64,000 nt of DNA. Origin: Marinobacter sp. C7. GTDB taxonomy: Bacteria; Pseudomonadota; Gammaproteobacteria; Pseudomonadales; Oleiphilaceae. The notes under the pieces were generated by a model, which saw only the letters and a program-made list of their open reading frames with translations, searched no databases and was not told the origin of the DNA. Location: the NCBI RefSeq assembly GCF_022343555.1, contig NZ_JAKQZH010000001.1, positions 310,001 to 374,000 on the forward strand, given 5' to 3'. This document shows positions 1-64,000 of the stretch, in pieces; the stretch's first letter is position 1; every line of letters starts with the position of its first letter. The translations under genes were made by a program, and so were the position numbers.

Positions 1-16
1 CTCCTGGTTTGTCGAT

Positions 17-46
17 CCCCGCATACCCAATTTTGGGGATGCGGGG
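17..46. other. Near-perfect hairpin upstream of the first gene
   Basis: Arms CCCCGCAT (17-24) and ATGCGGGG (39-46) are perfectly complementary, and the interior continues pairing (CCCAA with TTGGG) apart from one mismatch. No T-run follows on either strand, so it is not a convincing intrinsic terminator. It could close a transcription unit lying left of the window or act as an operator or leader hairpin for the lipoprotein gene. The hairpin is plain; its role is unknown. Confidence 0.35.
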
Positions 47-100
47 GGAGGTTGAAATTATTAAGTATTACTTTCGACTTCCCTGATAACCGGAGAAAAT

Positions 101-1768
101 ATGAAAGTATTCAAGTTCGGCTCCCTGGCTTTGGCCCTGGCACTCAGTGCCTGTGGTGGTGACAACGGCAGCGCTTCTTCGAGTGCCCAGACGGACGATA
201 CGGCGGCGCCGGAAGATACTAAAACGGGCGTCTTCACGGATAGTGCAGTTGCGAACATCCAGTACCAGACCGAGACCCAAAGCGGCTTTACCAATGCTCT
301 TGGTGAATACGAGTACGTTGAGGGTGAAACGGTAACCTTCAGCATTGGCGGCATCGAGCTGCCCCCGGTCCCGGCAACCGGGCGTGTGACGCCCGCCGAC
401 ATGACCGCTGTGGAAAGCTCCACTGACCAGCTGACCAATATCCTGAGGTTGCTGCAAAGCCTGGACGAGGATGGCAACCCGGATAACGGCATCACCATCA
501 CTGCTGAAACCCACACGGCGCTGGAGAATGCCCTGTTGGTGGTGGATCAGCCAGCGGCCGAGTTTGAAGCGCAGTTTGCTAATGAAGTCGCTACTACGGT
601 CAGCAAAACGCTGATCAGTGCGGAGGAGGCCGAAGCCCATTTCTATGCGTCCCAGAAAGCGGACCTGCGTGGCAGCTGGGTATTCGTCGAACCGGCCGGT
701 GAAAGCAGTAATGGCCAGGGACCGGATGGTGAAGAAGTCAATGTACTGACTTTCCTCGACGGTGGTACCTACATCCTTGCCCACAAATACGGCAACGACG
801 ATCAGGGCGCGGCAACGGCGGAATGGGGCACGTACACATGGGACCCGGCAACCGGGGCGCTGACTGTCACGGTGCTCGGTGAGTCGGAAGGTGGCGAAGG
901 AGGCCTGTGTCCGGGCCTTGCAGTGGACGTGGGAGACTGTACGGAAACCGTTCAACTGGTGGGCGACGAGTTGCACTTTGGCAGCGAGGCCGCGGCCGCG
1001 ACGCCTTTCCAGTCCATCGAGGATGCCGGCAACCCCTACGTCGGCGCCTGGTACCTTCCAGAAGGGGAAGGCTTCAATGTGCTGACCATTCTGGATGACA
1101 GCCATTACGTGATTGCCCATAACGCCAATGGCGAGGTGTACGCAGGTGACGATCTGGTGGCGGTTTCCTCCGAGTGGGGGACCTACAGCGTTGCCAGCGG
1201 CAGCTTTCAGGTGACCGGCGTCGAAAAGGAAACGGATGGTCCGGGCGGATTGTATGATGCCAGCGGCACAGGAGGGGTGAGCGCAGCGTCAGAGGTGACA
1301 GCGTACGGAGACCTTCAGCTGGAACCCTCAGGTGATGCCATGATCGCGCTCCGAAAGGTTGGTCGGTTCAGCGTCGAGCTGAGCGATCTGGCCGGTAATA
1401 CCAGCAGTATCATTGTCGAGCGTACCGGTGATCGCTTTGCAAACGGAGTGAGCAAGGCATTTGAATTTGATCTGGTGGGTGAGAACGATGCAGCCGAGGT
1501 AACCCTGGAGTCCAACGCCACCGGTTCGGTTACCTATCTGGCCGATAATGAAAGTACCCTCATTGATGCCTGGTCCGTGAATGCCGCCGGCACTCTTGCC
1601 TACGAAGAGACCAACCCGGCCGATTCGTCCACGGGGAGCTGGGTGTTTGCCCCTATCAAGACCGGTGACGGAAAAGAATGGGCGCTGGTGGATTTCCGGC
1701 ACATTGACGGCACTACCGAGAGCCTTCTGGGCTTTTATATCAGTGAGCTGAAACCGCTGCCGCAGTAA
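101..1768 (+). CDS. Predicted lipoprotein with duplicated beta-rich domains
   Basis: The 555-residue product starts with a lipoprotein signal (hydrophobic stretch, lipobox LSAC with Cys18) followed by a Ser/Asp-rich linker, so it should be a lipid-anchored envelope protein. Two internal segments resemble each other: one around residues 185-270 and one around 310-390. Each runs as a G-x-W strand, 'NVLT-LD', a 'Y-I/V-AH' strand and 'EWGTY'. I do not recognise a named family. A GGAG box lies about 4-8 bases before the ATG. The gene is monocistronic, ending at a hairpin shared with the convergent luxR-type gene. The call as lipoprotein is firm; the function is unknown. Confidence 0.8.
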   Translation: MKVFKFGSLALALALSACGGDNGSASSSAQTDDTAAPEDTKTGVFTDSAVANIQYQTETQSGFTNALGEYEYVEGETVTFSIGGIELPPVPATGRVTPADMTAVESSTDQLTNILRLLQSLDEDGNPDNGITITAETHTALENALLVVDQPAAEFEAQFANEVATTVSKTLISAEEAEAHFYASQKADLRGSWVFVEPAGESSNGQGPDGEEVNVLTFLDGGTYILAHKYGNDDQGAATAEWGTYTWDPATGALTVTVLGESEGGEGGLCPGLAVDVGDCTETVQLVGDELHFGSEAAAATPFQSIEDAGNPYVGAWYLPEGEGFNVLTILDDSHYVIAHNANGEVYAGDDLVAVSSEWGTYSVASGSFQVTGVEKETDGPGGLYDASGTGGVSAASEVTAYGDLQLEPSGDAMIALRKVGRFSVELSDLAGNTSSIIVERTGDRFANGVSKAFEFDLVGENDAAEVTLESNATGSVTYLADNESTLIDAWSVNAAGTLAYEETNPADSSTGSWVFAPIKTGDGKEWALVDFRHIDGTTESLLGFYISELKPLPQ

Positions 1769-1796
1769 CTCAGCAGCGTTTCAAAGAGGGTGAGTG

Positions 1797-1834
1797 TGCA
1801 AGGCGAACTCTTATGGGTTCGCCTTGCATGTTTC
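1797..1834. terminator. Shared hairpin terminator between convergent genes
   Basis: A 12-bp perfect stem (TGCAAGGCGAAC at 1797-1808, GTTCGCCTTGCA at 1817-1828) with an 8-base loop sits between the stop of the lipoprotein gene and the stop of the minus-strand LuxR-type gene. The plus-side tail (TGTTTC) is a weak T-run, so termination is likely but not textbook. Confidence 0.6.
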
Positions 1835-1849
1835 ATTGATGGACTGTTT

Positions 1850-3034
1850 CTAACCGAGGGCTCGCACCAGCATGGATACCAACTCGGTCTGTTTGCGATA
1901 GCCGTTTTTCGCCAACAGGCTCTTGATGTGTTGCCGGGCGGTGTGGATGGAAATCTGTTTTCTCTCGGCGACATCGCTGGCACTCAGGCCCTGGGCCAGG
2001 TCTGCGGCGACAGCGGCTTCGGCCGGTGTGCACTGAAACAGCGTCTGTAGTCGTTCCTGATCCGGCTCCAGCGATGAGTCAAAACAGAACAATTCCGCCA
2101 ATACGCCGTTATTCTCGGCGCTATCGGCGATCAGGGGTGTCAGACAGACCGCGATACGTTCATGGCCGCGACTGGTAAATACTGTTTGCGGCGAGAGAAT
2201 GCCCTTGTGAGAGAGGATGATGCAGGTGGTAATGGCATCCTGCAGCCTGCGGGTAATGCGACGGTCTGAGCTTTGCAATCGCTCGGAGCCAGTAATGGAC
2301 AGGCTTCTGCTGTTTTCCATAAGAGCCAGGGCCGCGTCGTTGGCCTGGGCGATGTTGCCCAGTGCGTTGAAGACGATGAGCGGTTTTTTTACGTGGTTGA
2401 GCGCCATCGCCAGGTTTTCATTATCGCTGCGGGTCTCATACAGCTTCAGATGCAGGGCCACGGCATTCTCGATATGGGGTGCCAGCAGATTCATCTGCAG
2501 AAGTTCGTCAGCGGTATAGGGGCCGAATTGCTTGTGTCGGTTGGCCATGAACACCACGCTGGTGCCGTTTTCACGGGTAACCAGCATTCCCGCGCTATCG
2601 CCCATTCCAACCTGCTCGGCCCAGGCGCGGCTTTCAGGGCCAAGAATGTCGAGAATGGTACGACTGGTGTCGCCACGAAGAAAAGAATCGAACTGGCGGG
2701 GCGGAAGCTGGCGATAGCGGGTCAGGGCTTCATCCCGTTCCGGCAGGTCGCTGTTGATGTACCACTCTTCGAAGCCTTCGGGATAGCCAAAAGTCCAGCC
2801 ATACACCATGCGCTGAGGGCTGCTGGTGAGGCCCAGAATGCCGCCTTGCAGAGCTTTGAAGTGATGCTGGAAAGCGTCAAAGAAAGGCTGGAAGCCGGTA
2901 TTGTCATGCAGGCACCGGTACAGGGTGCTGACGAGTCTGTTGTATGCCTGCAGATCCTCGCCTTCAAGCGAGGGAAGAGGCAGAGAGAGTCCTTCTGCGG
3001 AATCCGGCAAACCGGAAACGTTCAAGCTGGCCAA
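1850..3034 (-). CDS. LuxR-type transcriptional regulator
   Basis: The last 60 or so residues of this 394-aa protein form a LuxR/GerE helix-turn-helix: a CTPAEAAVAADLAQGLSASD segment is followed by VAERKQISIHTARQHIKSLL. The first 300 residues are a probable sensory region with no phosphoacceptor receiver domain, so it is more like a ligand- or PAS-type regulator than a two-component response regulator. The reading frame has no early ATG. The assigned start is a TTG at 3034, with a weak AAGGG about 10 bases upstream, so the N-terminus is uncertain. The target genes are unknown; it stands alone between the convergent lipoprotein gene and the TetR-type gene. Confidence 0.82.
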   Translation of the reverse strand: MASLNVSGLPDSAEGLSLPLPSLEGEDLQAYNRLVSTLYRCLHDNTGFQPFFDAFQHHFKALQGGILGLTSSPQRMVYGWTFGYPEGFEEWYINSDLPERDEALTRYRQLPPRQFDSFLRGDTSRTILDILGPESRAWAEQVGMGDSAGMLVTRENGTSVVFMANRHKQFGPYTADELLQMNLLAPHIENAVALHLKLYETRSDNENLAMALNHVKKPLIVFNALGNIAQANDAALALMENSRSLSITGSERLQSSDRRITRRLQDAITTCIILSHKGILSPQTVFTSRGHERIAVCLTPLIADSAENNGVLAELFCFDSSLEPDQERLQTLFQCTPAEAAVAADLAQGLSASDVAERKQISIHTARQHIKSLLAKNGYRKQTELVSMLVRALG

Positions 3035-3242
3035 AGTGGCGGGTCCCTTTCGTCCGAGGCATTCACATTTCGCTACTTGGCGTAATATGAGGCCGCAGTG
3101 GTCCTGGTCAGTATCAAAAGATGCATTTAGATCGGTTTCATCTTAGTCGAGCCGCGCCCCAGGAACGTAAAATATAGTAAAAGCGTGATTGAACCCATCG
3201 CCTTTGCAGTGGTGGCGTGTCAGGACGGGCCAATTAACGCCG

Positions 3243-3848
3243 CTAACCCAGCAAACGCCAGAACTGGCGCCGGAAAAACGGCGCCTCCTGCTTCAGCGAG
3301 AACAGGCGGGGGGCGAACAGCCAGGTCTGGGTGATGCCCATCAGGTAGGTGTAACAGAGCAGACCAAGGTCCTCCGGCCGTTCGGCGTTATCGATCAAAG
3401 AGCGGGCCTGCGCCTCGGCGGTCAACGCACTGAATAGGGCGACGATGGATTGCGTGAGTTTGCGTTCGCGTTTAAGCGTCCGACTCATGGCGTCGGTGAG
3501 TTCGGTCTTGTTCAACAGAATCTCGAAGGACTGCCGGTACCGACGATCATTGGCCAGAAGATATAGCCACTGGTCAATGAAGTGCGTCATCGCTTCAATC
3601 GGCCAATCGGCCATGCCACCGCATTCTTCCACCAGCGCTTCAAGCGGCTCCTGGGAATAGGCGAGTACGGCTTCGTACAGATCGTCCTTGTTCTCGAAGT
3701 GCCAGTAAATCGGCCCCCGGCTGCAGCCAGCTTCCCTGGCAATGCGGCTCAGGGTGGTCAATGAGTAGCCGTCACGACTGAAGAGCTTGAGGGCGGCTTC
3801 AAGAACGGTCTGCCGTGTTTTCTCTGCTTCTTCCTTGGTACGACGCAT
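3243..3848 (-). CDS. TetR-family transcriptional repressor
   Basis: This is a 201-aa TetR/AcrR-type regulator. The N-terminal helix-turn-helix is visible: an AALKLFSRDGYSLTTLSRIA stretch, then GCSRGPIYWHFENKDDL (about residues 18-60). A divergent all-helical ligand domain follows. I chose the ATG at 3848 (MRRTKEEAEKTRQ) because it gives the usual TetR N-terminus; the frame stays open for another 60 codons upstream through the 27-bp inverted-repeat element, which is probably non-coding. No efflux pump or other obvious target is adjacent, so the inducer and regulon cannot be inferred. Confidence 0.85.
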   Translation of the reverse strand: MRRTKEEAEKTRQTVLEAALKLFSRDGYSLTTLSRIAREAGCSRGPIYWHFENKDDLYEAVLAYSQEPLEALVEECGGMADWPIEAMTHFIDQWLYLLANDRRYRQSFEILLNKTELTDAMSRTLKRERKLTQSIVALFSALTAEAQARSLIDNAERPEDLGLLCYTYLMGITQTWLFAPRLFSLKQEAPFFRRQFWRLLG

Positions 3849-3886
3849 TGATGTTTTTCTTCTGTGCCTGGCTTGGGAGTTGCGGT

Positions 3887-3997
3887 CCGGTGTGGGGGAA
3901 GGCTTTCCAAAACACGCTCCTTCGGCACGTCCATGTGACGCTTGAGCTCCGCCATCCATGGCTCCGCACAGTTTTGGAAAGCCTTCCCCCACACCGG
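3887..3997. repeat. 111-bp element bounded by a perfect 27-bp inverted repeat
   Basis: The left arm (3887-3913) and right arm (3971-3997) are exact reverse complements over 27 bases. They start CCGGTGTGGGGGAAGGC and enclose a 57-base core. Both strands read open in at least one frame with the same end peptides (WGKAFQN and VLESLPPHR), as expected for an inverted repeat. The element lies between the terminator of the guanidine operon and the start of the TetR-type gene. It has no transposase gene and looks like a small non-autonomous repeat. That similar copies occur elsewhere in Marinobacter genomes is my recollection and was not checked. Confidence 0.7.
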
Positions 3998-4015
3998 CCC
4001 TGTCCGAGTCTATAC

Positions 4016-4043
4016 AAAAAAGGGGCACGAATGCTTGTGCCCC
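4016..4043 (-). terminator. Intrinsic terminator of the guanidine operon
   Basis: Read on the minus strand, a 7-bp stem (GGGGCAC at 4043-4037 and GTGCCCC at 4028-4022) with an 8-base loop is followed directly by six T residues (4021-4016). It sits 28 bases after the stop codon of the binding-protein gene, so the operon appears to end there. Confidence 0.85.
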
Positions 4044-4070
4044 GGAGTTCTATACAGAGATTGCGCTAGC

Positions 4071-5138
4071 TTAAAGCTCGCCTTCAGCCGCCATCTCCAT
4101 ATAGTCATCATTAAACCGGAACTGCACATTCCCGGAATCGCCCATGATGGTGCCATCCGGGAACTCGATACCGACAAAGTCCGGGGTCATGGCACCCTGG
4201 CCCAGCAGGCCCTTATCGAACGAGAACTGACGGACGCTGTCCATCGCCTCGAAGGCTTCCTCGCTGTTGATGAAATCCACCGACATCTGCGGCTCCCAGA
4301 ACATCTTCATGCCAGCCAGCTGGGCCTCGTAGCCGGCCTGGTCGGTGCCGGACAACTCGCCCAGGAAGGCACGGGCTTCCTGACCTTCCTCGGAGTCGGA
4401 AGACAGAATGCTCATGGTCTCGTACCAGGCACCTACGAGGGCTTTACCCAACGCCGGGTTGTCCGCGAGGGTGTCGGTATTCACCAGGGTCAGGTCCTTG
4501 ATGTGGCCGGGGATCTGGCTGGAATCAAACAGTTTGGTGGCTCCCGGATAGGCTTCGACTTCTGCCAGCAACGGGTTCCAGGTGGCGACATGGCGAACGT
4601 CATCGGTCTGGAAGGCTGAGACCAGATCGGCATCGGAGATGTTCACCACACTGATGTCACGCTCTTCGAGGCCGACCGTATCCAGGGCCCGAACCAGGAG
4701 ATAATGGGACACTGACAGTTCCACCAGGTGCACGGTCTCACCCTCCAGTTCCTCGATGGATTTGGCATCCTTCGAGACCAGGCCGTCGTTGCCGTTGGAG
4801 TAGTCACCGACGATCAGGGCGGTGGTGTCGACACCGGAGGCCGCCGGAATGGACAGGCCGTCCATGCTGGTGGCTACCACGCCGTCGAACTGGCCGGCGG
4901 TGTACTGGTTGATGGACTCGATGTAGTCGTTGACCTGCACGATATCCACCTCGATATCGTACTTGTCCGCCCACTTCTTCATGATGCCGCTGTCCTCAGC
5001 ATACTGCCAGGGTACCCAGCCGGCGTAGATGGTCCAGGCGATACTGAATGAATCCTTCTCCTGGGCGAGGGCGCCCATGGACAGGGACGTGGCCAGCAGG
5101 CCGGCACCCAGTTGTTTGCTCAGATAACGTGTTTTCAT
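4071..5138 (-). CDS. ABC transporter periplasmic binding protein, guanidine/urea-carboxylase associated
   Basis: The 355-aa protein has a Sec signal peptide ending near ALAQ (residue 26) followed by a NitT/TauT-type solute-binding fold ('IAWTIYAGWVPWQYAEDSG'). Binding proteins of this type are repeatedly found beside 'urea carboxylase' genes. Because this operon is led by a guanidine riboswitch, guanidine or a derivative is the best substrate guess. It follows the carboxylase by 54 bases and is closed by a terminator. No permease or ATPase gene is adjacent, so its membrane partners must be encoded elsewhere or be absent. Family confidence is high; the substrate is inferred. Confidence 0.85.
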   Translation of the reverse strand: MKTRYLSKQLGAGLLATSLSMGALAQEKDSFSIAWTIYAGWVPWQYAEDSGIMKKWADKYDIEVDIVQVNDYIESINQYTAGQFDGVVATSMDGLSIPAASGVDTTALIVGDYSNGNDGLVSKDAKSIEELEGETVHLVELSVSHYLLVRALDTVGLEERDISVVNISDADLVSAFQTDDVRHVATWNPLLAEVEAYPGATKLFDSSQIPGHIKDLTLVNTDTLADNPALGKALVGAWYETMSILSSDSEEGQEARAFLGELSGTDQAGYEAQLAGMKMFWEPQMSVDFINSEEAFEAMDSVRQFSFDKGLLGQGAMTPDFVGIEFPDGTIMGDSGNVQFRFNDDYMEMAAEGEL

Positions 5139-5192
5139 GGTAACTCTCCTCGGGCGGTGCCCGTCTGATAATGTCGTTTTCGGTTGTTGGCG

Positions 5193-8100
5193 TCAGGCTG
5201 GTTGTTCTTCCACAATCACCACCGGCGTGCCCGGGGAAACCGCCTGGCCCGCCTCCCGGCGAACCTCGACGATCCGGCCACCGACGGGGCTCAGCAGTTC
5301 GATTTCCATCTTCATGGACTCCACCACCGCCACCGGGCGCTGGGCCTCGATCATCTGGCCCGGTTTCACCAGGCACTCCCAGACATTGCCGGCGACATGG
5401 CTTTCGACCGCGTGCTGGCCATCGGGCAGGTTGGCAATATCGTCCTCACCGGTGTCCTCGATGGGCGTCTCGGCACTGAAGTTGATCTGGCCGGACTCGA
5501 TCCAGCGTTGCAGTTCCTGATCGAACGCCTGTTGGCGTTTGCCGGTGAATTCGGCAATCTCCCGGTCGTGATTGCCCAGGAACTGTTCGTAGTCCTTCAG
5601 GTTGAAACGGGTCTCCTCGACTTTGATCGGGTAGTCGCCGTTGGGGAAATCGCGGCGGATGCGCTGGAGTTCCTCGGCACTGACTTCATAGAAGCGGACC
5701 TGATCGAAGAACCGCAGCAGCCAGGGCTTGCCCTCCTCGAAGAAGTCGGTGGTGCGGTAGCGGCTCCACATCTGCAGGGTCCGGCCGACAAACTGATAGC
5801 CGCCGGGGCCCTCCATGCCGTAGATGCACAGGTAGGCGCCGCCGATACCCACGGAGTTTTCCGCGGTCCAGGTTCGGGCGGGGTTATACTTGGTGGTGAC
5901 CAGGCGGTGGCGCGGGTCCATGGGGGTCGCGACCGGCGCTCCCAGGTACACATCGCCCAGGCCCATCACCAGGTAACTGGCGTCAAAGACCGTTTTCTTG
6001 ACCTCGTCGATGCTGTCCAGGCCGTTGATGCGGCGTATGAACTCCAGGTTGCTCGGGCACCAGGGTGCGTCCTTACGGACCGACTGCATGTATTTCTGGA
6101 TGGCCGTCCGGCAGGCCTCGTCATCCCAGGATAGCGGCAGGTGCACGATGCGGGCCGGTACATCCCATTCTGGCTGCTGTTCCAGTTCCTGCTCGGCACT
6201 GACCAGGAGGCTCAGCAAGTCGGTCTGGCTCAGGGTCAGGCTGTCGTAATGCACCTGCAGGGACCGGATGCCCGGCGTCAGCTCCAGAATGGCCGGATGC
6301 GCCTGTTCCCGCAGCCAAAGCATCAGGGCATGGGCCCGGAAGCGCAGCCGGATGTCCAGCTCCATGGGGCCATATTCCACCAGCAGATAATTGTCGCCCG
6401 CGGCCCGGTAAACCACACCGGTCTCATGCTCGGAGGACGGCAGGGAACGCAGTACCGGCGTCTCACGGCGGGTGGGAGTGACCCGGACGGTCGCCGGGAT
6501 GAGGGTATCGAGAGATTCTTCCAGCGCCTCCCGCAGGGCCACGGCCTGATCCTGGGTGACCGGCACGAAGCGTACTTTGTCCCCGGCTTTCAATTGCCCG
6601 AGCTTCCAGAGATCGGCGCTGATCACCGTGACCGGGCAGACAAAGCCGCCCAGACTCGGGCCGTCCGGGCCAAGGATGACCGGCATGTCACCGGTGAAAT
6701 CCACAGTGCCTACCGCGTAGGCGTTGTCGTGAATGTTGGATGGGTGCATGCCCGCCTCGCCACCGTCACTGCGGGCCCATTCCGGTTTCGGGCCGATCAG
6801 GCGTACACCGGTGCGGCTGGAGTTGTAGTGGATCTCCCATTCGCTGGCGAAGAACGTTTCGATGTCATCTTCGGTGAAGTAATCCGGTGCGCCATGGGGG
6901 CCATAGGTGACATGCAGGGACCAGGTTTTGCCGATTGCAGGCTTCATGCCCTTGCCGAGTTCGGCCGCGTTGGTCGGAGCAGCATCACCCAGATGAAGAA
7001 CGTCGCCGGCCCGCAGAGCACGACCGCAATGGCCACCGAACTGACCGAGGGTGAAGGTGCTGCGAGAGCCCAGGTAGTCCGGGCAATCCAGTCCGCCCCG
7101 AAACAGAACGTAGGCGCGTGCGCCGGCACCCGTGACCGCCCCGAGAGTCAAAGTGGCACCCGCGGGCACGTCGATCACCTGCCAGAGGGGCAGCGCGGCT
7201 CCCTCGAGAGTCGCTTCCAGTTCTGCACCGGCCACGACGATCTGGGTGCTGCGGTTGAACTTGAGGGTCGGGCCCTTGAGTGTGACCTCAAGGCCCGCGG
7301 CGTCCCGGTCATTGCCCAGCAGACGGTTACCGAGACGGAAGGAATAACTGTCGAAAGGCCCGGAAGGCGGCACCCCGACTTCCCAGTAACCAACCCGTCC
7401 CGGGTAGTCCTGGACGGTGGTCATGGTCCCGCCGGACAGAACATCCACGGTGGCTGGGAGGTAACGGAATTCGTTGAGGGTACGCGTGTAGAGTCTGCTC
7501 TCCCGGAACCGGGCGTCTTCCAGCACCTGCTGGACATAGTGGCAGTTCGTCTCGATACCATAGAGCCGGCTGTCTTTCAGGGCCCGGAGCAGGCTCTGTC
7601 TGGCCGCCTCACGGTCATCCTCATGCACGATCACCTTGGCCAGCATGGGGTCGAACAGGGGCGATACCTCGGTCCCCGGCTGAATCCAGTGGTCAATGCG
7701 CAGCCCGGCATCCGTCGGCCATTCGACGCGCGTAAGCAGGCCGGCGCTGGGCTGAAAATCCTTGTTCGGATCTTCCGCATAGATCCGCGCCTGAATGGCA
7801 TGTCCCTCCGGCCTGAGCACGGCGGCGCGGTGTTCGAGATCGGTCAGGGCACCGGAGCCCAGCTCCACCATCCAGCGAACGATATCGACACCGTAGACCT
7901 GTTCGGTCACGCCATGCTCCACCTGCAGGCGGGTATTGACCTCAAGGAAATAGAACCTGGTGGTATCCGGGTCGAAGATGAATTCCACGGTTCCGGCACT
8001 GCGGTAGGCGATGGATTCGCCCAGGGCCCTGGCAGTCTGATGCATGGCCTGCCGGACCTCGTCAGCAATGCCGGGTGCCGGAGCCTCCTCGATGACTTTC

Positions 8101-8801
8101 TGGTTGCGGCGTTGGGCGGAACAGTCCCGTTCACCGAGGGCCACCACGGTACCCTGGCCGTCCCCGAACAGCTGCACCTCGATATGGCGGGCGTGTTCGA
8201 CAAATTTCTCCAGGAATACGCCGTTGTTGCTGAAGTTGTTCTGGCTGAGCCGCTGTACCGAGTCAAAACTCTTGCGCAGGTCTTCCTCGCTGAAGCAGCG
8301 GGACATACCGATGCCACCCCCGCCGGCGGTGCTCTTGAGCATCACCGGGTAGCCGATTCGACCGGCCTCGGAAACGGCCTCTTCCAGATCAGTGAGCAGA
8401 CCGGTACCCGGCAACAGTGGTACTCCGGCGTTCTCCGCCAGGGCCCGGGCGGTGTGCTTGAGCCCGAACTGTTCCATCTGTTCCGGGGTCGGACCAAGGA
8501 ACACCACGCCCTCGGCCTCACATCGGCGGGCAAAATCCGGGTTCTCGCTCAGAAAGCCATAGCCGGGATGAACGGCTTTGGCGCCGCTTTCCCGGAGGAT
8601 GTCGAACAGGCGATCCTGATTCAGATAGGTCTCACCCGCACTGCCCTCGCCCAGGGACCAGGCCTCATCGGCCTGGCGCACATGGAGAGAGTCGAAGTCG
8701 GCTTCGGCATACACGGCCACCGAAGTGATGCCCATGGCCCGCAGTGTCCGGATGATCCGGACGGCGATGGCGCCCCGGTTGGCAATCAGGACCTTCGTCA
8801 T
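5193..8801 (-). CDS. Biotin-dependent guanidine carboxylase (annotated in many genomes as urea carboxylase)
   Basis: This 1202-aa multidomain enzyme should carboxylate guanidine to carboxyguanidine using ATP and bicarbonate. Domains in order: biotin carboxylase (about 1-450, starting MTKVLIANRGAIAVRI and containing an ATP-grasp core), a KipA/KipI-like carboxyltransferase region (about 465-1050), and a C-terminal biotinyl domain with the ESMKM motif, biotinyl Lys about residue 1164. The ATG at 8801 matches the family N-terminus. An ATG at 8819 has a better-placed GAGG and would add six residues; both overlap the end of the preceding gene. Urea carboxylases and guanidine carboxylases are close homologues; the riboswitch and the two deiminase genes favour guanidine. 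Confidence 0.9.
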   Translation of the reverse strand: MTKVLIANRGAIAVRIIRTLRAMGITSVAVYAEADFDSLHVRQADEAWSLGEGSAGETYLNQDRLFDILRESGAKAVHPGYGFLSENPDFARRCEAEGVVFLGPTPEQMEQFGLKHTARALAENAGVPLLPGTGLLTDLEEAVSEAGRIGYPVMLKSTAGGGGIGMSRCFSEEDLRKSFDSVQRLSQNNFSNNGVFLEKFVEHARHIEVQLFGDGQGTVVALGERDCSAQRRNQKVIEEAPAPGIADEVRQAMHQTARALGESIAYRSAGTVEFIFDPDTTRFYFLEVNTRLQVEHGVTEQVYGVDIVRWMVELGSGALTDLEHRAAVLRPEGHAIQARIYAEDPNKDFQPSAGLLTRVEWPTDAGLRIDHWIQPGTEVSPLFDPMLAKVIVHEDDREAARQSLLRALKDSRLYGIETNCHYVQQVLEDARFRESRLYTRTLNEFRYLPATVDVLSGGTMTTVQDYPGRVGYWEVGVPPSGPFDSYSFRLGNRLLGNDRDAAGLEVTLKGPTLKFNRSTQIVVAGAELEATLEGAALPLWQVIDVPAGATLTLGAVTGAGARAYVLFRGGLDCPDYLGSRSTFTLGQFGGHCGRALRAGDVLHLGDAAPTNAAELGKGMKPAIGKTWSLHVTYGPHGAPDYFTEDDIETFFASEWEIHYNSSRTGVRLIGPKPEWARSDGGEAGMHPSNIHDNAYAVGTVDFTGDMPVILGPDGPSLGGFVCPVTVISADLWKLGQLKAGDKVRFVPVTQDQAVALREALEESLDTLIPATVRVTPTRRETPVLRSLPSSEHETGVVYRAAGDNYLLVEYGPMELDIRLRFRAHALMLWLREQAHPAILELTPGIRSLQVHYDSLTLSQTDLLSLLVSAEQELEQQPEWDVPARIVHLPLSWDDEACRTAIQKYMQSVRKDAPWCPSNLEFIRRINGLDSIDEVKKTVFDASYLVMGLGDVYLGAPVATPMDPRHRLVTTKYNPARTWTAENSVGIGGAYLCIYGMEGPGGYQFVGRTLQMWSRYRTTDFFEEGKPWLLRFFDQVRFYEVSAEELQRIRRDFPNGDYPIKVEETRFNLKDYEQFLGNHDREIAEFTGKRQQAFDQELQRWIESGQINFSAETPIEDTGEDDIANLPDGQHAVESHVAGNVWECLVKPGQMIEAQRPVAVVESMKMEIELLSPVGGRIVEVRREAGQAVSPGTPVVIVEEQPA

Positions 8802-8809
8802 GTTGCGGC

Positions 8810-9448
8810 TCAGCTCCATACCAGTACCTCGATCGGGGTCGGGTTGTAGGCGTTGCAGGGATTGTTCAGCTGCGGGCAGTTGGAAATCATCACCAGCACA
8901 TCCATCCTGGCTTCCAGCTCCACGTATTTGCCGGCGTCCGAGATGCCATCGGCGAAGGTGAGGCCGCCCTCGGCGGTGACCGGTACATTCATGAAGAAAT
9001 TGATGTTGTGGGTGATGTCGCGCTTGGTCATGCCCAGTTCCTCGTGCTCGGTCACCGCCACCAGCCAGCTGTCCCGGCAGGCGTGCATGCACTTTTTCTC
9101 GAGGGCGTATCGAGTGGTGTTGCTCTCTGCGGCGCAGGCGCCACCGAGGGTGTCGTGGCGGCCACAGGTGTCGGCCGTGATCTCCAGCATTTCGTTGCCT
9201 TCGGAAGAGATCAGCCTCGACCCGGCGGTCAGGTAGACGTTGCCCTGTTCGCGGATGGTATCCACGGCGCTGTAACGCTCGGTCGGATTATGAGCGTTGT
9301 AGAACAGGGTGTCGGCGGCCTGGTTGCCTTCCAGATCCAGGATACGGATCGTTTCTCCCGCCTTGACCACTTTCAGGAAGTATTCGCCGGCGGAGACGGT
9401 TTCGCGGAAGCTCGCGGTTTCCGGGTGCAGGGTGCTTTCTTTGATCAT
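8810..9448 (-). CDS. cgdB: Carboxyguanidine deiminase subunit (urea amidolyase-associated protein 2 family)
   Basis: This 212-aa protein belongs to the DUF1989/UAAP family. Conserved features include [20 protein letters not shown] near residue 31 and a Cys/His-rich centre ([17 protein letters not shown]). In characterised systems two such proteins form a heteromeric deiminase that releases ammonia from carboxyguanidine, giving allophanate. It lies 13 bases after the paralogous cgdA-like gene, and its end overlaps the upstream alternative start of the carboxylase, so the three are probably translationally coupled. The A/B assignment is by gene order and is less sure than the family. Confidence 0.85.
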
Positions 9449-9461
9449 GTCCGGCCTCCGG

Positions 9462-10187
9462 TTACTGCATCAGGTGATAAAGAGCGGTGTTGGCGAAGGC
9501 ACGGGTTGCCTCCGGCGACGAGGTCTTGCACGGGTCGGCATCGGTCACCGGGGCGGCCTTGAACAGCTGGTACCGAAGTGGGTGGCTGGGGTATTCGGCC
9601 GACGGATTGAGCGGGTGCGGACAGGTGTGCAGCACCACGATGGTGTCCATCTCGAACCGAAGGTCTACGGTGGCACCGGCATGGGAGTGATCGCTGACAA
9701 ACGCCATGTTGCCCTCGTCATCGGTTTTCACCTTGCTGAACCAGTTCAGGTTTGCCGTCAGGTCCTTCTTGCCCAGCCCGTATTTGGCCAGTTCGTTGAG
9801 AAAACTGGTGAAGCCGTTGCGGTGATAATGGTTGTGCGCTTGCTGGTAGGTCTTACGGCCCCAGCGTTGCGCCACCAGGTCTGCGTTGCAGGTTCCGGAC
9901 ACGGTGTCGTGCCAGCCCAGGTCGTCGCGGATGATGGAGGCGAAGACCCGGCCCATGTCGGACAGCAGCACATGGCCCCTGGTCAGCAGGAAGGTGTGCT
10001 GGTTCTTCAGGGTATCCGGCATGTTGTACCGTTCGAGTGGATTCTCGGGGTTGTACATGAGCATGCCGACGTTGGCGCCACCGTGCTCATCGATCAGGCG
10101 CAGCACGTGACCGCGGCGCATGATGAAAGACCAGTGGGATCCGCCGGGAATCAGATCGTCGTAGAGGGGAGTTGCCGTTTCGGGCAT
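9462..10187 (-). CDS. cgdA: Carboxyguanidine deiminase subunit (urea amidolyase-associated protein 1 family)
   Basis: A 241-aa DUF1989/UAAP1-family protein and the first gene behind the guanidine riboswitch. Visible family features are [20 protein letters not shown] (residues 14-33), a central [15 protein letters not shown] segment with potential metal-binding Cys/His, and a C-terminal HTCPHPLNP. It is a paralogue of the next gene (about 212 aa) and is expected to pair with it. A strong AGGAGG sits 9-14 bases before the ATG. The first codon is about 55 bases from the end of the riboswitch aptamer, a distance that suits control of transcription or translation in the leader. Confidence 0.86.
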
Positions 10188-10242
10188 GGCCTTTTCCTCC
10201 TGGCTCGGGGTTCAAAAACACGAGAAGCGTCAGTAACTGAAC

Positions 10243-10345
10243 GATCCTCCCGGGCTTTTGTCCCGCCGTGTAACCTTGAAAAGGCCGTCAACTCTCGGAC
10301 CAGTCACCCGCCTTGGCGGGCCGGAACCCTAGTTGACCATTTGTC
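10243..10345 (-). promoter_or_regulatory. Guanidine-I riboswitch (ykkC class)
   Basis: On the minus strand the leader contains the conserved ykkC blocks in order: CTAGGGTTCCG (10332-10322), GGTGACTGGTCCGAGAG (10308-10292), and ACACGGCGGGACAAAAGCCC (10271-10252) followed by GGGAGGA. These are the signature core of the guanidine-I aptamer, including the second-stem loop that ends CCGAGAG. It lies just upstream of the cgdA-like gene and the whole operon is a known guanidine-I regulon type. No T-run hairpin directly follows the aptamer, so the read-out may be translational; I am not certain of the expression platform. Confidence 0.92.
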
Positions 10346-10678
10346 AGATTGTCGCGCTTTGATAGTGGTTTCAGGAACCGACGTCTCGCTGCGTGTTATG
10401 GACGTTGCAGAGTCCGTGCCAAATCACACAACGGGCGGTTTCTCAGGCGAAACAGGGGGATTTGTCGGGATGTGATGCCCTGATCGGGTGCGCCTGCGTC
10501 GTCCTGGTGCAGGGTGGGTTCGCCATCAGTGCGTCGACGCCGGTCTGCATCTACTACCAATGAACGAGTTTTTCGCCTCTATCGAATCATTCAACTATTC
10601 CGGATCGGGGTCTACATTGAATGAGTAAACGCGAAAGGCCGCGTTGCCCTGCGATAAACACAACAAGAGGTCGATACC
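10346..10678. other. Divergent promoter region between the guanidine operon and exaC
   Basis: This 333-base gene-free stretch must hold the promoter of the riboswitch-led operon (minus) and that of exaC (plus). The exaC ribosome-binding site is AAGAGG at 10669-10674. I see no convincing sigma-70 or sigma-54 boxes and no strong repeat in it. Confidence 0.5.
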
Positions 10679-12199
10679 ATGATCTACGCACAACCTGGAA
10701 AAGAAGGTTCCGTCGTCTCCTTCAAATCCCGCTACCAGAACTACATTGGCGGTGAGTGGGTTGAGCCCGTGAAGGGCCAGTATTTCGAGAACATCACGCC
10801 GGTGACCGGCGAGGTTTTCTGCGAGATTCCCCGGTCCACCGCCGAGGACATCGAACTGGCGCTGGACGCCGCACACAAGGCTGCACCGGCCTGGGGCAAG
10901 ACCTCTCCCACGGAGCGTTCCAACATTCTGCTCAAGATCGCCGACCGTATCGAAGCCAACCTGGAAAAGCTGGCGGTTGCCGAGACCTGGGACAACGGCA
11001 AGGCCGTTCGTGAAACCCTGAACGCCGACATTCCCCTGGCGGCTGATCACTTCCGCTACTTCGCCGGCTGTATCCGTGCCCAGGAAGGCCATATGGGCGA
11101 AATCGACCACAACACCGTGGCGTACCATTTCCACGAGCCGCTGGGCGTGGTCGGCCAGATCATTCCGTGGAACTTTCCGCTGCTGATGGCAGCCTGGAAG
11201 CTGGGCCCCTGTCTGGCTGCGGGTAACTGTACTGTACTCAAGCCGGCCGAGCAGACCCCTGCCAGCATCCTGCTGCTGATGGAAATCATCGGTGATCTGC
11301 TGCCGCCGGGCGTACTCAACGTCGTGAACGGCTACGGCATCGAAGCCGGTCAGGCTCTGGCCACCAGCAAGCGCATCGCCAAGATCGCGTTCACCGGTTC
11401 AACCCCGGTCGGCTCCCACATTCTCAAGTGCGCCGCCGAGAACATCATTCCATCCACCGTCGAGTTGGGTGGCAAGTCTCCGAACATCTACTTCTCCGAC
11501 GTCATGAAGGCCGAGCCTGAGTTTGTCGACAAGTGCGTCGAGGGTCTGGTGCTGGCATTCTTCAACCAGGGTGAAGTCTGTACCTGTCCGTCCCGCGCCC
11601 TGGTCCAGGAGGACATGTTCGAAGAATTCATGCAGAAGGTCATCCAGCGTACCAAGGCGATCAAGCGTGGCAACCCGCTGGACACTGATGTGCAAGTCGG
11701 TGCGCAGGCGTCCAAAGAGCAGTTCGACAAGATCATGTCCTACCTGGAAATCGGCAAGCAGGAAGGTGCTGTGGTCCTGACCGGTGGCGACAAGGAAGAC
11801 CTGGGCGTCGAGTTCAACGACGGCTTCTACATCCAGCCGACCCTGTTCAAGGGCGACAACAAGATGCGTGTCTTCCAGGAGGAGATCTTCGGTCCGGTGG
11901 TGGGTGTGACCACCTTCAAGACCGAGGAAGAAGCCCTGGCGATCGCCAACGACACCGAGTTTGGCCTGGGTGCCGGCGTGTGGACCCGTGACACCAATCT
12001 GGCGTACCGCATGGGCCGTAACATCCAGGCCGGTCGCGTCTGGATGAACTGCTACCACGCTTATCCGGCACACGCCGCTTTCGGTGGCTACAAGAAGTCC
12101 GGCGTTGGCCGCGAAACCCATAAGATGGCGCTCGAGCACTACCAGCAGACCAAAAACATGCTGGTCAGCTACGACACCAACCCGCTGGGTTTCTTCTGA
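10679..12199 (+). CDS. exaC: NAD-dependent acetaldehyde dehydrogenase, ExaC/AldB type
   Basis: This 506-aa aldehyde dehydrogenase oxidises short aldehydes to acids; in Pseudomonas ExaC follows the PQQ-dependent ethanol dehydrogenase in ethanol catabolism. Family marks: [20 protein letters not shown], the NAD-binding FTGSTPVG, the general-base region [12 protein letters not shown] and the catalytic segment FNQGEVCTC. Length and the closing 'NPLGFF' match the ExaC/AldB group. It stands alone with its own terminator, a few kilobases from pqqA-E and the ercA/ercS pair, which supports a role in alcohol oxidation. AldB-like activity on other aldehydes remains possible. Confidence 0.93.
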
Positions 12200-12274
12200 T
12201 CTGCGAGCATCGGTTTGCGGGCCCGACGGGGCCCGCGCTTCGTGTCCACACAGGGATGTGAGTTATCTCTCTTG

Positions 12275-12296
12275 GCCCCTCCCCGGGGCTTTTTTA
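12275..12296 (+). terminator. Intrinsic terminator downstream of exaC
   Basis: A short stem (GCCCC at 12275-12279, GGGGC at 12285-12289, loop TCCCC) is followed by six T residues. A stronger GC-only hairpin (GCGGGCCC / GGGCCCGC, 12217-12236) lies just upstream without a T-run and may assist. Confidence 0.75.
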
Positions 12297-12320
12297 TTGT
12301 CTGCCGTTGCAGCGCCGGAC

Positions 12321-13304
12321 TTACTGCGCAACAGGGACGACAATCCGTCCGCGAACCTGTCCGTCCAGGAGTTGGCTGGCCGCCTCGATGACGTTGTCGA
12401 AGGGGACTTCAGTGATCATGCTGTCCAGCAGAGCGGTATCGAGGTCTTCCGACAACCGTTTCCACGCCTCCAGGCGTTCCTGTTTGGGCGCCATGACACT
12501 GTCCACGCCACACAGGGTGACACCGCGAAGGATGAAAGGCGCGACGGTTGACGGGAAATCCATGCCGGCGGCCAGACCGCAGGCTGCGACGACACCGCGA
12601 TACTTCATGCCGGCACAGACGTTCGCCAGTACCTGGCCGCCGGCGACATCAATGGCGCCCGCCCAGGTTTCGCGAGTCAGGGGTTTACCCGGTGCGCTCA
12701 GTTCAGCGCGATCAAGGATGTTGGCGGCGCCCAGTGATTTCAGGTAATCCGCCTCTTCCGGCCGGCCGGTCACGGCCGTGACGGAATACCCCAGTTTGGC
12801 CAGCACGGCGACTGCAATGCTGCCGACCCCACCCGTTGCGCCAGTGACGAGAATCTCGCCGGATTCCGGCGTGACATCGTGTTTTTCCAGCGCCATCACG
12901 CACAACATGGCGGTGTAGCCGGCGGTGCCAATGGCCATGGCCTGCTTTGGAGAGAAAGCTTCCGGCAGGGGAATCAGCCAGTCGCCAGAGACACGGGCTT
13001 TTTCCGCGAGACCGCCCCAGTGTTTCTCGCCGACGCCCCAACCGTTCAGGACAACCGGGTCGCCCGCCTGAAAATCGGCATGGTCCGAGCTCGACACGGT
13101 ACCCGCAAAGTCGATCCCGGGCACCATGGGATACTGCTTAACGATCGGGGACTTGCCGGTAATGGCCAGAGCATCCTTGTAGTTCAGCGTGGAAAAGGAC
13201 ACGTCCACGGTCACATCACCCTCGGGCAGCCCGGATTCGTCGATTGATTGCAGGGAGACCTGTTGGTCACCACGCGTTCCTTCAATAAGTATGCCTTTGA
13301 ACAT
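12321..13304 (-). CDS. acuI: Acrylyl-CoA reductase (NADPH), AcuI/YhdH family
   Basis: A 327-aa zinc-independent medium-chain reductase of the AcuI/YhdH group, expected to reduce toxic acryloyl-CoA to propionyl-CoA with NADPH. The family landmarks are the N-terminal [29 protein letters not shown], and the Rossmann segment [20 protein letters not shown]. The ATG at 13304 (MFKGILIEG) is preceded by GGAGG and gives the family length; the frame extends 59 codons further upstream but that part overlaps the regulator gene. It follows the TetR-type gene by 47 bases, a pairing known from DMSP/acrylate metabolism, though no DMSP lyase gene is visible here. Confidence 0.88.
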
Positions 13305-13351
13305 ATCGCCTCCGTCGTCGGGAAGGTGGTTCATCCTGTGTGCGGTCCGCG

Positions 13352-13993
13352 TCAGTTGCCTTGCAGCAGTGACAGGAAACCTTCCGTGAATTGATCCAGT
13401 GGTTGTGGGGATTGATCCAGCTTGGCGCGTAATACGGCGCCTTCCCAGCCAATCCAGAAAAAGTGCGCCATTTGATCGCACTGTGTATGCGCGGCAATCT
13501 CGCCGGCTTGCTGTGCCTCTCTCAATACCTCAGCGGTTCGGCGCTCCCAGTCTCTGAAGACGTCCTGAAGGAGGGCCCGGAAAGCGTCGGGCAGGGCGGT
13601 CATTTCCTGGCCCAGGTTGCCGATCAGGCAGCCGCGGCGAAACTCGAATTTCTCCATGCCCGCCTTGGCATCCTCGACAAAGGCGCCCAGGCGCTGAAGC
13701 GGACTGAGGCTGCTATCCCGAAACCAGCGATCGAGCTTTCCGGCGAAGTACCGGCCATAAGCTTCAATCAGAATCCTGCCGAAGGACTCCTTGTTATCGA
13801 AATAATGGTAGAAGGAGCCTTTTGGTACGCCGGCCTTGCGCAGGATCTCGTCAATGCCCGTGTACGAGTAGCCCTTCTCCGTCAGGACCGCCAGGCCCGC
13901 AGTGATGAGTTCCTGCCGAGTGTCCCTGTATTCGGCACTCGATGCCTTGGGCGGTCTGCCTCGTTTTCGTTTGATAGGTGCTGTCTGGTTCAT
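13352..13993 (-). CDS. acuR: TetR-family regulator, AcuR-like
   Basis: This 213-aa repressor begins with a basic arm ([11 protein letters not shown]) and a TetR helix-turn-helix ([20 protein letters not shown], then [19 protein letters not shown]). The C-terminal half resembles the YxaF/AcuR group ([19 protein letters not shown]). It is probably co-transcribed with the downstream acuI, and two 15-bp palindrome-like sites lie just upstream of its start, which suggests autoregulation. In Rhodobacter AcuR senses acrylate; the same ligand is likely but not proven here. The gene symbol is assigned by context and is the weaker part of the call. Confidence 0.75.
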
Positions 13994-14008
13994 CGCTTTT
14001 CTATAAAT

Positions 14009-14023
14009 TAGACCGATCGTCTA
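14009..14023. promoter_or_regulatory. Putative TetR-type operator 1 (AcuR-like)
   Basis: TAGACCGATCGTCTA has complementary TAGAC/GTCTA ends and lies 16 bases upstream of the regulator start codon. A near-identical copy lies 33 bases away, about three helical turns. Two matching TetR-style half-palindromes immediately before a TetR gene point to autoregulation. Confidence 0.7.
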
Positions 14024-14041
14024 TTTAATGATGCATAAAAA

Positions 14042-14056
14042 TAGACCGACCGTCTA
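14042..14056. promoter_or_regulatory. Putative TetR-type operator 2 (AcuR-like)
   Basis: TAGACCGACCGTCTA differs from operator 1 at one base and shares its TAGAC/GTCTA ends. The AT-rich stretch between the two sites probably contains the promoter of the acuR-acuI pair. Confidence 0.7.
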
Positions 14057-14119
14057 CCAAAATCTGAAAGAGCGCCTGGTCAGGAAATGTTGATGGGGAA
14101 AGCCAGACGGGCCGGGCGC

Positions 14120-16246
14120 TCAGGCGCCAGCCGCGTCTGTCGCGAGAATCCGGGCCTGCAGTCTCTGCTTCTGTTGCTGTTTGTTGCGGATAATACTGTC
14201 TACGCACTGGTTTTCATCGCGAAGGATCACCACGCACTCCAGGCACTGGATGCACTCGTCATAATCGATCCGGCCATCCTTGCGAATGGCATTGATACCA
14301 CATTCGTTCTTGCAGTGCTGGCAGGGTTTACCGCACCGGTCGATGCGCTCCAGCCAGCTGAACAGGCGGAACCGCCCCAGCACTGCCAGTCCTGCACCGA
14401 GGGGACACAGGTAGCGACAATAGAATTTGTGGATAAACATGCCGATCACCAGCAAACCCACGGCGTAGGCGACAAACGGCCAGTAGCGCCAGAAGAGCAG
14501 GGTGATGCTGGTCTTGAAGGGTTCGATCTCGGCCAGTTGCTCGGCGAGCGTCAGGGAGTAGAAGGCCGTACCGACCAGTCCAAGCAGGATCGGGTATTTC
14601 AGGAGAATCAGTCTGCGGTGCCAGTGTTCAGGTATCCTGACCTGTGGAAACCGCAATTTCTGACCCAGCCAGGCTGCCATTTCCTGCAGGGCCCCAAAGG
14701 GGCAAAGCCAACCGCAGAAAAGGCCGCGCCCCCAGATGAACAGGGTAATGAAGGTGTAGGTCCAGAGAATGAAAATCACCGGGTCGAGCAGGAACACATC
14801 CAGTGAGAAGCCGTCCCAGAGAGCGAGTAGCAGGGTGTAGATATTCACCACGGACAGCTGGCCCTGGGCATAGAAACCGATGAAGAACAGGGTGAAGTAC
14901 AGGAAGCCCCAGCGGAACCGGTGTACCAGTCTCGGGTGGCGGCTCAGGGTTCTCTGTCGGGCAAAAAAGGCCGTCAGCACGGTGAGCCCGGCGAGGAGCA
15001 GGGCAATCTGCCACCAGCGCTCCTTCCACAACCCGACCCAGACCGGTTCGCGGGTGGACTCCGGTGGCGTAGTAACCGCCACTGTTTCGAAAAGGTCGCT
15101 GTTGAAGGCCACCGGCATGTTGAATGTGGCGGTATCCGAGATCAGATGGTTTCTCGCCAGCTCGATGTGCAGTTTGAGCGTGGATTCCGCGCCCGGGTTG
15201 AAACCGGCGTTGCCGCCAACCCGGAACAGGTTGACGGCGGTAAATTCCGGCACGCCTTCCGGCTGCAGGTGCAGGTTCTGATCCAGCCAGTTCAGATCGC
15301 GCATCTCCACGGCCAGGTTGTTCTGTGCCAGGCCGATCCGTTCGGGCGAGCTGCCGGGCGTGAAGTCGGCCCCTACGTGGGGAAACACCCCGCGCGAGGC
15401 GACCATCAACACCTGGTCGTTTTCCCCGAGCCGGTCCATGAACCGCCGGTAGCCGTCATCGCCCAGGAGGTTGCGGCCAACCATCGGTGAATTCATATAG
15501 GCAAAGAACAGTTCGGTAAATGCTTCCTCTTCCCCGGGGGCAAGGTCGGCCGGGTAATCGGTGAGGGGGCGTTCGAGTTCCTGTTCGACATCGCTGGCAG
15601 AAACGGTCGCGTGGCCAACATAGCCACGCTCGATCAGACCCTGCCAGCCCAGAGGTTCAAAGAAATCGCTTCTGGCCCGGGTCGGCGCCGCCTGGGCGAA
15701 GGCCTCCAGCTTCTGGCGGGCGACCTTCAGCGCCGATGACAATACGGTGTCATTGATGATCAGAACCGATACCGTGGCCTTGCTGACGCCGTCGAAGTAC
15801 ACCAGGTCGCCCTCGGCGGTCTTGCCGGACCTTGGTGAATTCGAAGACTGCACGATGATCTGTTCCCGAAGGGAGCGACCTTCGTACTGGTCCACGAACT
15901 CGAACAGGGGTTCTTCTCCCAGCCCGTGCAGGAATACCGGTTCGTGGTGGTCCAGTACTTTCACGCCGGTGAAGCGCCCTTGGGTGTCCAGTCCGATCAT
16001 CATCCGGATCGGCTTGCCGGCAAAACCCTGGAGCCGGCTGAGGTCGGTGGATTCGTATGCGTAACCCAGCAATTCCTGCAGTTGGTAAACGGGCCACACC
16101 GGAACGTCTTCCTGCTTCTCACCGATGACGGTCGCAGAAGGGAACAGCTCCTCGATCACCTCGCGCCGGATGTCGGACTCACCGGCCTGGGCAGCCGTCG
16201 GGAAAAGACAGAAAAACAGCAGGAACAGAGCGATTCGCCCGGCCAT
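14120..16246 (-). CDS. NosR/NirI-family FMN-binding, 4Fe-4S membrane protein
   Basis: The 708-aa protein has a signal peptide (cleavage near AQA, residue 21), a periplasmic FMN-binding domain with a flavinylation-type motif SKATVS (155-160), several membrane helices from about residue 415, two CxxxCP motifs (CGWLCP and CRYLCP) and a C-terminal ferredoxin-like cluster region (CGKPCQHCKNEC, then CIQCLEC). This is the NosR/NirI layout, moving electrons between the quinone pool and periplasmic partners. No nos genes are present; it diverges from pqqA by 224 bases, so a link to PQQ-dependent oxidation is possible. That link is inference. Confidence 0.87.
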   Translation of the reverse strand: MAGRIALFLLFFCLFPTAAQAGESDIRREVIEELFPSATVIGEKQEDVPVWPVYQLQELLGYAYESTDLSRLQGFAGKPIRMMIGLDTQGRFTGVKVLDHHEPVFLHGLGEEPLFEFVDQYEGRSLREQIIVQSSNSPRSGKTAEGDLVYFDGVSKATVSVLIINDTVLSSALKVARQKLEAFAQAAPTRARSDFFEPLGWQGLIERGYVGHATVSASDVEQELERPLTDYPADLAPGEEEAFTELFFAYMNSPMVGRNLLGDDGYRRFMDRLGENDQVLMVASRGVFPHVGADFTPGSSPERIGLAQNNLAVEMRDLNWLDQNLHLQPEGVPEFTAVNLFRVGGNAGFNPGAESTLKLHIELARNHLISDTATFNMPVAFNSDLFETVAVTTPPESTREPVWVGLWKERWWQIALLLAGLTVLTAFFARQRTLSRHPRLVHRFRWGFLYFTLFFIGFYAQGQLSVVNIYTLLLALWDGFSLDVFLLDPVIFILWTYTFITLFIWGRGLFCGWLCPFGALQEMAAWLGQKLRFPQVRIPEHWHRRLILLKYPILLGLVGTAFYSLTLAEQLAEIEPFKTSITLLFWRYWPFVAYAVGLLVIGMFIHKFYCRYLCPLGAGLAVLGRFRLFSWLERIDRCGKPCQHCKNECGINAIRKDGRIDYDECIQCLECVVILRDENQCVDSIIRNKQQQKQRLQARILATDAAGA

Positions 16247-16470
16247 CAGGAGACTCCTTAAAGTTATTATTTTCCTTGTTCCATGCTAGGGGGGCGGAGG
16301 GAAGTCTCAATTCGACCTCGGAGCCAGGACGGTGCTACTTTGTGGGGGAGAAAAACGGTCCTAAAGTACCATATTGGGCGTGTTCGACTGTCGCTAGGAT
16401 GAAATTGTGTAGTCGGCATTGCCGGTACTTACATCGAATGCGCTAACAATCATGACAAGAGGTGAGCATT

Positions 16471-16542
16471 ATGTGGACCAAACCAGCCTACGAAGATCTG
16501 CGGATCGGCTTTGAAGTCACCATGTACTTCGCCAACCGCTGA
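16471..16542 (+). CDS. pqqA: PQQ precursor peptide PqqA
   Basis: A 23-codon gene encodes [20 protein letters not shown] followed by ANR. The Glu15-Val-Thr-Met-Tyr19 pattern is the cross-linked E-x-x-x-Y of PqqA: PqqE joins the Glu and Tyr side chains, and these residues become the PQQ skeleton. A GAGGTGAG ribosome-binding site lies before the ATG, and pqqB follows 53 bases later. The gene is short enough to be missed by standard gene callers. Confidence 0.96.
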
Positions 16543-16595
16543 GGGCGAGTCGGCCGGCGCGGTGGCGCTGGCCGTTTCCTCCCCGGACGATTCCC

Positions 16596-17525
16596 ATGCA
16601 GATTCATGTCCTTGGCTCCGCCGCCGGCGGTGGGTTCCCGCAGTGGAACTGTAATTGCAACAACTGCGCCGGTTTTCGCAACGGCACCCTGAACGCACAG
16701 GCACGCACCCAGTCCTCCATTGCCCTCAGCCAGGATGGCGAACACTGGATCCTGTTCAACGCATCCCCTGATATCCGGGCGCAGCTGGCGGCGTTCCCGG
16801 CCATGCAGCCGGCCAGGGCGCTTCGGGACACCGGCATCAGCGCCGTCGTCCTGATGGACAGCCAGGTGGACCACACCACGGGGCTGCTGTCCCTGCGCGA
16901 GGGCCTGCCCATGGAGGTGTGGTGCACCCGAGAGGTACACGACGATCTCAGCTCCGGTTTTCCGCTGTTCACCATGCTGGAGCACTGGAACGGTGGGCTG
17001 AGCTGGCGCGAGATTCAAGCTTCCGAGCAGGTGGAATTCAGCATTCCCTGTGCGCCGGCTCTCCGGCTCACGGCCATTCCCCTGCTGAGTAACGCGCCCC
17101 CGTATTCACCCCGGCGCGACAACCCCCACCCGGGCGACAACATAGGCATTTTTATCCGGGATACCCGCACCGGCACCACGGTGTTGTATGCACCGGGGCT
17201 GGGGCAGCCGGACGAACGCATTCTCGACTGGATGCGCAAGGCGGACATCCTCCTGGTGGACGGCACGGTCTGGCACGACGATGAAATGATCCGTCAGGAA
17301 GTGGGCACCAAGACCGGTCAGGCCATGGGACACCTGGCCCAGAGCGGGTCGGGCGGCATGATCGAGGTGCTGGACACCATGCCGGCCAGCCGGAAGATTC
17401 TCATCCACATCAATAACACCAATCCGATCCTGAACGAGGACTCCCCCGAGCGCGCCGAGCTGGGCGAGCACGGCATCGAAGTCTCGTGGGACGGCATGCA
17501 CATTGATCTGTCGGGGCAGCCATGA
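16596..17525 (+). CDS. pqqB: PQQ biosynthesis protein PqqB
   Basis: The 309-aa product is a metallo-beta-lactamase-fold protein of PQQ synthesis, thought to hydroxylate the tyrosine ring of the processed precursor. The N-terminus has the family run [15 protein letters not shown] followed by NNC, a Cys-rich metal site. The metallo-hydrolase core shows [16 protein letters not shown] and the C-terminal HINNTNPIL. Length is standard for PqqB. It ends in a 4-base overlap with pqqC, consistent with translational coupling in the pqqABCDE order. Confidence 0.96.
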
Positions 17526-18277
17526 ACGCCAAAGCCAACACCGCGATGAACCGAGAGGCCTTCGAGCAGGCCCTGCGTAGCAAGGGACAGTATTACCACA
17601 TCCATCACCCCTACCATAAAGCCATGTACGGCGGGCAATGCACGCCGGAGCAGATCCGCGGCTGGGTGGCGAACCGGTATTACTATCAGATCAAGATTCC
17701 CCAGAAGGACGCCGCGATAATGGCCAACTGTCCGGATGCCAGTGTGCGCCGGCTCTGGCTGCAGCGGATTCTGGACCATGACGGTCATGACGGTGACGTC
17801 GGTGGTATCGAAGCCTGGCTGTCTCTGGCCGAAGCCGTGGGGCTGACCCGCGAGGAAGTCATCGATCAGCGCCACGTGCTGCCGGGGGTGCGCTTTGCGG
17901 TAGATGCCTACCTGAATTTTGCCCGCCGGGCGACCTGGCAGGAGGCGGCCTGCTCCTCCCTGACCGAGCTGTTTGCGCCGGAGATTCACCAGTCCCGCCT
18001 GGATAGCTGGCCCCAGCATTACCCCTGGATCGAGGAGGGCGGTTACAGCTACTTCCGCAAGCGGCTGTCCGAGGCCCGCCGGGATGTCGAACACGGACTG
18101 AGCATTACCCTGGAGCACTTTGTCACCGAGGCCCAGCAGACCCGGGCGCTCGAAATCCTTCAATTCAAGCTGGATATCCTATGGTCTATGTTGGATGCGC
18201 TGACTATGGCCTACATGCATCAAACGCCCCCGTACCACACCGTCACCGATCAGCAAGTGTGGCACCGGGGACTGTAA
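17522..18277 (+). CDS. pqqC: Pyrroloquinoline-quinone synthase PqqC
   Basis: A 251-aa TENA/THI-4-type all-helical oxidase that performs the final ring closure and eight-electron oxidation to PQQ. Recognisable segments are [20 protein letters not shown], the [24 protein letters not shown] helix (starting [15 protein letters not shown]) and [16 protein letters not shown] with the His/Glu active-site residues. It overlaps pqqB by 4 bases, and pqqD starts 11 bases after its stop. Confidence 0.97.
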
Positions 18278-18288
18278 GCGAGGGCGCC

Positions 18289-18552
18289 ATGAGCCAGATC
18301 CCCCGTTTCCGCCGCGGTTTCCGGTTCCAGTGGGAGCCGGCCCAGGACTGTTATGTGCTGCTCTACCCGGAGGGCATGGTGAAACTCAACGGCAGTGCCG
18401 GCGCAATCCTGGACCAGGTCGACGGTCAGCGGGATGTGGAGGCCATCATCGCGGCCCTGCAGCAGCAATTCCCGGACGCCGGTGATCTCGGGGCGGATGT
18501 TCGTGCCTTTCTGAAAGACGCGGAACAACAACACTGGATCGAATTGTCATGA
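18289..18552 (+). CDS. pqqD: PqqA-binding chaperone PqqD
   Basis: This 87-aa RRE-type peptide chaperone presents PqqA to the radical-SAM enzyme PqqE. The family features are [20 protein letters not shown], the '[15 protein letters not shown]' strand-helix and a helical C-terminus. The ATG at 18289 (MSQIPRF) is chosen because it gives the normal PqqD N-terminus; the frame is open further upstream inside pqqC. It overlaps pqqE by 4 bases. It is a separate gene here, not fused to PqqC or PqqE. Confidence 0.95.
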
Positions 18553-19706
18553 CGAGCGCTGGCGCACCGGTACCGGTCAACAACCCGCACCAGGCAGGGC
18601 CGCCCCTGTGGCTGCTGGCGGAGCTGACCTACCGCTGTCCGCTGCAGTGCCCCTACTGCTCCAACCCGCTGGATTTCGCCCAGACCGAACAGGAGCTCAG
18701 CACCGAACAGTGGGTCAGCGTGCTGCGTCAGGGGCGTGAGATGGGCGCGGCCCAGCTGGGCTTTTCCGGCGGCGAGCCACTGGTGCGCCAGGATCTGCCC
18801 GAGCTGATTGCCGAGGCCCGGAAGCTGGGTTACTACACCAACCTGATCACCTCCGGGTTGGGCCTGACAAAGTCCAAGGTGGATGCTTTCGCCGAGGCCG
18901 GACTGGATCATATCCAGGTCAGCTTCCAGGCCTCAGATCCGGAGCTGAACAACGCGGTGGCCGGTTCGCGCAAAGCGTTCGAGCAAAAGCTGGCGATGGC
19001 CAAAGCGGTCAAAGCCGCCGGGTACCCGATGGTGCTCAACTTCGTGATCCACCGGCACAACATCCACCAGATGAACGACATTATGGCCCTGTGCGAGAAG
19101 CTGGGGGCGGACTACGTGGAGCTGGCCACCTGCCAGTACTACGGCTGGGCTTTCGAGAACCGGGAAGGGCTGATGCCATCGAAGGCCCAGCTGGTTCAGG
19201 CCGAGCAGGAAGTGAATCAGTACCGTGACCGTCTGGCGGCCTCCGGTTCGGCCATGAAGCTGATCTTCGTCACGCCGGATTACTACGAGGAGCGACCGAA
19301 AGCCTGCATGAATGGCTGGGGCAGCCTGTTCCTGACCGTGGCTCCGGACGGCACTGCGTTACCCTGTCACAGTGCCCGTTTGCTGCCGATTGGCTTTCCC
19401 AACGTGAAGGAGCTGAGCCTGAGGGAGATCTGGTACGACAGTCCGGGCTTCAATCATTACCGGGGGGACGACTGGATGCCCGAGCCCTGTCGCTCCTGTG
19501 ACGAAAGGGACAAGGACTTTGGCGGCTGCCGTTGCCAGGCATACCTGCTGACCGGCAATGCCGACAACGCCGACCCGGTGTGCGGCAAATCCCCGCACCA
19601 TGAACGCATACTGGCGGCACGGAGAGCCGCCGATCACGCCACGGCCGGCCTTGACGGGCTGGTATATCGCAATGCCAACAACTCCAGGCTGTTCTTCCGG
19701 GGCTGA
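18549..19706 (+). CDS. pqqE: PqqA peptide cyclase PqqE (radical SAM)
   Basis: This 385-aa radical-SAM enzyme forms the Glu-Tyr carbon-carbon bond in PqqA. The SAM cluster is C30-x3-C34-x2-C37 ([10 protein letters not shown]). The C-terminal SPASM region supplies cysteines for auxiliary clusters ([28 protein letters not shown]). It overlaps pqqD by 4 bases, and the following peptidase gene starts inside its last 12 codons, so the operon is tightly packed. Confidence 0.97.
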
Positions 19707-21531
19707 GCGGCTCAGTGCCTACGATGTCTGCGCCGGCCACATCCAGCGCGCCGAGCTGGCCGTGTCGTCAGCCGGATTGTTCTGGCTGGAAACCGACCCG
19801 GCTGATGGTCGGTCCCGACTCCAATGCCTTAGCGGTGGTTCGATCACAACCCGGGCAACCGGTCCTGCGGGGCTCGGCGGTCGCCTGAACGGTTACGGTG
19901 GTGGCTCGCTGACCGTACTCGGGGATCGTGTTGTCGCGGTAGCCGATGACCAGAGGCTTCTCTGTCTGAGAGCAGACTCTCCCCCGGTAGAGATCCCGGC
20001 AGCAGGGTCCGGTGCGACCTGGGGTGGTCTGGTGGCCGACCCGCATCGTGAGCGTGTGCTGGCGGTGCGCGAGCTCAACGGGCGCCAGGCGTTATTGGCG
20101 GTGTATCCGGACGGCGCATGTCAAAGCCTGCATCAGGGCGAGGATTTCTACGGAGCACCAGCGCTGTCCCCGGACGGGCGCCGCATCGCCTGGGTCAGTT
20201 GGCAGTTGCCGGACATGCCGTGGCACCGGAGTCGGTTGTGGATAGGAAAGCTCGATGACAACGGTCATCTGGAGGATCTCTGCAGCGGCGCCGCGCCCAC
20301 CGAGGGCGCGATCCAGCAGCCGGTATTCGACGGTGAACGGCTCCGGGTGCTCTCGGACCATGGGGGCTGGTGGCAGCCCTGGCGAGTCGGCACTGACGGC
20401 GAGAACCTGGTCTGGAGCGCGGTCAGCGCTCCTGATCTGGATCACGCCAACGCCCCCTGGCAGTTGAATGAGCGGCATCACTCCCCGGTCGGCAGGGGCC
20501 AGTGGGCCTGTGTGCGGTATCGGCGGGGCGTGGGTGAACTCTGGTTGGTGGCGGCTGAAGGTGGTTCCGGACACCGGTTAGCGGCCGGTTTTACGGATTT
20601 CAGATCCCTGTGCGTGCATGCCGGGCGCCTGTACTGCATTGCTCGCTCGGCCGGCCGTCTTGATGCCGTGATTGAGGTGAACCCCCTCGACCATTCCGTG
20701 CGGGTACTGGCCGGTGGCGAGCAGCCGATGGCGGCACCCGTTCTGCCCAGGCCTTTCTGCGTTCCAGCGTCCGGCAGCTGCGAACTGGACGTGCACGGTT
20801 TTCTCTACAAACCTCCGGGACCTGAGGAAGCGCCGGCCCCGCTGATTCTTATGGCCCATGGCGGACCAACCTCGGCGGCCTACCCCGTCTATAATGCCCA
20901 GATCCAGTACTGGTGCCAGCGGGGATTTTCGGTGGCCGAGGTTAACTACCGGGGCAGCAGCGGCTTTGGACGGAAGTTCCGGCAGGCGCTGGCAGGTCGC
21001 TGGGGCGAGTCGGATGTGGATGACATGGAGCGGGCGGCAGATTATCTCGCCGGCGATGGTCGCCCGGTGTACATCCAGGGGCGCAGTTCCGGTGGTTACA
21101 CCGCACTGATGGCTCTTATCGACAGCGATCGCTTCAGCGGCGGTGCCAGCCTGTTCGGGGTCACCGACCCGCTGCGTTTGCGGGAGCAGACCCATCGTTT
21201 TGAATCCGGCTACCTCGACTGGCTGCTGGGGGATCCGGACACCCACCCGGAGCGCTGGTACGCCCGTACCCCGAGGCATCATGCCGGCCGCATCCGCGTT
21301 CCGGTGATCTTCTTCCAGGGAGGTCAGGACACTGTGGTCGTGCCGGAACAGACTCGCGCCATGACGGATGCCATAAAAGCGCAGGGCGGGTGCCCGGAGC
21401 TGCACTGGTTCGATCAGGAAGGGCACGGATTCCGTGACCGGGACAACCAGGCCAGAATGCTGGAGTGGTTGCACCATTTCTACCGGAGACATAGCCGGAT
21501 GGCCAATGAATGCGCCGAAAACTTGAGTTAA
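19672..21531 (+). CDS. S9-family (prolyl oligopeptidase-like) peptidase of the pqq operon
   Basis: The 619-aa protein has an N-terminal beta-propeller-like half and a C-terminal alpha/beta-hydrolase domain with a complete triad: Ser472 in GRSSGG, Asp553 in GGQDT and His585 in EGHGF. The start at 19672 ([10 protein letters not shown]) overlaps pqqE by 35 bases; I cannot exclude a start slightly downstream. There is no signal peptide, so it is cytoplasmic. Peptidases of this family occur in some Pseudomonas pqq loci. It could trim the cross-linked PqqA, a job done by PqqF/PqqG in other species. No pqqF-type metallopeptidase is present here. Confidence 0.88.
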
Positions 21532-21576
21532 ACTGTCGGTCATTACTACAACAATACGCCGACGAGAACAGCTCCC

Positions 21577-22740
21577 ATGAGTCATGACATCTCAGCGCTC
21601 CGCAAGTTTGTATCACCGGAAATAGTCTTTGGTGCCGGATCGCGCCGCTCGGTTGCCAACTTCGCCAGCAACTTTGGCGCCCGACATGTGTTTCTGGTCT
21701 CTGATCCCGGTGTGGCAGCGGCAGGCTGGGTGGATGAAATTGTTACGCTGCTGACCGAAGCCGGCATCCGGTCGACGGTGTTTACCGGCGTGTCTCCGAA
21801 CCCCAAAGTCGACGAGGTGATGGCCGGGGCTGAGCTGTACAGGTCCAGTGAGTGTGATGTTATCGTCGCCATCGGTGGGGGGAGCCCGATGGACTGCGCC
21901 AAGGGTATCGGCATAGTCGCAACACACGGGCGCAACATCCTCGAGTTCGAGGGCGTGGATACCATCACCAACCCGTCGCCGCCGTTGATCCTCATCCCCA
22001 CGACGGCGGGTACATCGGCCGATGTTTCCCAGTTCGCGATCATTTCCGATCCCAACCGTCGCTTCAAGTTCTCCATCATCAGCAAGGCGGTGGTGCCGGA
22101 TGTTTCCCTGATCGATCCGGAAGTGACCGAAACCATGGATGCCTACCTCACCGCATGTACCGGTGTGGATGCCCTGGTGCATGCTGTCGAGGCGTTTGTT
22201 TCCACCGGCAGCGGGCCGCTTACGGACACCCACGCCCTGGAGGCGATCCGGCTGATCAACCGCAATCTGGAGCCGCTGGTCAATAACATCGCGGATCCCT
22301 ACCTCCGGGAGCAGATCATGCTGGCCTCGATGCAGGCGGGTCTGGCGTTCTCCAACGCGATTCTTGGAGCGGTCCATGCCATGTCCCACAGTCTCGGCGG
22401 TTTTCTGGATTTGCCCCATGGTCTGTGCAACGCGCTCCTGCTGGAACACGTGGTGGCGTTTAATTTCCCATCGGCCGAGGATCGCTTCCGTCGGGTGGCG
22501 GAAGCGATGGACATCGATACCCGGGGCATGGGCCATCAGGAAGTCAAGAAACGCCTGATGAACCGCATCATCGAACTCAAGAAGAAGGTCGGCCTGGAAG
22601 CGCGGCTGGCCCAGCTGGGCGTGACCACGTCGGATATACCCCACCTGTCGGGGTATGCGCTCCAGGATCCCTGTATTCTCACCAACCCGCGCAAGTCGTC
22701 TCTGCGGGATGTCCAGGTCGTCTATGAAGAAGCCCTCTGA
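21577..22740 (+). CDS. ercA: Iron-containing alcohol dehydrogenase, ErcA-like
   Basis: A 387-aa group III (Fe-dependent) alcohol dehydrogenase. Visible marks are the nucleotide motif GGGSPMDCAKG, the PTTAGTSADVS segment and the metal-binding HAMSHSLGGFLDLPHG with further His downstream (LLLEHVV). The closest named type is ErcA, which in Pseudomonas aeruginosa sits in the ethanol-oxidation regulon and is thought to have a regulatory rather than catabolic role. It overlaps the sensor-kinase gene by 17 bases, matching the ercA-ercS' arrangement. The catalytic role here is not proven. Confidence 0.88.
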   Translation: MSHDISALRKFVSPEIVFGAGSRRSVANFASNFGARHVFLVSDPGVAAAGWVDEIVTLLTEAGIRSTVFTGVSPNPKVDEVMAGAELYRSSECDVIVAIGGGSPMDCAKGIGIVATHGRNILEFEGVDTITNPSPPLILIPTTAGTSADVSQFAIISDPNRRFKFSIISKAVVPDVSLIDPEVTETMDAYLTACTGVDALVHAVEAFVSTGSGPLTDTHALEAIRLINRNLEPLVNNIADPYLREQIMLASMQAGLAFSNAILGAVHAMSHSLGGFLDLPHGLCNALLLEHVVAFNFPSAEDRFRRVAEAMDIDTRGMGHQEVKKRLMNRIIELKKKVGLEARLAQLGVTTSDIPHLSGYALQDPCILTNPRKSSLRDVQVVYEEAL

Positions 22741-24388
22741 TACGCAGGATAGCAACTACGGAATTGGGGACCTGCTGGGTCTGGGCAGCCAATCGGTCCG
22801 AAAGAATTACTATCCGGCCCTGCAGGAGCGTATCGAGGAACTGGAGCAAGAGCGCAACCGCTACAAGTGGTTGTTCGAGAATGCTCTGCACGGCATTTTC
22901 CAGGCCAACCTGCGCGGTGGCTTTCTCGCCTGCAATCCCGCCATGGCGCGCATCTGCGGTTATGACAGTCCTGACCATCTGATCGGCAAGGTGATCCGGC
23001 TCAGGGAGCAATTGTTCTGCAGTTCTGCCGAGTTCGACCAGATTCGCCAGGAACTGCTGGATCGCGGCAGCCTCAGTGCCCGCGAGACCCGCCTGATGCG
23101 GGCCGACTACACGCCCGTGCCTGTGGCCATCACACTGCTGCGCCGTCCGGACCTGGGCCCCGAGGTGGTGGAGGCGTTCGTAGCGGACATCACAGAGCGG
23201 GTGCAGGCGCGGGAGAAACTGGAGCAGCTCAACCAGGACCTGGAACGGCGGGTCGAGGAACGCACCGAAGCGCTGCAGAATGCCATCCTCAGCAAGGACA
23301 AGTACCTGGCAGCGGCCAGCCACGACCTGTTGCAGCCGCTCAACGCGGCCAGGCTGATGATTTCTGCCTTGCAGGACAGTCAGCTGCCCGAGCAGGAAGC
23401 CCGGATGGTGCACCAGGTCCACCGGGCGCTGGAAGGGGCCGAGGAGTTACTGGCTGACCTGCTCGACATCTCCAAGCTTGACCAGCAGGCCATGAAACCG
23501 GATCTGGTTTACACAGATCTGGAGAACCTGTTGCAGGGGCTCGGCGAGGAATTCGAGGCGGTTGCCGCCAACGCCGGGCTGGACTTCCGCCTTCGTCTGA
23601 AACCTGCGGTGGTGCGCACCGACCAGCGCATGCTCACCCGGATCGTCCGTAACCTGCTGAGCAATGCCTTTCGCTATACCACCTCAGGCGGTGTGGTGTT
23701 GGGTATGCGAAAAGCAGGGGGCAAACTGCGCATCGAAGTCTGGGACACGGGAGTCGGCATCGCCGAGGACAAGCTTCAGGACATCTTTACCGAGTTTCAC
23801 CAGCTGTTGCCCCAGGGCACCGGCGGCCGCCAGGGGGTTGGTCTCGGCCTGGCGATTGTCGAGCGCATGGTACGTATTCTTGGATATCAGGTGGAGGTGT
23901 CGTCCCGCCCCGGCCGCGGGTCCCGGTTTGTGGTGATGCTGCCGCTGGCGTCGGCGCGGCCTGCTCCGGCGCCCTCCGCCCCTGTGCCACAGCTTTCGAC
24001 AGCGGATGGCTTCGACGGGGCCAATGTGCTCGTGATCGACAACGAACCCGCCGTGTTGGAGAGCATGTCTGTGCTTCTTGAGCGCTGGGGGTGCCGGGTG
24101 CTGACCTCTGCCAGCGAGGCCGAGGCCCTTTCCCTGGTGAACCAGGGAAAGGAACCGGATGTCATCCTGGCCGATTTTCACCTCGATAACGGTCGCACTG
24201 GCTGTCAGGCCATTCACGGCCTGCGGAAACGACTGGGGCGGCCTGTTCCCGCAGCCGTTATCACTGCCGATCGCAGCGATGAAACCCGCCAGCTCATGCG
24301 AGCCCAGTCTCTGCCCATCCTCAATAAACCGGTGAAACCGAATCGTCTCCGCGCCTTGGTGACCAGCCTGTTGCCAGCGATGCCCTGA
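22724..24388 (+). CDS. Hybrid sensor histidine kinase, ErcS/NahK-like
   Basis: This 554-aa cytoplasmic kinase has a PAS domain (about 45-165), a short coiled coil, a HisKA domain with His200 (AAASHDLLQPLNAARL), an HATPase domain (DTGVGI, then GVGLGLAI) and a C-terminal receiver with the likely phospho-acceptor Asp484 (ILADFHLDNG). No membrane segment is visible. The ATG at 22724 overlaps ercA by 17 bases. The architecture matches ErcS', part of the cascade that switches on PQQ-dependent ethanol oxidation in Pseudomonas; NahK-like roles are an alternative. The cognate response regulator is not in the window. Confidence 0.88.
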   Translation: MKKPSDTQDSNYGIGDLLGLGSQSVRKNYYPALQERIEELEQERNRYKWLFENALHGIFQANLRGGFLACNPAMARICGYDSPDHLIGKVIRLREQLFCSSAEFDQIRQELLDRGSLSARETRLMRADYTPVPVAITLLRRPDLGPEVVEAFVADITERVQAREKLEQLNQDLERRVEERTEALQNAILSKDKYLAAASHDLLQPLNAARLMISALQDSQLPEQEARMVHQVHRALEGAEELLADLLDISKLDQQAMKPDLVYTDLENLLQGLGEEFEAVAANAGLDFRLRLKPAVVRTDQRMLTRIVRNLLSNAFRYTTSGGVVLGMRKAGGKLRIEVWDTGVGIAEDKLQDIFTEFHQLLPQGTGGRQGVGLGLAIVERMVRILGYQVEVSSRPGRGSRFVVMLPLASARPAPAPSAPVPQLSTADGFDGANVLVIDNEPAVLESMSVLLERWGCRVLTSASEAEALSLVNQGKEPDVILADFHLDNGRTGCQAIHGLRKRLGRPVPAAVITADRSDETRQLMRAQSLPILNKPVKPNRLRALVTSLLPAMP

Positions 24389-24454
24389 CCGTACGCGATT
24401 GCGTGCAGGGTCTACACTTAAAGCACCACCCCCTTTGAACAGGAGACCCAGCGC

Positions 24455-24739
24455 ATGAACCATTCCGACACCGGACTGACCAATCATGAGGTGACCATCT
24501 GCCTGGCCGGCGGCGCCGTGCTCGGCCCCTTCAATGCGACCTGGACCAGGAACGAGGGCGGAGACGTCCGCGAGCTTGTCCGGGAGTACGACGCCTTCCT
24601 GCAGGGTGAAAAACAGCACCGGTTCAAATTTCACCTGCACGACACCTACACCAATACTGTCCATACCCTGATTCTGAACTTTGAGCAGGTGACGGGGATT
24701 TGCGACCATGTCCGCTTGCGGAGCCACGCCAACGACTGA
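24455..24739 (+). CDS. Small hypothetical protein
   Basis: A 94-aa protein with no signal peptide or membrane segment and no family I recognise. It reads like a compact alpha/beta domain: a strand EVTICLAGGAVLGPF, a charged middle, and a strand-rich His/Thr segment (FHLHDTYTNTVHTLILNFEQ). The ATG has an AGGAG 11-15 bases upstream, which supports it as a real gene. It lies between the sensor kinase and fumC, same strand, with 66 and 83 bases of spacing. Confidence 0.65.
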   Translation: MNHSDTGLTNHEVTICLAGGAVLGPFNATWTRNEGGDVRELVREYDAFLQGEKQHRFKFHLHDTYTNTVHTLILNFEQVTGICDHVRLRSHAND

Positions 24740-24822
24740 ATGGCGCGCGGATTGATACACACCCGCGGCGGCTTCGTACCTGCGGCTGGAACCTCAATGT
24801 AGACGGACGGACAGGAGGGAAC

Positions 24823-26199
24823 ATGAGCGATTACAGAACGGAGCAGGACAGCCTGGGTGAGGTCCACGTGCCCGCCGATGCACTCTGGGGGGCCCAGACC
24901 CAGCGTGCAGTCGACAATTTTCCGGTCAGCGGCCAGCCCATGCCGGGGATGTTTATCAGGGCCGTGGCCCAGATCAAGAAGGCTGCGGCCGAGGCCAATA
25001 CCAGTCTGGGCCTTCTCGACAACAGGCGCCGGGACGCCATCGTCGAGGCCTGTGATGCCCTGATCGGTGGCGACCATGCCGACCAGTTCCCGGTGGACCG
25101 GTTCCAGACCGGCTCCGGCACCAGCACCAACATGAACGCCAACGAGGTCATTGCCGCCCTGTGCCGGAAGGAAGGCGTCGATGTCCACCCCAATGATCAC
25201 GTCAACATGAGCCAGAGCTCTAACGACGTGATCCCCACCGCCATCCACGTCAGTTCGGTCATGGCGGTCAAGGAATCCCTGGTACCGGCCCTGAGCCATC
25301 TGTGCGGTATTGTCTACGAGCGTGAGGCGTTGTTCTCCGAACAGGTGAAAACGGGTCGGACCCATCTGATGGATGCCATGCCGGTGACCCTGGGCCAGGA
25401 GCTCAGAACCTGGCGCGAGCAACTGGCGGCGGCCGAAAAGCGCATTGATGCGGCAACCGACGAGCTGATGGCTGTGCCGCAAGGGGGCACGGCCGTGGGC
25501 ACCGGCGTTAATGCTGCTCCCGAGTTCGCCGGACAGTTCGTGAAATTCCTCAAGAGCAATACCGGCTATCCGTTCCGGTCCCTGGAGCACAAGTTCGTCG
25601 GTCAGAGTGCCGTGGATGCACCGGTGGCGCTGTCGTCCCAGTTGCGTGGGGGCGCCATCGTGCTCACCAAGATTGCCAACGACCTGCGCTGGATGAACAG
25701 TGGGCCGATCCACGGCCTGGCCGAGATCAGCCTGCCCGCCCTGCAGCCGGGGTCCAGCATCATGCCCGGCAAGGTGAACCCGGTCATTCCCGAATCCGTG
25801 GCGATGGTCGGAGCCCAGGTCATGGGCCTGGACAGCGCCGTGGCGATTGCCGGCCAGTCCGGCAATTTCCAGCTCAACGTCATGCTGCCGCTGGTGGGCG
25901 GAAACCTGCTGGATATGGTCAGCCTGCTGAGCAACGCTGCCACCCTCCTGGCGGACAAGGCGATCCGGGATTTCTCCGTCAACGCGGATAACCTCAATGC
26001 CGGTGTCGGCCGTAACCCGGTGTTGGTGACCGCCCTGAATCCGGAGATCGGCTACAGTCTGGCGGCGGATATCGCCAAGGAGGCGTATCGCACCGGTCGA
26101 CCGGTCATCGATGTGGCCGAGGAGCGCAGCGGACTGAGCCGGGCGCGACTGGAACAGTTGATGGATCCCCTGAAGCTGACCCGGGGCGGTCTGGACTGA
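24823..26199 (+). CDS. fumC: Fumarate hydratase class II
   Basis: A 458-aa member of the fumarase/aspartase superfamily that interconverts fumarate and malate. Signatures are GSGTSTNMNANEV (about residue 97), MSQSSNDVIPTAIH and the superfamily loop GSSIMPGKVNP (about residue 315). The ATG at 24823 is preceded by AGGAGGG. Class II enzymes are iron-free and oxygen-tolerant. Aspartase is less likely given length and sequence. The TCA-cycle partner mqo is 8 kb away, not in the same operon. Confidence 0.95.
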   Translation: MSDYRTEQDSLGEVHVPADALWGAQTQRAVDNFPVSGQPMPGMFIRAVAQIKKAAAEANTSLGLLDNRRRDAIVEACDALIGGDHADQFPVDRFQTGSGTSTNMNANEVIAALCRKEGVDVHPNDHVNMSQSSNDVIPTAIHVSSVMAVKESLVPALSHLCGIVYEREALFSEQVKTGRTHLMDAMPVTLGQELRTWREQLAAAEKRIDAATDELMAVPQGGTAVGTGVNAAPEFAGQFVKFLKSNTGYPFRSLEHKFVGQSAVDAPVALSSQLRGGAIVLTKIANDLRWMNSGPIHGLAEISLPALQPGSSIMPGKVNPVIPESVAMVGAQVMGLDSAVAIAGQSGNFQLNVMLPLVGGNLLDMVSLLSNAATLLADKAIRDFSVNADNLNAGVGRNPVLVTALNPEIGYSLAADIAKEAYRTGRPVIDVAEERSGLSRARLEQLMDPLKLTRGGLD

Positions 26200-26222
26200 C
26201 AAGCAAAAAGGAGCACTGGCAG

Positions 26223-26705
26223 TTGCTGTTATCGCTGGAATTGTATGTGATGCTGGTGCTAGCCAACGGCGCCCCCGTGGTCGCTGCCCGCATGCTAGGC
26301 GAGCGCTGGGACCAGCCTGTTGACGGCAACCGGCTCTGGTCCGATGGCCGGCCGGTGCTGGGGCAGAGCAAGACCTGGCGGGGGTTGGTCAGTGGCTGCC
26401 TGGCCTGTGCCCTGTTTTCACTGTCCACCGGACTGGGCTTCCTGTTCGGAGCACTGTTCGGATTCCTCGGGTTGCTGGGTGATATGGCCAGCAGCTTCAT
26501 CAAACGTCGGATGGGGTTGCAGTCCAGCGCCCGGGCACTGGCCCTCGATCAGGTCCCGGAAGCGGCCCTGCCGATGGTGCTGGCGGTATTCTGGTTGCCG
26601 GTCGGGTGGGGCAGTGCACTGCTGGTGATCGTCCTGTTCACCCTCTCCAACATCCTGTTTTCCCCCTTGCTGCATCGACTTGGCATTCGCGACAAACCGC
26701 ACTGA
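26223..26705 (+). CDS. CarS-like (CDP-archaeol synthase/DUF46) membrane protein
   Basis: This 160-aa protein with about five hydrophobic segments carries the DUF46/CarS signature SDGRPVLGQSKTWRG (about residues 40-54), the cytidylyltransferase-type motif of CDP-archaeol synthase. Bacteria do not make archaeol lipids, so the natural substrate is unknown; a CTP transfer to another lipid phosphate is the obvious hypothesis. The start is a TTG at 26223 with AAGGAG 9 bases upstream; no ATG gives a full family N-terminus. It follows fumC by 23 bases and may be read with it. Confidence 0.8.
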   Translation: MLLSLELYVMLVLANGAPVVAARMLGERWDQPVDGNRLWSDGRPVLGQSKTWRGLVSGCLACALFSLSTGLGFLFGALFGFLGLLGDMASSFIKRRMGLQSSARALALDQVPEAALPMVLAVFWLPVGWGSALLVIVLFTLSNILFSPLLHRLGIRDKPH

Positions 26706-26717
26706 GGGCGGGGCTTG

Positions 26718-27689
26718 TTACGGCCCCCGGGTCAGGGTGTGGATGGTAATCTCGGGCGGGCAGTTCAGCCTGACATTGAGCACCGACGTGCCGGCTCCCG
26801 GGGAGGTATAGCCCTGCATCCCGTTGGCCTGCCAGTAGCCGCGGCCGAGGCGGCGTGGGCAGTCGGAGTCCAGGGTCACGGGAATGCCGCCGGGCAGGCA
26901 GATCTGTCCGCCGTGGGTGTGGCCGCACAGGAACACGTCGTAGCCGGCGTGGGCCGCTTCGCGCCAGATTTCCGGAGTATGGCTGAGCAGGATGCTGACA
27001 CCCCCGGCGGGAATGTCATCCCCGGCCCGGTGCAGGTTGTGGACCTTGTAGAAGTGGGCGTCGTCCACGCCTGCGAGGAACAGCCGTTGACCGTTGCGTT
27101 CAAGGGGCTCCATCTCGTTCAGCAGCAACCGGTAGCCCATGTCCTCCAGTGCGGGCACCATACGGATGCTGTCATGGTTGCCGAGGACTGCATAAGGTTT
27201 GCCCTTGATAGCCGCGCGTAACCGGGCCATGCCGGCCAGCGCGGCGTCAACCGGCCCCCAGGTCAGGCGGCGGTAGTCACCCGTGAGCACACAAAGGTCA
27301 TAATCAAGAGGCTCGATCTGCCGGATCACCGCCTGTAGGTTGGCCTCGTCCATATCCACATGCAGGTCGGTCAGATGCAGGATGCGGTAGCCTTCGAAGG
27401 CTTCGGGCAGATCAGCAATGACGAAACGGTTGTGAGCGGTGGACAGTTTCAGGGTATTGGCCTGGGCCCGACGGAACAGGCCAACGCACTGGAGACAGAA
27501 CCGGATCAGGCCGGGGGCGTTGGTCAGGTTTTCCAGATGGAAGGAACGGTGATCCTTGCCGAAAACCAGGGCTTCGTATTCTTTCTCTATACCCATGCGC
27601 TGGCGGGCATGTACCGGCCCCAGGCGCAAGCCGAGACGATACTCCAGCAGTTCGTTCTGGTTTTCGGGTGCACGAGCCCTTGCCGTCAT
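26718..27689 (-). CDS. Metallophosphoesterase (calcineurin-like)
   Basis: The 323-aa protein has the dinuclear-metal phosphoesterase motifs in order: LTDLHVD, LTGDYR, LGNHD, SHTPE and CGHTHGGQ. This places it with YkuE/LpxH-like calcineurin-fold enzymes; there is no clear transmembrane anchor. The substrate is unknown. I chose the ATG at 27689, which has AAGGAAAG 5 bases upstream; the open frame continues 38 codons further without a better start. It is convergent with the CarS-like gene, 12 bases apart. Confidence 0.87.
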   Translation of the reverse strand: MTARARAPENQNELLEYRLGLRLGPVHARQRMGIEKEYEALVFGKDHRSFHLENLTNAPGLIRFCLQCVGLFRRAQANTLKLSTAHNRFVIADLPEAFEGYRILHLTDLHVDMDEANLQAVIRQIEPLDYDLCVLTGDYRRLTWGPVDAALAGMARLRAAIKGKPYAVLGNHDSIRMVPALEDMGYRLLLNEMEPLERNGQRLFLAGVDDAHFYKVHNLHRAGDDIPAGGVSILLSHTPEIWREAAHAGYDVFLCGHTHGGQICLPGGIPVTLDSDCPRRLGRGYWQANGMQGYTSPGAGTSVLNVRLNCPPEITIHTLTRGP

Positions 27690-27893
27690 TGTTCTTTCCT
27701 TGATGCCGAGCGGGTTATGGCTGAGTGCCTGTGCAAAAAGCGATGGCAAACCCTGTCTTTCATTATGGATGGCTGGTGGGCGGATGCAACCGCTCCGGAA
27801 CAATGTTCATGTTCTGTTCAGGGAAGTCCCGGTTTGGGGTTTGCTCGTAAAACTCATTAAGCTAGAGGAAAGGCATTCAATCCAGAGGTGACT

Positions 27894-28544
27894 ATGACAG
27901 AGTCGTGCAATATCCCGGGCCTGACCGTGCCCCGCAGCCGTTTTCCGGATCCGGAACGGGACCTCCCCGCTGAGGGCGGGGAGGCACGTGTGGTGCTGGC
28001 CGGTGGCTGTTTCTGGTGTGTCGAGGCGGTCTTTCTGGCGATGGACGGAGTCAGCCAGGTGACCTCCGGTTATGCCGGGGGTAGTGCCGAAACTGCAAAC
28101 TATGAAGCTGTCTGCACCGGCACTACCGGCCACGCCGAGGTGGTGGAAATCCGCTATGATCCGGCGAAGGTCAGTTTCGGCGAGCTGTTGAAAGTGTTCT
28201 TTTCCGTGGCGCACGATCCGACCCAACTCAATCGCCAGGGCAACGACCGGGGCACACAGTACCGTTCGGCGATCTTTTACGAGACGTCCGAGCAGAAAGC
28301 GGTTGCTGAGGCCTACATCCACCAGCTGGACGCCGCCGGAGTCTATCCCGACCCGATCGTTACCAGCCTCGAGCCACTGGAGGCCTTCTATCCGGCGGAG
28401 GAGTATCACCAGAACTTCGCCGCCCGGAATCCGTATCAGCCTTACATCATGGCGGTGGCGGCGCCAAAGATGGAGAAACTGCTGGATAGCTATGGCGACC
28501 GCCTGAAACCTGAATACACCGACAACGAACCGGGCCAGGCCTGA
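27894..28544 (+). CDS. msrA: Peptide methionine (S)-S-oxide reductase MsrA
   Basis: A 216-aa repair enzyme reducing methionine-S-sulfoxide in proteins. The catalytic Cys39 lies in [11 protein letters not shown], followed by the family segments [20 protein letters not shown] and the [18 protein letters not shown] region. The ATG at 27894 is preferred; a GTG six bases upstream overlaps the GAGGTG ribosome-binding site. msrB follows 11 bases downstream, so both stereoisomer repair enzymes form an operon. Confidence 0.96.
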
Positions 28545-28555
28545 GGAGACAACTT

Positions 28556-28981
28556 ATGACCGTATCCGCATCAGGTTATGACCTGACGCCATTGACGCAA
28601 GCTCAGGTGGACGAGAAAGCGGCAGATCTGACGCCGGATGAAAGGCGGGTGTTGCTCGATCACGGCACCGAACACCCGTTCTGTGGCACCCTGCTCGATA
28701 ACAAGAAAGCCGGCGTCTACCATTGCCGGCTGTGTGACCTGCCACTGTTCAGTTCGGACTCGAAATTCGACTCCGGCACCGGTTGGCCGAGCTTTTTCCA
28801 GCCCTTTGATCCCGAGCATATCCGTTACCTGGACGATAACAGCCTGGGCATGACCCGCACCGAGATCCGGTGTCCGCGCTGTGACAGCCATCTGGGGCAT
28901 GTCTTCCCCGATGGTCCACCACCGACCGGGCAGCGCTACTGCCTGAACTCTGTTGCCATGGTGTTCAGGGATAACGACTGA
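28556..28981 (+). CDS. msrB: Peptide methionine (R)-S-oxide reductase MsrB
   Basis: A 141-aa MsrB that reduces methionine-R-sulfoxide. It keeps the four zinc ligands (C57/C60 in CRLC, C106/C109 in CPRC) and the catalytic Cys129 in RYCLNSVAM, with the hallmark TGWPSFFQP and [14 protein letters not shown] precedes the ATG. It ends just before a bidirectional terminator. Confidence 0.96.
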
Positions 28982-29000
28982 CGGAGCGTGAAACCTGAGC

Positions 29001-29028
29001 AAAAACGGGGCGTGGGCCCCGTTTTTTG
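29001..29028. terminator. Bidirectional terminator between msrB and the cytochrome gene
   Basis: A stem ACGGGG (29005-29010) / CCCCGT (29017-29022) with A-run to the left and T-run to the right works in both directions. It sits between the stop of msrB and the stop of the convergent cytochrome c gene. Confidence 0.85.
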
Positions 29029-29349
29029 TTACTGGCCTCCGGTGACGGTCGAGACGTAACGGGCTACAGCCTTGATCTGTTCTTCCGACAGGCTCTCCCC
29101 GAACGCAGGCATCACACCGACGCCCTGGGTTACGGCCATCCTTACCCGCTCCTCGGTCGGTTTGAGATCGTCCAGGTTCGGACCGATGGCGCCCTCCGAG
29201 CCGGCATCGGCAAGGGTATGGCAGACGGTACATGAAGGTTGGGCTTCCTGGGTAAAGACGGCCTTGCCCCGGGTTGCCAGGTCGTCTGCGGAAGCGTGGA
29301 AGGCAGCGATCAACAGGCCGGTGATGGCCAATACAGCGTTCTTGTTCAT
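29029..29349 (-). CDS. sorB: Class I c-type cytochrome, SorB-like subunit
   Basis: The 106-aa product has a signal peptide (cleaved near ASA, residue 21), a single haem motif C40TVCH44 and a likely distal ligand Met80 in GVGVMPAFGE. It follows the sulfite-oxidase-family gene by 59 bases on the same strand, the arrangement of the sorAB sulfite dehydrogenase, where SorB accepts electrons from the molybdenum subunit. The gene name rests on context. Confidence 0.82.
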   Translation of the reverse strand: MNKNAVLAITGLLIAAFHASADDLATRGKAVFTQEAQPSCTVCHTLADAGSEGAIGPNLDDLKPTEERVRMAVTQGVGVMPAFGESLSEEQIKAVARYVSTVTGGQ

Positions 29350-29408
29350 CTGGTATGGATCCGAAAATGATGGGGCGGCTGGTTTTCCAGGTCAGCCGCC
29401 CCGGATGA

Positions 29409-30635
29409 TTAGCTGACCGTGACGGTTACTCCGTGATCCTCCCAGCCATTGTGTCCATACCCGCGCTCGTTGTCGGTGCGGCCTTGCGGCTGGCTGTTGC
29501 CTTCGACATCGGTTGCCTTGCTCACAATGCGGTGCTCGCCGGCTGAGAGGTCTGCGGCCATGACAAACGGACGCCAGGCGTAGGGGCCGAGATCCGGTCC
29601 CAGGAACCGGGCCTGACTCCAGCTCTCGCCGCCATCGGTAGAGACTTCCACCTTGTCCAGGGGCCGGGTGCCGCCAAAGGCCACGCCGTAAATCATATTG
29701 CGGCCGGCACGACCGGTTTCCAGGGGGGCGGTTACCCAGGACTTCACGTTCATCTCCCACATGGACGGCTGGTCCGGTGCGCCTTTCTTGCCGACGTCAC
29801 GGATACGGTAGCCGGACGCCTGGATCTTGGCGTCTGTCTGGCTTTCGGTAAAGGCAACGTTTTTCACATACTTGACGTTGTTAACGCCGTAGAAACCCGG
29901 TACCACCATCCGCAGCGGGCCGCCATGGGTCAGTGGCAAGGGCTCGTCATTCATCTCCCAGGCCAGAACGGCAGAGTCCAGCGCGTGCATCGGAACGGAG
30001 CGCTCCACCATGACCGTCTTGGGATCAAGCCCGTCTGGCAGCGTTTCGCCGCCGGTGCTGGTGATGTATTTCATGCCTGCCGCGGGCCCGCCCAGAGCCT
30101 CCACGACCGTTTTCAGTGGAACCCCGGTCCACATGACGCAGCCTGCTGCGCCCACCGACCACTGGGTACCGCTGGCGCCATGCGGAAAGAAGGCCCGACC
30201 GTTGCCGGAACACTGCAGTACGGATGCGACGGTGGTAACACCCAGGGACTTGAGTTCACCAATGGTCAACGCGCGTGGATTTTTCACCCCCTCGATATTC
30301 ACCTCCCAGGCATCCCGATCCGCCACGATCTGCTCGGGGGGCGCCGGCAGGTTGTTCCGGACAAACAGCCGGTCACTGGGGGTGATTACGCCCTGGCCGA
30401 TGGCTCCGCGCCGGGTTTCCATGGTATTGGCACTGTGAAGGATGAGCGCGTTGCGTTCCTTCCAGGCGGCGTAATCCGGCAATGTTTTCGGCTCTTCGCC
30501 CCGTGCCAGCGGGGCGAATCCCAGCAGGCTCACGGCCGCCATGGCGCCGGCACTGCCAAGCAGCAGGGTTCTGCGCCCCGGATTGGCGAGACCGGGGTCG
30601 TTTGGCCCTCTTTTCAACTCGATTGGGTGTGTCAT
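29409..30635 (-). CDS. sorA: Sulfite dehydrogenase molybdenum subunit, SorA-like
   Basis: This 408-aa sulfite-oxidase-family enzyme carries a twin-arginine signal (RR21-22 in GRRTLLLGSAG), as expected for export with a folded molybdopterin cofactor. Cys142 in VLQCSGNGR is the conserved Mo ligand, and the C-terminal dimerisation domain has VEVSTDGGESW. With the adjacent small cytochrome it should oxidise periplasmic sulfite to sulfate. Some family members act on other substrates (for example SoxC or protein repair in MsrP), but the cytochrome partner favours SorAB. The 5' leader contains a 6-bp hairpin at 30678-30693 and an AT-rich promoter region near 30700-30735. Confidence 0.87.
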   Translation of the reverse strand: MTHPIELKRGPNDPGLANPGRRTLLLGSAGAMAAVSLLGFAPLARGEEPKTLPDYAAWKERNALILHSANTMETRRGAIGQGVITPSDRLFVRNNLPAPPEQIVADRDAWEVNIEGVKNPRALTIGELKSLGVTTVASVLQCSGNGRAFFPHGASGTQWSVGAAGCVMWTGVPLKTVVEALGGPAAGMKYITSTGGETLPDGLDPKTVMVERSVPMHALDSAVLAWEMNDEPLPLTHGGPLRMVVPGFYGVNNVKYVKNVAFTESQTDAKIQASGYRIRDVGKKGAPDQPSMWEMNVKSWVTAPLETGRAGRNMIYGVAFGGTRPLDKVEVSTDGGESWSQARFLGPDLGPYAWRPFVMAADLSAGEHRIVSKATDVEGNSQPQGRTDNERGYGHNGWEDHGVTVTVS

Positions 30636-30839
30636 GGTGCCTCTCCTTGTTGGCCTTGTCCCAGGGCAATGCCCTCCGCGACCTTCGGGTCGCAGTTATA
30701 TTCTTAGTATATATAGTAGAGTTCAAAAATTGATCAATGCGGATTTCGCCGTTATCCACCGGCATCGGGACCCGCTATAATGCGCCGCTGATGACGCTGC
30801 CCCAGAATCGACGATGACCCGGAAAAGGACCACGCGCCC

Positions 30840-31604
30840 ATGATCCGACTGAAACTGAATCCGCTCACCGAATCCGCCACGCTGTTGCGCCGTGCGGGTG
30901 TGGTTCTCGGTTCAGTGGGGCTGACGGCCCTGTATTCTCTGCTGATTTTGTTGCGTGCCCTGTTCGGCAAGCTGGATCGCCGGATCGTCGACCAGTACTG
31001 CCGGGAATGGTCGGCGGCGTTGTTGCGGCTGGTGCGTGCCAACCTGACCGTGCGGGGCGAGGTGCCTGATTTCGGGGATGGCCGGCGATACATCATTATG
31101 TGCACCCACGCCAGTCACTACGATATCCCGGTCAGCTTCGTCTCCTTGCCCGGATCTATCCGGATGCTGGCCAAGAAGGAGCTGTTCAGTATTCCGCTCC
31201 TTGGTCAGGCCATGCGTGCGGCGGAGTTTCCTTCGGTGGATCGTTCCAACCGTAACCGGGCTGTCCGGGATCTGGAGCGTGCCAGGGATATGATGGAAAG
31301 CGGTATCGTGCTCTGGGCTGCACCGGAGGGTACCCGTTCCCCGGATGGCAAGCTGCTGCCCTTCAAGAAAGGCTGTTTCCATCTGGCACTGGATACTCAG
31401 GCCGTCATCGTCCCGGTGGCGGTTCGTGGTATCCACCAGGTATTGCCGGCCCGAACCTGGCAGATCAACCTGGGGCAGCCGGTGGATGTGCGTGTTGGCC
31501 AGCCCCTGGACGTGGCGGGCAGGTCCAAGCAGGATCTGCCAGAGATCATGGCTGAGGTGCGAGCCCGGCTGGAAGGCTTGCTGGGAGATGGCGAGGCCGA
31601 GTGA
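30840..31604 (+). CDS. 1-acyl-sn-glycerol-3-phosphate acyltransferase (PlsC family)
   Basis: A 254-aa membrane-associated acyltransferase with one N-terminal hydrophobic helix (about 18-42) and the PlsC motifs: H90-ASHY-D95 (HX4D), FPSVDRSNRNRA and APEGTRSPDG. It would acylate lysophosphatidate in phospholipid synthesis, or a related acceptor. It is convergent with the Ca/Na antiporter gene (16-base gap) and diverges from sorA. Confidence 0.9.
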   Translation: MIRLKLNPLTESATLLRRAGVVLGSVGLTALYSLLILLRALFGKLDRRIVDQYCREWSAALLRLVRANLTVRGEVPDFGDGRRYIIMCTHASHYDIPVSFVSLPGSIRMLAKKELFSIPLLGQAMRAAEFPSVDRSNRNRAVRDLERARDMMESGIVLWAAPEGTRSPDGKLLPFKKGCFHLALDTQAVIVPVAVRGIHQVLPARTWQINLGQPVDVRVGQPLDVAGRSKQDLPEIMAEVRARLEGLLGDGEAE

Positions 31605-31620
31605 GCCGGCCCCGCCCGGG

Positions 31621-32610
31621 TCATGTGGTGGAGGTGCCTGCTGTGACGACCGTCGTAAGCAGATAACCGGTGTAGGCGACATACACCAGTAACAGGATAC
31701 CGCCGTCCAGACGGCTTATCTTTCTGTGCCAGCCGGTGAGGCCGAAGCCCATGATGAGCAGGCCAACGGTCAGCGCGAGCATCAGCGTCCAGTCCCGGTA
31801 CAGGACTTCCGGGTCCACTTTCAGTGGCTCGATGGCCGCGGCAAGCCCCACGACGGCCAGGGTATTGAAGATGCCCGATCCCAGGATGTTGCCGAGAATC
31901 AGGTCGTGTTCGTTCTTTTTTACCGAGGCGAGGGCGGAGGCCAGTTCCGGCAGGGATGTGCCGATCGCCACAATCGTCAGGCCAATCACGAGGTCACTGA
32001 CGCCCAGGCTCTGGGCAATGGTCACCGCCCCCCAGACCAGGATCCGGGAGCTGACAACCAGCAACACCAGACCGATCACCAGCCAGAGAATGGCGGATTT
32101 CAGTGGCATGGGGTGGGCGATGATTTCGGCATCGGTCTCGCCTCCCAGGGGGTCATCCTTGCCACGGATTCCCTGGAAGATGGACCAGCCCATCACGCCT
32201 GCGAATACCAGCAACAGGATCGCGCCATCGAGGCGGGTCAGGTTGCCATCAATCAGCTGAGCGCCGGCAATCAGGGTGAGAATGACCAGCAGTGGCAGCT
32301 CTTTCCGGATCACCTGGGAGTGAACCGCGATGGGAGCGATGACGGCGGTCAGGCCGACAATCAGGGCGATGTTGGTGATATTGGAGCCGTACCCGTTACC
32401 TAGGGCCAGCCCGGGATTGCCATCAGCAGCCGCCATGGCCGAAACCGCCAGCTCGGGCGCGGAGGTGCCAAAGCCGATAATCACCATGCCGATCAGCAGG
32501 GAGGGCATGCCCAGATGCTTGGCGGTTGCCGCCGCCCCTTCCACGAATTTGTCAGCGCTCCAGACCAGCAGCACCAGCCCGGCAAGGATTGAGCCAAAAG
32601 CCATCAACAT
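31621..32610 (-). CDS. Calcium/sodium antiporter, YrbG/CaCA family
   Basis: A 329-aa inner-membrane antiporter with about ten hydrophobic helices arranged as two inverted halves. The two alpha-repeats are visible: GFGTSAPELAVSA with GNGYGSNITNIALIVG, and AIGTSLPELASALASV with GNILGSGIFNTLAVVG. Family members exchange Ca2+ for Na+ or K+. It follows the NhaD gene by 13 bases on the same strand, so the two sodium-dependent antiporters are probably co-expressed. Confidence 0.9.
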   Translation of the reverse strand: MLMAFGSILAGLVLLVWSADKFVEGAAATAKHLGMPSLLIGMVIIGFGTSAPELAVSAMAAADGNPGLALGNGYGSNITNIALIVGLTAVIAPIAVHSQVIRKELPLLVILTLIAGAQLIDGNLTRLDGAILLLVFAGVMGWSIFQGIRGKDDPLGGETDAEIIAHPMPLKSAILWLVIGLVLLVVSSRILVWGAVTIAQSLGVSDLVIGLTIVAIGTSLPELASALASVKKNEHDLILGNILGSGIFNTLAVVGLAAAIEPLKVDPEVLYRDWTLMLALTVGLLIMGFGLTGWHRKISRLDGGILLLVYVAYTGYLLTTVVTAGTSTT

Positions 32611-32623
32611 AACAATTTAAGCC

Positions 32624-33874
32624 TCAGTTTATGAATCGTCCGAGCATGTAAACCCCGGCGTAGCCGAGGGTGTAGGCGGCCAGGAGGTGGGCAAGATACC
32701 GCATGTAGGCTCCGAAGGTCAGCCCTGCGATCTTGCTCATGGCCACAATACCGGCTGCGGAACCGATGATCAGCAGCGAACCACCCACGCCGACGGCGTA
32801 GGTCAGGCCCATCCACTCTCCGCGTGTCATCTCGATGCCCGACTTCAGGAGCGCGGCGGTCAGCGGCACATTATCAATGACCGCCGAAAAGATTCCCATC
32901 AGGTAATTGGCATACAGCGGAGGGAGGAGGTCATAGATCGCCACCAGGGAGTCCAGGGCATGGATCTCCTTGAGCATGCCCACCAGCAGCAGGATGCCCA
33001 GGAAGAACAGCAGGGTTTCGAATTCGATGATCCGGATGTATTCCAGGATCGGGTCCAGATCCGAGTCATCACTCATAAAGCGCGAGACCAGGAACATGAT
33101 CGAAAGCCCGAACAGGAAGGTAAGGACCGGCGGGATGCTGAACAGGGCATTGCCCGCGATGGTGCACAGGATTGTCAACAAAAACAGACCACTGATGACA
33201 GCATCCACTCTACGGACCGGGGTGGTGCTGGAACGAAGTGTCACGGTGCCTGTCAGTCCTCGTGAAAGGAAGACCGCAAGGATGAAAACGGTAATGGAAG
33301 CTGGCAGCGCGAGGGTGAGCAGAGTCAGTATTTGCACCTTGTCCGCGAGGAATATCATCAACGTGGTGACGTCGCCGGTAATCAGGGAAACGCCTCCGGA
33401 ATTCACCGCAAAGACCACCAGGGTGACGAACTGCAAGCGCTTTTTCAGCTCCAGATTCAGGGACAGAATCAGGGAGCATGAGACTAAAGTGGCAGTTATA
33501 TTGTCTGCTAAAGACGAGAAAATGAAACAGAAGAGACCGGTCAGGAACAGCAGTCGTCGTTCGCCTACCTGCCTCGGCATGATCAGATAGATTACGTTCT
33601 CGATCATTCCCTTTTTATTCAGGTAGGCGACGAAGGTCATCGCCGCGACCAGAAACAGCCAAAGCCCCGCGATTTCGGCAATGCTCTCCGTGAGCCCGGT
33701 GGTGACGGCCTCGGTCTCCTCGGGCGAGTCGCTGAACAGGAACAGCAGCACCCAGGCCAGCGTGCCGAAAAACAGCGTAACCTTGGCTTTATTGATGTGG
33801 GTAATCTCTTCGAAGATGACTCCCAGAAGAGCCAGAACAGCAAGAATAATCAGAACAGTATCAAGAGCGGACAT
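32624..33874 (-). CDS. nhaD: Na+/H+ antiporter, NhaD type
   Basis: This 416-aa polytopic protein matches NhaD of marine bacteria: FEEITHINKAKVTLFFGTLA near the N-terminus, FIFSSLADNITATLVS, and FSAVIDNVPLTAALLKSG towards the C-terminus. It expels Na+ in exchange for H+ at alkaline pH. It is somewhat shorter than well-known NhaD proteins (about 450-480), mainly at the N-terminus, which may lack the extra leader helix. It heads a two-gene unit with the Ca/Na antiporter. Confidence 0.9.
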   Translation of the reverse strand: MSALDTVLIILAVLALLGVIFEEITHINKAKVTLFFGTLAWVLLFLFSDSPEETEAVTTGLTESIAEIAGLWLFLVAAMTFVAYLNKKGMIENVIYLIMPRQVGERRLLFLTGLFCFIFSSLADNITATLVSCSLILSLNLELKKRLQFVTLVVFAVNSGGVSLITGDVTTLMIFLADKVQILTLLTLALPASITVFILAVFLSRGLTGTVTLRSSTTPVRRVDAVISGLFLLTILCTIAGNALFSIPPVLTFLFGLSIMFLVSRFMSDDSDLDPILEYIRIIEFETLLFFLGILLLVGMLKEIHALDSLVAIYDLLPPLYANYLMGIFSAVIDNVPLTAALLKSGIEMTRGEWMGLTYAVGVGGSLLIIGSAAGIVAMSKIAGLTFGAYMRYLAHLLAAYTLGYAGVYMLGRFIN

Positions 33875-34193
33875 TGGGCACCCCGACGTGGTGACTCTGG
33901 CAAGGCCTCAGGCAGGCCCCAAAAAAGACGCGCCGGATTGTAGACGTTTGACCCGTGAGGGGCCACTGTCCGTAACAGGCATACAGGACCGGATGCATGC
34001 GGGCCCGGGGCCGGCAGGATTCCAACGGTTGACATTCGCAATTTATTATTTCGACGAAAATCGGGATAATTGCGCGCAAATTCAGACCGGAAGCAGACGG
34101 CGGCGCATACCTGACGCTTGACCGGCTTCCGACAGGCCTCGTTGCTGATCGTGGCGGGGCGAACAGGTTCATTACTAACCAGGGTACAAACCA
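33875..34193. other. Divergent promoter region nhaD / mqo
   Basis: This 319-base stretch has no gene. It separates the divergent nhaD and mqo genes. An AT-rich patch at 34029-34070 contains TTGACA (34029-34034) and GATAAT (34065-34070), but their spacing is too long for one promoter, so I do not assign boxes. Confidence 0.5.
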
Positions 34194-35675
34194 ATGGCCG
34201 TTAGACAGGCAGACGTAGTGCTGGTCGGCGGTGGCGTCATGAGCGCCACCCTCGGCATGATGCTCAAACAGCTCGATCCGTCGCTGGACATCGTCATGGT
34301 GGAGCGTCTTGACCACGTTGCCCATGAAAGCACGGACGGATGGAACAACGCGGGTACCGGCCATGCCGGCTACTGTGAACTCAACTATACCCCGGAGACC
34401 GACGATGGCGACGTCGCCATCGAGCGGGCACTGAAGATCAACGCCCAGTTCGAGGTTTCCCTGCAGTTCTGGTCCTATCTGGTCGAGCAGGGCGTGCTGT
34501 CCGATCCGAAATCCTTCATCAACCGCACCCCCCACCAGAGTTTTGTCTGGGGTGAGAAGGACGTGGCGTTCCTGAAACGTCGCCACCAGAAGCTCAGTGC
34601 CCATCACCTGTTCCGGGAAATGGAATACACCGAGTCTCCGGACGTTCTGGAAGAGTGGATGCCACTGGTGGTTAACCACCGTGACCCCATGCAGCGCGTG
34701 GCCGCCACCCGGATCAATCATGGCTCGGATGTCGATTTCGGCTCCCTGACCCGCAGCATGGTGGAATGGCTGGAAACCCAGGACAATTTCGAACTGATGC
34801 TCAGTTGCCCCGTGCATTATATTGACCAGCGCGATAACGGCCGCTGGAAGGTGCGCGTGAAGAACCAGAAAACCGGCGAACTGACCAAGCTGGAAGCCGG
34901 CTTCGTGTTCCTCGGTGCAGGCGGCGGAGCCCTGCCGCTGTTGCAGAAATCGGGCATCGAGGAAGCTCGCGGCTACGGCGGGTTCCCGGTCAGTGGCCAG
35001 TGGCTGGTGTGCGGCAAACCGGATATTGTTGAGCAGCACAACTCCAAGGTTTACGGCAAGGCGCCCATCGGTGCGCCCCCCATGTCAGTGCCGCACCTGG
35101 ACACCCGGATCATCAATGGTGAGCCGGCCCTGCTGTTCGGGCCGTTCGCCGGTTTCACCACCCGCTTCCTGAAGCAGGGGTCCATTTTTGACCTGATCGG
35201 CTCGGTGCGCACTACCAACCTCAAGCCGATGCTGTCGGTCAGTAAGAGCAACATGGATCTGACCCGCTATCTGATTGGCGAGGTGTTTCAGTCCCATGCC
35301 GACCGCGTTGCCTCGCTGCGCAACTTCTTCCCGGACGCCCGGGAAGAGGACTGGAAGCTTCAGATGGCTGGTCAGCGCGTGCAGATCATCAAGCAGACCG
35401 AGGATGGCGGCGGCAAGCTGGAATTCGGAACCGAGATCGTCGCGGCCAAAGATGGCAGCCTGGCGGCACTGCTTGGGGCCTCTCCGGGCGCCTCGACAGC
35501 GGCCAACGCCATGATCGATGTGCTGGAGCGCTGCTTCCCGGAGAAATTGAAAACGGCCCAGTGGCAGGAGCGTATCCGGGACCTGGTGCCGTCTTATGGC
35601 CAATCCCTGGTGGAGGACGAGGCATTGCTCACCAAGGTGCGCGAACGGACGCTCTCGACCCTCAAACTCGCCTGA
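34194..35675 (+). CDS. mqo: Malate:quinone oxidoreductase
   Basis: A 493-aa membrane-associated FAD enzyme that oxidises malate to oxaloacetate and passes electrons to quinone. It starts with the FAD-binding glycine motif DVVLVGGGVMSATLGMML and has the family-specific WNNAGTGHAGYCELNYTP and the RVQIIKQTEDGGGKLEFGTE segment. Length is standard. It has its own promoter region and a strong terminator, so it is a single-gene unit. Confidence 0.96.
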   Translation: MAVRQADVVLVGGGVMSATLGMMLKQLDPSLDIVMVERLDHVAHESTDGWNNAGTGHAGYCELNYTPETDDGDVAIERALKINAQFEVSLQFWSYLVEQGVLSDPKSFINRTPHQSFVWGEKDVAFLKRRHQKLSAHHLFREMEYTESPDVLEEWMPLVVNHRDPMQRVAATRINHGSDVDFGSLTRSMVEWLETQDNFELMLSCPVHYIDQRDNGRWKVRVKNQKTGELTKLEAGFVFLGAGGGALPLLQKSGIEEARGYGGFPVSGQWLVCGKPDIVEQHNSKVYGKAPIGAPPMSVPHLDTRIINGEPALLFGPFAGFTTRFLKQGSIFDLIGSVRTTNLKPMLSVSKSNMDLTRYLIGEVFQSHADRVASLRNFFPDAREEDWKLQMAGQRVQIIKQTEDGGGKLEFGTEIVAAKDGSLAALLGASPGASTAANAMIDVLERCFPEKLKTAQWQERIRDLVPSYGQSLVEDEALLTKVRERTLSTLKLA

Positions 35676-35702
35676 TATAACTAATCGGTCTAGAACCGAG
35701 GC

Positions 35703-35751
35703 AAAACGCGGCGGAAAGCGGGGCTAACCTGCGGTCCGCCGCGTTTTTTTT
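35703..35751 (+). terminator. Intrinsic terminator of mqo
   Basis: A 13-bp stem (35703-35715 AAAACGCGGCGGA with 35735-35747) and a 19-base loop end in a run of eight T. It lies 28 bases after the mqo stop codon. Confidence 0.9.
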
Positions 35752-35832
35752 GGGGTGAACACCATGGCCCGGGTTGCGATTTGTTACAGGGAGCCTAGGG
35801 TAAGTAGACACCCAGTAGAAAGGAGAGAGCCT

Positions 35833-37065
35833 ATGAGTGAGCACCAGTACGATCCCGAGAAGGGGTATGTCGCGCTGCTCGGATGGAGTCTGAACGCCGT
35901 CGAGGCGGCGGACAAATTTGACCGCCGTTATGTCGTCGTGGCTCCGGACTGGGCAGAGGCCTATTGCGAGGAGCACAAGATTCCCTACGTGCCCTGGAAT
36001 TTCGAGAGGCTGAACGATCGCTCCTTTGAAATCGCCCAGACCCTGAAAGAAATGGGTGTCGATGTTGCCATTCCATTGTTTGAGGAAACCGTCGAATGGG
36101 CGGGCGCCATCAACTCGGTACTGATGGATAAACCGAGGCTGTTTGGTCAGGCCATGCTGCTTCGGGACAAGGCATTGATGAAACGCCGTGCCCAGCTGGG
36201 CGGCATCCGCGTCGGTATCTTCGAGGAGGCGCACGACCGTGACGATGTCATCCGTTTCCTGAAACGGGTGAACCAGACCCTGCTGAAACTGGACGGCGAC
36301 CCGAACGACCCCATTCACCTCAAGGCCTTCGACAAGGCCGGTTGTCTCGGTCACCGGGTGATCCGCACCCCGGACGAGGTGGATACCATCCCGGATGAAG
36401 AGTTCCCGGTGCTGATGGAGTCTCACCTGGATGGCTGGGAATTTGCCGTCGAGGCCTGGATCCACAACGGCAAGATCCGGTTCCTGAACATTTCCGAGTA
36501 TGTCACTCTCGGCTACTCGGTGTTTGTGCCGGCCACGCCGGACCTGGAGAAATACCGGGAGCAAATCACCAGGGAAATCGAAAAGCTGATCAAGACCTTC
36601 GACATTGACTTCGGTTTTGTCCACCCCGAGTACTTCGTGACCAGTGATGGCACCATGTACTTTGGCGAGGTGGCCTATCGTCCGCCCGGTTTCAAGGTGT
36701 TCGAACTGCTTGAGCGCTCCTATGGCTTCAATGCCTACCAGGGCATGATCCTTGCGTTCGACCCGAAAACCACCGAAGAGGAGATCACCGCGTTCTTCCC
36801 GAAAGAGGTGGTCGATGCCAAGGGCTACGCCGGATGCTTCGGGGTTTACCCGCGTCGTCGGGTGGTCAGCCGGTTGGAAATTCCGGAAGAAACCGAGAAC
36901 GACGACTACTTCGAAAGCCACGAGCTCACCCCTCCGCTGGAGGAAACGGTCACCAAGCGGACTGCTTTCGGTACCCATTGGGGGCTGGTCTATTTCTTCG
37001 GCGATGACCCTTACCGGATGAGGGATTTGCTGAAACATCAGGAAGAGCTCGATTTCTATGTATAA
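35833..37065 (+). CDS. ATP-grasp domain protein of unknown substrate
   Basis: The 410-aa protein has an ATP-grasp fold: a Lys/Met-rich nucleotide-binding region (DKALMKRRAQLGG), a central LLKLDGD strand and the metal-binding end motif GEVAYRPPGFKVFELLE. Family members join a carboxylate to an amine or thiol through an acyl phosphate. The start at 35833 has AGGAGAG about 6 bases upstream; an ATG at 35755 or 35764 would add up to 26 residues without a ribosome-binding site. It leads a same-strand run with the Cys-peptidase-like gene 56 bases downstream. The substrate is unknown. Confidence 0.85.
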   Translation: MSEHQYDPEKGYVALLGWSLNAVEAADKFDRRYVVVAPDWAEAYCEEHKIPYVPWNFERLNDRSFEIAQTLKEMGVDVAIPLFEETVEWAGAINSVLMDKPRLFGQAMLLRDKALMKRRAQLGGIRVGIFEEAHDRDDVIRFLKRVNQTLLKLDGDPNDPIHLKAFDKAGCLGHRVIRTPDEVDTIPDEEFPVLMESHLDGWEFAVEAWIHNGKIRFLNISEYVTLGYSVFVPATPDLEKYREQITREIEKLIKTFDIDFGFVHPEYFVTSDGTMYFGEVAYRPPGFKVFELLERSYGFNAYQGMILAFDPKTTEEEITAFFPKEVVDAKGYAGCFGVYPRRRVVSRLEIPEETENDDYFESHELTPPLEETVTKRTAFGTHWGLVYFFGDDPYRMRDLLKHQEELDFYV

Positions 37066-37121
37066 TCGGGAGAGCAATCAATAATAATCGGGTTTGGCGC
37101 AGGCCCTCAGGAGAACGTCGT

Positions 37122-39146
37122 TTGAGCGATCACCAACCGGGCAGTGCAGTACCGGCGGTCAATATGGACAAGCTGGTGCAAAGACTTGATGAGTCGATCC
37201 AGGCTCTTGAAGAAAGCCGGTCCTTTGCCAGGGCCGGTAAGCTCCCGCGGGTGTTTGATATTGCCCGCAGGGTGCTGTTGCAGCCGGGGGGCTGTCAGGT
37301 AATCGAGGAGCGCTCACAACGTCTGGAACAGGCCGGTGTCTTTGCCGGCACCGACTGGTCCGACCCGAGCATCCTGCTGCCGTCCCTGACCACCCACTCC
37401 CTTCAGAGCACGAATGCCGATACCGTGGTGGTTGAGGCCTTCAGTGAATTGCGTCTGCTGGCGGTGGCCCGCGGACTTTACCTCCATCCGTCGGTGTCGG
37501 CGGAGCAGGCCCACCATTACCTGACCCAGGTGCTTGCCATCAATCTCGGCCTCCTGTTCGGCATGACCGGTGAAGCTGAGCGAGAGCAGGGCAGGCTGGC
37601 TCTGATCAGCCAGTCGGTTGTGCAGTATGTGGCGGCGCATATCGGTTACGAACATGTGATCGACAGTCTGATCGAGGAAATCTGGCGTATCCTGCAGCAG
37701 CGGCCGATACAGGTCACTGATGTGCGGCGGATGATCACCCAGATTGCGCTTTGCCGTGCCGATCCGAACGCCGACCTTGGCAGCGCCGGCCGGGGAGCAG
37801 ATCGCCTGATCTCCAGCCTTTACGGTCCGACCCGGGCCTGCAGCGAGGACCCCGGTACCGTTGTCTACGAGCAGCGTCTCGAATCCATGGATGCCCAGGC
37901 CCTGCAGAATGAAGCCACCGGCTTTGCCCGATCCATGCACGATACCGGCCTGGTATCGCCCTATCACGCCACGTTCGTGCGCTTCATTCTGGAGGACCAG
38001 GACGCCCTCCTGAGCGAGGCCCTCGGCCTGTCCAGCACTGGCCGCGATTGCCTGCTGTGCTACCGGGAACTGGTCCATACCCTGATCCGGGAAGGTATTT
38101 TCCCGGGGACCGCCCAGGGCTTGTATGGCCTGGCGCTTATGTTGGAGCGGGGCATCCTGTACCAACCGCCGGTGGCCCCGGCGCTCTGGCGCCAGGTCCG
38201 CTTGTCCCTGTGTCCGGAGGCGCGGGAACGCCTGCAGTTGGCCTATGGTTACGAGCCGCCGCCAGCGGCCTGGCTGATCCAGGGGGTGCTGAACATGCTG
38301 GGCCAGCCATTGGGTGTCGGCCAGGGCAACAACCCCACCTGCCAGTCGGCCCGGGCCTTGTCGATGTGGGCCTACAACGATCCGGACTACCTGTTGCAGA
38401 TGGTCGCCTGGGCGGCCCGGGACAACGAGATCATGATGCACTTCGAGGGCCAGCCGGTTTCCTCGTCGCAAAGTGCGGGCGGTGTAGCGTCGGAGGTTAC
38501 CCTCGATCTTGATCCGGTATCCCTGGTGGTGGTTCCGCACCTGGACCGCATATACGCGGAAATGGGCCGGCTCTGCGCGGGGCGCGAGGGCGATCCACAC
38601 CGGTGGGTGAACCCCGAGTTCCACGGCTGGTCCGCCGGTCGCGGTTTTGCCATCAACGTGGATGTGGGGACCGGTAAGCTCGATGACCCCGAAGGCTTTA
38701 TCCGCCATTTTTACGCCAGTTACCATCCCTACTACAACGGGAACCAGCCCCTGATCCATCCCCAGCCTGCGGGCATTGCCGTCACCGACAGTGCCGCACG
38801 GTTTATCGGGTGGCACGCCATCACCATCCTGCGGGTGGCGCTGGATCCTGACGGGGAGATGCGAGTCTATTTCTTCAATCCCAACAACGACAGCGGTCAG
38901 AACTGGGGCGATGGCGTGCGGGTGAGCACGTCCGGCCATGGCGAACGCTTTGGCGAGTCGTCGCTCCCGTTTGAACAGTTCACCTCACGGCTCTATATCT
39001 TCCACTTCGATCCGCTCGAGCGTGGTGAGCCGGCGGACGTCAGCCAGGACGAGCTGGGCCGGGTCCTCGATGCCATATACCGGAGCTGGGGTGTGGATCG
39101 GGTGCCCGCGGACACGCTCCAGGCCGAGCCCCCAAGAACCGACTGA
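37122..39146 (+). CDS. Uncharacterised protein with papain-like Cys/His/Asn landmarks
   Basis: This 674-aa protein matches no family I can name. The first 390 residues look helical and soluble. From about residue 395 there is Q401-GNNPT-C407 (the same six-residue Gln-to-Cys spacing as papain's oxyanion Gln and nucleophile), then GWH565AITILRV, then FFN586PNN. This order (Gln, Cys, His, Asn) suggests a papain- or transglutaminase-like fold. No signal peptide is visible, so it is probably cytoplasmic. The start is a TTG at 37122 with AGGAG 8 bases upstream. It sits between an ATP-grasp gene and a ThDP-enzyme gene on the same strand. Confidence 0.75.
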   Translation: MSDHQPGSAVPAVNMDKLVQRLDESIQALEESRSFARAGKLPRVFDIARRVLLQPGGCQVIEERSQRLEQAGVFAGTDWSDPSILLPSLTTHSLQSTNADTVVVEAFSELRLLAVARGLYLHPSVSAEQAHHYLTQVLAINLGLLFGMTGEAEREQGRLALISQSVVQYVAAHIGYEHVIDSLIEEIWRILQQRPIQVTDVRRMITQIALCRADPNADLGSAGRGADRLISSLYGPTRACSEDPGTVVYEQRLESMDAQALQNEATGFARSMHDTGLVSPYHATFVRFILEDQDALLSEALGLSSTGRDCLLCYRELVHTLIREGIFPGTAQGLYGLALMLERGILYQPPVAPALWRQVRLSLCPEARERLQLAYGYEPPPAAWLIQGVLNMLGQPLGVGQGNNPTCQSARALSMWAYNDPDYLLQMVAWAARDNEIMMHFEGQPVSSSQSAGGVASEVTLDLDPVSLVVVPHLDRIYAEMGRLCAGREGDPHRWVNPEFHGWSAGRGFAINVDVGTGKLDDPEGFIRHFYASYHPYYNGNQPLIHPQPAGIAVTDSAARFIGWHAITILRVALDPDGEMRVYFFNPNNDSGQNWGDGVRVSTSGHGERFGESSLPFEQFTSRLYIFHFDPLERGEPADVSQDELGRVLDAIYRSWGVDRVPADTLQAEPPRTD

Positions 39147-39211
39147 CTTGCCGGCACGGTTGGAAAGAATGCTATGCTCGACGTCAAATCGGCCTGACGG
39201 AGAGCCAGAGC

Positions 39212-40882
39212 ATGACCAACGCGCAAGCCAAGCCGGGTAACGGGGCGGAGCTGTTTATCCGGGCCCTGGAGAACGAAGGCGTCAAATACATCTTCGCGGT
39301 GCCGGGTGAGGAGAACCTGGACCTGCTTGAGGCGCTCAGAAACAGCCATATCCAGCTGATCCTGAATCGACATGAACAGGCGGCGGGGTTCATGGCCGCG
39401 ACCTATGGTCGTCTGACCGGAAGGGTCGGGGTTTGCCTGTCTACCCTGGGGCCGGGTGCCACCAACCTGGTGACTGCAGCCGCCTATGCCCAGCTCGGCG
39501 GCATGCCGATGATGATGATTTCCGGACAGAAGCCGATCAAATCCTCCAAGCAGGGCTTGTTCCAGATCCTCGATGTGGTCGACCTGATGCGACCGCTGAC
39601 CAAGTACACCCGCCAGATTTCCAACGCCAATACGATCCCGGCCAAGGTGCGGGAAGCCTTCCGGCTGGCATCCGAGGAACGCCCCGGGGCCGTGCATCTG
39701 GAACTTCCCGAGGACATAGCTGCAGAGAAGCCGGCACCGGATACCCACATCTTTGCACCCAGCGATGCCCGGCGGCCCTCCGCCAGCCAGAAGAGTCTGG
39801 AGATTGCCTGCGATATGCTGCGTGAGGCCAGGCACCCGCTGATCATGATTGGCGCGGGAGCAAACCGGAAGCGGGTCTCCCAGGCGCTGATCCACCTGGT
39901 AAACACCACCAACATCCCGTTCTTTACCACCCAGATGGGCAAGGGCGTGGTAGACGAACGCCACCCCCGATACCTGGGCAATGCGGCATTGTCAGCCGGA
40001 GACTTCGTTCATCGGGCCATCGACCATGCCGACCTGGTGATCAATGTCGGCCATGACGTGGTGGAAAAACCCCCTTTCTTCATGAAGCCGGGTGGCAAGA
40101 AGGTTATCCATGTGAACTTCTCCGGAGCCGATGTCGACCCGGTGTATTTTCCGCAGCACGAAGTGGTGGGGGACATCGCCAACAGCGTGGAATACATGGC
40201 GGAGAACTGCGGGATCTGCCACAAACACGATTTCAGTCGGTTCATGGAAGTAAAGGCTGCCGTTGACCGGCACCTCCAGGACCAGGCCGAGAGTGACCGC
40301 TTTCCGGTGATCCCCCAGCGCATTGTCCATGACGTTCGGGCGGTGATGCCCGAGGACGGTATCATTGCCCTGGACAACGGCATGTACAAACTCTGGTTTG
40401 CCCGTAACTACCCGGCCTATGACAACAACACCGTGCTGCTGGACAACGCCCTGGCGTCCATGGGTGCCGGCCTGCCCAGCGCCATGATGGCATCGATGCT
40501 GTATAAGGATCTGAAGGTCATGGCCATCTGCGGTGACGGCGGTTTCATGATGAATAGCCAGGAACTGGAGACGGCGGTCAGGCTGGAACTGAATCTGGTG
40601 GTGCTGATCATCAATGACAGCGCGTACGGCATGATCAAGTGGAAACAGGCCCAGGAGGGGCTGGCTGATTTCGGCCTGGATTACCGCAATCCGGACTTCG
40701 TGAAATACGCCGAATCCTACGGCGCCACGGGGCACCGGGTATCCCGCACTGAGGACCTGCAGCCGACGCTTGAGCGGGCGCTGGCGGCCGGGGGTGTACA
40801 TCTGGTGGACGTGCCGGTGGATTACAGTGAAAACCGCCGGGTCTTTGATGAGGAGTTGGCGGAACTGACCCGTCGGCTGTAG
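39212..40882 (+). CDS. ThDP-dependent enzyme, acetolactate synthase large-subunit family
   Basis: The 556-aa protein has the three-domain ThDP fold: N-terminal AVPGEENLDLLEAL with the activating Glu in NRHEQAAGFMAATYGR, a central FAD/structural domain, and a C-terminal cofactor motif GDGGFMMNSQELE...NDSAYGMIKWKQ. It resembles catabolic acetolactate synthases; no regulatory small-subunit gene follows. Given the neighbours (ATP-grasp and Cys-peptidase-like genes), a different carboligase reaction is also possible. Family call is solid; the reaction is not. Confidence 0.85.
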   Translation: MTNAQAKPGNGAELFIRALENEGVKYIFAVPGEENLDLLEALRNSHIQLILNRHEQAAGFMAATYGRLTGRVGVCLSTLGPGATNLVTAAAYAQLGGMPMMMISGQKPIKSSKQGLFQILDVVDLMRPLTKYTRQISNANTIPAKVREAFRLASEERPGAVHLELPEDIAAEKPAPDTHIFAPSDARRPSASQKSLEIACDMLREARHPLIMIGAGANRKRVSQALIHLVNTTNIPFFTTQMGKGVVDERHPRYLGNAALSAGDFVHRAIDHADLVINVGHDVVEKPPFFMKPGGKKVIHVNFSGADVDPVYFPQHEVVGDIANSVEYMAENCGICHKHDFSRFMEVKAAVDRHLQDQAESDRFPVIPQRIVHDVRAVMPEDGIIALDNGMYKLWFARNYPAYDNNTVLLDNALASMGAGLPSAMMASMLYKDLKVMAICGDGGFMMNSQELETAVRLELNLVVLIINDSAYGMIKWKQAQEGLADFGLDYRNPDFVKYAESYGATGHRVSRTEDLQPTLERALAAGGVHLVDVPVDYSENRRVFDEELAELTRRL

Positions 40883-40923
40883 CGTTGTATCATTGCGATC
40901 GACGATACCAAAGGATGTACGCA

Positions 40924-41790
40924 ATGATGTTTTCCCGTTTCCGATGGCTGGGACTGGCGGCAGGTCTGCTGGTGTTGGCCGGGTGTAGCAAGCCCGAAAC
41001 CCCTCAGGAAGTGGCCGCCGCCTTCTGGCAGGCCATGGCCGAAAACGATGTGGGCGATGTTGTCGAGCTTTCCACTCTGACCGACGAAGCTCAGTTTGAT
41101 GCCTACCGGCGTGACTGGACCAATGCGGTGCCTTCGTTCGGCCGGGTGGTTATCGAGGAACGGGAGGCGAGCATTGTCACCCGTCTGCCCACGGAAGAAG
41201 CTTCGGGGGGGGAGCGGCTGGAGCTGGAGACGTACCTGGTCTCCACCGCCGAGGGATGGCTCGTGGATTACCAGCGCACCGGCGATGCCATTCTCAACCC
41301 CTCCCCGTTCAGCGGACTGATGGGCCAGCTCAACAGTCTCGGGGAAAAACTCTCCTCCAGCTTTGCCCGATCTTCCGAAGATCTGGAGGCTCGTATGAAT
41401 GAGCTGTCACAGGATCTGGAGGCGTACTCCGACGAGCTCCGGGCCCGGGCGGAAAGTGCCATGGAAGACTTTGCGGAGGCGCTGCAGGAGGCAATGAAAG
41501 ATCTGGAGGAGTCCCTGAACGACTCCCTGGAGGACAACGACGAGGCTCCCCAGGAGGATCGGGTGATCCTTGAGCAGGCCTCGCGGGATCTGGATCAGAA
41601 GGCAGAAGCTCTGGACGAGCCCACCGCAGAACACCTGGCTGATGCGACCCGCGCGGTCGCCCAAGCGGGAGAGAGCTTCTCTCGCCTCAGCAGCGAAACC
41701 TGGACGGAGTACCGGGAGCAATGGGAGGCCCGGCTCGACGAGATACGCGCCGACACGAGGGCCTTTTTCGAGGATCTGGGCCAGCGTTAA
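40924..41790 (+). CDS. Coiled-coil lipoprotein
   Basis: A 288-aa lipoprotein with a lipobox (LVLAGCSKP) and a DUF4878-like N-terminal part (PQEVAAAFWQAMAENDVGDV), followed from about residue 130 by a long acidic, heptad-rich helix. I chose the ATG at 40924 with AAAGGA 8 bases upstream; ATGs at 40915 and 40927 are alternatives. Same strand as the ThDP-enzyme gene, 41 bases after it. Its function is unknown; it may tether or stabilise an envelope complex. Confidence 0.78.
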   Translation: MMFSRFRWLGLAAGLLVLAGCSKPETPQEVAAAFWQAMAENDVGDVVELSTLTDEAQFDAYRRDWTNAVPSFGRVVIEEREASIVTRLPTEEASGGERLELETYLVSTAEGWLVDYQRTGDAILNPSPFSGLMGQLNSLGEKLSSSFARSSEDLEARMNELSQDLEAYSDELRARAESAMEDFAEALQEAMKDLEESLNDSLEDNDEAPQEDRVILEQASRDLDQKAEALDEPTAEHLADATRAVAQAGESFSRLSSETWTEYREQWEARLDEIRADTRAFFEDLGQR

Positions 41791-41821
41791 CCGCAGGCCC
41801 GGTCATGCGGGCTGGCGGGGC

Positions 41822-42511
41822 TCAGAAGAACAGGGTGATGCCTGACGACAGCTCGATGTTGTGGGTCAGCTGGGACTCGCGGATCAGGTCGCTGTTGAAC
41901 ATGTGGTCCCGGAAGTCCACGTGCACCGTCAGCCAGTCCAGCAGCACGATGCGGAACCCGGTCCCGAGGGTGGTGGTGAAATTGCTTTCGCCACCGAACT
42001 CGGTGTTGCCGACACCGCCCACCAGGTAGAACGCCGAGTTGAACGTCAGTGAATCGCTGAAGAAGATTTCCCCGGGGAAGATGTTGTAGCCCACGAGGAA
42101 ATCGTAATAGCTGTAGTCCCGGTCATCGTCCGTCAATAGCCGGACGTTGGAGCCACTGAGTTCCTCGAAGGAAGTCAGTCCGGCTTCGCTCACCCCGTAG
42201 TTGAATTGCAGGAAGAAGTCCTCAGTAGCGTGGAAGGCTGCGCTGACACCGAACAGGGGTTCACTGCTGAAGTTGTCAATGGTCAGCATGCCGGCAAAGG
42301 CGCCAACCTCGAAGAACTCCGCATCGATATCCGCTTCGCTGATACTGCGGGGCTCGATATCCGGCTCGATCACCTGAACCGGCGCGGAACCGCCCTCCTG
42401 TGCCAGCAGCGGCCCCGACGGCGTCAGTGCCAGCAGCCCGGTTAACAGCGCAATGCCGATGACCCGCGGCTTGCGGGTGCTCAAAAGAACGTGTTGAGAC
42501 CGATTTTCCAT
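41822..42511 (-). CDS. Predicted outer-membrane beta-barrel protein
   Basis: The 229-aa protein has a signal peptide (cleaved near LLAQ, residue 38) and about eight amphipathic strands ending in ...SSGITLFF, a typical outer-membrane-protein C-terminus with a terminal Phe. It resembles the Myxococcus-type outer-membrane beta-barrel domain. It overlaps the preceding SH3-barrel gene by 31 bases, and both diverge from the ExbB/ExbD gene cluster, so it is a good candidate outer-membrane part of that machine. That role is inferred. Confidence 0.8.
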   Translation of the reverse strand: MENRSQHVLLSTRKPRVIGIALLTGLLALTPSGPLLAQEGGSAPVQVIEPDIEPRSISEADIDAEFFEVGAFAGMLTIDNFSSEPLFGVSAAFHATEDFFLQFNYGVSEAGLTSFEELSGSNVRLLTDDDRDYSYYDFLVGYNIFPGEIFFSDSLTFNSAFYLVGGVGNTEFGGESNFTTTLGTGFRIVLLDWLTVHVDFRDHMFNSDLIRESQLTHNIELSSGITLFF

Positions 42512-43290
42512 TCGCTTAAACCTGTGCTGTCAGAATTGGACGACACCGAGTACACCCGATACTCGGCACGGATCAGGAAATTCCTGCCAATGTAGTAACC
42601 CAGCCCACCCCCGAAGGTGACCCCGTCGGCATCCCCCAGATCACTCAGAAGTACTTTTTGCCGGGCGTCGAATGAGAACTGGCTATAACCGGCCAGCGCG
42701 TAGGGGGTTAAGGACCATTGGTGCAGGGGTTCGATCACCAGGTTCGCGCCGTAGTAGTCGCTGGTCACCGACTGGTTATAGATCTTGCCTGCCTCAAGCT
42801 CGGCGCCGAGCCAGGTCAGGGGCCGATAGCCGGCGGTCAGGCTAAAACTTGGGGAGTCCTCGAACATGCCGGCGGTAAATCCCACGCGCCAACTCGATTC
42901 CAGGTACTGGCCATGGCTTACCTCGGGCAGATCGGCAGGAAGACCGGTCGGCTGCAGGGTGCGTCCCAACTGGGTCGCCTTGGTCCAGCCGGTTTCTCCG
43001 GAAACGGCCCGCACCTTGTACCAATTGGTTTTCCGCTTCAGCAGTTCGACCTGTTCGCCTTTTTCAATCACATGAAAAACGGGGTAGCCGCGGCCGGGTG
43101 CCGTGTGCAGCTCGATAAAGGGATCGGCCACCTCCAGAGTGGGAGCGGGATCCGCCGCCTGTGACACCCCGGGACAGGTTCCTGCGACCAGGAACAGCGC
43201 CGTGAAAAATGCCGGCGCCGATGGTTTGCTGGGATTGCCCCTGAAAAACCGGGCAAATCGTGATGTGGTTCTGCACGTCTTCCTGATCAC
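42481..43290 (-). CDS. SH3-domain outer-membrane beta-barrel protein
   Basis: The 269-aa product has a signal peptide (about 1-45), an SH3b domain (about 50-110: ELHTAPGRGYPVFHVIEKGE then NWYKVRAVSGETGW), then a C-terminal beta-barrel-like part ending in LNTFF. SH3b domains often bind peptidoglycan, so the protein could link the cell wall and the outer membrane. The GTG at 43290 has AGGTGG 8 bases upstream and is preferred over the GTG at 43302. It is the first gene of a two-gene minus-strand unit next to the ExbB/ExbD locus. Confidence 0.78.
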   Translation of the reverse strand: MIRKTCRTTSRFARFFRGNPSKPSAPAFFTALFLVAGTCPGVSQAADPAPTLEVADPFIELHTAPGRGYPVFHVIEKGEQVELLKRKTNWYKVRAVSGETGWTKATQLGRTLQPTGLPADLPEVSHGQYLESSWRVGFTAGMFEDSPSFSLTAGYRPLTWLGAELEAGKIYNQSVTSDYYGANLVIEPLHQWSLTPYALAGYSQFSFDARQKVLLSDLGDADGVTFGGGLGYYIGRNFLIRAEYRVYSVSSNSDSTGLSEWKIGLNTFF

Positions 43291-43668
43291 CGGACTGACC
43301 ACCTATTGGGAATGTTAAATTAAGTTAACCAATGTAAATAAATGTTTTTAAATAAAAAAATTTTGAGTTGCGGGGAACTTTGGCCGTCAGCCCGGCGTTA
43401 GGCAACTGTCTCTTGGTTTTTTTGCGAAGGCCTCCACAGAAACAGAATCACGGGTCAAATCCTCCATTCCCATTCTGCGAAGCTGTGCTAGCGTATTTCA
43501 CATTATTTGACGATCGAAACATCCCAAAAGAAATCTGACCGCTTTCCAGGAAAAAAGGGCCGCTAAAAAGAGCCTTCGGAAACCAGGCCAGAGAACTCAA
43601 AAGTCAGTCCCCTGAATGTTCACTTAGCGTTGTCGGCAGCGTTTCTGGCAAGCCGGCGCAGGAGCAGG
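43291..43668. other. AT-rich divergent promoter region of the envelope-machine locus
   Basis: This 378-base gene-free stretch separates the minus-strand barrel genes from the plus-strand ExbB/ExbD cluster. Bases 43312-43370 are strikingly AT-rich (runs of A and T, with TTAAATAAAAAAATTTT) against a GC-rich background. I see promoters as likely for both directions but no clear boxes, and no repeat. Confidence 0.5.
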
Positions 43669-44349
43669 ATGGTGGCTTTTCTATCTGAAAATGGACTGTG
43701 CGGTGCTTTCGGCACCGGCTTGCGGAGCCGTCGTGGGGTTCTGGTGTTGCTGTGCCTGATTCTCGCGGGCGCGCCGGCCAATGCGACCGAACCGGCAACC
43801 GGCAGCGAGGATGTGCCCGGAGAGTCCGCGGCCGGTGTCGCCCTGGACCGCATTATCGAGACTCCGCTGTCTGTCCGTGAGAGCCGTGAGAGGGCGCAGC
43901 GGGCGGTCAACGAACTGTCGCGGGATATCCAGGACCTGAAGCAAACCGTTGTGACCCTGAACAAGGATCTCCGGGTGCTGGAGGAAGATCTGCTGTTCCC
44001 GGCCAACACCCGGTTTCACGTCTTTGTTTCCCTCAACGTGGGGGAGTACTTCCGCCTCGAAGGGGTAGAGCTGCGCCTGGATAACCAGGTCGTGTCCACC
44101 TACCTGTACAGCGCTGAAGAGCGCCAGGCGCTGGCGAAGGGCGGTAAGCACCAGCTGTATCTCGGCAATCTGAGCCCCGGCCAGCATACCCTGTCCGCGT
44201 TCTTCGTCGGCCAGGGGCCCAATGGTCGTGAGTACAAGCGTGGCAGCAGCCTGCGCTTCACCAAGGAACAGGGCCCGAAATTCGTCGAGCTGGCGGTGGC
44301 AGATTCCGAAGCCCGTCAGCAGCCCGAATTCATGGTTCGGGAGTGGTAA
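43669..44349 (+). CDS. Exported coiled-coil protein of the envelope machine
   Basis: A 226-aa protein with a signal-type N-terminus (hydrophobic about 20-37, ending near ANA), a heptad-rich coiled coil (about 62-105: LSRDIQDLKQTVVTLNKDLR) and a C-terminal beta domain of about 100 residues (FHVFVSLNVGEYFRLEGVEL, LSPGQHTLSAFFVG). I do not recognise the family. The ATG at 43669 has GGAG 4 bases upstream; a TTG at 43630 would lengthen it. It is the first gene of the plus-strand cluster; the next gene starts 3 bases after its stop. Confidence 0.78.
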   Translation: MVAFLSENGLCGAFGTGLRSRRGVLVLLCLILAGAPANATEPATGSEDVPGESAAGVALDRIIETPLSVRESRERAQRAVNELSRDIQDLKQTVVTLNKDLRVLEEDLLFPANTRFHVFVSLNVGEYFRLEGVELRLDNQVVSTYLYSAEERQALAKGGKHQLYLGNLSPGQHTLSAFFVGQGPNGREYKRGSSLRFTKEQGPKFVELAVADSEARQQPEFMVREW

Positions 44350-44352
44350 GCC

Positions 44353-46131
44353 ATGAGTCTCCGGTCCGTAATTCAGCAGGCAAGGTCCCTCCGGGCGGTA
44401 GCGGCGTTGATGTTCGCGTTACCTGCTGCCGCCACGGTATCGGCTTCCGGGACAGAAGCCCGGGACCTCAAATACGGGGCAGTTCTGTTCCAGTACTACC
44501 AGCAGAATTATTTCGAAACCCTGGTCGAGTACGCCTGGGCCGAGGAGCACGGCGGCATTGCCAACCACGGTACCTATCCGGAACTGCTCAAGGGTGGCGT
44601 CAGCCTGTCCTATGGTCTGGACGATCAGGCCGAAGCTATCTTCGATCGCCTTGCCGAAAGTAATCTCAGCGAGCCGGTACGCAACCGCGCCCGTTTTTAC
44701 CTCGGCAAGATGCAATACCTGCGTGGGGAGGCCGACACCGCCGCCCGCAACCTGAACCAGATCCGTGGTGAGCTGCCAGATAGTGTCGACGCCGAGTACC
44801 GCTACCTCGCGGCACTGGTCAATGTGAAGCTGGGGCACCTGGATGCCGGCAAGGCCGTGGCTGATACCATCAACGAGGACAGCCCTTACGCACCCTATTT
44901 CTACTTCAACCTCGCCATTGCTCTGGAAGGGCAGGGCCGCACCGGCGACGCAATCGAGGCCCTGAACCTGGTCCTCGAGCTTAACGACGGTTCCGCCGAG
45001 TTGCAGCGGCTGGCGGACCGGGCCCGTATGGCTCTGGCCCATGTCTATGCCAGCCATGATGATAACCTGAATGCCGGGCTGCAGCTGGCCAGCATCAACA
45101 CGACAGGTGCCTATTCCAATCGCGGCCTGTTGGGCGCCAGCTGGATGGCCATCAATGCGGGCGAATTCCGACGCGCGTTGGCCCCGCTCGACGTGCTGAC
45201 CTCACGCTCCCGGGCTCTGCCCGAGGTGCAGGAAGCCATTCTGCTTCGGCCCCATGTGTACGAGCGTATGGGGTTGGAGGGGCGCGCCGCCAAGGACTTT
45301 ATCGCCGCAGATCTGCAGTTCCGGACCACCCTCAGGAAGCTCCGGACAGCCCGGGAGGCCCTCAAGAACGCAGATGTCCTGGAACTGTTCGTCCGTAATC
45401 TCGACGACGTGCTGGACGAGAGCGACTGGTTCGGCAGGGCGCCGGCCGTAGCGGTCAACCGCCTGTCGCCGTTCCTCGTGGAGCTGATGTCGGATCACAG
45501 TTTCCAGTCAGTGCTGAAGGACCTTCGGGATCTGTATGCCATTCGCAATAACCTCGAACGCTGGAAGGAACGCCGGTCAGACTTTGACACCATCATGGCA
45601 GCCCGGGCCGGCAGCGCTGATGGCCCCAGTCACGGCGACCGTGTGCGTCTGATTTCCCGCTCCCTGGCCGATACCAGGGAACGACGCCAGGCTCTGAATG
45701 CCCGCCTCGCCGGGCTGCCCGAGGACAAGCGCGAGTCCATCGAGTGGTTGCTGGAGGACCTTACCTTCGAAATCACCCGGGCCGAAAGCGCGTTGGCCGC
45801 TCTCCAGGGCAGCAGGGCGCTCTCGGACAACAGCTATTTCGAGGAGTCGGTCGTTCGGATGATGGCCGAGGTCGACGCCCGTCTGATCCAGACCGAAAGC
45901 CTGATCGCCCGACTGGAAGACGTCATGCTGGCTCTGGTTACCACCGAACTGGACATCCATGAGCAGCGACTCAAGCAGTACCAGGTGGAGGCCCAGCTGG
46001 CGAAGGTGCGAATTCTGGACCGGTCCCTGCAGACGTTGAATCCGGACGAGGAGGTGCCCGCCAGTCCGGGTTCCGAGCAGGCGCAAAGCCAACCGTCTCC
46101 AGAGGAGGGAACCGGCGATGAAACGATCTAG
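44353..46131 (+). CDS. TPR-repeat exported protein
   Basis: This 592-aa protein has a signal peptide (about 1-33) and an N-terminal series of TPR-like helical repeats (LKYGAVLFQYYQQNYFETLV; NRARFYLGKMQYLRGEADTA; FNLAIALEGQGRTGDAIEAL), followed by a long helical, coiled-coil-rich C-terminal half. TPR proteins act as scaffolds. It overlaps the next gene by 14 bases, indicating coupled translation in the ExbB/ExbD cluster. The specific role is unknown. Confidence 0.82.
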   Translation: MSLRSVIQQARSLRAVAALMFALPAAATVSASGTEARDLKYGAVLFQYYQQNYFETLVEYAWAEEHGGIANHGTYPELLKGGVSLSYGLDDQAEAIFDRLAESNLSEPVRNRARFYLGKMQYLRGEADTAARNLNQIRGELPDSVDAEYRYLAALVNVKLGHLDAGKAVADTINEDSPYAPYFYFNLAIALEGQGRTGDAIEALNLVLELNDGSAELQRLADRARMALAHVYASHDDNLNAGLQLASINTTGAYSNRGLLGASWMAINAGEFRRALAPLDVLTSRSRALPEVQEAILLRPHVYERMGLEGRAAKDFIAADLQFRTTLRKLRTAREALKNADVLELFVRNLDDVLDESDWFGRAPAVAVNRLSPFLVELMSDHSFQSVLKDLRDLYAIRNNLERWKERRSDFDTIMAARAGSADGPSHGDRVRLISRSLADTRERRQALNARLAGLPEDKRESIEWLLEDLTFEITRAESALAALQGSRALSDNSYFEESVVRMMAEVDARLIQTESLIARLEDVMLALVTTELDIHEQRLKQYQVEAQLAKVRILDRSLQTLNPDEEVPASPGSEQAQSQPSPEEGTGDETI

Positions 46132-48967
46132 TCTGCTCATGCTGGCAGTCATGGTCAGCGGCTGTGGCAGTTTTCAGAATCCCTCCACCATTGCCAGCCT
46201 CCAGAAGGAACAGCGGCCTCTTGAGGATGTGCCGCTGCCCAGGGTGATGCATGAGGACGTTCGCCGGGAGTACCGCGAACTGCTGGAAACCATCGAGGAT
46301 CGGCGGCTGTACGAACAGATCGAGCGCCGAATTGCCAGCGTGTACATGCTGGAGGGGGATTATGACCAGCTGCGCGGCGTGATGCCGGGGGACGACGGCT
46401 ATTTCCCGGAAGCGATCACCGCCTATCACCAGCTGCTGAACAAGTACCCGGACTCCGAGCGCAATGCCGAAGCCATGTACCAGCTGGCCAAGGCCTATGA
46501 CCTGGACGGTCGCGACCAGGAAGCCAAGGCGGTGCTGGAGGAGTTCATCGCGACGCATCCGCATTCGAAACGCCTGGCCGAGGTGTATTTCCGTAAAGGT
46601 GACATCCACTTCCGCCACGAGGAGTATGAGCAGGCGGAACAGGCCTACCGTTCGGTCGTGGCGATCGGCAACGAATCCGCGTTCCTGAACAACTCCTGGT
46701 ATCTGCTCGGCTGGTCCCAGTACAAGCTGTCCGACTACGACCAGAGCCTGATGTCCTTCTCCCGGGTCCTGGACCGCCTGGTGCCCGAAGACGGCAAGAT
46801 CGAGAAGCTGGACAAGGTTAACCGTTCCCTGGTGGACGACACCCTGCGCATCATGAGCGTGGGGCTGGCCTATGCCGGCGGTTCCTCGAAAATCGACGCG
46901 ATGTTTGCCAACCGGCCAGAGGCCAGGAAGTACACCTGGATTCTCTATTCCAGCCTCGGCCAGCATTACCTGGAGAAGGAGCGGTATGAGGATTCGGCGT
47001 CCTCATTCCGGGCCTTCGTGGTGCAGAACCCGGATTCCGAGCGGGCACCGGAGATGCACGCCGAGATGATCCGTGCCTATGTCGATGGCGAGTTTTCCCA
47101 GCAGGTGCTGCCGGAGAAAGAGAATTACGTTCGCAACTACGGCATTCATTCCGATTTCTGGAAGACCAAGCCGGCGGATGTCAAAGCCAAGGTCATTCCC
47201 AACCTGAAAACCTTCATCGACGAGCTGGCACGGCACTACCATGCCACCGGCCAGCGTCTGACCCGGGAACTGGCGGATGGAGCGGTCAAGGCGTCGGCCG
47301 TGGCCGCTACCGAAGCATCCCGTCAGACCAGCTTCCTCAAGGCCGCCCAGTTCTATGGCGAGTTTGAACAGACCTTCCCGAACGACCCGAAAGTCCCGGA
47401 AATGGTCTACATGCGGGCCGAAGCCGCTTTCGACGGTGGCGATTACCCGACGGCTATCACCCACTACGAGCGGACCGCCTACGAGTTCGGCAATTCCGAG
47501 TTCGGTGCCGATGCCGGCTACGCTGCCATCATTGCCTACCAGAAGGAGGCTGAGCGCCTGATGGCCCAATCGGGCAATGACAGCGAGCGGCTGCGTGCCT
47601 GGCGCAGCAAAGGTGTCGAAAGCCAGCTGCGGTTCGTGCAGACCTTCCGGGATGACGAACGCTCCGGTTCGGTCCTGGCCAAGACGTCGGAAGAACTGTT
47701 TGCGCTGGGCCGGTATGAAAAAGCCCTGGAAGTGGCCACCAGCATTGTCAGCCGGGCCGGCGAGGTGGATCGCGAGCTGAATCGAACCGCCTGGGGCGTG
47801 ATTGCCCACAGTCAGTACGAACTGGCTGACTATGCCGCGGCCGAAGAGGGCTATCGCAATCAGTTGCGCTATATCGATCTGGATGATCCCGAGTTCAAGG
47901 CGGTTACCGAGCGTATGGCGGTCACCATCTACAAGCAGGGTGAGCAGGAAATTGCCGCCTCCAACCTGGAGGGCGCAGTCGAGCACTTCCTGCGCATCAA
48001 GACGGTGGCGCCGAAGACTGACGTCCGTGTGGTGGCCCAGTTTGATGCCGCCACCCACCTGCTGACCCTGACCGAGTGGGAGCCGGCACTGACCGAGATG
48101 CTCGAACTGCGCCGCCTGTTCCCGAACCACAAGCTGGCCAAAGACCTGGATCAGAAAATCGCCTGGACGTACGAGCAGGACGAACAGTGGCTGATGGCAG
48201 CCAGGGAATATGAGGACATCTACCGCACCGATGGCAGGGCCGACGTGCGCCGCGATGCCCTGTTCCTGGCGGCGGAGCTGTATGAGAAAGCCGGCAACGA
48301 GGACCAGGCGCTGGAGTATTTCAAGAAGTGGGCCTTCGACTACGAGGAACCTTTCGATACCCGAATGGAAGCCCGCTATCACGTCGCGTACCTGTATGAG
48401 CGTCGGGACGACTACCACCGCCACCTCTACTGGCTGCGCCGGGTGATCGATGGCCACAACAAGGCACCTGAGAACTGGCAGTCGGACCGCTCCGCCTGGC
48501 TGGCGGCCTGGGCCAACAACAAGTACGGCGACTACTGGCGCATCGAGTTTGATCGGGTACGCCTGAAACACCCGCTCAACAAGAGCATCCCGCGCAAGAA
48601 CGAGAAACTGAAGAACGCCCTGGACCGGTATCAGCAGGCGGCCGATTACGGCGTGCTCGACCAGACCACCCGGGCCACTTTCAACATTGCCGACCTCTAC
48701 GGCCAGTTTGCCCGGGAACTGATGGACGCTCCGCGGCCCAGCGGCCTGAGCCAGTTGGAGGCCATGCAGTATGAGCTGGTGCTGGAAGAGCAGGCCATTC
48801 CGTTCGAGGACCTGGCGATAGAGGTGCATCAGGCCAACATCGAGCGCTCCTGGAGCGGCACATTCAATCCCTGGATCGAGCGCAGCTTTGAGGCGATGGC
48901 CAAGCTGATTCCCGCCCGGTTCGATAAACAGGAAGTAAAGGTGGCCTATGGCGATGGTATCCGTTAA
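46118..48967 (+). CDS. Large TPR lipoprotein of the envelope machine
   Basis: The 949-aa product is a lipoprotein (lipobox VSGC, Cys16) built almost wholly of TPR-like repeats, for example EAITAYHQLLNKYPDSERNA, AVLEEFIATHPHSKRLAEVY and YEQAEQAYRSVVAIGNESAF. It is by far the biggest scaffold of the locus. TPR lipoproteins are typical of the periplasmic arm of envelope-spanning machines. It overlaps its neighbours by 14 and 20 bases. Function is inferred from context only. Confidence 0.84.
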   Translation: MKRSSLLMLAVMVSGCGSFQNPSTIASLQKEQRPLEDVPLPRVMHEDVRREYRELLETIEDRRLYEQIERRIASVYMLEGDYDQLRGVMPGDDGYFPEAITAYHQLLNKYPDSERNAEAMYQLAKAYDLDGRDQEAKAVLEEFIATHPHSKRLAEVYFRKGDIHFRHEEYEQAEQAYRSVVAIGNESAFLNNSWYLLGWSQYKLSDYDQSLMSFSRVLDRLVPEDGKIEKLDKVNRSLVDDTLRIMSVGLAYAGGSSKIDAMFANRPEARKYTWILYSSLGQHYLEKERYEDSASSFRAFVVQNPDSERAPEMHAEMIRAYVDGEFSQQVLPEKENYVRNYGIHSDFWKTKPADVKAKVIPNLKTFIDELARHYHATGQRLTRELADGAVKASAVAATEASRQTSFLKAAQFYGEFEQTFPNDPKVPEMVYMRAEAAFDGGDYPTAITHYERTAYEFGNSEFGADAGYAAIIAYQKEAERLMAQSGNDSERLRAWRSKGVESQLRFVQTFRDDERSGSVLAKTSEELFALGRYEKALEVATSIVSRAGEVDRELNRTAWGVIAHSQYELADYAAAEEGYRNQLRYIDLDDPEFKAVTERMAVTIYKQGEQEIAASNLEGAVEHFLRIKTVAPKTDVRVVAQFDAATHLLTLTEWEPALTEMLELRRLFPNHKLAKDLDQKIAWTYEQDEQWLMAAREYEDIYRTDGRADVRRDALFLAAELYEKAGNEDQALEYFKKWAFDYEEPFDTRMEARYHVAYLYERRDDYHRHLYWLRRVIDGHNKAPENWQSDRSAWLAAWANNKYGDYWRIEFDRVRLKHPLNKSIPRKNEKLKNALDRYQQAADYGVLDQTTRATFNIADLYGQFARELMDAPRPSGLSQLEAMQYELVLEEQAIPFEDLAIEVHQANIERSWSGTFNPWIERSFEAMAKLIPARFDKQEVKVAYGDGIR

Positions 48968-49811
48968 GGCATCCACCCCGGCAACGTTGCTGGTGCTGGC
49001 CATGCTCTCCGGTTGCGCCGGGGTTCTGCAGGTCAAGCAGTCAGAACCAGAGCCGAAGGTGGTTGAGCCCGAGCCCAGTCAGACCGAAACGAAGACCAAT
49101 GTGGCCGAGGGCAGCGGTGGCGCGTTCCTCCCAAAACAGGAGTACGACGCCGAAGGGAAGAAAATTCCCTATGTTCCCGCACCCAATCCGTACACCGAGC
49201 AGTCTGCGCCCGTTCCGCCGGCGGCGAGGTCAGCCTTTGCCGACGCTCTGGCGCTGATGAAGGACGGAGAGCTGCGCCTGGCCCGTAAGGGATTCTGGGC
49301 CATGACCAAGGCGTTTCCGGAGCTGTCCGGCCCCTGGGTGAAGCTGGCCGAGCTCTCCGAACAGCGGGAGAAACCCGAACAGGCCAGGGAGTACTACCGC
49401 AAGGCGCTGGAGGTGAACCCGGCCAACGTCAATGCCTACCTGAAGCAGGCGGTATTCGAGCGGCGACAGGGCGAGTTTGACAAGGCCCGCGATGCGTACC
49501 TTGCCGCCCTGGAAACCTGGAACGACTTCCCCGAGGCGCACCTGAACCTGGCGATCCTCTACGACCTCTACATGAACCGGCCGGAGGAGGCCCAGCCCCA
49601 TTACGAGGCCTACGACTTCCTGACGGGCGGGTCGGATCCAAAAGTGGCCGATTGGCTGATCGAGATCCGCCGCCGGACCGGCATTGAAACGAGCTTCATT
49701 GATAACCCTCCCCCGGAGCCGGAGGTGCCTGCTGAGCAGGCCGCCGAGGGCGAGGCGGTATCTGCGGACGCTACCACCGGGGGCTCCCCGGAAACCGAAG
49801 AGCAAGGCTAG
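48948..49811 (+). CDS. TPR lipoprotein
   Basis: A 287-aa lipoprotein (lipobox LSGC in LVLAMLSGCAGV) with a disordered Glu/Pro-rich linker, three TPR-like repeats (about residues 105-215, for example ALEVNPANVNAYLKQAVFER) and an acidic C-terminal tail. The first ATG overlaps the previous gene by 20 bases; a second ATG two codons later is possible. It is a likely outer-membrane-attached partner of the larger TPR lipoprotein. Confidence 0.82.
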   Translation: MAMVSVKASTPATLLVLAMLSGCAGVLQVKQSEPEPKVVEPEPSQTETKTNVAEGSGGAFLPKQEYDAEGKKIPYVPAPNPYTEQSAPVPPAARSAFADALALMKDGELRLARKGFWAMTKAFPELSGPWVKLAELSEQREKPEQAREYYRKALEVNPANVNAYLKQAVFERRQGEFDKARDAYLAALETWNDFPEAHLNLAILYDLYMNRPEEAQPHYEAYDFLTGGSDPKVADWLIEIRRRTGIETSFIDNPPPEPEVPAEQAAEGEAVSADATTGGSPETEEQG

Positions 49812-49820
49812 GAGAGTGCC

Positions 49821-50141
49821 ATGGGAATCCTGAATCCGGGAGCCGGCTGGCTCGTTGCGGCGGCTCTGTGTGTCGGCTGTGTGGCGATGGCTCCGGCCAG
49901 CGCCCAGGAGTCCATCGATCTTGAGAGTACCTTCGTCGGCGACAAGGAGCAGCCGTCGGTGAGTTACTTCATTCCCTGGAAACCACCTGAGGGGCCGGAA
50001 AACCTGTATCGCTCGATCACGTCCGTGTCTGGCCGGGTATTTGAAGTGGTGGATCGGGACGTCCATGCCCGCACCATGCGCTTCTATGACGAACTTTCCC
50101 TGGAGGCCCCGGCGGGGTCCCCGGGGCAAAGCACTAACTGA
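49821..50141 (+). CDS. Small exported protein of the envelope machine
   Basis: A 106-aa protein with a signal peptide (hydrophobic 10-27, cleavage near ASAQ) and a short mature domain with an SYFIPWKPPEGPENLYRS motif. It matches no family I know. It lies 9 bases after the TPR lipoprotein gene and 41 bases before the exbB-like gene, so it is probably co-transcribed and part of the same system. Confidence 0.7.
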   Translation: MGILNPGAGWLVAAALCVGCVAMAPASAQESIDLESTFVGDKEQPSVSYFIPWKPPEGPENLYRSITSVSGRVFEVVDRDVHARTMRFYDELSLEAPAGSPGQSTN

Positions 50142-50182
50142 AAATCTGCAACCGAACGAAAAGAAAAGTCTGGAGATCTGCC

Positions 50183-50848
50183 ATGAACGTTTACGCAAGC
50201 ATTGTTTCATTCTTCCAGGAAGGCGGCGCCTTCATGTTCCCGATCGCGCTGGTCCTGATTATTGGCCTGGCCATTGCCGTTGAGCGCTGGTTGTTCCTCA
50301 AGCGCGCCTACCAGTCCAACCGCGCAGCTTACAGCGAGCTGCTGCCGCTGATGAATGAAAGCAAATTCGATCAGGCCGAGCAGGCAGCCCAGTCTGGCAA
50401 CTCCGCAATTTCCCGCCTGATCTCGGTAGGGCTGGACACCATGCGCGCTTCCCCGCGCCGGGATGATATCCACGCCGCCATGCAGGAAGGTGTGATGGAG
50501 AGCATTCCTCGCCTGTCCAAGCGCACCAACTATCTGTCCATCCTCGCCAACGTCTCCACGCTGTTGGGACTGCTGGGTACCATCATCGGTCTGATCGCCG
50601 CCTTTACCGCCGTTGCCAACGCCGATCCGGCGGACAAGGCGACGCTGCTGTCCCAGTCCATCTCGGTGGCCATGAACACCACCGCTTTTGGTCTGATCGC
50701 CGCGATCCCGCTGCTGCTGATCCACTCCCTGCTCCAGAACAAGACCCTGGAGATCGTCGAAAGCATTGAAATGGCCGGTGTGAAGGCCCTGAACACCATC
50801 GTTCGCAGCAACCGTGAATCTGTTAATACGCGTGCCTCCGACGCCTGA
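50183..50848 (+). CDS. MotA/TolQ/ExbB proton-channel family protein
   Basis: The 221-aa protein has the ExbB/TolQ topology: an N-terminal helix (about 14-36, FMFPIALVLIIGLAIAVERW), a cytoplasmic loop, and two more helices (about 114-140, STLLGLLGTIIGLIAAFTAV, and 152-180, SISVAMNTTAFGLIAAIPLL). It forms the stator channel that couples the proton gradient to work across the envelope. Two ExbD/TolR partner genes follow directly. GGAG precedes the ATG. Confidence 0.93.
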   Translation: MNVYASIVSFFQEGGAFMFPIALVLIIGLAIAVERWLFLKRAYQSNRAAYSELLPLMNESKFDQAEQAAQSGNSAISRLISVGLDTMRASPRRDDIHAAMQEGVMESIPRLSKRTNYLSILANVSTLLGLLGTIIGLIAAFTAVANADPADKATLLSQSISVAMNTTAFGLIAAIPLLLIHSLLQNKTLEIVESIEMAGVKALNTIVRSNRESVNTRASDA

Positions 50849-50867
50849 TCACAGCGGGTAATTCGTT

Positions 50868-51398
50868 ATGTTTTCAAAACGTAGAGAACAGGAAGAGGCG
50901 GATATCGACATCACGGCGTTCATGAATCTCATGATCGTCCTGGTGCCGGTACTGCTGATGAGTATGGTGTTCAACCATATCTCGATTCTGGAGCTCAACC
51001 TGCCTGACCTGACCGGAGCCCAGACCGCCAGTGCGGAAGAGAACCGGCAGCTGGAAGTGGTGGTAAGGCAGTCCGGCATCGAGGTGTATTACCCCAGCGG
51101 TAACCTGGTCAAGAGCATCGACAAGCTTGAACCGGAAGACGAGGGCGGGGAAGCACGCCACGATTTCCGTACCCTCTCCGAGGTTTTGCAGGAGATCAAG
51201 CGCCGGCTGGCGGCGAAGAACATCGCCAAGAACGACGCCCTGCTGCTGTCCGAGCCCGGTGTAACCTACCAGTCGCTGGTGTCGACCATGGATACCCTGC
51301 GGGTCGCCAAGACTGTGGTCGTGACCGATGCGGTTGATGTCGAGTTGTTCCCGGAGATCTCCCTCGGCGATGCACCGGAGAAGGGGGGTAAGTCATGA
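50868..51398 (+). CDS. ExbD/TolR-family protein lacking the membrane Asp
   Basis: The 176-aa protein has a short cytoplasmic start, one transmembrane helix (about 16-38) and a periplasmic domain. Aligning ITAFMNLMIVLVPVLLM with the usual ExbD helix (T-x-x-x-D-V-x-L-V-L) puts Asn20 at the site of the proton-carrying Asp. The second ExbD keeps the Asp. The gene overlaps that second exbD by 4 bases. It is probably a structural or regulatory partner in a mixed ExbD pair. Confidence 0.9.
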   Translation: MFSKRREQEEADIDITAFMNLMIVLVPVLLMSMVFNHISILELNLPDLTGAQTASAEENRQLEVVVRQSGIEVYYPSGNLVKSIDKLEPEDEGGEARHDFRTLSEVLQEIKRRLAAKNIAKNDALLLSEPGVTYQSLVSTMDTLRVAKTVVVTDAVDVELFPEISLGDAPEKGGKS

Positions 51399-51898
51399 AT
51401 GGCAAGTTTACCTCTTTCGGTCTCCAGGGCAGCGCCAAAACCTTCATGAAGCCGGCCAAACTCAACCTGGTCTCGCTCATGGACATCTTTACCATCCTGG
51501 TCTTCTTCCTGCTCCTGAACTCCGGAGCCAACCAGCTGATCAAGGTGAACGACGTCTCCCTGCCGGACTCCACCGCAGAAGAACGTCCGAAGGAAACCAC
51601 TGTGGTGACGATAACCGAAGACGACATCCTGGTGGATGGTCGCCCGGTAGCCACCCTTGATGAGGTGATCGCCTCGGACGGCCTGATTGATGGCCTGATG
51701 GATGAGTTGACGTTCCAGGCCAGCAAGCGCACGGAACTGACCGAGCGGGAGAAGAGCCTGGGGCGTGCAGTGACCATCCTTGGTGACCACGAAATCCCCT
51801 ACGCGCTGCTCAAACGGGTCATGCTGACGTGCGCGAAGGTGGACTATCGGGACCTCTCCATGGCCGTTTCACGGGTATCCGGCAGCAGCGGCGCCTGA
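51395..51898 (+). CDS. ExbD/TolR-family protein with intact membrane Asp
   Basis: A 167-aa ExbD/TolR with an N-terminal amphipathic region and one helix (KLNLVSLMDIFTILVFFLLL, Asp30 in the conserved position). The periplasmic domain follows. Together with the ExbB-like channel this Asp should provide the proton relay. It overlaps the first exbD by 4 bases, and the AgmX-domain gene follows after 13 bases. Confidence 0.92.
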   Translation: MNGKFTSFGLQGSAKTFMKPAKLNLVSLMDIFTILVFFLLLNSGANQLIKVNDVSLPDSTAEERPKETTVVTITEDDILVDGRPVATLDEVIASDGLIDGLMDELTFQASKRTELTEREKSLGRAVTILGDHEIPYALLKRVMLTCAKVDYRDLSMAVSRVSGSSGA

Positions 51899-51911
51899 CA
51901 GGAGGGATTCG

Positions 51912-52856
51912 ATGACAGCAATGACAGCAACACCCCATGACTTTTCATTGCCCTGGGACGCCAGTGGCGACGAAGACAGCCGCTTCAAACGCATTCTCAA
52001 GCGTTTACTGCTGCTGCTTCTGTTGCTGGCGGTGATCTTCCCCTGGCTGCCCCTGCCGGAAATCGACCGGGAGGAGAAGGAGCGTGTACCCCCGACTCTT
52101 GCCAAGGTGCTGATCGAGCAGCGCAAGGTGGCACCGCCACCTCCGCCACCCGAGCCAGTGAAACAGGAAGAGAAGACCGACCCGGTCGAGAAGAAGGCGA
52201 CACCGGAGCCGGCTCCTGCAAAGGAGGTGAAAAAGGCCCGGGAAAAGGTTTCAAAGATGGGCGTCGCGGCCTTCTCCAAGGAACTGTCGTCCCTGCGTAG
52301 TTCGCTGGATGTCGCCAAGCTCCAGGCTCAGAACACCAACGTGAAAACCGGTGCTGCCGCCAAGGCTGCCCGGTCGGTGCTGGGGGCCACCTCGGCCACC
52401 AAGACCAGCGGCGGTGTAAACAGCTCCGTGATGAACGATACCGGTTCTGGCACCCAGCTGGCGGGTAAAGGCTCTACCGCGGTGGAAAGCCCCATCGGCA
52501 GCGGTTCCGGTGGCGGTGGCAGCGGCGCCAGTGGCAACGGTGGCTCCCGCAGTTCGACGGTGACCGGTGGCCGGGACATGGAATCTATCCGGCGGGTCTT
52601 CGAGCAGCACAAAGGTGCCATCTACGCGCTCTACAACCGGGCACTGCGCAGCGATCCCGGCCTGCAGGGCAAGTTTGTCTTCCACATCGTGATCGAACCG
52701 GACGGCAGTATCTCCAGCATCAAGCTGGTGGACAGCCAGTTGGGGGACCAGCGCCTGGAGCTGAAACTGCTGGCGCGAATCCAGATGATCTCGTTCGGGC
52801 CGGAAGACGTGGCGGCGACCCCCGTCAATTACAAGTTTGATTTCATGCCTGGTTGA
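51912..52856 (+). CDS. TonB-like energy transducer with AgmX/PglI C-terminal domain
   Basis: The 314-aa protein has a TonB layout: a short cytoplasmic start, one membrane helix (about 30-48, LLLLLLLLAVIFPWLPL), a Pro/Glu/Lys-rich stalk (PPPPPPEPVKQEEKTDPVEK), a helical segment, a Gly/Ser linker and a C-terminal domain (about 222-314: IRRVFEQHKGAIYALYNRAL, KFVFHIVIEPDGSI). The C-terminal part is of the AgmX/PglI type, found in the Myxococcus gliding machinery. It should span the periplasm and transmit force from the ExbB/ExbD stator. Confidence 0.88.
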   Translation: MTAMTATPHDFSLPWDASGDEDSRFKRILKRLLLLLLLLAVIFPWLPLPEIDREEKERVPPTLAKVLIEQRKVAPPPPPPEPVKQEEKTDPVEKKATPEPAPAKEVKKAREKVSKMGVAAFSKELSSLRSSLDVAKLQAQNTNVKTGAAAKAARSVLGATSATKTSGGVNSSVMNDTGSGTQLAGKGSTAVESPIGSGSGGGGSGASGNGGSRSSTVTGGRDMESIRRVFEQHKGAIYALYNRALRSDPGLQGKFVFHIVIEPDGSISSIKLVDSQLGDQRLELKLLARIQMISFGPEDVAATPVNYKFDFMPG

Positions 52857-52922
52857 TGAAGGCGCCGGGCCCGGCTACCGCCGGGTACCGGTGCAACGGA
52901 TGTTCAGGTGGAGAGAGATATC

Positions 52923-55838
52923 ATGATCGGATTAAGCAGCGGATTGCGCCTCCTGGCCCTGGCCAGCCTCGGACTGGTCGGGTTGACCGGATGTTTTGAG
53001 GGACAGATCAGCGAAGGGCAGGAGGAAATTCTTTCCGACCGGCCATTCGCTTATGTGGTCCGGGACTATCCTGAGATGGGTGACACCGCCTCGGTCAATG
53101 CCCGGCCGCCGCTGGATCCCCGTGCACCCTACGCGTTCAAGCCCGGGGCCCAGCTGATGGTTCGGGACCGGATCGCCCTCAGCTCGGACGAACGCCACGT
53201 GTTGGCCGGGTATTTCGGCGGAGACTATGATGTCAAGGACTTGGACATCTCGCCGGACGGCGAGCGCATGGTCTTTGCTGCCCATGGTCCTGCGGACAGT
53301 CCGGACAACTTCACCTGGAACATTTTCGAGTACAGCTTCGCCACCGGTAAGGTGCGGCGCATCTTCGAGGACGATCTGGTCGCCAATGCCGGTGAGGACA
53401 CCAACCCCACCTACACCAACGAAGGCCGGATCATCTTCTCCTCCAGTCGCCAGCATTCCCGGGGCGACTGGCAGAAGCTGGATCTGCGGGAATATCTGGA
53501 AGATTTCGATGAGCCCGCCTCGCTGCTGCACTCGGTAAAACCGGACGGCAGCGAGCTGGTGCAGATCACCTTTGGCCAGTTCCATGACATCGAGCCCAGC
53601 ACCATGAACGACGGGCACGTCGTCTTTATCCGGTTCGGACGCATCTACGAAACCCTGACCGACTGTACCCTGGAGAATATTGACGATCCCAACTTCAACC
53701 AGCACCCCCACGGCGGCGGGTATGGCCAGGGCAATGGCGGCGGGTTCCCTTCGGGCCTGGAGGATCCGAAGGAATGGACTGTGGAAGACAAATGCAGCGC
53801 GTCGCTGGCCGGTGAGGTCGAGGGCGAGCGTATCTTCGTGGAAGACGTGCTCAGCATGTACCGCATCACCCCGGCCGGCGGCAACGTGCACCGCTACTTT
53901 GGCAGTCTGAGCGAAGAATTCTCCGACGCGTCCTTCATCCATTACATGGACCCGATTCCTCTGGACGACGGCAACCTGCTCACCACCATGCGCCACATCT
54001 ACAACCCGATCTACGGCGGCGATGTGGTGAAAATCAACAGCAAGAATTTCTTTGCCGTGGGCAAGCCCGTGGACGAGAGCGTGATTGGGGAAGCCGAGGA
54101 GTCCATGACCCCCGGGCTGGTGAATTTCTACCCCAACCAGGTGTCCCCGAATGGCTGGTACAGCGCCGTGGCACCCTACAACGATGGCTCTGCCCGACTG
54201 CTGGCCAGCTGGGCCCAGTGCCTGACCACCGATGGCACCACCAGCACTCCGTGTGAGGGCAGCGCGACGACCGGGGATCTCGGCGAGCCACGATACGGTA
54301 TCTGGATGGTGGACCCCACCGAAAACACCCGGTTGCCGGTGGTTCAGGGTCACGAGCGTGCGCTCTACACCGATATCGTGATCGCGGATTACAACGAGCT
54401 GGCCCAGCCCTACACCGGTGAGCGTCACGACCTGCAGCTGGAGGACAATACTGCCCTGTTCGAGATCCGCAGCATCTACGATATGGACGGCACGGACATG
54501 GCGGAACTCTACGACGGTGGTATCGAGACCCGTCGGGATCCGAGCCTTACCCGCCCGGATGACCGGTCCGAGCGTTTCATCCGGGTTGTTGGCGTACGCC
54601 AGATTCCGCCGGAGCTGGAGCAGGCGATTCTGACCAACGAAATCCTGAACCCGCCCGATGGTCCCCAACCGCCACTGGGACTGACCCCGCTGGTGGGTTC
54701 CGGTAACCGGATCCTCTACGATGTGTTGTCCTACGCTATGGTCGAGCCCGACGGCTCCGCCATGGTCAAGGTGCCGGCGGACACCAACTTCAGCTTCGAG
54801 GTGGTCAACAAGTACGGCAAGCGGGTCGACCTGATTGCCAGGCCGGACTACAACTACAACTACCTCGTGCAGCACCCTCAGCCGCTCTTGCTGGAAGAGG
54901 GCGAGAAACTGAAGTGTTACGGCTGTCACGACCCGGAAGTGGACATCCCGCATGCCCGTACCGATGTTGAACTGGCCTCGGCCAATCCGGGGGCTCCGGG
55001 CGACGGCATGCCGTTCCCCAACGCCAATCCGAAGATCCGGGCGGTGCAATGGAAAGACACCATGGCCCAGGCACTGGTCGATTCGCTTCAGGGCCTGCAG
55101 GCGACCTGGGCGGACACCATGCAATTCGAGGATTTCTGGACCAATCCGCCCGATCCCTCACTCGCATTCGAAGTGCGGTATAGCGGATTGACCACACCGC
55201 GACCGGTTACTGATCCCAGTTGCCTGATCAACTGGACTGCGGGTTGCAAGGCCACCATCAACTATCAGGAGCACATTCAGCCGATCTGGAATGAATGCCG
55301 GGTGGACCCGAACCAGAACGTGGTCACCTCCTGCCAGAACTGCCATCGGGCTGCGGAGAGCAAGTCCTGTCCGGATGGGGTCGGCGGCGGTGGTGCCAGT
55401 ACCGACCTGCTACTTGGTAACGGCAATGCCTCCTGGGACGGCCGTCAGCTGGAATCCTATGTCGAACTGTTCGAGCCGGACTACTACATTCGTGAGACCG
55501 CCACCGGAGACTGGGTCGAAGTCGATGAATCCAACCTCGCTGCCGAGTGCCCGGATGGTGTCCAGGGCGATATGACGGTCCTGCCGGATCCGGGAGTGTG
55601 CTTTGCCCGTCGCCTGATGAGCGGCCGTGGCGCCATCGCCAGCGCCCGTTTCTTCAGTCTGTTTGATAACGACCCGGATGACGACGAGTACCAGGTGGAG
55701 ACTGCGGAAACGGCCGCGATCAGACAGAGCCACATGGGCATGCTCACCGAAGCTGAGCTTCGCCTCATTGCAGAATGGCTCGATACCGGCGCCCACATCT
55801 ACAACGACCCGGACAAATTCGAATTTCCGACACAATAA
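52923..55838 (+). CDS. Di-haem HzsA-like beta-propeller lipoprotein
   Basis: This 971-aa protein has a lipobox (LVGLTGC), PD40-like propeller repeats (ISPDGERMVFAAHGP; NEGRIIFSSSRQHS) and two c-type haem motifs, C665YGCH669 and C804QNCH808. It resembles the HzsA-related group (hydrazine synthase alpha-subunit relatives), which are widespread in bacteria that do not make hydrazine. The ATG at 52923 has GGAGAGAG just upstream; a GTG at 52908 is an alternative. It follows the AgmX-domain gene and would be a periplasm- or surface-facing redox component. The function is unknown. Confidence 0.83.
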   Translation: MIGLSSGLRLLALASLGLVGLTGCFEGQISEGQEEILSDRPFAYVVRDYPEMGDTASVNARPPLDPRAPYAFKPGAQLMVRDRIALSSDERHVLAGYFGGDYDVKDLDISPDGERMVFAAHGPADSPDNFTWNIFEYSFATGKVRRIFEDDLVANAGEDTNPTYTNEGRIIFSSSRQHSRGDWQKLDLREYLEDFDEPASLLHSVKPDGSELVQITFGQFHDIEPSTMNDGHVVFIRFGRIYETLTDCTLENIDDPNFNQHPHGGGYGQGNGGGFPSGLEDPKEWTVEDKCSASLAGEVEGERIFVEDVLSMYRITPAGGNVHRYFGSLSEEFSDASFIHYMDPIPLDDGNLLTTMRHIYNPIYGGDVVKINSKNFFAVGKPVDESVIGEAEESMTPGLVNFYPNQVSPNGWYSAVAPYNDGSARLLASWAQCLTTDGTTSTPCEGSATTGDLGEPRYGIWMVDPTENTRLPVVQGHERALYTDIVIADYNELAQPYTGERHDLQLEDNTALFEIRSIYDMDGTDMAELYDGGIETRRDPSLTRPDDRSERFIRVVGVRQIPPELEQAILTNEILNPPDGPQPPLGLTPLVGSGNRILYDVLSYAMVEPDGSAMVKVPADTNFSFEVVNKYGKRVDLIARPDYNYNYLVQHPQPLLLEEGEKLKCYGCHDPEVDIPHARTDVELASANPGAPGDGMPFPNANPKIRAVQWKDTMAQALVDSLQGLQATWADTMQFEDFWTNPPDPSLAFEVRYSGLTTPRPVTDPSCLINWTAGCKATINYQEHIQPIWNECRVDPNQNVVTSCQNCHRAAESKSCPDGVGGGGASTDLLLGNGNASWDGRQLESYVELFEPDYYIRETATGDWVEVDESNLAAECPDGVQGDMTVLPDPGVCFARRLMSGRGAIASARFFSLFDNDPDDDEYQVETAETAAIRQSHMGMLTEAELRLIAEWLDTGAHIYNDPDKFEFPTQ

Positions 55839-55857
55839 AATAATAAGGAGACGTAAC

Positions 55858-56535
55858 GTGACCATGGCTGTGACCCAGGAGGATGTAATTGAACTGGATC
55901 GATGGAGCGTGCCAGACCTTGAAATGGAACGGGACGGCTGGAGTGTCCCGCCCCGGGACAGCTGGCGGATTGACCGCCGGTTGCGCCAGACACGGGTATC
56001 CGCCAAAACCAGCACACTGTTTACGCGGTTCAGCAGCCATTACCTGCTGATTCAGACCAACCGGCGCAAGAAAGACCTGCCGGAGCAGGTGATTGACCTG
56101 ACCTTCGTTCAGGAAGAACCCAGGGAGATCCGGGATTACCGACTGGGGCTCTGGCTCGCCGGCGCCATCTGCATGACCGTTCCGGCGGCCCTGTACTCGG
56201 TATTTCCGGCACCGCTGCCCTGGCTCATCGCGCCGCTGATCCTGGCCGTTGTTTTCATGTCGGTTGCCGTGCGCACCACCCGGCATGTGTTCGAGTTCCG
56301 GGCTCTGAACAGTGATGTTGTGTTATTTACCATCGACGCCCGGACGCCGAGCCGGGAACGTGTGGATCTGTTCCTGAACGAGCTCCGTGAGGGCGTGCTG
56401 CGCGGCCAGCGTCAGCTGCCCGAAGGTAAACGGCGAATTCCCTTGGCTGTTGCGGAAATGCGTCGGCTGGCGGAGTCAGGAATGATCGGCAAAGACGATT
56501 ATGAGCAGATCAAGCGCAACTGGTTTGCCATGTGA
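55858..56535 (+). CDS. Two-TM membrane protein at the end of the envelope-machine locus
   Basis: A 225-aa protein with a charged soluble N-terminal region rich in Trp (DRWSVPDLEMERDGWSVPP), two adjacent membrane helices (about 112-150) and a C-terminal cytoplasmic helical part. I do not recognise it. The GTG at 55858 is chosen because GGAG lies 7 bases upstream; the ATG at 55864 is 13 bases from it. It starts 19 bases after the cytochrome lipoprotein and is probably the last gene of the cluster. Confidence 0.75.
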   Translation: MTMAVTQEDVIELDRWSVPDLEMERDGWSVPPRDSWRIDRRLRQTRVSAKTSTLFTRFSSHYLLIQTNRRKKDLPEQVIDLTFVQEEPREIRDYRLGLWLAGAICMTVPAALYSVFPAPLPWLIAPLILAVVFMSVAVRTTRHVFEFRALNSDVVLFTIDARTPSRERVDLFLNELREGVLRGQRQLPEGKRRIPLAVAEMRRLAESGMIGKDDYEQIKRNWFAM

Positions 56536-56697
56536 GCGAACCCGTCTGACCACAGCTTCAATCCGGCCTTTACCGATAATTTACCAAGCCACACCGAACC
56601 CGAAGGCGGGCTTGGCCGTGAGGATCGTGCAGTTCGAGCCCGGAGGGTGCCTTTGGGTTAGGATTGCCCGTCACGGAACTAACGAGGATCTGTATTC

Positions 56698-57222
56698 ATG
56701 TTATCCAGGAAGACCCTGACTGCGTTCGCCCTGGCCGTCGGTGTTGCCGCGCCAACCGCAGGCTTCGGCCAGCAGGAAAGTACCAGCGAGCGCCTCGTGG
56801 ACGACATCGTCCGGGACATCATCTACCGCACCTCGGAGGCCGCCCGGGAGGAAGTCCGTCGTCAGACCGGCATTGATCCCCTGGAGCGGGGTTACAGCTA
56901 CCGGGGCGACTACCCTGATGAGCACCATTCCCGGCACGATATTCGTGACGAGACCCGCCGGGAGCTACGCCAGCTTGATGACGAATACGACCGCAAGATG
57001 GTCAAACTCGAAGATGAGCTGCATCGCGAACTGAACAAGGCCGAACGGGAGTTTCGACGGGAGGCCGCGAAAGAAGAAAAACCCGAGAAAATCCGGGAAA
57101 AACGGGAAAAGCTCCGGGAAAAAGTCGACAAGGCGCACGACAAATTTGGACGTAAAGTGCGCAAAGAAAATCGCCGGTTCGACGAGGAGCGAGAGAAGAT
57201 CCTGTCCAAACGTTACGAATGA
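56698..57222 (+). CDS. Highly charged secreted helical protein
   Basis: The 174-aa product has a signal peptide (cleaved near GFGQ, residue 24) and a mature part dominated by Lys/Arg/Glu/Asp, with a long helical heptad pattern (about 75-165). No family is recognised. Spacing from the envelope-machine locus is 162 bases, so it may have its own promoter. It is convergent with the exoD-type gene. Confidence 0.72.
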   Translation: MLSRKTLTAFALAVGVAAPTAGFGQQESTSERLVDDIVRDIIYRTSEAAREEVRRQTGIDPLERGYSYRGDYPDEHHSRHDIRDETRRELRQLDDEYDRKMVKLEDELHRELNKAEREFRREAAKEEKPEKIREKREKLREKVDKAHDKFGRKVRKENRRFDEEREKILSKRYE

Positions 57223-57253
57223 TCGGGTGTCAGGTAGGGTAGGGGCCTCGTCC

Positions 57254-57850
57254 TTACCCCATCAACCCTGAGACCAGAAACCAGAAAGTGCCAAGGGTGA
57301 CCGTTGTCGCGAACAGGGCCAGCAACCCGTCCCGGGCGATCATCGCCAGACCGAATGCCATCAGGGCCAGCCCACCACCGTTGGCACTGAAGGGCACTAC
57401 CTCCATTGCAGGCATCGCCAGCGCCACCGACATACACACCAGAGCCATGAGATACTGTCCCGGCCCGCGGGTGAGCCAGACGAGGCGAGGCCGGGTGTAC
57501 CGATCGATATACCGCGCGGGTTTCTCGACCCAGTCCAGCCCCTTGGCCAGTTTGGCCTGTTCCATCCGCCGGCTGGCGAGGGTCGCAGGCAGCCAGACGG
57601 CGTGCCTGAGGAACAGCAGCTGACCAAGCGTCAGCAACACCAGCAGCCCGAGCAGGGTAGGCACACCCGGGATGTCGCCAATCAGTGGTGCAACCACGAT
57701 CAGGCCGGCCACCAGCGTTACCGGGCCAAAGGAGCGTTCGCCAACCGCATCGAGAATATCGGCAACCGAGACTTCTGCCTGGCCATCGGTGCGAGTGCGC
57801 AGGCGGTCCAGCAATTGCTGAAGGTTTTCCGGATCGTCCGGCTGGTTCAT
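57254..57850 (-). CDS. Exopolysaccharide synthesis ExoD-family membrane protein
   Basis: A 198-aa inner-membrane protein with four or five hydrophobic segments. It has the ExoD features: ILDAVGERSFGPVTLVAGLI near the N-terminus, PLIGDIPGVPTLLGLLVLLT, and the C-terminal PFSANGGGLALMAFGLAMIARDG. ExoD was first linked to exopolysaccharide synthesis in rhizobia; its molecular function is unclear. It follows the short-chain dehydrogenase gene by 21 bases on the same strand. Confidence 0.87.
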   Translation of the reverse strand: MNQPDDPENLQQLLDRLRTRTDGQAEVSVADILDAVGERSFGPVTLVAGLIVVAPLIGDIPGVPTLLGLLVLLTLGQLLFLRHAVWLPATLASRRMEQAKLAKGLDWVEKPARYIDRYTRPRLVWLTRGPGQYLMALVCMSVALAMPAMEVVPFSANGGGLALMAFGLAMIARDGLLALFATTVTLGTFWFLVSGLMG

Positions 57851-57871
57851 AGACGTGATGTTTCCCGATAC

Positions 57872-58531
57872 TCAGAATTCGCAATCCCGGCCCTGCCAGT
57901 CCCTGAAGCAACCGGTATCAGACAAAGTCAGCCCGTCAATCTGATGGCGTAAGCCTGGTACCGCGTCCTCAAGCGTCAGCTCCGCGGAATCCCCACCCAT
58001 GTCTGTGGCGAGCCAGCCCGGATGATAGATGCCCACGGCAATGCCCTCGCTCTCAAGGCTCACAGCGAGGTTGCGCCCGAGATTAATGGCCGCGGCTTTG
58101 GAGGCACGATAGATGAACCGGTCACCACCGGGCGCATGCTGGGAGCCCATCTGGCTGGCGATGATCGCGATCTTTGGCACCGCACCGTAGTTTTTTTTAC
58201 TCGCTATTAAATTGGCCAGCAACGCCCGAACCACCAGAAAGACACCGGTGACATTGACCGCGAAAGTCTGTGCCCAGTCATCAGCTGCATAACCGGTTTC
58301 CAGATCGTCGAACTTGTCCAGCGAAACGCCGGCGTTGCATACCAGTGTTGAGATTGATTTCCCCTCGAGCCGTTTGGCGAGTGCCTCGATACTGGCCGGA
58401 TCGGTGACGTCCAGCGGCTCCATGCCGGGCGTGCTCCGGGCCGTAGAAATCACGGTTTCGCCGGCCTCGCACCATTGCTCGGCCAAGGCCTGGCCAATGC
58501 CCCGGTTGGCGCCTGTGATGAGTATTGTCAT
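57872..58531 (-). CDS. Short-chain dehydrogenase/reductase
   Basis: The 219-aa SDR has the cofactor motif TGANRGIGQAL at the N-terminus, NAG in LVCNAGVS, and the catalytic Ser/Tyr/Lys arrangement (IIASQMGS, then YRASKAAAIN). The NAD(P) and substrate specificity cannot be read from sequence; its short length and style resemble the CsgA-like SDR group. It is co-directional with the exoD-type gene and lies next to the terminator of ssrA. Confidence 0.88.
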   Translation of the reverse strand: MTILITGANRGIGQALAEQWCEAGETVISTARSTPGMEPLDVTDPASIEALAKRLEGKSISTLVCNAGVSLDKFDDLETGYAADDWAQTFAVNVTGVFLVVRALLANLIASKKNYGAVPKIAIIASQMGSQHAPGGDRFIYRASKAAAINLGRNLAVSLESEGIAVGIYHPGWLATDMGGDSAELTLEDAVPGLRHQIDGLTLSDTGCFRDWQGRDCEF

Positions 58532-58657
58532 GACAAAGACCTTGTTGGTTTGGTCGTTACGAATGTGCCTGAGCCTAGGAATACCAGCTTGGTCAGGTTA
58601 GGGAAAGTGGTCGGGAGTAATCGTTGCGGATCAGGCCGTGCGCGGGCGCCGGAAACG

Positions 58658-58686
58658 AAAAAGCCCCCGAAATTCGGGGGCTTTTT
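58658..58686. terminator. Intrinsic terminator of ssrA (bidirectional)
   Basis: A 9-bp stem (GCCCCCGAA at 58663-58671, TTCGGGGGC at 58673-58681) is flanked by five A on the left and five T on the right. On the minus strand it lies 10 bases after the 3' CCA of tmRNA. Confidence 0.88.
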
Positions 58687-58695
58687 GCGGTTGTT

Positions 58696-59061
58696 TGGTG
58701 GAGACGGCGGGAATTGAACCCGCGTCCGCCAGCACTCAGCCTTGAGGTCTACATGCTTAGTGTCCTTCTATTGATTTAACCTCAAGCGACCCGAAGGTCA
58801 GGGTGCAAGAGGCGAGCTCTTTAATCTTAGCCGCTATCCAGTGAGCTCTGGGTAGCGGAGCAGCCTATAAGCGATGACGTCCTGGGATGTTGCTACTGAG
58901 TTATAGGCGCCTCAGCCAGGACGACTGGAACGGCTTACGCCGCCAGTGCGTAGTTTTCGTCGTTTGCGACTATTTTAAAGCAGCTTTGGATTTACGAGAT
59001 TCGCTGCCATCTCGACATGCACCCAAGGGTTCGTCACCGGCGTCGAAGCCAAGTCGTCCCC
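58696..59061 (-). ncRNA. ssrA: Transfer-messenger RNA (tmRNA)
   Basis: The 366-nt RNA begins GGGGACG and ends CGTCTCC-ACCA, giving a seven-pair tRNA-like acceptor stem with an encoded CCA. The 3' arm has the T-loop GGTTCAATTCC pattern. The internal reading frame (58967 to 58935) encodes the tag ANDENYALAA and a TAA. It rescues stalled ribosomes together with SmpB, whose gene lies 1.5 kb away. Confidence 0.97.
58935..58967 (-). other. tmRNA proteolysis tag ORF (ANDENYALAA)
   Basis: The ten codons and stop, GCA AAC GAC GAA AAC TAC..., lie within ssrA and encode ANDENYALAA, the typical gammaproteobacterial degradation tag ending in ALAA. Confidence 0.95.
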
Positions 59062-59072
59062 CTAGTGATTAC

Positions 59073-59102
59073 AGTATATGTGTCCGGATTACCGGACTTC
59101 AA
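59073..59102 (-). promoter_or_regulatory. Putative sigma-70 promoter of ssrA
   Basis: On the minus strand TTGAAG (59102-59097) and TATACT (59078-59073) are separated by 18 bases, placing the start a few bases before the mature tmRNA end at 59061, as expected for a precursor trimmed by RNase P. Confidence 0.6.
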
Positions 59103-59134
59103 GGGTTATTTGGGTGATTTGTACCTACCCTGGT

Positions 59135-60553
59135 TCAGCTTGCCTGGCGCTTTACCGCCTGGGGCCGCCCGGCGAGGGCCGCGTGGCTCAGGGTCTTGAA
59201 GCTTTCCCGGAAGTAGTCCATCACGGCATGGGGATCGGCGTGGATCGCCTTGTCCACGGTGATGCCGAACTGCACCGTGCCGTCGTAACTGAAGATGCTC
59301 ATGCCGATGCCAATGTTGCCACTCTGGGGGACCCAGAACATGGGTTGGACCAGTTTGCTGCCGGCCAGGTAAACGGCATTCTTCGGTCCGGGGACATTGG
59401 TCAGCACCGCGGAGGCCTTGTTGCTGAGCAGAGCCAGCGCCCGCCGTTCAAGTACGTCGGGGCCGCGACCAAACAGATCAAGGAGACTGTAAGTCACCTG
59501 GGCCTGGTAAGAGCGCTTGAGGCTGTTCATGTTCTCCTGGACCTGACGGAAGCACATCACAGGGTCGGCTATTTCAACCGGCAGGCTCACCAGCACGAGG
59601 CCGAACCGGTTGCCCAGGGTATCGATGGGCTGGTCGAGGGGCCGGAGATTAAAAGGCACGGCCACCCGGATACCGCACTCCGGTATTTCCTCCCCACAAG
59701 CATGGAAATGCCGGTTCAGCGCGCCGGTGGTGACACACAGCAGCACGTCATTAACGGTGCCACCCAGGGCCTTGGCGCACGCTTTGACCTCCGCCAGATC
59801 CAGGGGTTCCGCCCAGGCTACCTGCTTGCGCCCGGACAGTGAGGCCTTCAGGTTGGTTTTCGGCTCAAAGGGAGCGAACCCCAGCTTGGCCAGATCCATC
59901 GCAACGCCACCGGCGGCCGTCGCCAGCTTCAGGGGGTAGTTGGGTTCCTGACGGATCGATTGGAGCAGGAATCGGGCCTGCCCCGCAGCCAGTAGGGTGT
60001 TGTCGACGGCCCGATGCAATACCTGCCGGAGCAACGATGTGTCACCTGTACGCTGCTTGCGGAGGCGGCGAACCTTATTCAGCGTTGGCTCAGGGGTCTT
60101 GTCGGTCATCGACAACAGTACCCGGACCAGGGAGATTCCGTCGGCAATGCAGTGATGGATACGGATCAGCAGGGCGCAGCCGCCGTTGTAGTGGTCGATG
60201 TAATGCATCTGCCAGAGGGGGCGGCGGAAATCGAGGGCTGTGCTGTTCAGATCGCTGACCAGAGCCTCGAGCTCGGCCTTGCCGGCCGTGCCGGGCAGGG
60301 CAATACGATGCAGGTGGTTGTCGATATCAAACAGCGGATCGTCCTGCCAATATGCTTTGTCGCCACGTTCGACGATGCGCTGGCGGAAGCGGCGGAAACA
60401 CAGGAAGCGTTCGTCCAGAATCCGTTTCAGACGATCGAGGGCGATGGGCTGCTCGAGCATCAGCACCCCCGAAATCATCATCGGGTTTTCTGGTGAGTCC
60501 ATTCTCAGCCAGGCGTGGTCAACCGAAGACATTGGCGTCAGTTCAGATGACAT
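59135..60553 (-). CDS. Wax ester synthase/diacylglycerol acyltransferase (WS/DGAT)
   Basis: The 472-aa enzyme has the acyltransferase motif HHCIADG (133-139) and the upstream PLW (112-114), both hallmarks of the bacterial WS/DGAT family. It esterifies acyl-CoA to fatty alcohols or diacylglycerol, making storage wax esters or triacylglycerols. Marine hydrocarbon-using bacteria such as Marinobacter carry several copies. It sits between ssrA and smpB on the same strand, with 61 bases to smpB. Confidence 0.93.
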   Translation of the reverse strand: MSSELTPMSSVDHAWLRMDSPENPMMISGVLMLEQPIALDRLKRILDERFLCFRRFRQRIVERGDKAYWQDDPLFDIDNHLHRIALPGTAGKAELEALVSDLNSTALDFRRPLWQMHYIDHYNGGCALLIRIHHCIADGISLVRVLLSMTDKTPEPTLNKVRRLRKQRTGDTSLLRQVLHRAVDNTLLAAGQARFLLQSIRQEPNYPLKLATAAGGVAMDLAKLGFAPFEPKTNLKASLSGRKQVAWAEPLDLAEVKACAKALGGTVNDVLLCVTTGALNRHFHACGEEIPECGIRVAVPFNLRPLDQPIDTLGNRFGLVLVSLPVEIADPVMCFRQVQENMNSLKRSYQAQVTYSLLDLFGRGPDVLERRALALLSNKASAVLTNVPGPKNAVYLAGSKLVQPMFWVPQSGNIGIGMSIFSYDGTVQFGITVDKAIHADPHAVMDYFRESFKTLSHAALAGRPQAVKRQAS

Positions 60554-60614
60554 AGGCCCTCCGTTTGCAGTCCCTCAGTTCATTCTGACAAGGTACTGCA
60601 TTTTCTGGAGACGG

Positions 60615-61094
60615 TCACCGATTCACTTCACGGATTATTCGCTGTTTCTGGCGGTTCCAGTCGCGTTCTTTCTCGGTGGCTCGTTTGTCGAACTGCTTCT
60701 TGCCCTTGGCCAGCGCGATCTCGCACTTCACCTTGTTCTTTTTCCAGTACAGGGCGAGGGGAATGCATGTAAAGCCGGCCTGATTGACCTTGCCGATGAT
60801 CTTGGCGATCTCTTTCTTGTGCAGCAACAGCTTGCGGGTGCGGGTCGGATCGGCAATCACGTGGGTCGAGGCGGTACTCAGGGGAGTGATGTGGGCACCG
60901 AGCAACCAGGCCTCGCCGTTCTTGAGCAGCACATACGCGTCCACCAGCTGGGCCTTGCCGGCACGCAGGGATTTGACCTCCCAGCCCAGCAGGGACAGGC
61001 CCGCCTCGAAGCGTTCTTCTATGTGATACTCGTGCTTCGCCTTCTTGTTCAGGGCGATAGTACTACTCGGCGTTCCGGGTTTCTTCTTGCTCAT
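60615..61094 (-). CDS. smpB: SsrA-binding protein SmpB
   Basis: A 159-aa protein that binds tmRNA and brings it to stalled ribosomes. Family features are [36 protein letters not shown] and the basic C-terminal tail ([20 protein letters not shown]). It diverges from the NSS-transporter gene with a 177-base gap. Confidence 0.97.
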
Positions 61095-61271
61095 GAACCA
61101 ATAATCCGGGGTCGGATAAATGAACGAATCGCCGGGCTTGCCCCGGCAAAACGCGCATTGTAGCCCAGGACTGCCAGACCGGTCACGAAAACGCCGTAAT
61201 CGTGACCAAACAGACGTGCGACTTTGACGGCATCAGCTACAATGGCGACGCAGATACTTTCAGGGAAACGC

Positions 61272-62891
61272 ATGTCGACGCCGTACCAGACAGCCAACGG
61301 GACGTTCACCCGCAAATCCACATTCTTCTGGGCCTCCGTGGGCGCAACGGTGGGGCTGGCCAATCTGTGGCAATTCCCCTACCTGGCCAGTCTGCATGGC
61401 GGTGGCCTGTTCGTGTTGATCTACCTTGCCTGTCTTCTCCTTGTCACTCTGCCGCTTATGGTGACCGAGGCTGCACTTGGGCGTTACTCCCGCCACGGCA
61501 TCGTGCTGGCCGTCGATGGGCTGATTCGCAGCGCCCGATGCTCCCGGGGCTGGATGCTGGCTGGTCGTTTGAGTGTGGTGGCAGCCTTCGTGGTGCTGTC
61601 CTACACCGCCGTCTTCGGGTCGATAGCCCTGGCTTATGTGTTCTTCGGTGCTTTGGGGCGCTTGTCCTCGGGCAGTGAGGCAGAGGCTGCCTCGGTGCTC
61701 TACGAGCTGGTATCTGATCCCGGGCACTACCGGCAATTCATGGCCTGGCACGCGTTCTTCCTTTTACTGGTGCTCTGGGTATCGGTGCAAGGCGTGGCCC
61801 GGGGGGTAGAGAGAACCATGAGGGTGGTCGTCCCCGGAGCTCTGGTCCTGATGCTGGCGCTGTTCGGACTGGCGGCCTGGCAGGGCCGGATCGATGGTGC
61901 TTTTGCCCACATCCTCGAAATGCGCCCCGAGGACGTTTCCCTTGGCAGCGTCAAGGCTGCCTTGTTCCATGCCTTCTTTACCCTAGGGCTGGGCATGGGT
62001 GTGTGGACAGTGCTTGGCACCTACACCACGCCTGATACTCGCTTCAAACGATCGATCCTGGCAGTCGTGTTGATGGATACCCTGGTCGCCGTTCTGGCCG
62101 GTCTGATGATTTTTGCCCTTGCCAACGGCAGTACGGATTTTGACGGTGAGCGGGGCTTCAGCCTGTTGTTCGTGACCCTTCCGGTCTCCCTGGCCCAGTT
62201 TCCCGGAAGCCAGCTGATTCTCGCCTGTGCCTTCCTGCTGGTGGTGATGGTTGTCTGGACAACCTCGCTGGCCCTGATGGAGCCTGTCGTTGGTTGGCTT
62301 CGGGAGTGGACCGGGGCGCCAAGGGGCATCTCTGTCGTATTGGTCGGGTTGTTGGTCTGGCTGGCAGGACTGGTAACCCTGCTGTCGTTCAATCTGTGGG
62401 CGGACTACCGTCTGTATGGGGCGACCCTGTTCCGATGGCTGGAGTTGTTCACGGGGGGCTTGCTGATTCCCCTGGTGGCGATCCTCGTTGCCCTGTTTAC
62501 CGGCTGGTGCCTGACGCGGCGGCTGGCACACCAGTTGATCGGCCGAGCGCCGGGCCTGTTTGCACGGGTCTGGTATTGGGATATGCGCGCGGTACTTCCG
62601 GTGGTGGTGGCGTACGTCGGTATCATGTACACCGCGTTCTCCCTGGACAGCCTGTGTGACAATGGCAGCGCTGCACTCTGGTGCGAGAGCCCCGCCGCCC
62701 TCGCGCTGGAGGTGGTGCCGGATGAGGCGCCGGGGGCGGACTCCGGAGCACCGGTCTCTGATGGGCAGGGTAGTAGTGCTCCCTCCGAGCAGGCGAAACC
62801 GGCGGATGGGGAGGAAGGCGCCGCCCCCGAACCGGTTGAACAGCCCGAAAATGCCCCCAAAGAGGACGAGATCCTTTATCATAGCGTTTGA
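61272..62891 (+). CDS. Sodium-dependent transporter, NSS/SNF family
   Basis: The 539-aa inner-membrane protein has the SNF signature FWASVGATVGLANLWQFPYL at residues 15-34 and about eleven or twelve hydrophobic helices. It should take up an amino acid or similar solute with Na+. After the last helix there is an unusual 60-residue acidic, Pro/Ala-rich cytoplasmic-style tail (starting EVVPDEAPGAD). The ATG at 61272 has AGGGA 5 bases upstream and aligns to the family start. Substrate unknown. Confidence 0.9.
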   Translation: MSTPYQTANGTFTRKSTFFWASVGATVGLANLWQFPYLASLHGGGLFVLIYLACLLLVTLPLMVTEAALGRYSRHGIVLAVDGLIRSARCSRGWMLAGRLSVVAAFVVLSYTAVFGSIALAYVFFGALGRLSSGSEAEAASVLYELVSDPGHYRQFMAWHAFFLLLVLWVSVQGVARGVERTMRVVVPGALVLMLALFGLAAWQGRIDGAFAHILEMRPEDVSLGSVKAALFHAFFTLGLGMGVWTVLGTYTTPDTRFKRSILAVVLMDTLVAVLAGLMIFALANGSTDFDGERGFSLLFVTLPVSLAQFPGSQLILACAFLLVVMVVWTTSLALMEPVVGWLREWTGAPRGISVVLVGLLVWLAGLVTLLSFNLWADYRLYGATLFRWLELFTGGLLIPLVAILVALFTGWCLTRRLAHQLIGRAPGLFARVWYWDMRAVLPVVVAYVGIMYTAFSLDSLCDNGSAALWCESPAALALEVVPDEAPGADSGAPVSDGQGSSAPSEQAKPADGEEGAAPEPVEQPENAPKEDEILYHSV

Positions 62892-62921
62892 TTCAGGCCG
62901 TCTTTTTTGACTGAGGAGCCC

Positions 62922-63365
62922 ATGGCCCATCAGATTGATAAAACCGCACTTGTCATGCACTCCGCCGAGCGCATGTTCCATCTAGTCAACGATATCGCCC
63001 GCTATCCCGAGTTTCTGCCCTGGTGTGCCGGAGCCGAGGTCCACGACCAGGGCGAGGAGCAGGTGACCGCCTCCCTGGAAATCGCAAAAGGCGGGATCCG
63101 CCATCGTTTGACTACCCGTAACCAGCTGTTGATGCCTGAGGCCATCGAGATGAACCTGGTGGACGGTCCGTTCCAGAACCTCACTGGCCGCTGGCATTTC
63201 AAGGCTCTGGACGACAACGCCTGCAAGGTCATCCTGACCCTGGAATTCGAGTTCTCCGGGTCACTGTCCCGGATGACCTTCGGGCCGGTATTCAGTCAGG
63301 CTGCCAACACCATGGTGGACGCGTTCTGTCGCCGTGCAGACGAATTGTATCGGGGAGGAAGTTGA
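62922..63365 (+). CDS. ratA: RatA-family START/polyketide-cyclase-like protein
   Basis: A 147-aa START-type protein of the RatA/YfjG group (NDIARYPEFLPWCAGAEV; TLEFEFSGSLSRMTFGPVF). In E. coli RatA was described as a toxin blocking 70S assembly; the homologue Coq10 binds quinone, so a quinone role is also plausible. ATG 62922 has GAGGAG just upstream. It overlaps rnfH by 4 bases, the usual ratA-rnfH (ratB) arrangement. Confidence 0.9.
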   Translation: MAHQIDKTALVMHSAERMFHLVNDIARYPEFLPWCAGAEVHDQGEEQVTASLEIAKGGIRHRLTTRNQLLMPEAIEMNLVDGPFQNLTGRWHFKALDDNACKVILTLEFEFSGSLSRMTFGPVFSQAANTMVDAFCRRADELYRGGS

Positions 63366-63646
63366 TGATTCGGGTAGAGGTCGCTTACGCCCGTCCTGAC
63401 AAACAGGAAATCGTGCCCGTCAGGGTGCCCGAGGGTACGACTGCGCTTGAAGCCGCGAAGCTGTCCGGGATTGCGGATATTTTTCCCGAAGTGGATCCGG
63501 ATTCGATTGATATGGGCATCTTCGGGAAGGTCATCAAAGACCCGGCAGCGCACGAGTTGCGTGACGGTGATCGTGTGGAGCTGTACCGGCCGCTCAAGAT
63601 CGACCCGAAACAGGCGCGCCTGAATCGGGCCAGGAAGAAGGCCTGA
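63362..63646 (+). CDS. rnfH: RnfH family protein (RatB, UPF0125)
   Basis: The 94-aa ubiquitin-like-fold protein has the family patterns IRVEVAYARPDKQEIVPVRV and LRDGDRVELYRPLKIDPKQA. Its molecular function is unclear. It overlaps ratA by 4 bases and is convergent with bamE (7-base gap), the standard gammaproteobacterial neighbourhood next to smpB. Confidence 0.93.
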   Translation: MMIRVEVAYARPDKQEIVPVRVPEGTTALEAAKLSGIADIFPEVDPDSIDMGIFGKVIKDPAAHELRDGDRVELYRPLKIDPKQARLNRARKKA

Positions 63647-63653
63647 ACCGCGC

Positions 63654-63980
63654 TCAGTAGGCGGGTGTTTCCTCAAGCAGCTTTGCTTCGTAATGTGAAA
63701 AGCTATCGCCGTCATAGTAGACAACAATCCGTTGCTCCTGGATGTCTCCGCCCCTTCTCTGGAAAGTATAGATGTAGTACTCCCGGGAAAGGTCCACCGG
63801 GTTGATGGTCAGTGGCGTGCCAAGCAGCGCATGGACCTGACTCCGGGGCATGCCGGCGTTCAGTGAGGTCAGCTCTTCATCGGTCACGATGTTGCCTTGC
63901 TGGACGTTGATCTTGTAGACGCCAGGGAAGACACAACCGGTCATAAAGAGAGTGAGAATGAGAGCTGTGAGCTTTTGCAT
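63654..63980 (-). CDS. bamE: Outer membrane protein assembly factor BamE (SmpA/OmlA)
   Basis: A 108-aa lipoprotein (lipobox MTGC, Cys16) of the BAM complex that folds outer-membrane proteins. The conserved YKINVQQGNIVTDEEL and GMPRSQVHALLGTPL segments identify it. It is convergent with rnfH. The gene is complete; 20 bases of its upstream region remain before the window end. Confidence 0.96.
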   Translation of the reverse strand: MQKLTALILTLFMTGCVFPGVYKINVQQGNIVTDEELTSLNAGMPRSQVHALLGTPLTINPVDLSREYYIYTFQRRGGDIQEQRIVVYYDGDSFSHYEAKLLEETPAY

Positions 63981-64000
63981 CGCCGGGGGAAATCCTCTAT

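Follow-up and report, generated by a model that had tools for sequence, protein, structure and literature searches.

A 13-gene locus of Marinobacter sp. C7, lying within the 64,000-nucleotide stretch of DNA that was analysed (the window), encodes homologues of the Agl-Glt/Nfs machines of Myxococcus together with outer-membrane barrels and Hz, a predicted lipoprotein with two CxxCH motifs. Its likely job is to power or move an electron-transfer protein at the surface, not gliding. In full, our reading is that it would be proton-driven and would move or gate Hz at the cell surface, passing electrons; we hold this tentatively, at somewhat less than even confidence. The strongest clue to the job is that the operon includes a lipoprotein bearing two heme motifs, paired with redox partner genes in relatives.

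The locus spans positions 41822–56535, with two tandem predicted outer-membrane barrels facing an 11-gene operon that runs from X1 to Y (Table 1). Spacings between genes from X1 to Y are −20 to +51 bases and so fit a single operon. A promoter scan found fewer sites than in shuffles, and a terminator scan about as many. Pfam and equivalog profile scans covered 10 of the 13 locus proteins, with Y outside the Pfam scan.

Table 1. Genes of the locus, with positions in the window
Feature	Position	Strand	Basis
bA, predicted outer-membrane barrel, GltA/GltB/NfsA family	41822..42511	-	TIGR04565 165.3 bits
bB, predicted outer-membrane barrel, N-terminal SH3 domain	42481..43302	-	OMP_b-brl, SH3_3
X1, probably exported, predicted long helix and all-beta domain	43669..44349	+	start from P0230 length
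GltC-like TPR protein	44353..46131	+	TPR_6 27.6 bits
GltD-like TPR protein, predicted lipoprotein	46118..48967	+	lipobox, hhalign
GltE-like TPR protein, predicted lipoprotein	48948..49811	+	lipobox, hhalign
X2, small, probably exported	49821..50141	+	kept in gamma core loci
AglR-like ExbB/TolQ channel	50183..50848	+	PF01618 96.6 bits
AglQ-like ExbD1, Asn20	50868..51398	+	PF02472 37.8 bits
AglS-like ExbD2, Asp30	51395..51898	+	PF02472 49.3 bits
GltG/AgmX-like TonB-like transducer	51912..52856	+	NF033768
Hz, predicted lipoprotein, two CxxCH	52908..55838	+	PF07676, lipobox, fold match to 5c2v_A
Y, hydrophobic stretches (by eye)	55864..56535	+	likely start; adjoins Hz in window-type Marinobacter

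The initial annotation had described an ExbB channel, two ExbDs, an AgmX/PglI-type transducer, three TPR proteins (two of them lipoproteins) and small exported proteins, and likened them to Agl-Glt parts. All of these parts were recovered, and the likeness extends beyond generic folds: GltD-, GltE- and GltG-type profiles match their Myxococcus counterparts, and homologues of all three are present. The GltD-like protein aligned with the Myxococcus NfsD-position protein (hhalign 100%, 857 columns, E 5.5e-43) and the GltE-like protein with the NfsE-position protein (hhalign 99.1%, 154 columns); the latter scored 33.5 bits to NF033758 GltE, below the equivalog cut-off of 225. The GltG-like protein aligned with the NfsG-position protein (hhalign 98.8%) and carries the AgmX/PglI C-terminal domain (NF033768, 62.1 bits, cut-off 40); it scored 42.3 bits to NF033760 GltG, below the equivalog cut-off of 650, and its PDB search returned chance linker matches only. 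The case for GltC membership of the GltC-like protein is weak. It scored 17.1 bits to NF033756 GltC against a cut-off of 450, and its hhalign match to the NfsC-position protein (95.8%) stands beside one of 99.8% to NfsD, so its TPR signal is partly generic and not specific.

X1 and X2 are probably exported, judging by eye. The X1 reading frame spans 43630–44349, and the likeliest start, at 43669, was taken from the database protein P0230 (226 aa). An AlphaFold2 model of X1 (mean pLDDT 74.5) has a long helix that is likely a coiled coil, and a fold search of the PDB found no match at E ≤ 0.001. X1 was found in 63 and X2 in 68 of 72 gammaproteobacterial core loci. Their profiles had no match in 8 Myxococcota/Geobacter stretches, and against five Myxococcus proteins they reached hhalign probabilities of at most 18.5% and 8.6%, respectively, GltF not being compared singly. 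X2 occupies the GltF/NfsF place of the Myxococcus order, a likeness of position rather than established sequence kinship. Y adjoins Hz in 7/7 window-type Marinobacter loci and in 0/72 other gammaproteobacterial core loci.

Profiles of the gammaproteobacterial R, Q and S proteins all peak at one Myxococcus exbB-exbD-exbD locus (L278/L279; AglR profile, 176 bits) among the 12 ExbD places of that Myxococcus genome. That locus would be aglRQS itself, and predicted AglR, AglQ and AglS homologues are present in the window locus. ExbD2 has an invariant Asp (window Asp30; 61/61 aligned), at the site through which ExbD-type proteins are known to conduct protons. ExbD1 has an equally invariant Asn (window Asn20; 61/61 aligned) in the place of Asp28 of the AglQ-type protein from Myxococcus, and the Asp absent here is essential in Myxococcus AglQ.

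A PDB search with the ExbB protein returned generic ExbB/TolQ structures only, and TolQ matched as well as ExbB. When the Hz model was compared with known folds, TolB was the second kind of match, and it also ranked second for the Hz profile. These matches would suit an envelope-integrity machine akin to Tol-Pal, with Hz as a TolB-like propeller, a motor that draws the outer membrane inward and hemes of secondary importance. We consider this unlikely: the ExbDs scored 21.7 and 22.3 bits to the TolR equivalog against a cut-off of 127.3, no Pal-type (OmpA) domain was found in the 10 locus proteins scanned, and distribution is patchy, with gltD in 88/369 sampled gammaproteobacterial genomes. TonB-type uptake of nutrients, as the ExbB, the two ExbDs and the TonB-like C-terminus might suggest, is very improbable and was rejected, since TonB_C reached 17.6 bits in the GltG-like protein (cut-off 24.6) and none of the 10 scanned locus proteins matched a TonB-dependent transporter. 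The barrels are also small (229 and 273 aa).

Gliding is hardly credible, slightly less so than TonB-type uptake, even though the core is common to the Myxococcus gliding motor. Gliding in Myxococcus is regulated by MglA, a Ras-like protein of the cytoplasm. No relative of it was found at E < 1 among window ORFs of at least 60 aa, nor among sampled gammaproteobacterial-locus and Marinobacter-locus ORFs; cytoplasmic motility regulators had been called absent from the locus, and this holds for MglA, the one regulator covered. No gliding equivalog reached its cut-off among the 10 locus proteins scanned, and the GltG-like protein has no FHA domain detectable by Pfam scan. Gliding was rejected on the MglA and equivalog results.

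Two diverging barrels had been proposed. Both are present, but they are tandem on the minus strand, overlap by 31 bases, and diverge from the core operon rather than from each other. bA exceeds the curated TIGR04565 cut-off of 60, which places it in the GltA/GltB/NfsA barrel family. bB scored only 25.2 bits, below that cut-off, and matched OMP_b-brl (42.2 bits) and SH3_3 (37.6 bits). The bA and bB profiles align with each other (hhalign 97.1%), and the gammaproteobacterial bA profile aligns with the barrel beside Myxococcus GltC (hhalign 93.6%). TIGR04565 also takes in the pair of barrels next to true GltC (1092 bits), as well as two from an Nfs-like locus of Myxococcus sp. CA023. In one locus (L223) bA is masked by a longer ORF, and the same bA is visible in the L057 reading.

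Among the 369 sampled genomes, GltD occurs in 56/56 whose barrel scores 112 bits or more to TIGR04565 (13 expected), in a table from which 5/62 rows below 62 bits were left out (1 from the window's genome and 4 from genomes without GltD). On this count the reading of the barrels as chance orphans was rejected; it also bears out co-conservation of TPR and barrel genes, on which the Agl-Glt comparison had been staked.

The initial annotation covered Hz and Y without describing either. It left a transport, motility or polymer job open, and Hz with its heme motifs and the redox partners in relatives went unmentioned. Hz is the largest gene of the locus (976 aa), with CxxCH motifs CYGCH and CQNCH at residues 670 and 809. 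It matched PF07676 (PD40/TolB-like, 30.0 bits) and, just below the cut-off of 26.6, PF18582 (hydrazine-synthase-alpha-like, 26.0 bits). The AlphaFold2 model (pLDDT 81.9) had hydrazine synthase alpha as its top PDB match (5c2v_A, E 9.7e-22, 13% identity), at modest TM-scores of 0.39 and 0.47. A single-sequence PDB search with Hz gave no match, whereas its profile did match. From its motifs Hz would bind heme, and it may sit on the outer membrane at the cell surface. Some of its distant relatives, a few in number, are long, and two of these carry the database name 'fibro-slime domain-containing protein'.

At least two CxxCH motifs occur in 43/43 Hz proteins of at least 750 aa and a lipobox in 36/43, a set that may include the same gene from overlapping loci. 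In 43/44 of its places across 81 Marinobacter genomes, Hz is no more than 7 kb from gltD, on the downstream side in 15 and on the upstream side in 28; the reading of Hz as a stray downstream gene was rejected on this linkage in two different positions. Hz was within 20 kb at 0/59 GltD places of the other type, the types having been split by score post hoc and the count omitting second Hz fragments and the two pieces into which one GltD (G408) is broken. The window's genome has a second GltD without Hz, which is not among the 59. Hz is present at every barrel-bearing core locus read and in 30/30 blocks read, of which 19 were picked for barrels plus DUF3570 and 11 for linked DUF3570, what was tested being the presence of Hz in both sets and, in the 11, that of the barrels as well.

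GltD was found at 115 places, 2 of them in the window's genome, and 72 of the other 113, picked mainly for contig room, were read. On the GltD tree the Hz label changes 9 times, compared with about 30 when labels are shuffled; the tree was built quickly with FastTree from a fast alignment, is rooted on two Myxococcota rows and came with a long-branch warning. Its 'no Hz' labels for L045, L050, L053 and L055 rest on the stretch read only; DUF3570 lies on another contig in the first three genomes and just outside the stretch in L055.

The redox reading derives from the block found in relatives, which carries DUF3570, usually with a thioredoxin-like protein and DUF4266, and in some cases ApbE. 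DUF3570 accompanies the barrels in 54/57 places. Among the matches listed, divergent DUF3570 lies within 30 kb of gltD in 41/61 places, divergent and classic forms being separated by a 160-bit line set after the scores were seen. The DUF3570 count covers 92/94 genomes, leaving out small second fragments and weak matches in G136 and G076; with these two genomes included, gltD occurs in 56/58 genomes of the low-scoring DUF3570 group among the matches listed. The strict flavinylation motif [ST]GA[ST] is present in 10/41 linked DUF3570 proteins and a looser form in 40/41, where the same gene may again be counted from overlapping loci. A strong barrel is absent in 32/88 sampled gltD genomes and a linked divergent DUF3570, among the matches listed, in 47/88, so other partners or uses of the core must exist. 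In the window's genome no DUF3570 was found, nor a relative of the LamG cytochrome described below in a search run without a positive control.

The cargo could instead be a polymer: an Nfs-like surface transporter would move or wrap secreted polysaccharide, Hz would bind or modify the polymer, and the hemes would oxidise it. Carbohydrate polymers are Nfs and Glt cargo in Myxococcus, according to passages of PMC3858216, a LamG-domain protein with CxxCH motifs often adjoins the block in relatives, and the fibro-slime relatives of Hz would fit. However, in the scan of 10 of the 13 locus proteins no glycosyltransferase, polysaccharide exporter or polymerase family exceeded its cut-off, and what relatives conserve as partners is DUF3570, thioredoxin-like and DUF4266 genes, not polysaccharide genes. 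We regard polymer transport as possible but doubtful.

For the preferred reading, motor-driven movement or gating of Hz, the mechanism would run as follows. ExbB, ExbD1 and ExbD2 would form a motor driven by protons, in which each ExbD pair has a single working Asp. GltG and the GltC/D/E TPR proteins would pass force over the periplasm to the barrels. Hz would be the heme-binding, outer-membrane load and, when moved or gated, would hand on electrons at the cell surface. Without DUF3570, Hz alone would be left of the redox side in the window's genome. Counting against this explanation are that missing DUF3570 and LamG cytochrome, the gltD genomes without a strong barrel or a linked divergent DUF3570, the PF18582 score below cut-off and the modest TM-scores of Hz, the scarcity of the strict flavinylation motif, the lack in ExbD1 of the Asp essential in AglQ, and the weak GltC membership. 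In relatives the surface complex would comprise the heme lipoprotein with flavin and thiol carriers, giving motor-driven extracellular electron transfer. That a proton-driven Agl-Glt-type motor moving or gating such a surface electron-transfer complex is the ancestral job behind the Myxococcus gliding machine is a speculative extension, which we think more probably wrong than right by a wide measure.

The Glt core has been known in non-gliding bacteria since 2011 with no function, and the presence of gltD in about a quarter of the sampled genomes makes this functional gap large. Tying one form of the core to a heme-motif lipoprotein, accompanied in relatives by thiol and flavin carriers, offers a concrete, testable job. 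GltA/GltB-family barrels in gammaproteobacterial clusters would alter the published origin of gltA and gltB in the Myxococcales-Bdellovibrionales line. The set of partners (barrels, Hz and DUF3570) was not found in the literature searched.

Among known systems, Tol-Pal shares a TolQ/R-like motor and, in Hz, a TolB-like part, and differs in the Pal and TolR results given above. Hydrazine synthase alpha is the best fold match of Hz, whose two CxxCH motifs also fit and which differs in its lipobox and low identity; no hydrazine-synthase partner subunits were found in the 10 locus proteins covered by the scans. DUF3570 is a family with a member flavinylated by ApbE, and the DUF3570/DUF4266/thioredoxin/ApbE flavinylation clusters of Meheust et al. 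2021 contain the same genes as the block in relatives. The main text of that study makes no mention of gliding, ExbB or TPR; here the divergent DUF3570 group is tied to gltD, and the window's genome lacks DUF3570.

In Myxococcus, Agl-Glt/Nfs machines transport surface cargo by proton force, and Nfs relies on an Agl motor encoded elsewhere, as stated in passages of PMC3858216. The Nfs sporulation machine shares the gene order, in which two barrels are followed by C, D and E and later by G, and some barrel-bearing gammaproteobacterial cores likewise have no motor genes nearby. The window differs in having Hz and the motor in the same operon, and relatives add DUF3570, thioredoxin-like and DUF4266 genes. 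The window core is the Agl-Glt core complex reported, with function unknown, in non-gliding Gammaproteobacteria including two Marinobacter (Luciano 2011, PMC3169522), and is not itself new. It shares the group B genes (GltD/E/G and AglR/Q/S-type in one cluster, with a GltC-like protein) and an extra gene without a Myxococcus relative. That study confined gltA and gltB to Myxococcales and Bdellovibrionales, whereas here TIGR04565 barrels stand with the gammaproteobacterial core, and Hz accompanies the barrel-bearing form at each such locus read.

The core of the locus is the already known "core complex" of gltC, gltD, gltE, gltG, aglR, aglQ, and aglS, which the available text of Luciano et al. 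(2011, PMC3169522) describes in non-gliding Gammaproteobacteria, without known function, with an additional gene lacking a Myxococcus homologue and with duplications in two Marinobacter. Thirteen genes were called from the ORF map and translations. Barrels A and B lie on the minus strand, overlap by 31 bases, and are separated by ~370 bases from a plus-strand operon of 11 genes spaced −20 to +51 bases apart. Pfam and NCBIfam scans covered 10 of the 13 proteins (all but X2, ExbB, and Y, the gene after Hz) and identified two ExbDs, three TPR proteins, one SH3 and barrel protein, and an AgmX/PglI C-terminal domain (62.1 bits against a cut-off of 40); barrel A matched TIGR04565 with 165.3 bits (cut-off 60). 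ExbB was identified with PF01618 in a profile search of the genome. The parts list of the initial annotation was recovered. Among named proteins, barrel A is closest to those of Marinobacter (93% to M. pelagius), and on this basis the genome was assigned to Marinobacter. Public records label several relatives of X1 "AraC family transcriptional regulator"; the label is probably wrong, as X1 appears to be exported and to have a long helix.

Coordinates of the locus and of associated features (window positions unless a locus is named)
Feature	Coordinates	Strand	Remarks
Locus	41822-56535		barrels, core genes, Hz, and Y
X1	43669-44349	plus	small, probably exported protein
ExbD1 and ExbD2	50868-51898	plus	Asn20 and Asp30 at the proton-carrying position
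tmRNA gene	58696-59061	minus	tag ANDENYALAA; just beyond the locus
Second core cluster, same genome	L012:6539-14587		C25, about 1.55 Mb; no barrels or Hz; X1 and the next TPR part fused as one 564-aa protein

Kinship with the Myxococcus machines was assessed by profile-profile comparison. Gammaproteobacterial GltD, GltE, and GltG profiles matched proteins encoded at an Nfs-like locus in Myxococcus sp. CA023 with probabilities of 100%, 99.1%, and 98.8%, which upholds the proposed Agl-Glt likeness. The locus proteins miss the curated equivalog cut-offs of GltC, GltE, and GltG and are therefore distant homologues, not equivalogs. The GltC assignment is uncertain because TPR repeats match each other. 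No relative of X1 or X2 was detected in any of eight Myxococcota/Geobacter stretches or, by profile-profile comparison, among five Myxococcus proteins.

Myxococcus genomes were found through MglA, and four genomes were searched with TIGR04565. Myxococcus sp. CA023 has two barrels (168 and 119 bits) beside a protein scoring 1092 bits as GltC and two others (193 and 71 bits) before the C, D, E, and G genes of the Nfs-like locus. These positions match the gltB-gltA-gltC and nfsA-nfsB-nfsC arrangements, so TIGR04565 covers the barrels found there. Barrel A of the window is a member of this family too; barrel B reaches only 25.2 bits. TIGR04565 is not wholly specific, since an OmpA-type barrel elsewhere in the window's genome scores 58.7 bits and aligns with barrel A at 95.9% (profile-profile), and barrel orthology therefore rests on position together with score. 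The record titled Comamonas sp. KCTC 72670 (L066) has an MglA 98% identical to that of Myxococcus, together with Glt/Nfs-type loci, and its organism name is probably wrong.

The available text of Luciano et al. (PMC3169522) gives gltA and gltB as confined to Myxococcales and Bdellovibrionales. Across 369 gammaproteobacterial genomes, TIGR04565 scored at least 112 bits at 57 places in 56 genomes. All 56 encode GltD, versus 88 of 369 overall (chance would give 13.4; hypergeometric p 1e-43 under the assumption, untrue here, of independent genomes). The anticipated co-conservation of barrels with a TPR gene therefore holds for GltD.

Hz is a 976-aa predicted lipoprotein with a lipobox, PD40 repeats, and the heme motifs CYGCH and CQNCH. 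Across an alignment of 46 sequences, the second motif never varies and the first hardly does. The best structural match to its AlphaFold2 model (pLDDT 81.9) is hydrazine synthase alpha (5c2v_A; E 9.7e-22, 13% identity; TM-score 0.39 by Hz and 0.47 by target), followed by TolB. Hz is not called a hydrazine synthase: the Pfam domain falls slightly below cut-off, and none of the 10 locus proteins scanned matched a partner subunit.

Among 81 Marinobacter genomes, 43 encode Hz and 66 encode GltD. Hz occupies 44 places: 15 lie 3.9-4.0 kb downstream of the window-type GltD, 28 lie 5.9-6.8 kb upstream of a different GltD type (there Hz shares ~33% identity), and the last stands alone on its contig. 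At the 59 other GltD places, Hz is absent within 20 kb. Sixteen loci were read for gene order. All seven window-type loci have barrels A and B facing X1-C-D-E-X2-R-Q-S-G-Hz-Y (single letters denote the Glt- and Agl-like core genes). All six second-type loci read Hz-barrel B-barrel A-thioredoxin-DUF3570-X1, then core genes to the end of the fetched stretch, with GltC and GltD appearing as a single ORF in L263 and fragmented genes in L264. Hz and barrels are absent from the three remaining-type loci read. Linkage is kept in both gene orders, so Hz stayed with the machine through rearrangement. The window type (16 genomes) and the upstream-Hz type (28 genomes) occur together only in G410, one of the 81 genomes, as if one replaces the other.

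Relatives carry a redox block, in which thioredoxin-like AhpC/TSA, DUF3570, ApbE, DUF4266, and LamG families were identified. Of 72 core loci examined across the class, 19 have barrels and a DUF3570 protein before X1; once extended upstream, all 19 contain Hz, and 18 each contain a thioredoxin-like gene and a DUF4266 gene. Where DUF3570 is farther from gltD, Hz, both barrels, and DUF3570 occur together in 11/11 further stretches, with a thioredoxin-like gene recognised between them in nine. In 10 of the 11, Hz diverges from a 412-aa heme-motif gene; next comes a LamG gene that has heme motifs as well and, mostly, a Tat-type exported protein.

DUF3570 matches fall into two score groups, split at 160 bits by a line drawn after the scores were seen. 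Among the matches listed from the 369 genomes, 1 of 64 high-scoring and 41 of 61 low-scoring (divergent) places lie within 30 kb of gltD, and gltD occurs in 55 of 56 genomes with low-scoring DUF3570. A divergent DUF3570 gene lies at most 4 kb from 54 of the 57 strong barrels in the class sample; the window barrel is one of the three exceptions, and a profile search found no DUF3570 in its genome. According to the available text of Meheust et al. (2021, PMC8238504), a DUF3570 protein is flavinylated by ApbE and the family clusters with thioredoxin-like and DUF4266 genes; gliding, ExbB, and TPR do not occur in the main text available. Of 41 linked DUF3570 proteins, 40 contain a Dxx[ST][GSA]A[ST] site and 10 the strict [ST]GA[ST]. 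From these motifs, some of the proteins are likely to be flavinylated, and others may or may not be. Among the titles listed from open-licence PubMed Central literature, none connects the Myxococcus machines with flavinylation, which does not prove absence from print.

We infer each step of a mechanism for the window. Proton flow through ExbB, ExbD1, and ExbD2 would move the GltG-like protein, the GltD-, GltE-, and GltC-like TPR proteins would transmit this movement through the periplasm, and the barrels would deliver it to Hz at the surface, so that the cargo would be a redox lipoprotein. The main rival to a redox cargo is that the machine handles a polymer. The available text of PMC3858216 describes Myxococcus machines of this kind as carriers of surface cargo, and cargo specialisation has been proposed. 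A related long protein directly follows GltG in 9 of 72 core loci (L058, L150, L152, L171, L174, L177, L178, L182, and L219). It is 1,610 aa in L150, most others are cut off at the stretch end, and the one scanned had only a weak DUF11 match; it is perhaps a different load of the machine.

The proton-carrying position is always Asn in ExbD1 and always Asp in ExbD2 (61/61 aligned loci), whereas the Myxococcus locus best scored by the gammaproteobacterial AglR, AglQ, and AglS profiles has Asp in both. The AglQ-type residue there is Asp28, counting from the first Met, and a D28N change in aglQ stops the Myxococcus machine (PMC3858216, available text). In the gammaproteobacterial motor, each ExbD pair therefore seems to have a single working Asp. 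AglQ, AglS, and GltG are absent from the fetched stretch in 7 barrel-bearing cores of 72 (L057, L155, L165, L172, L181, L210, and L211), all bearing Hz as well; a second core, equipped with a motor, occurs in six of their seven genomes. Such motorless cores parallel Myxococcus Nfs, which borrows the AglRQS motor according to the same text (PMC3858216).
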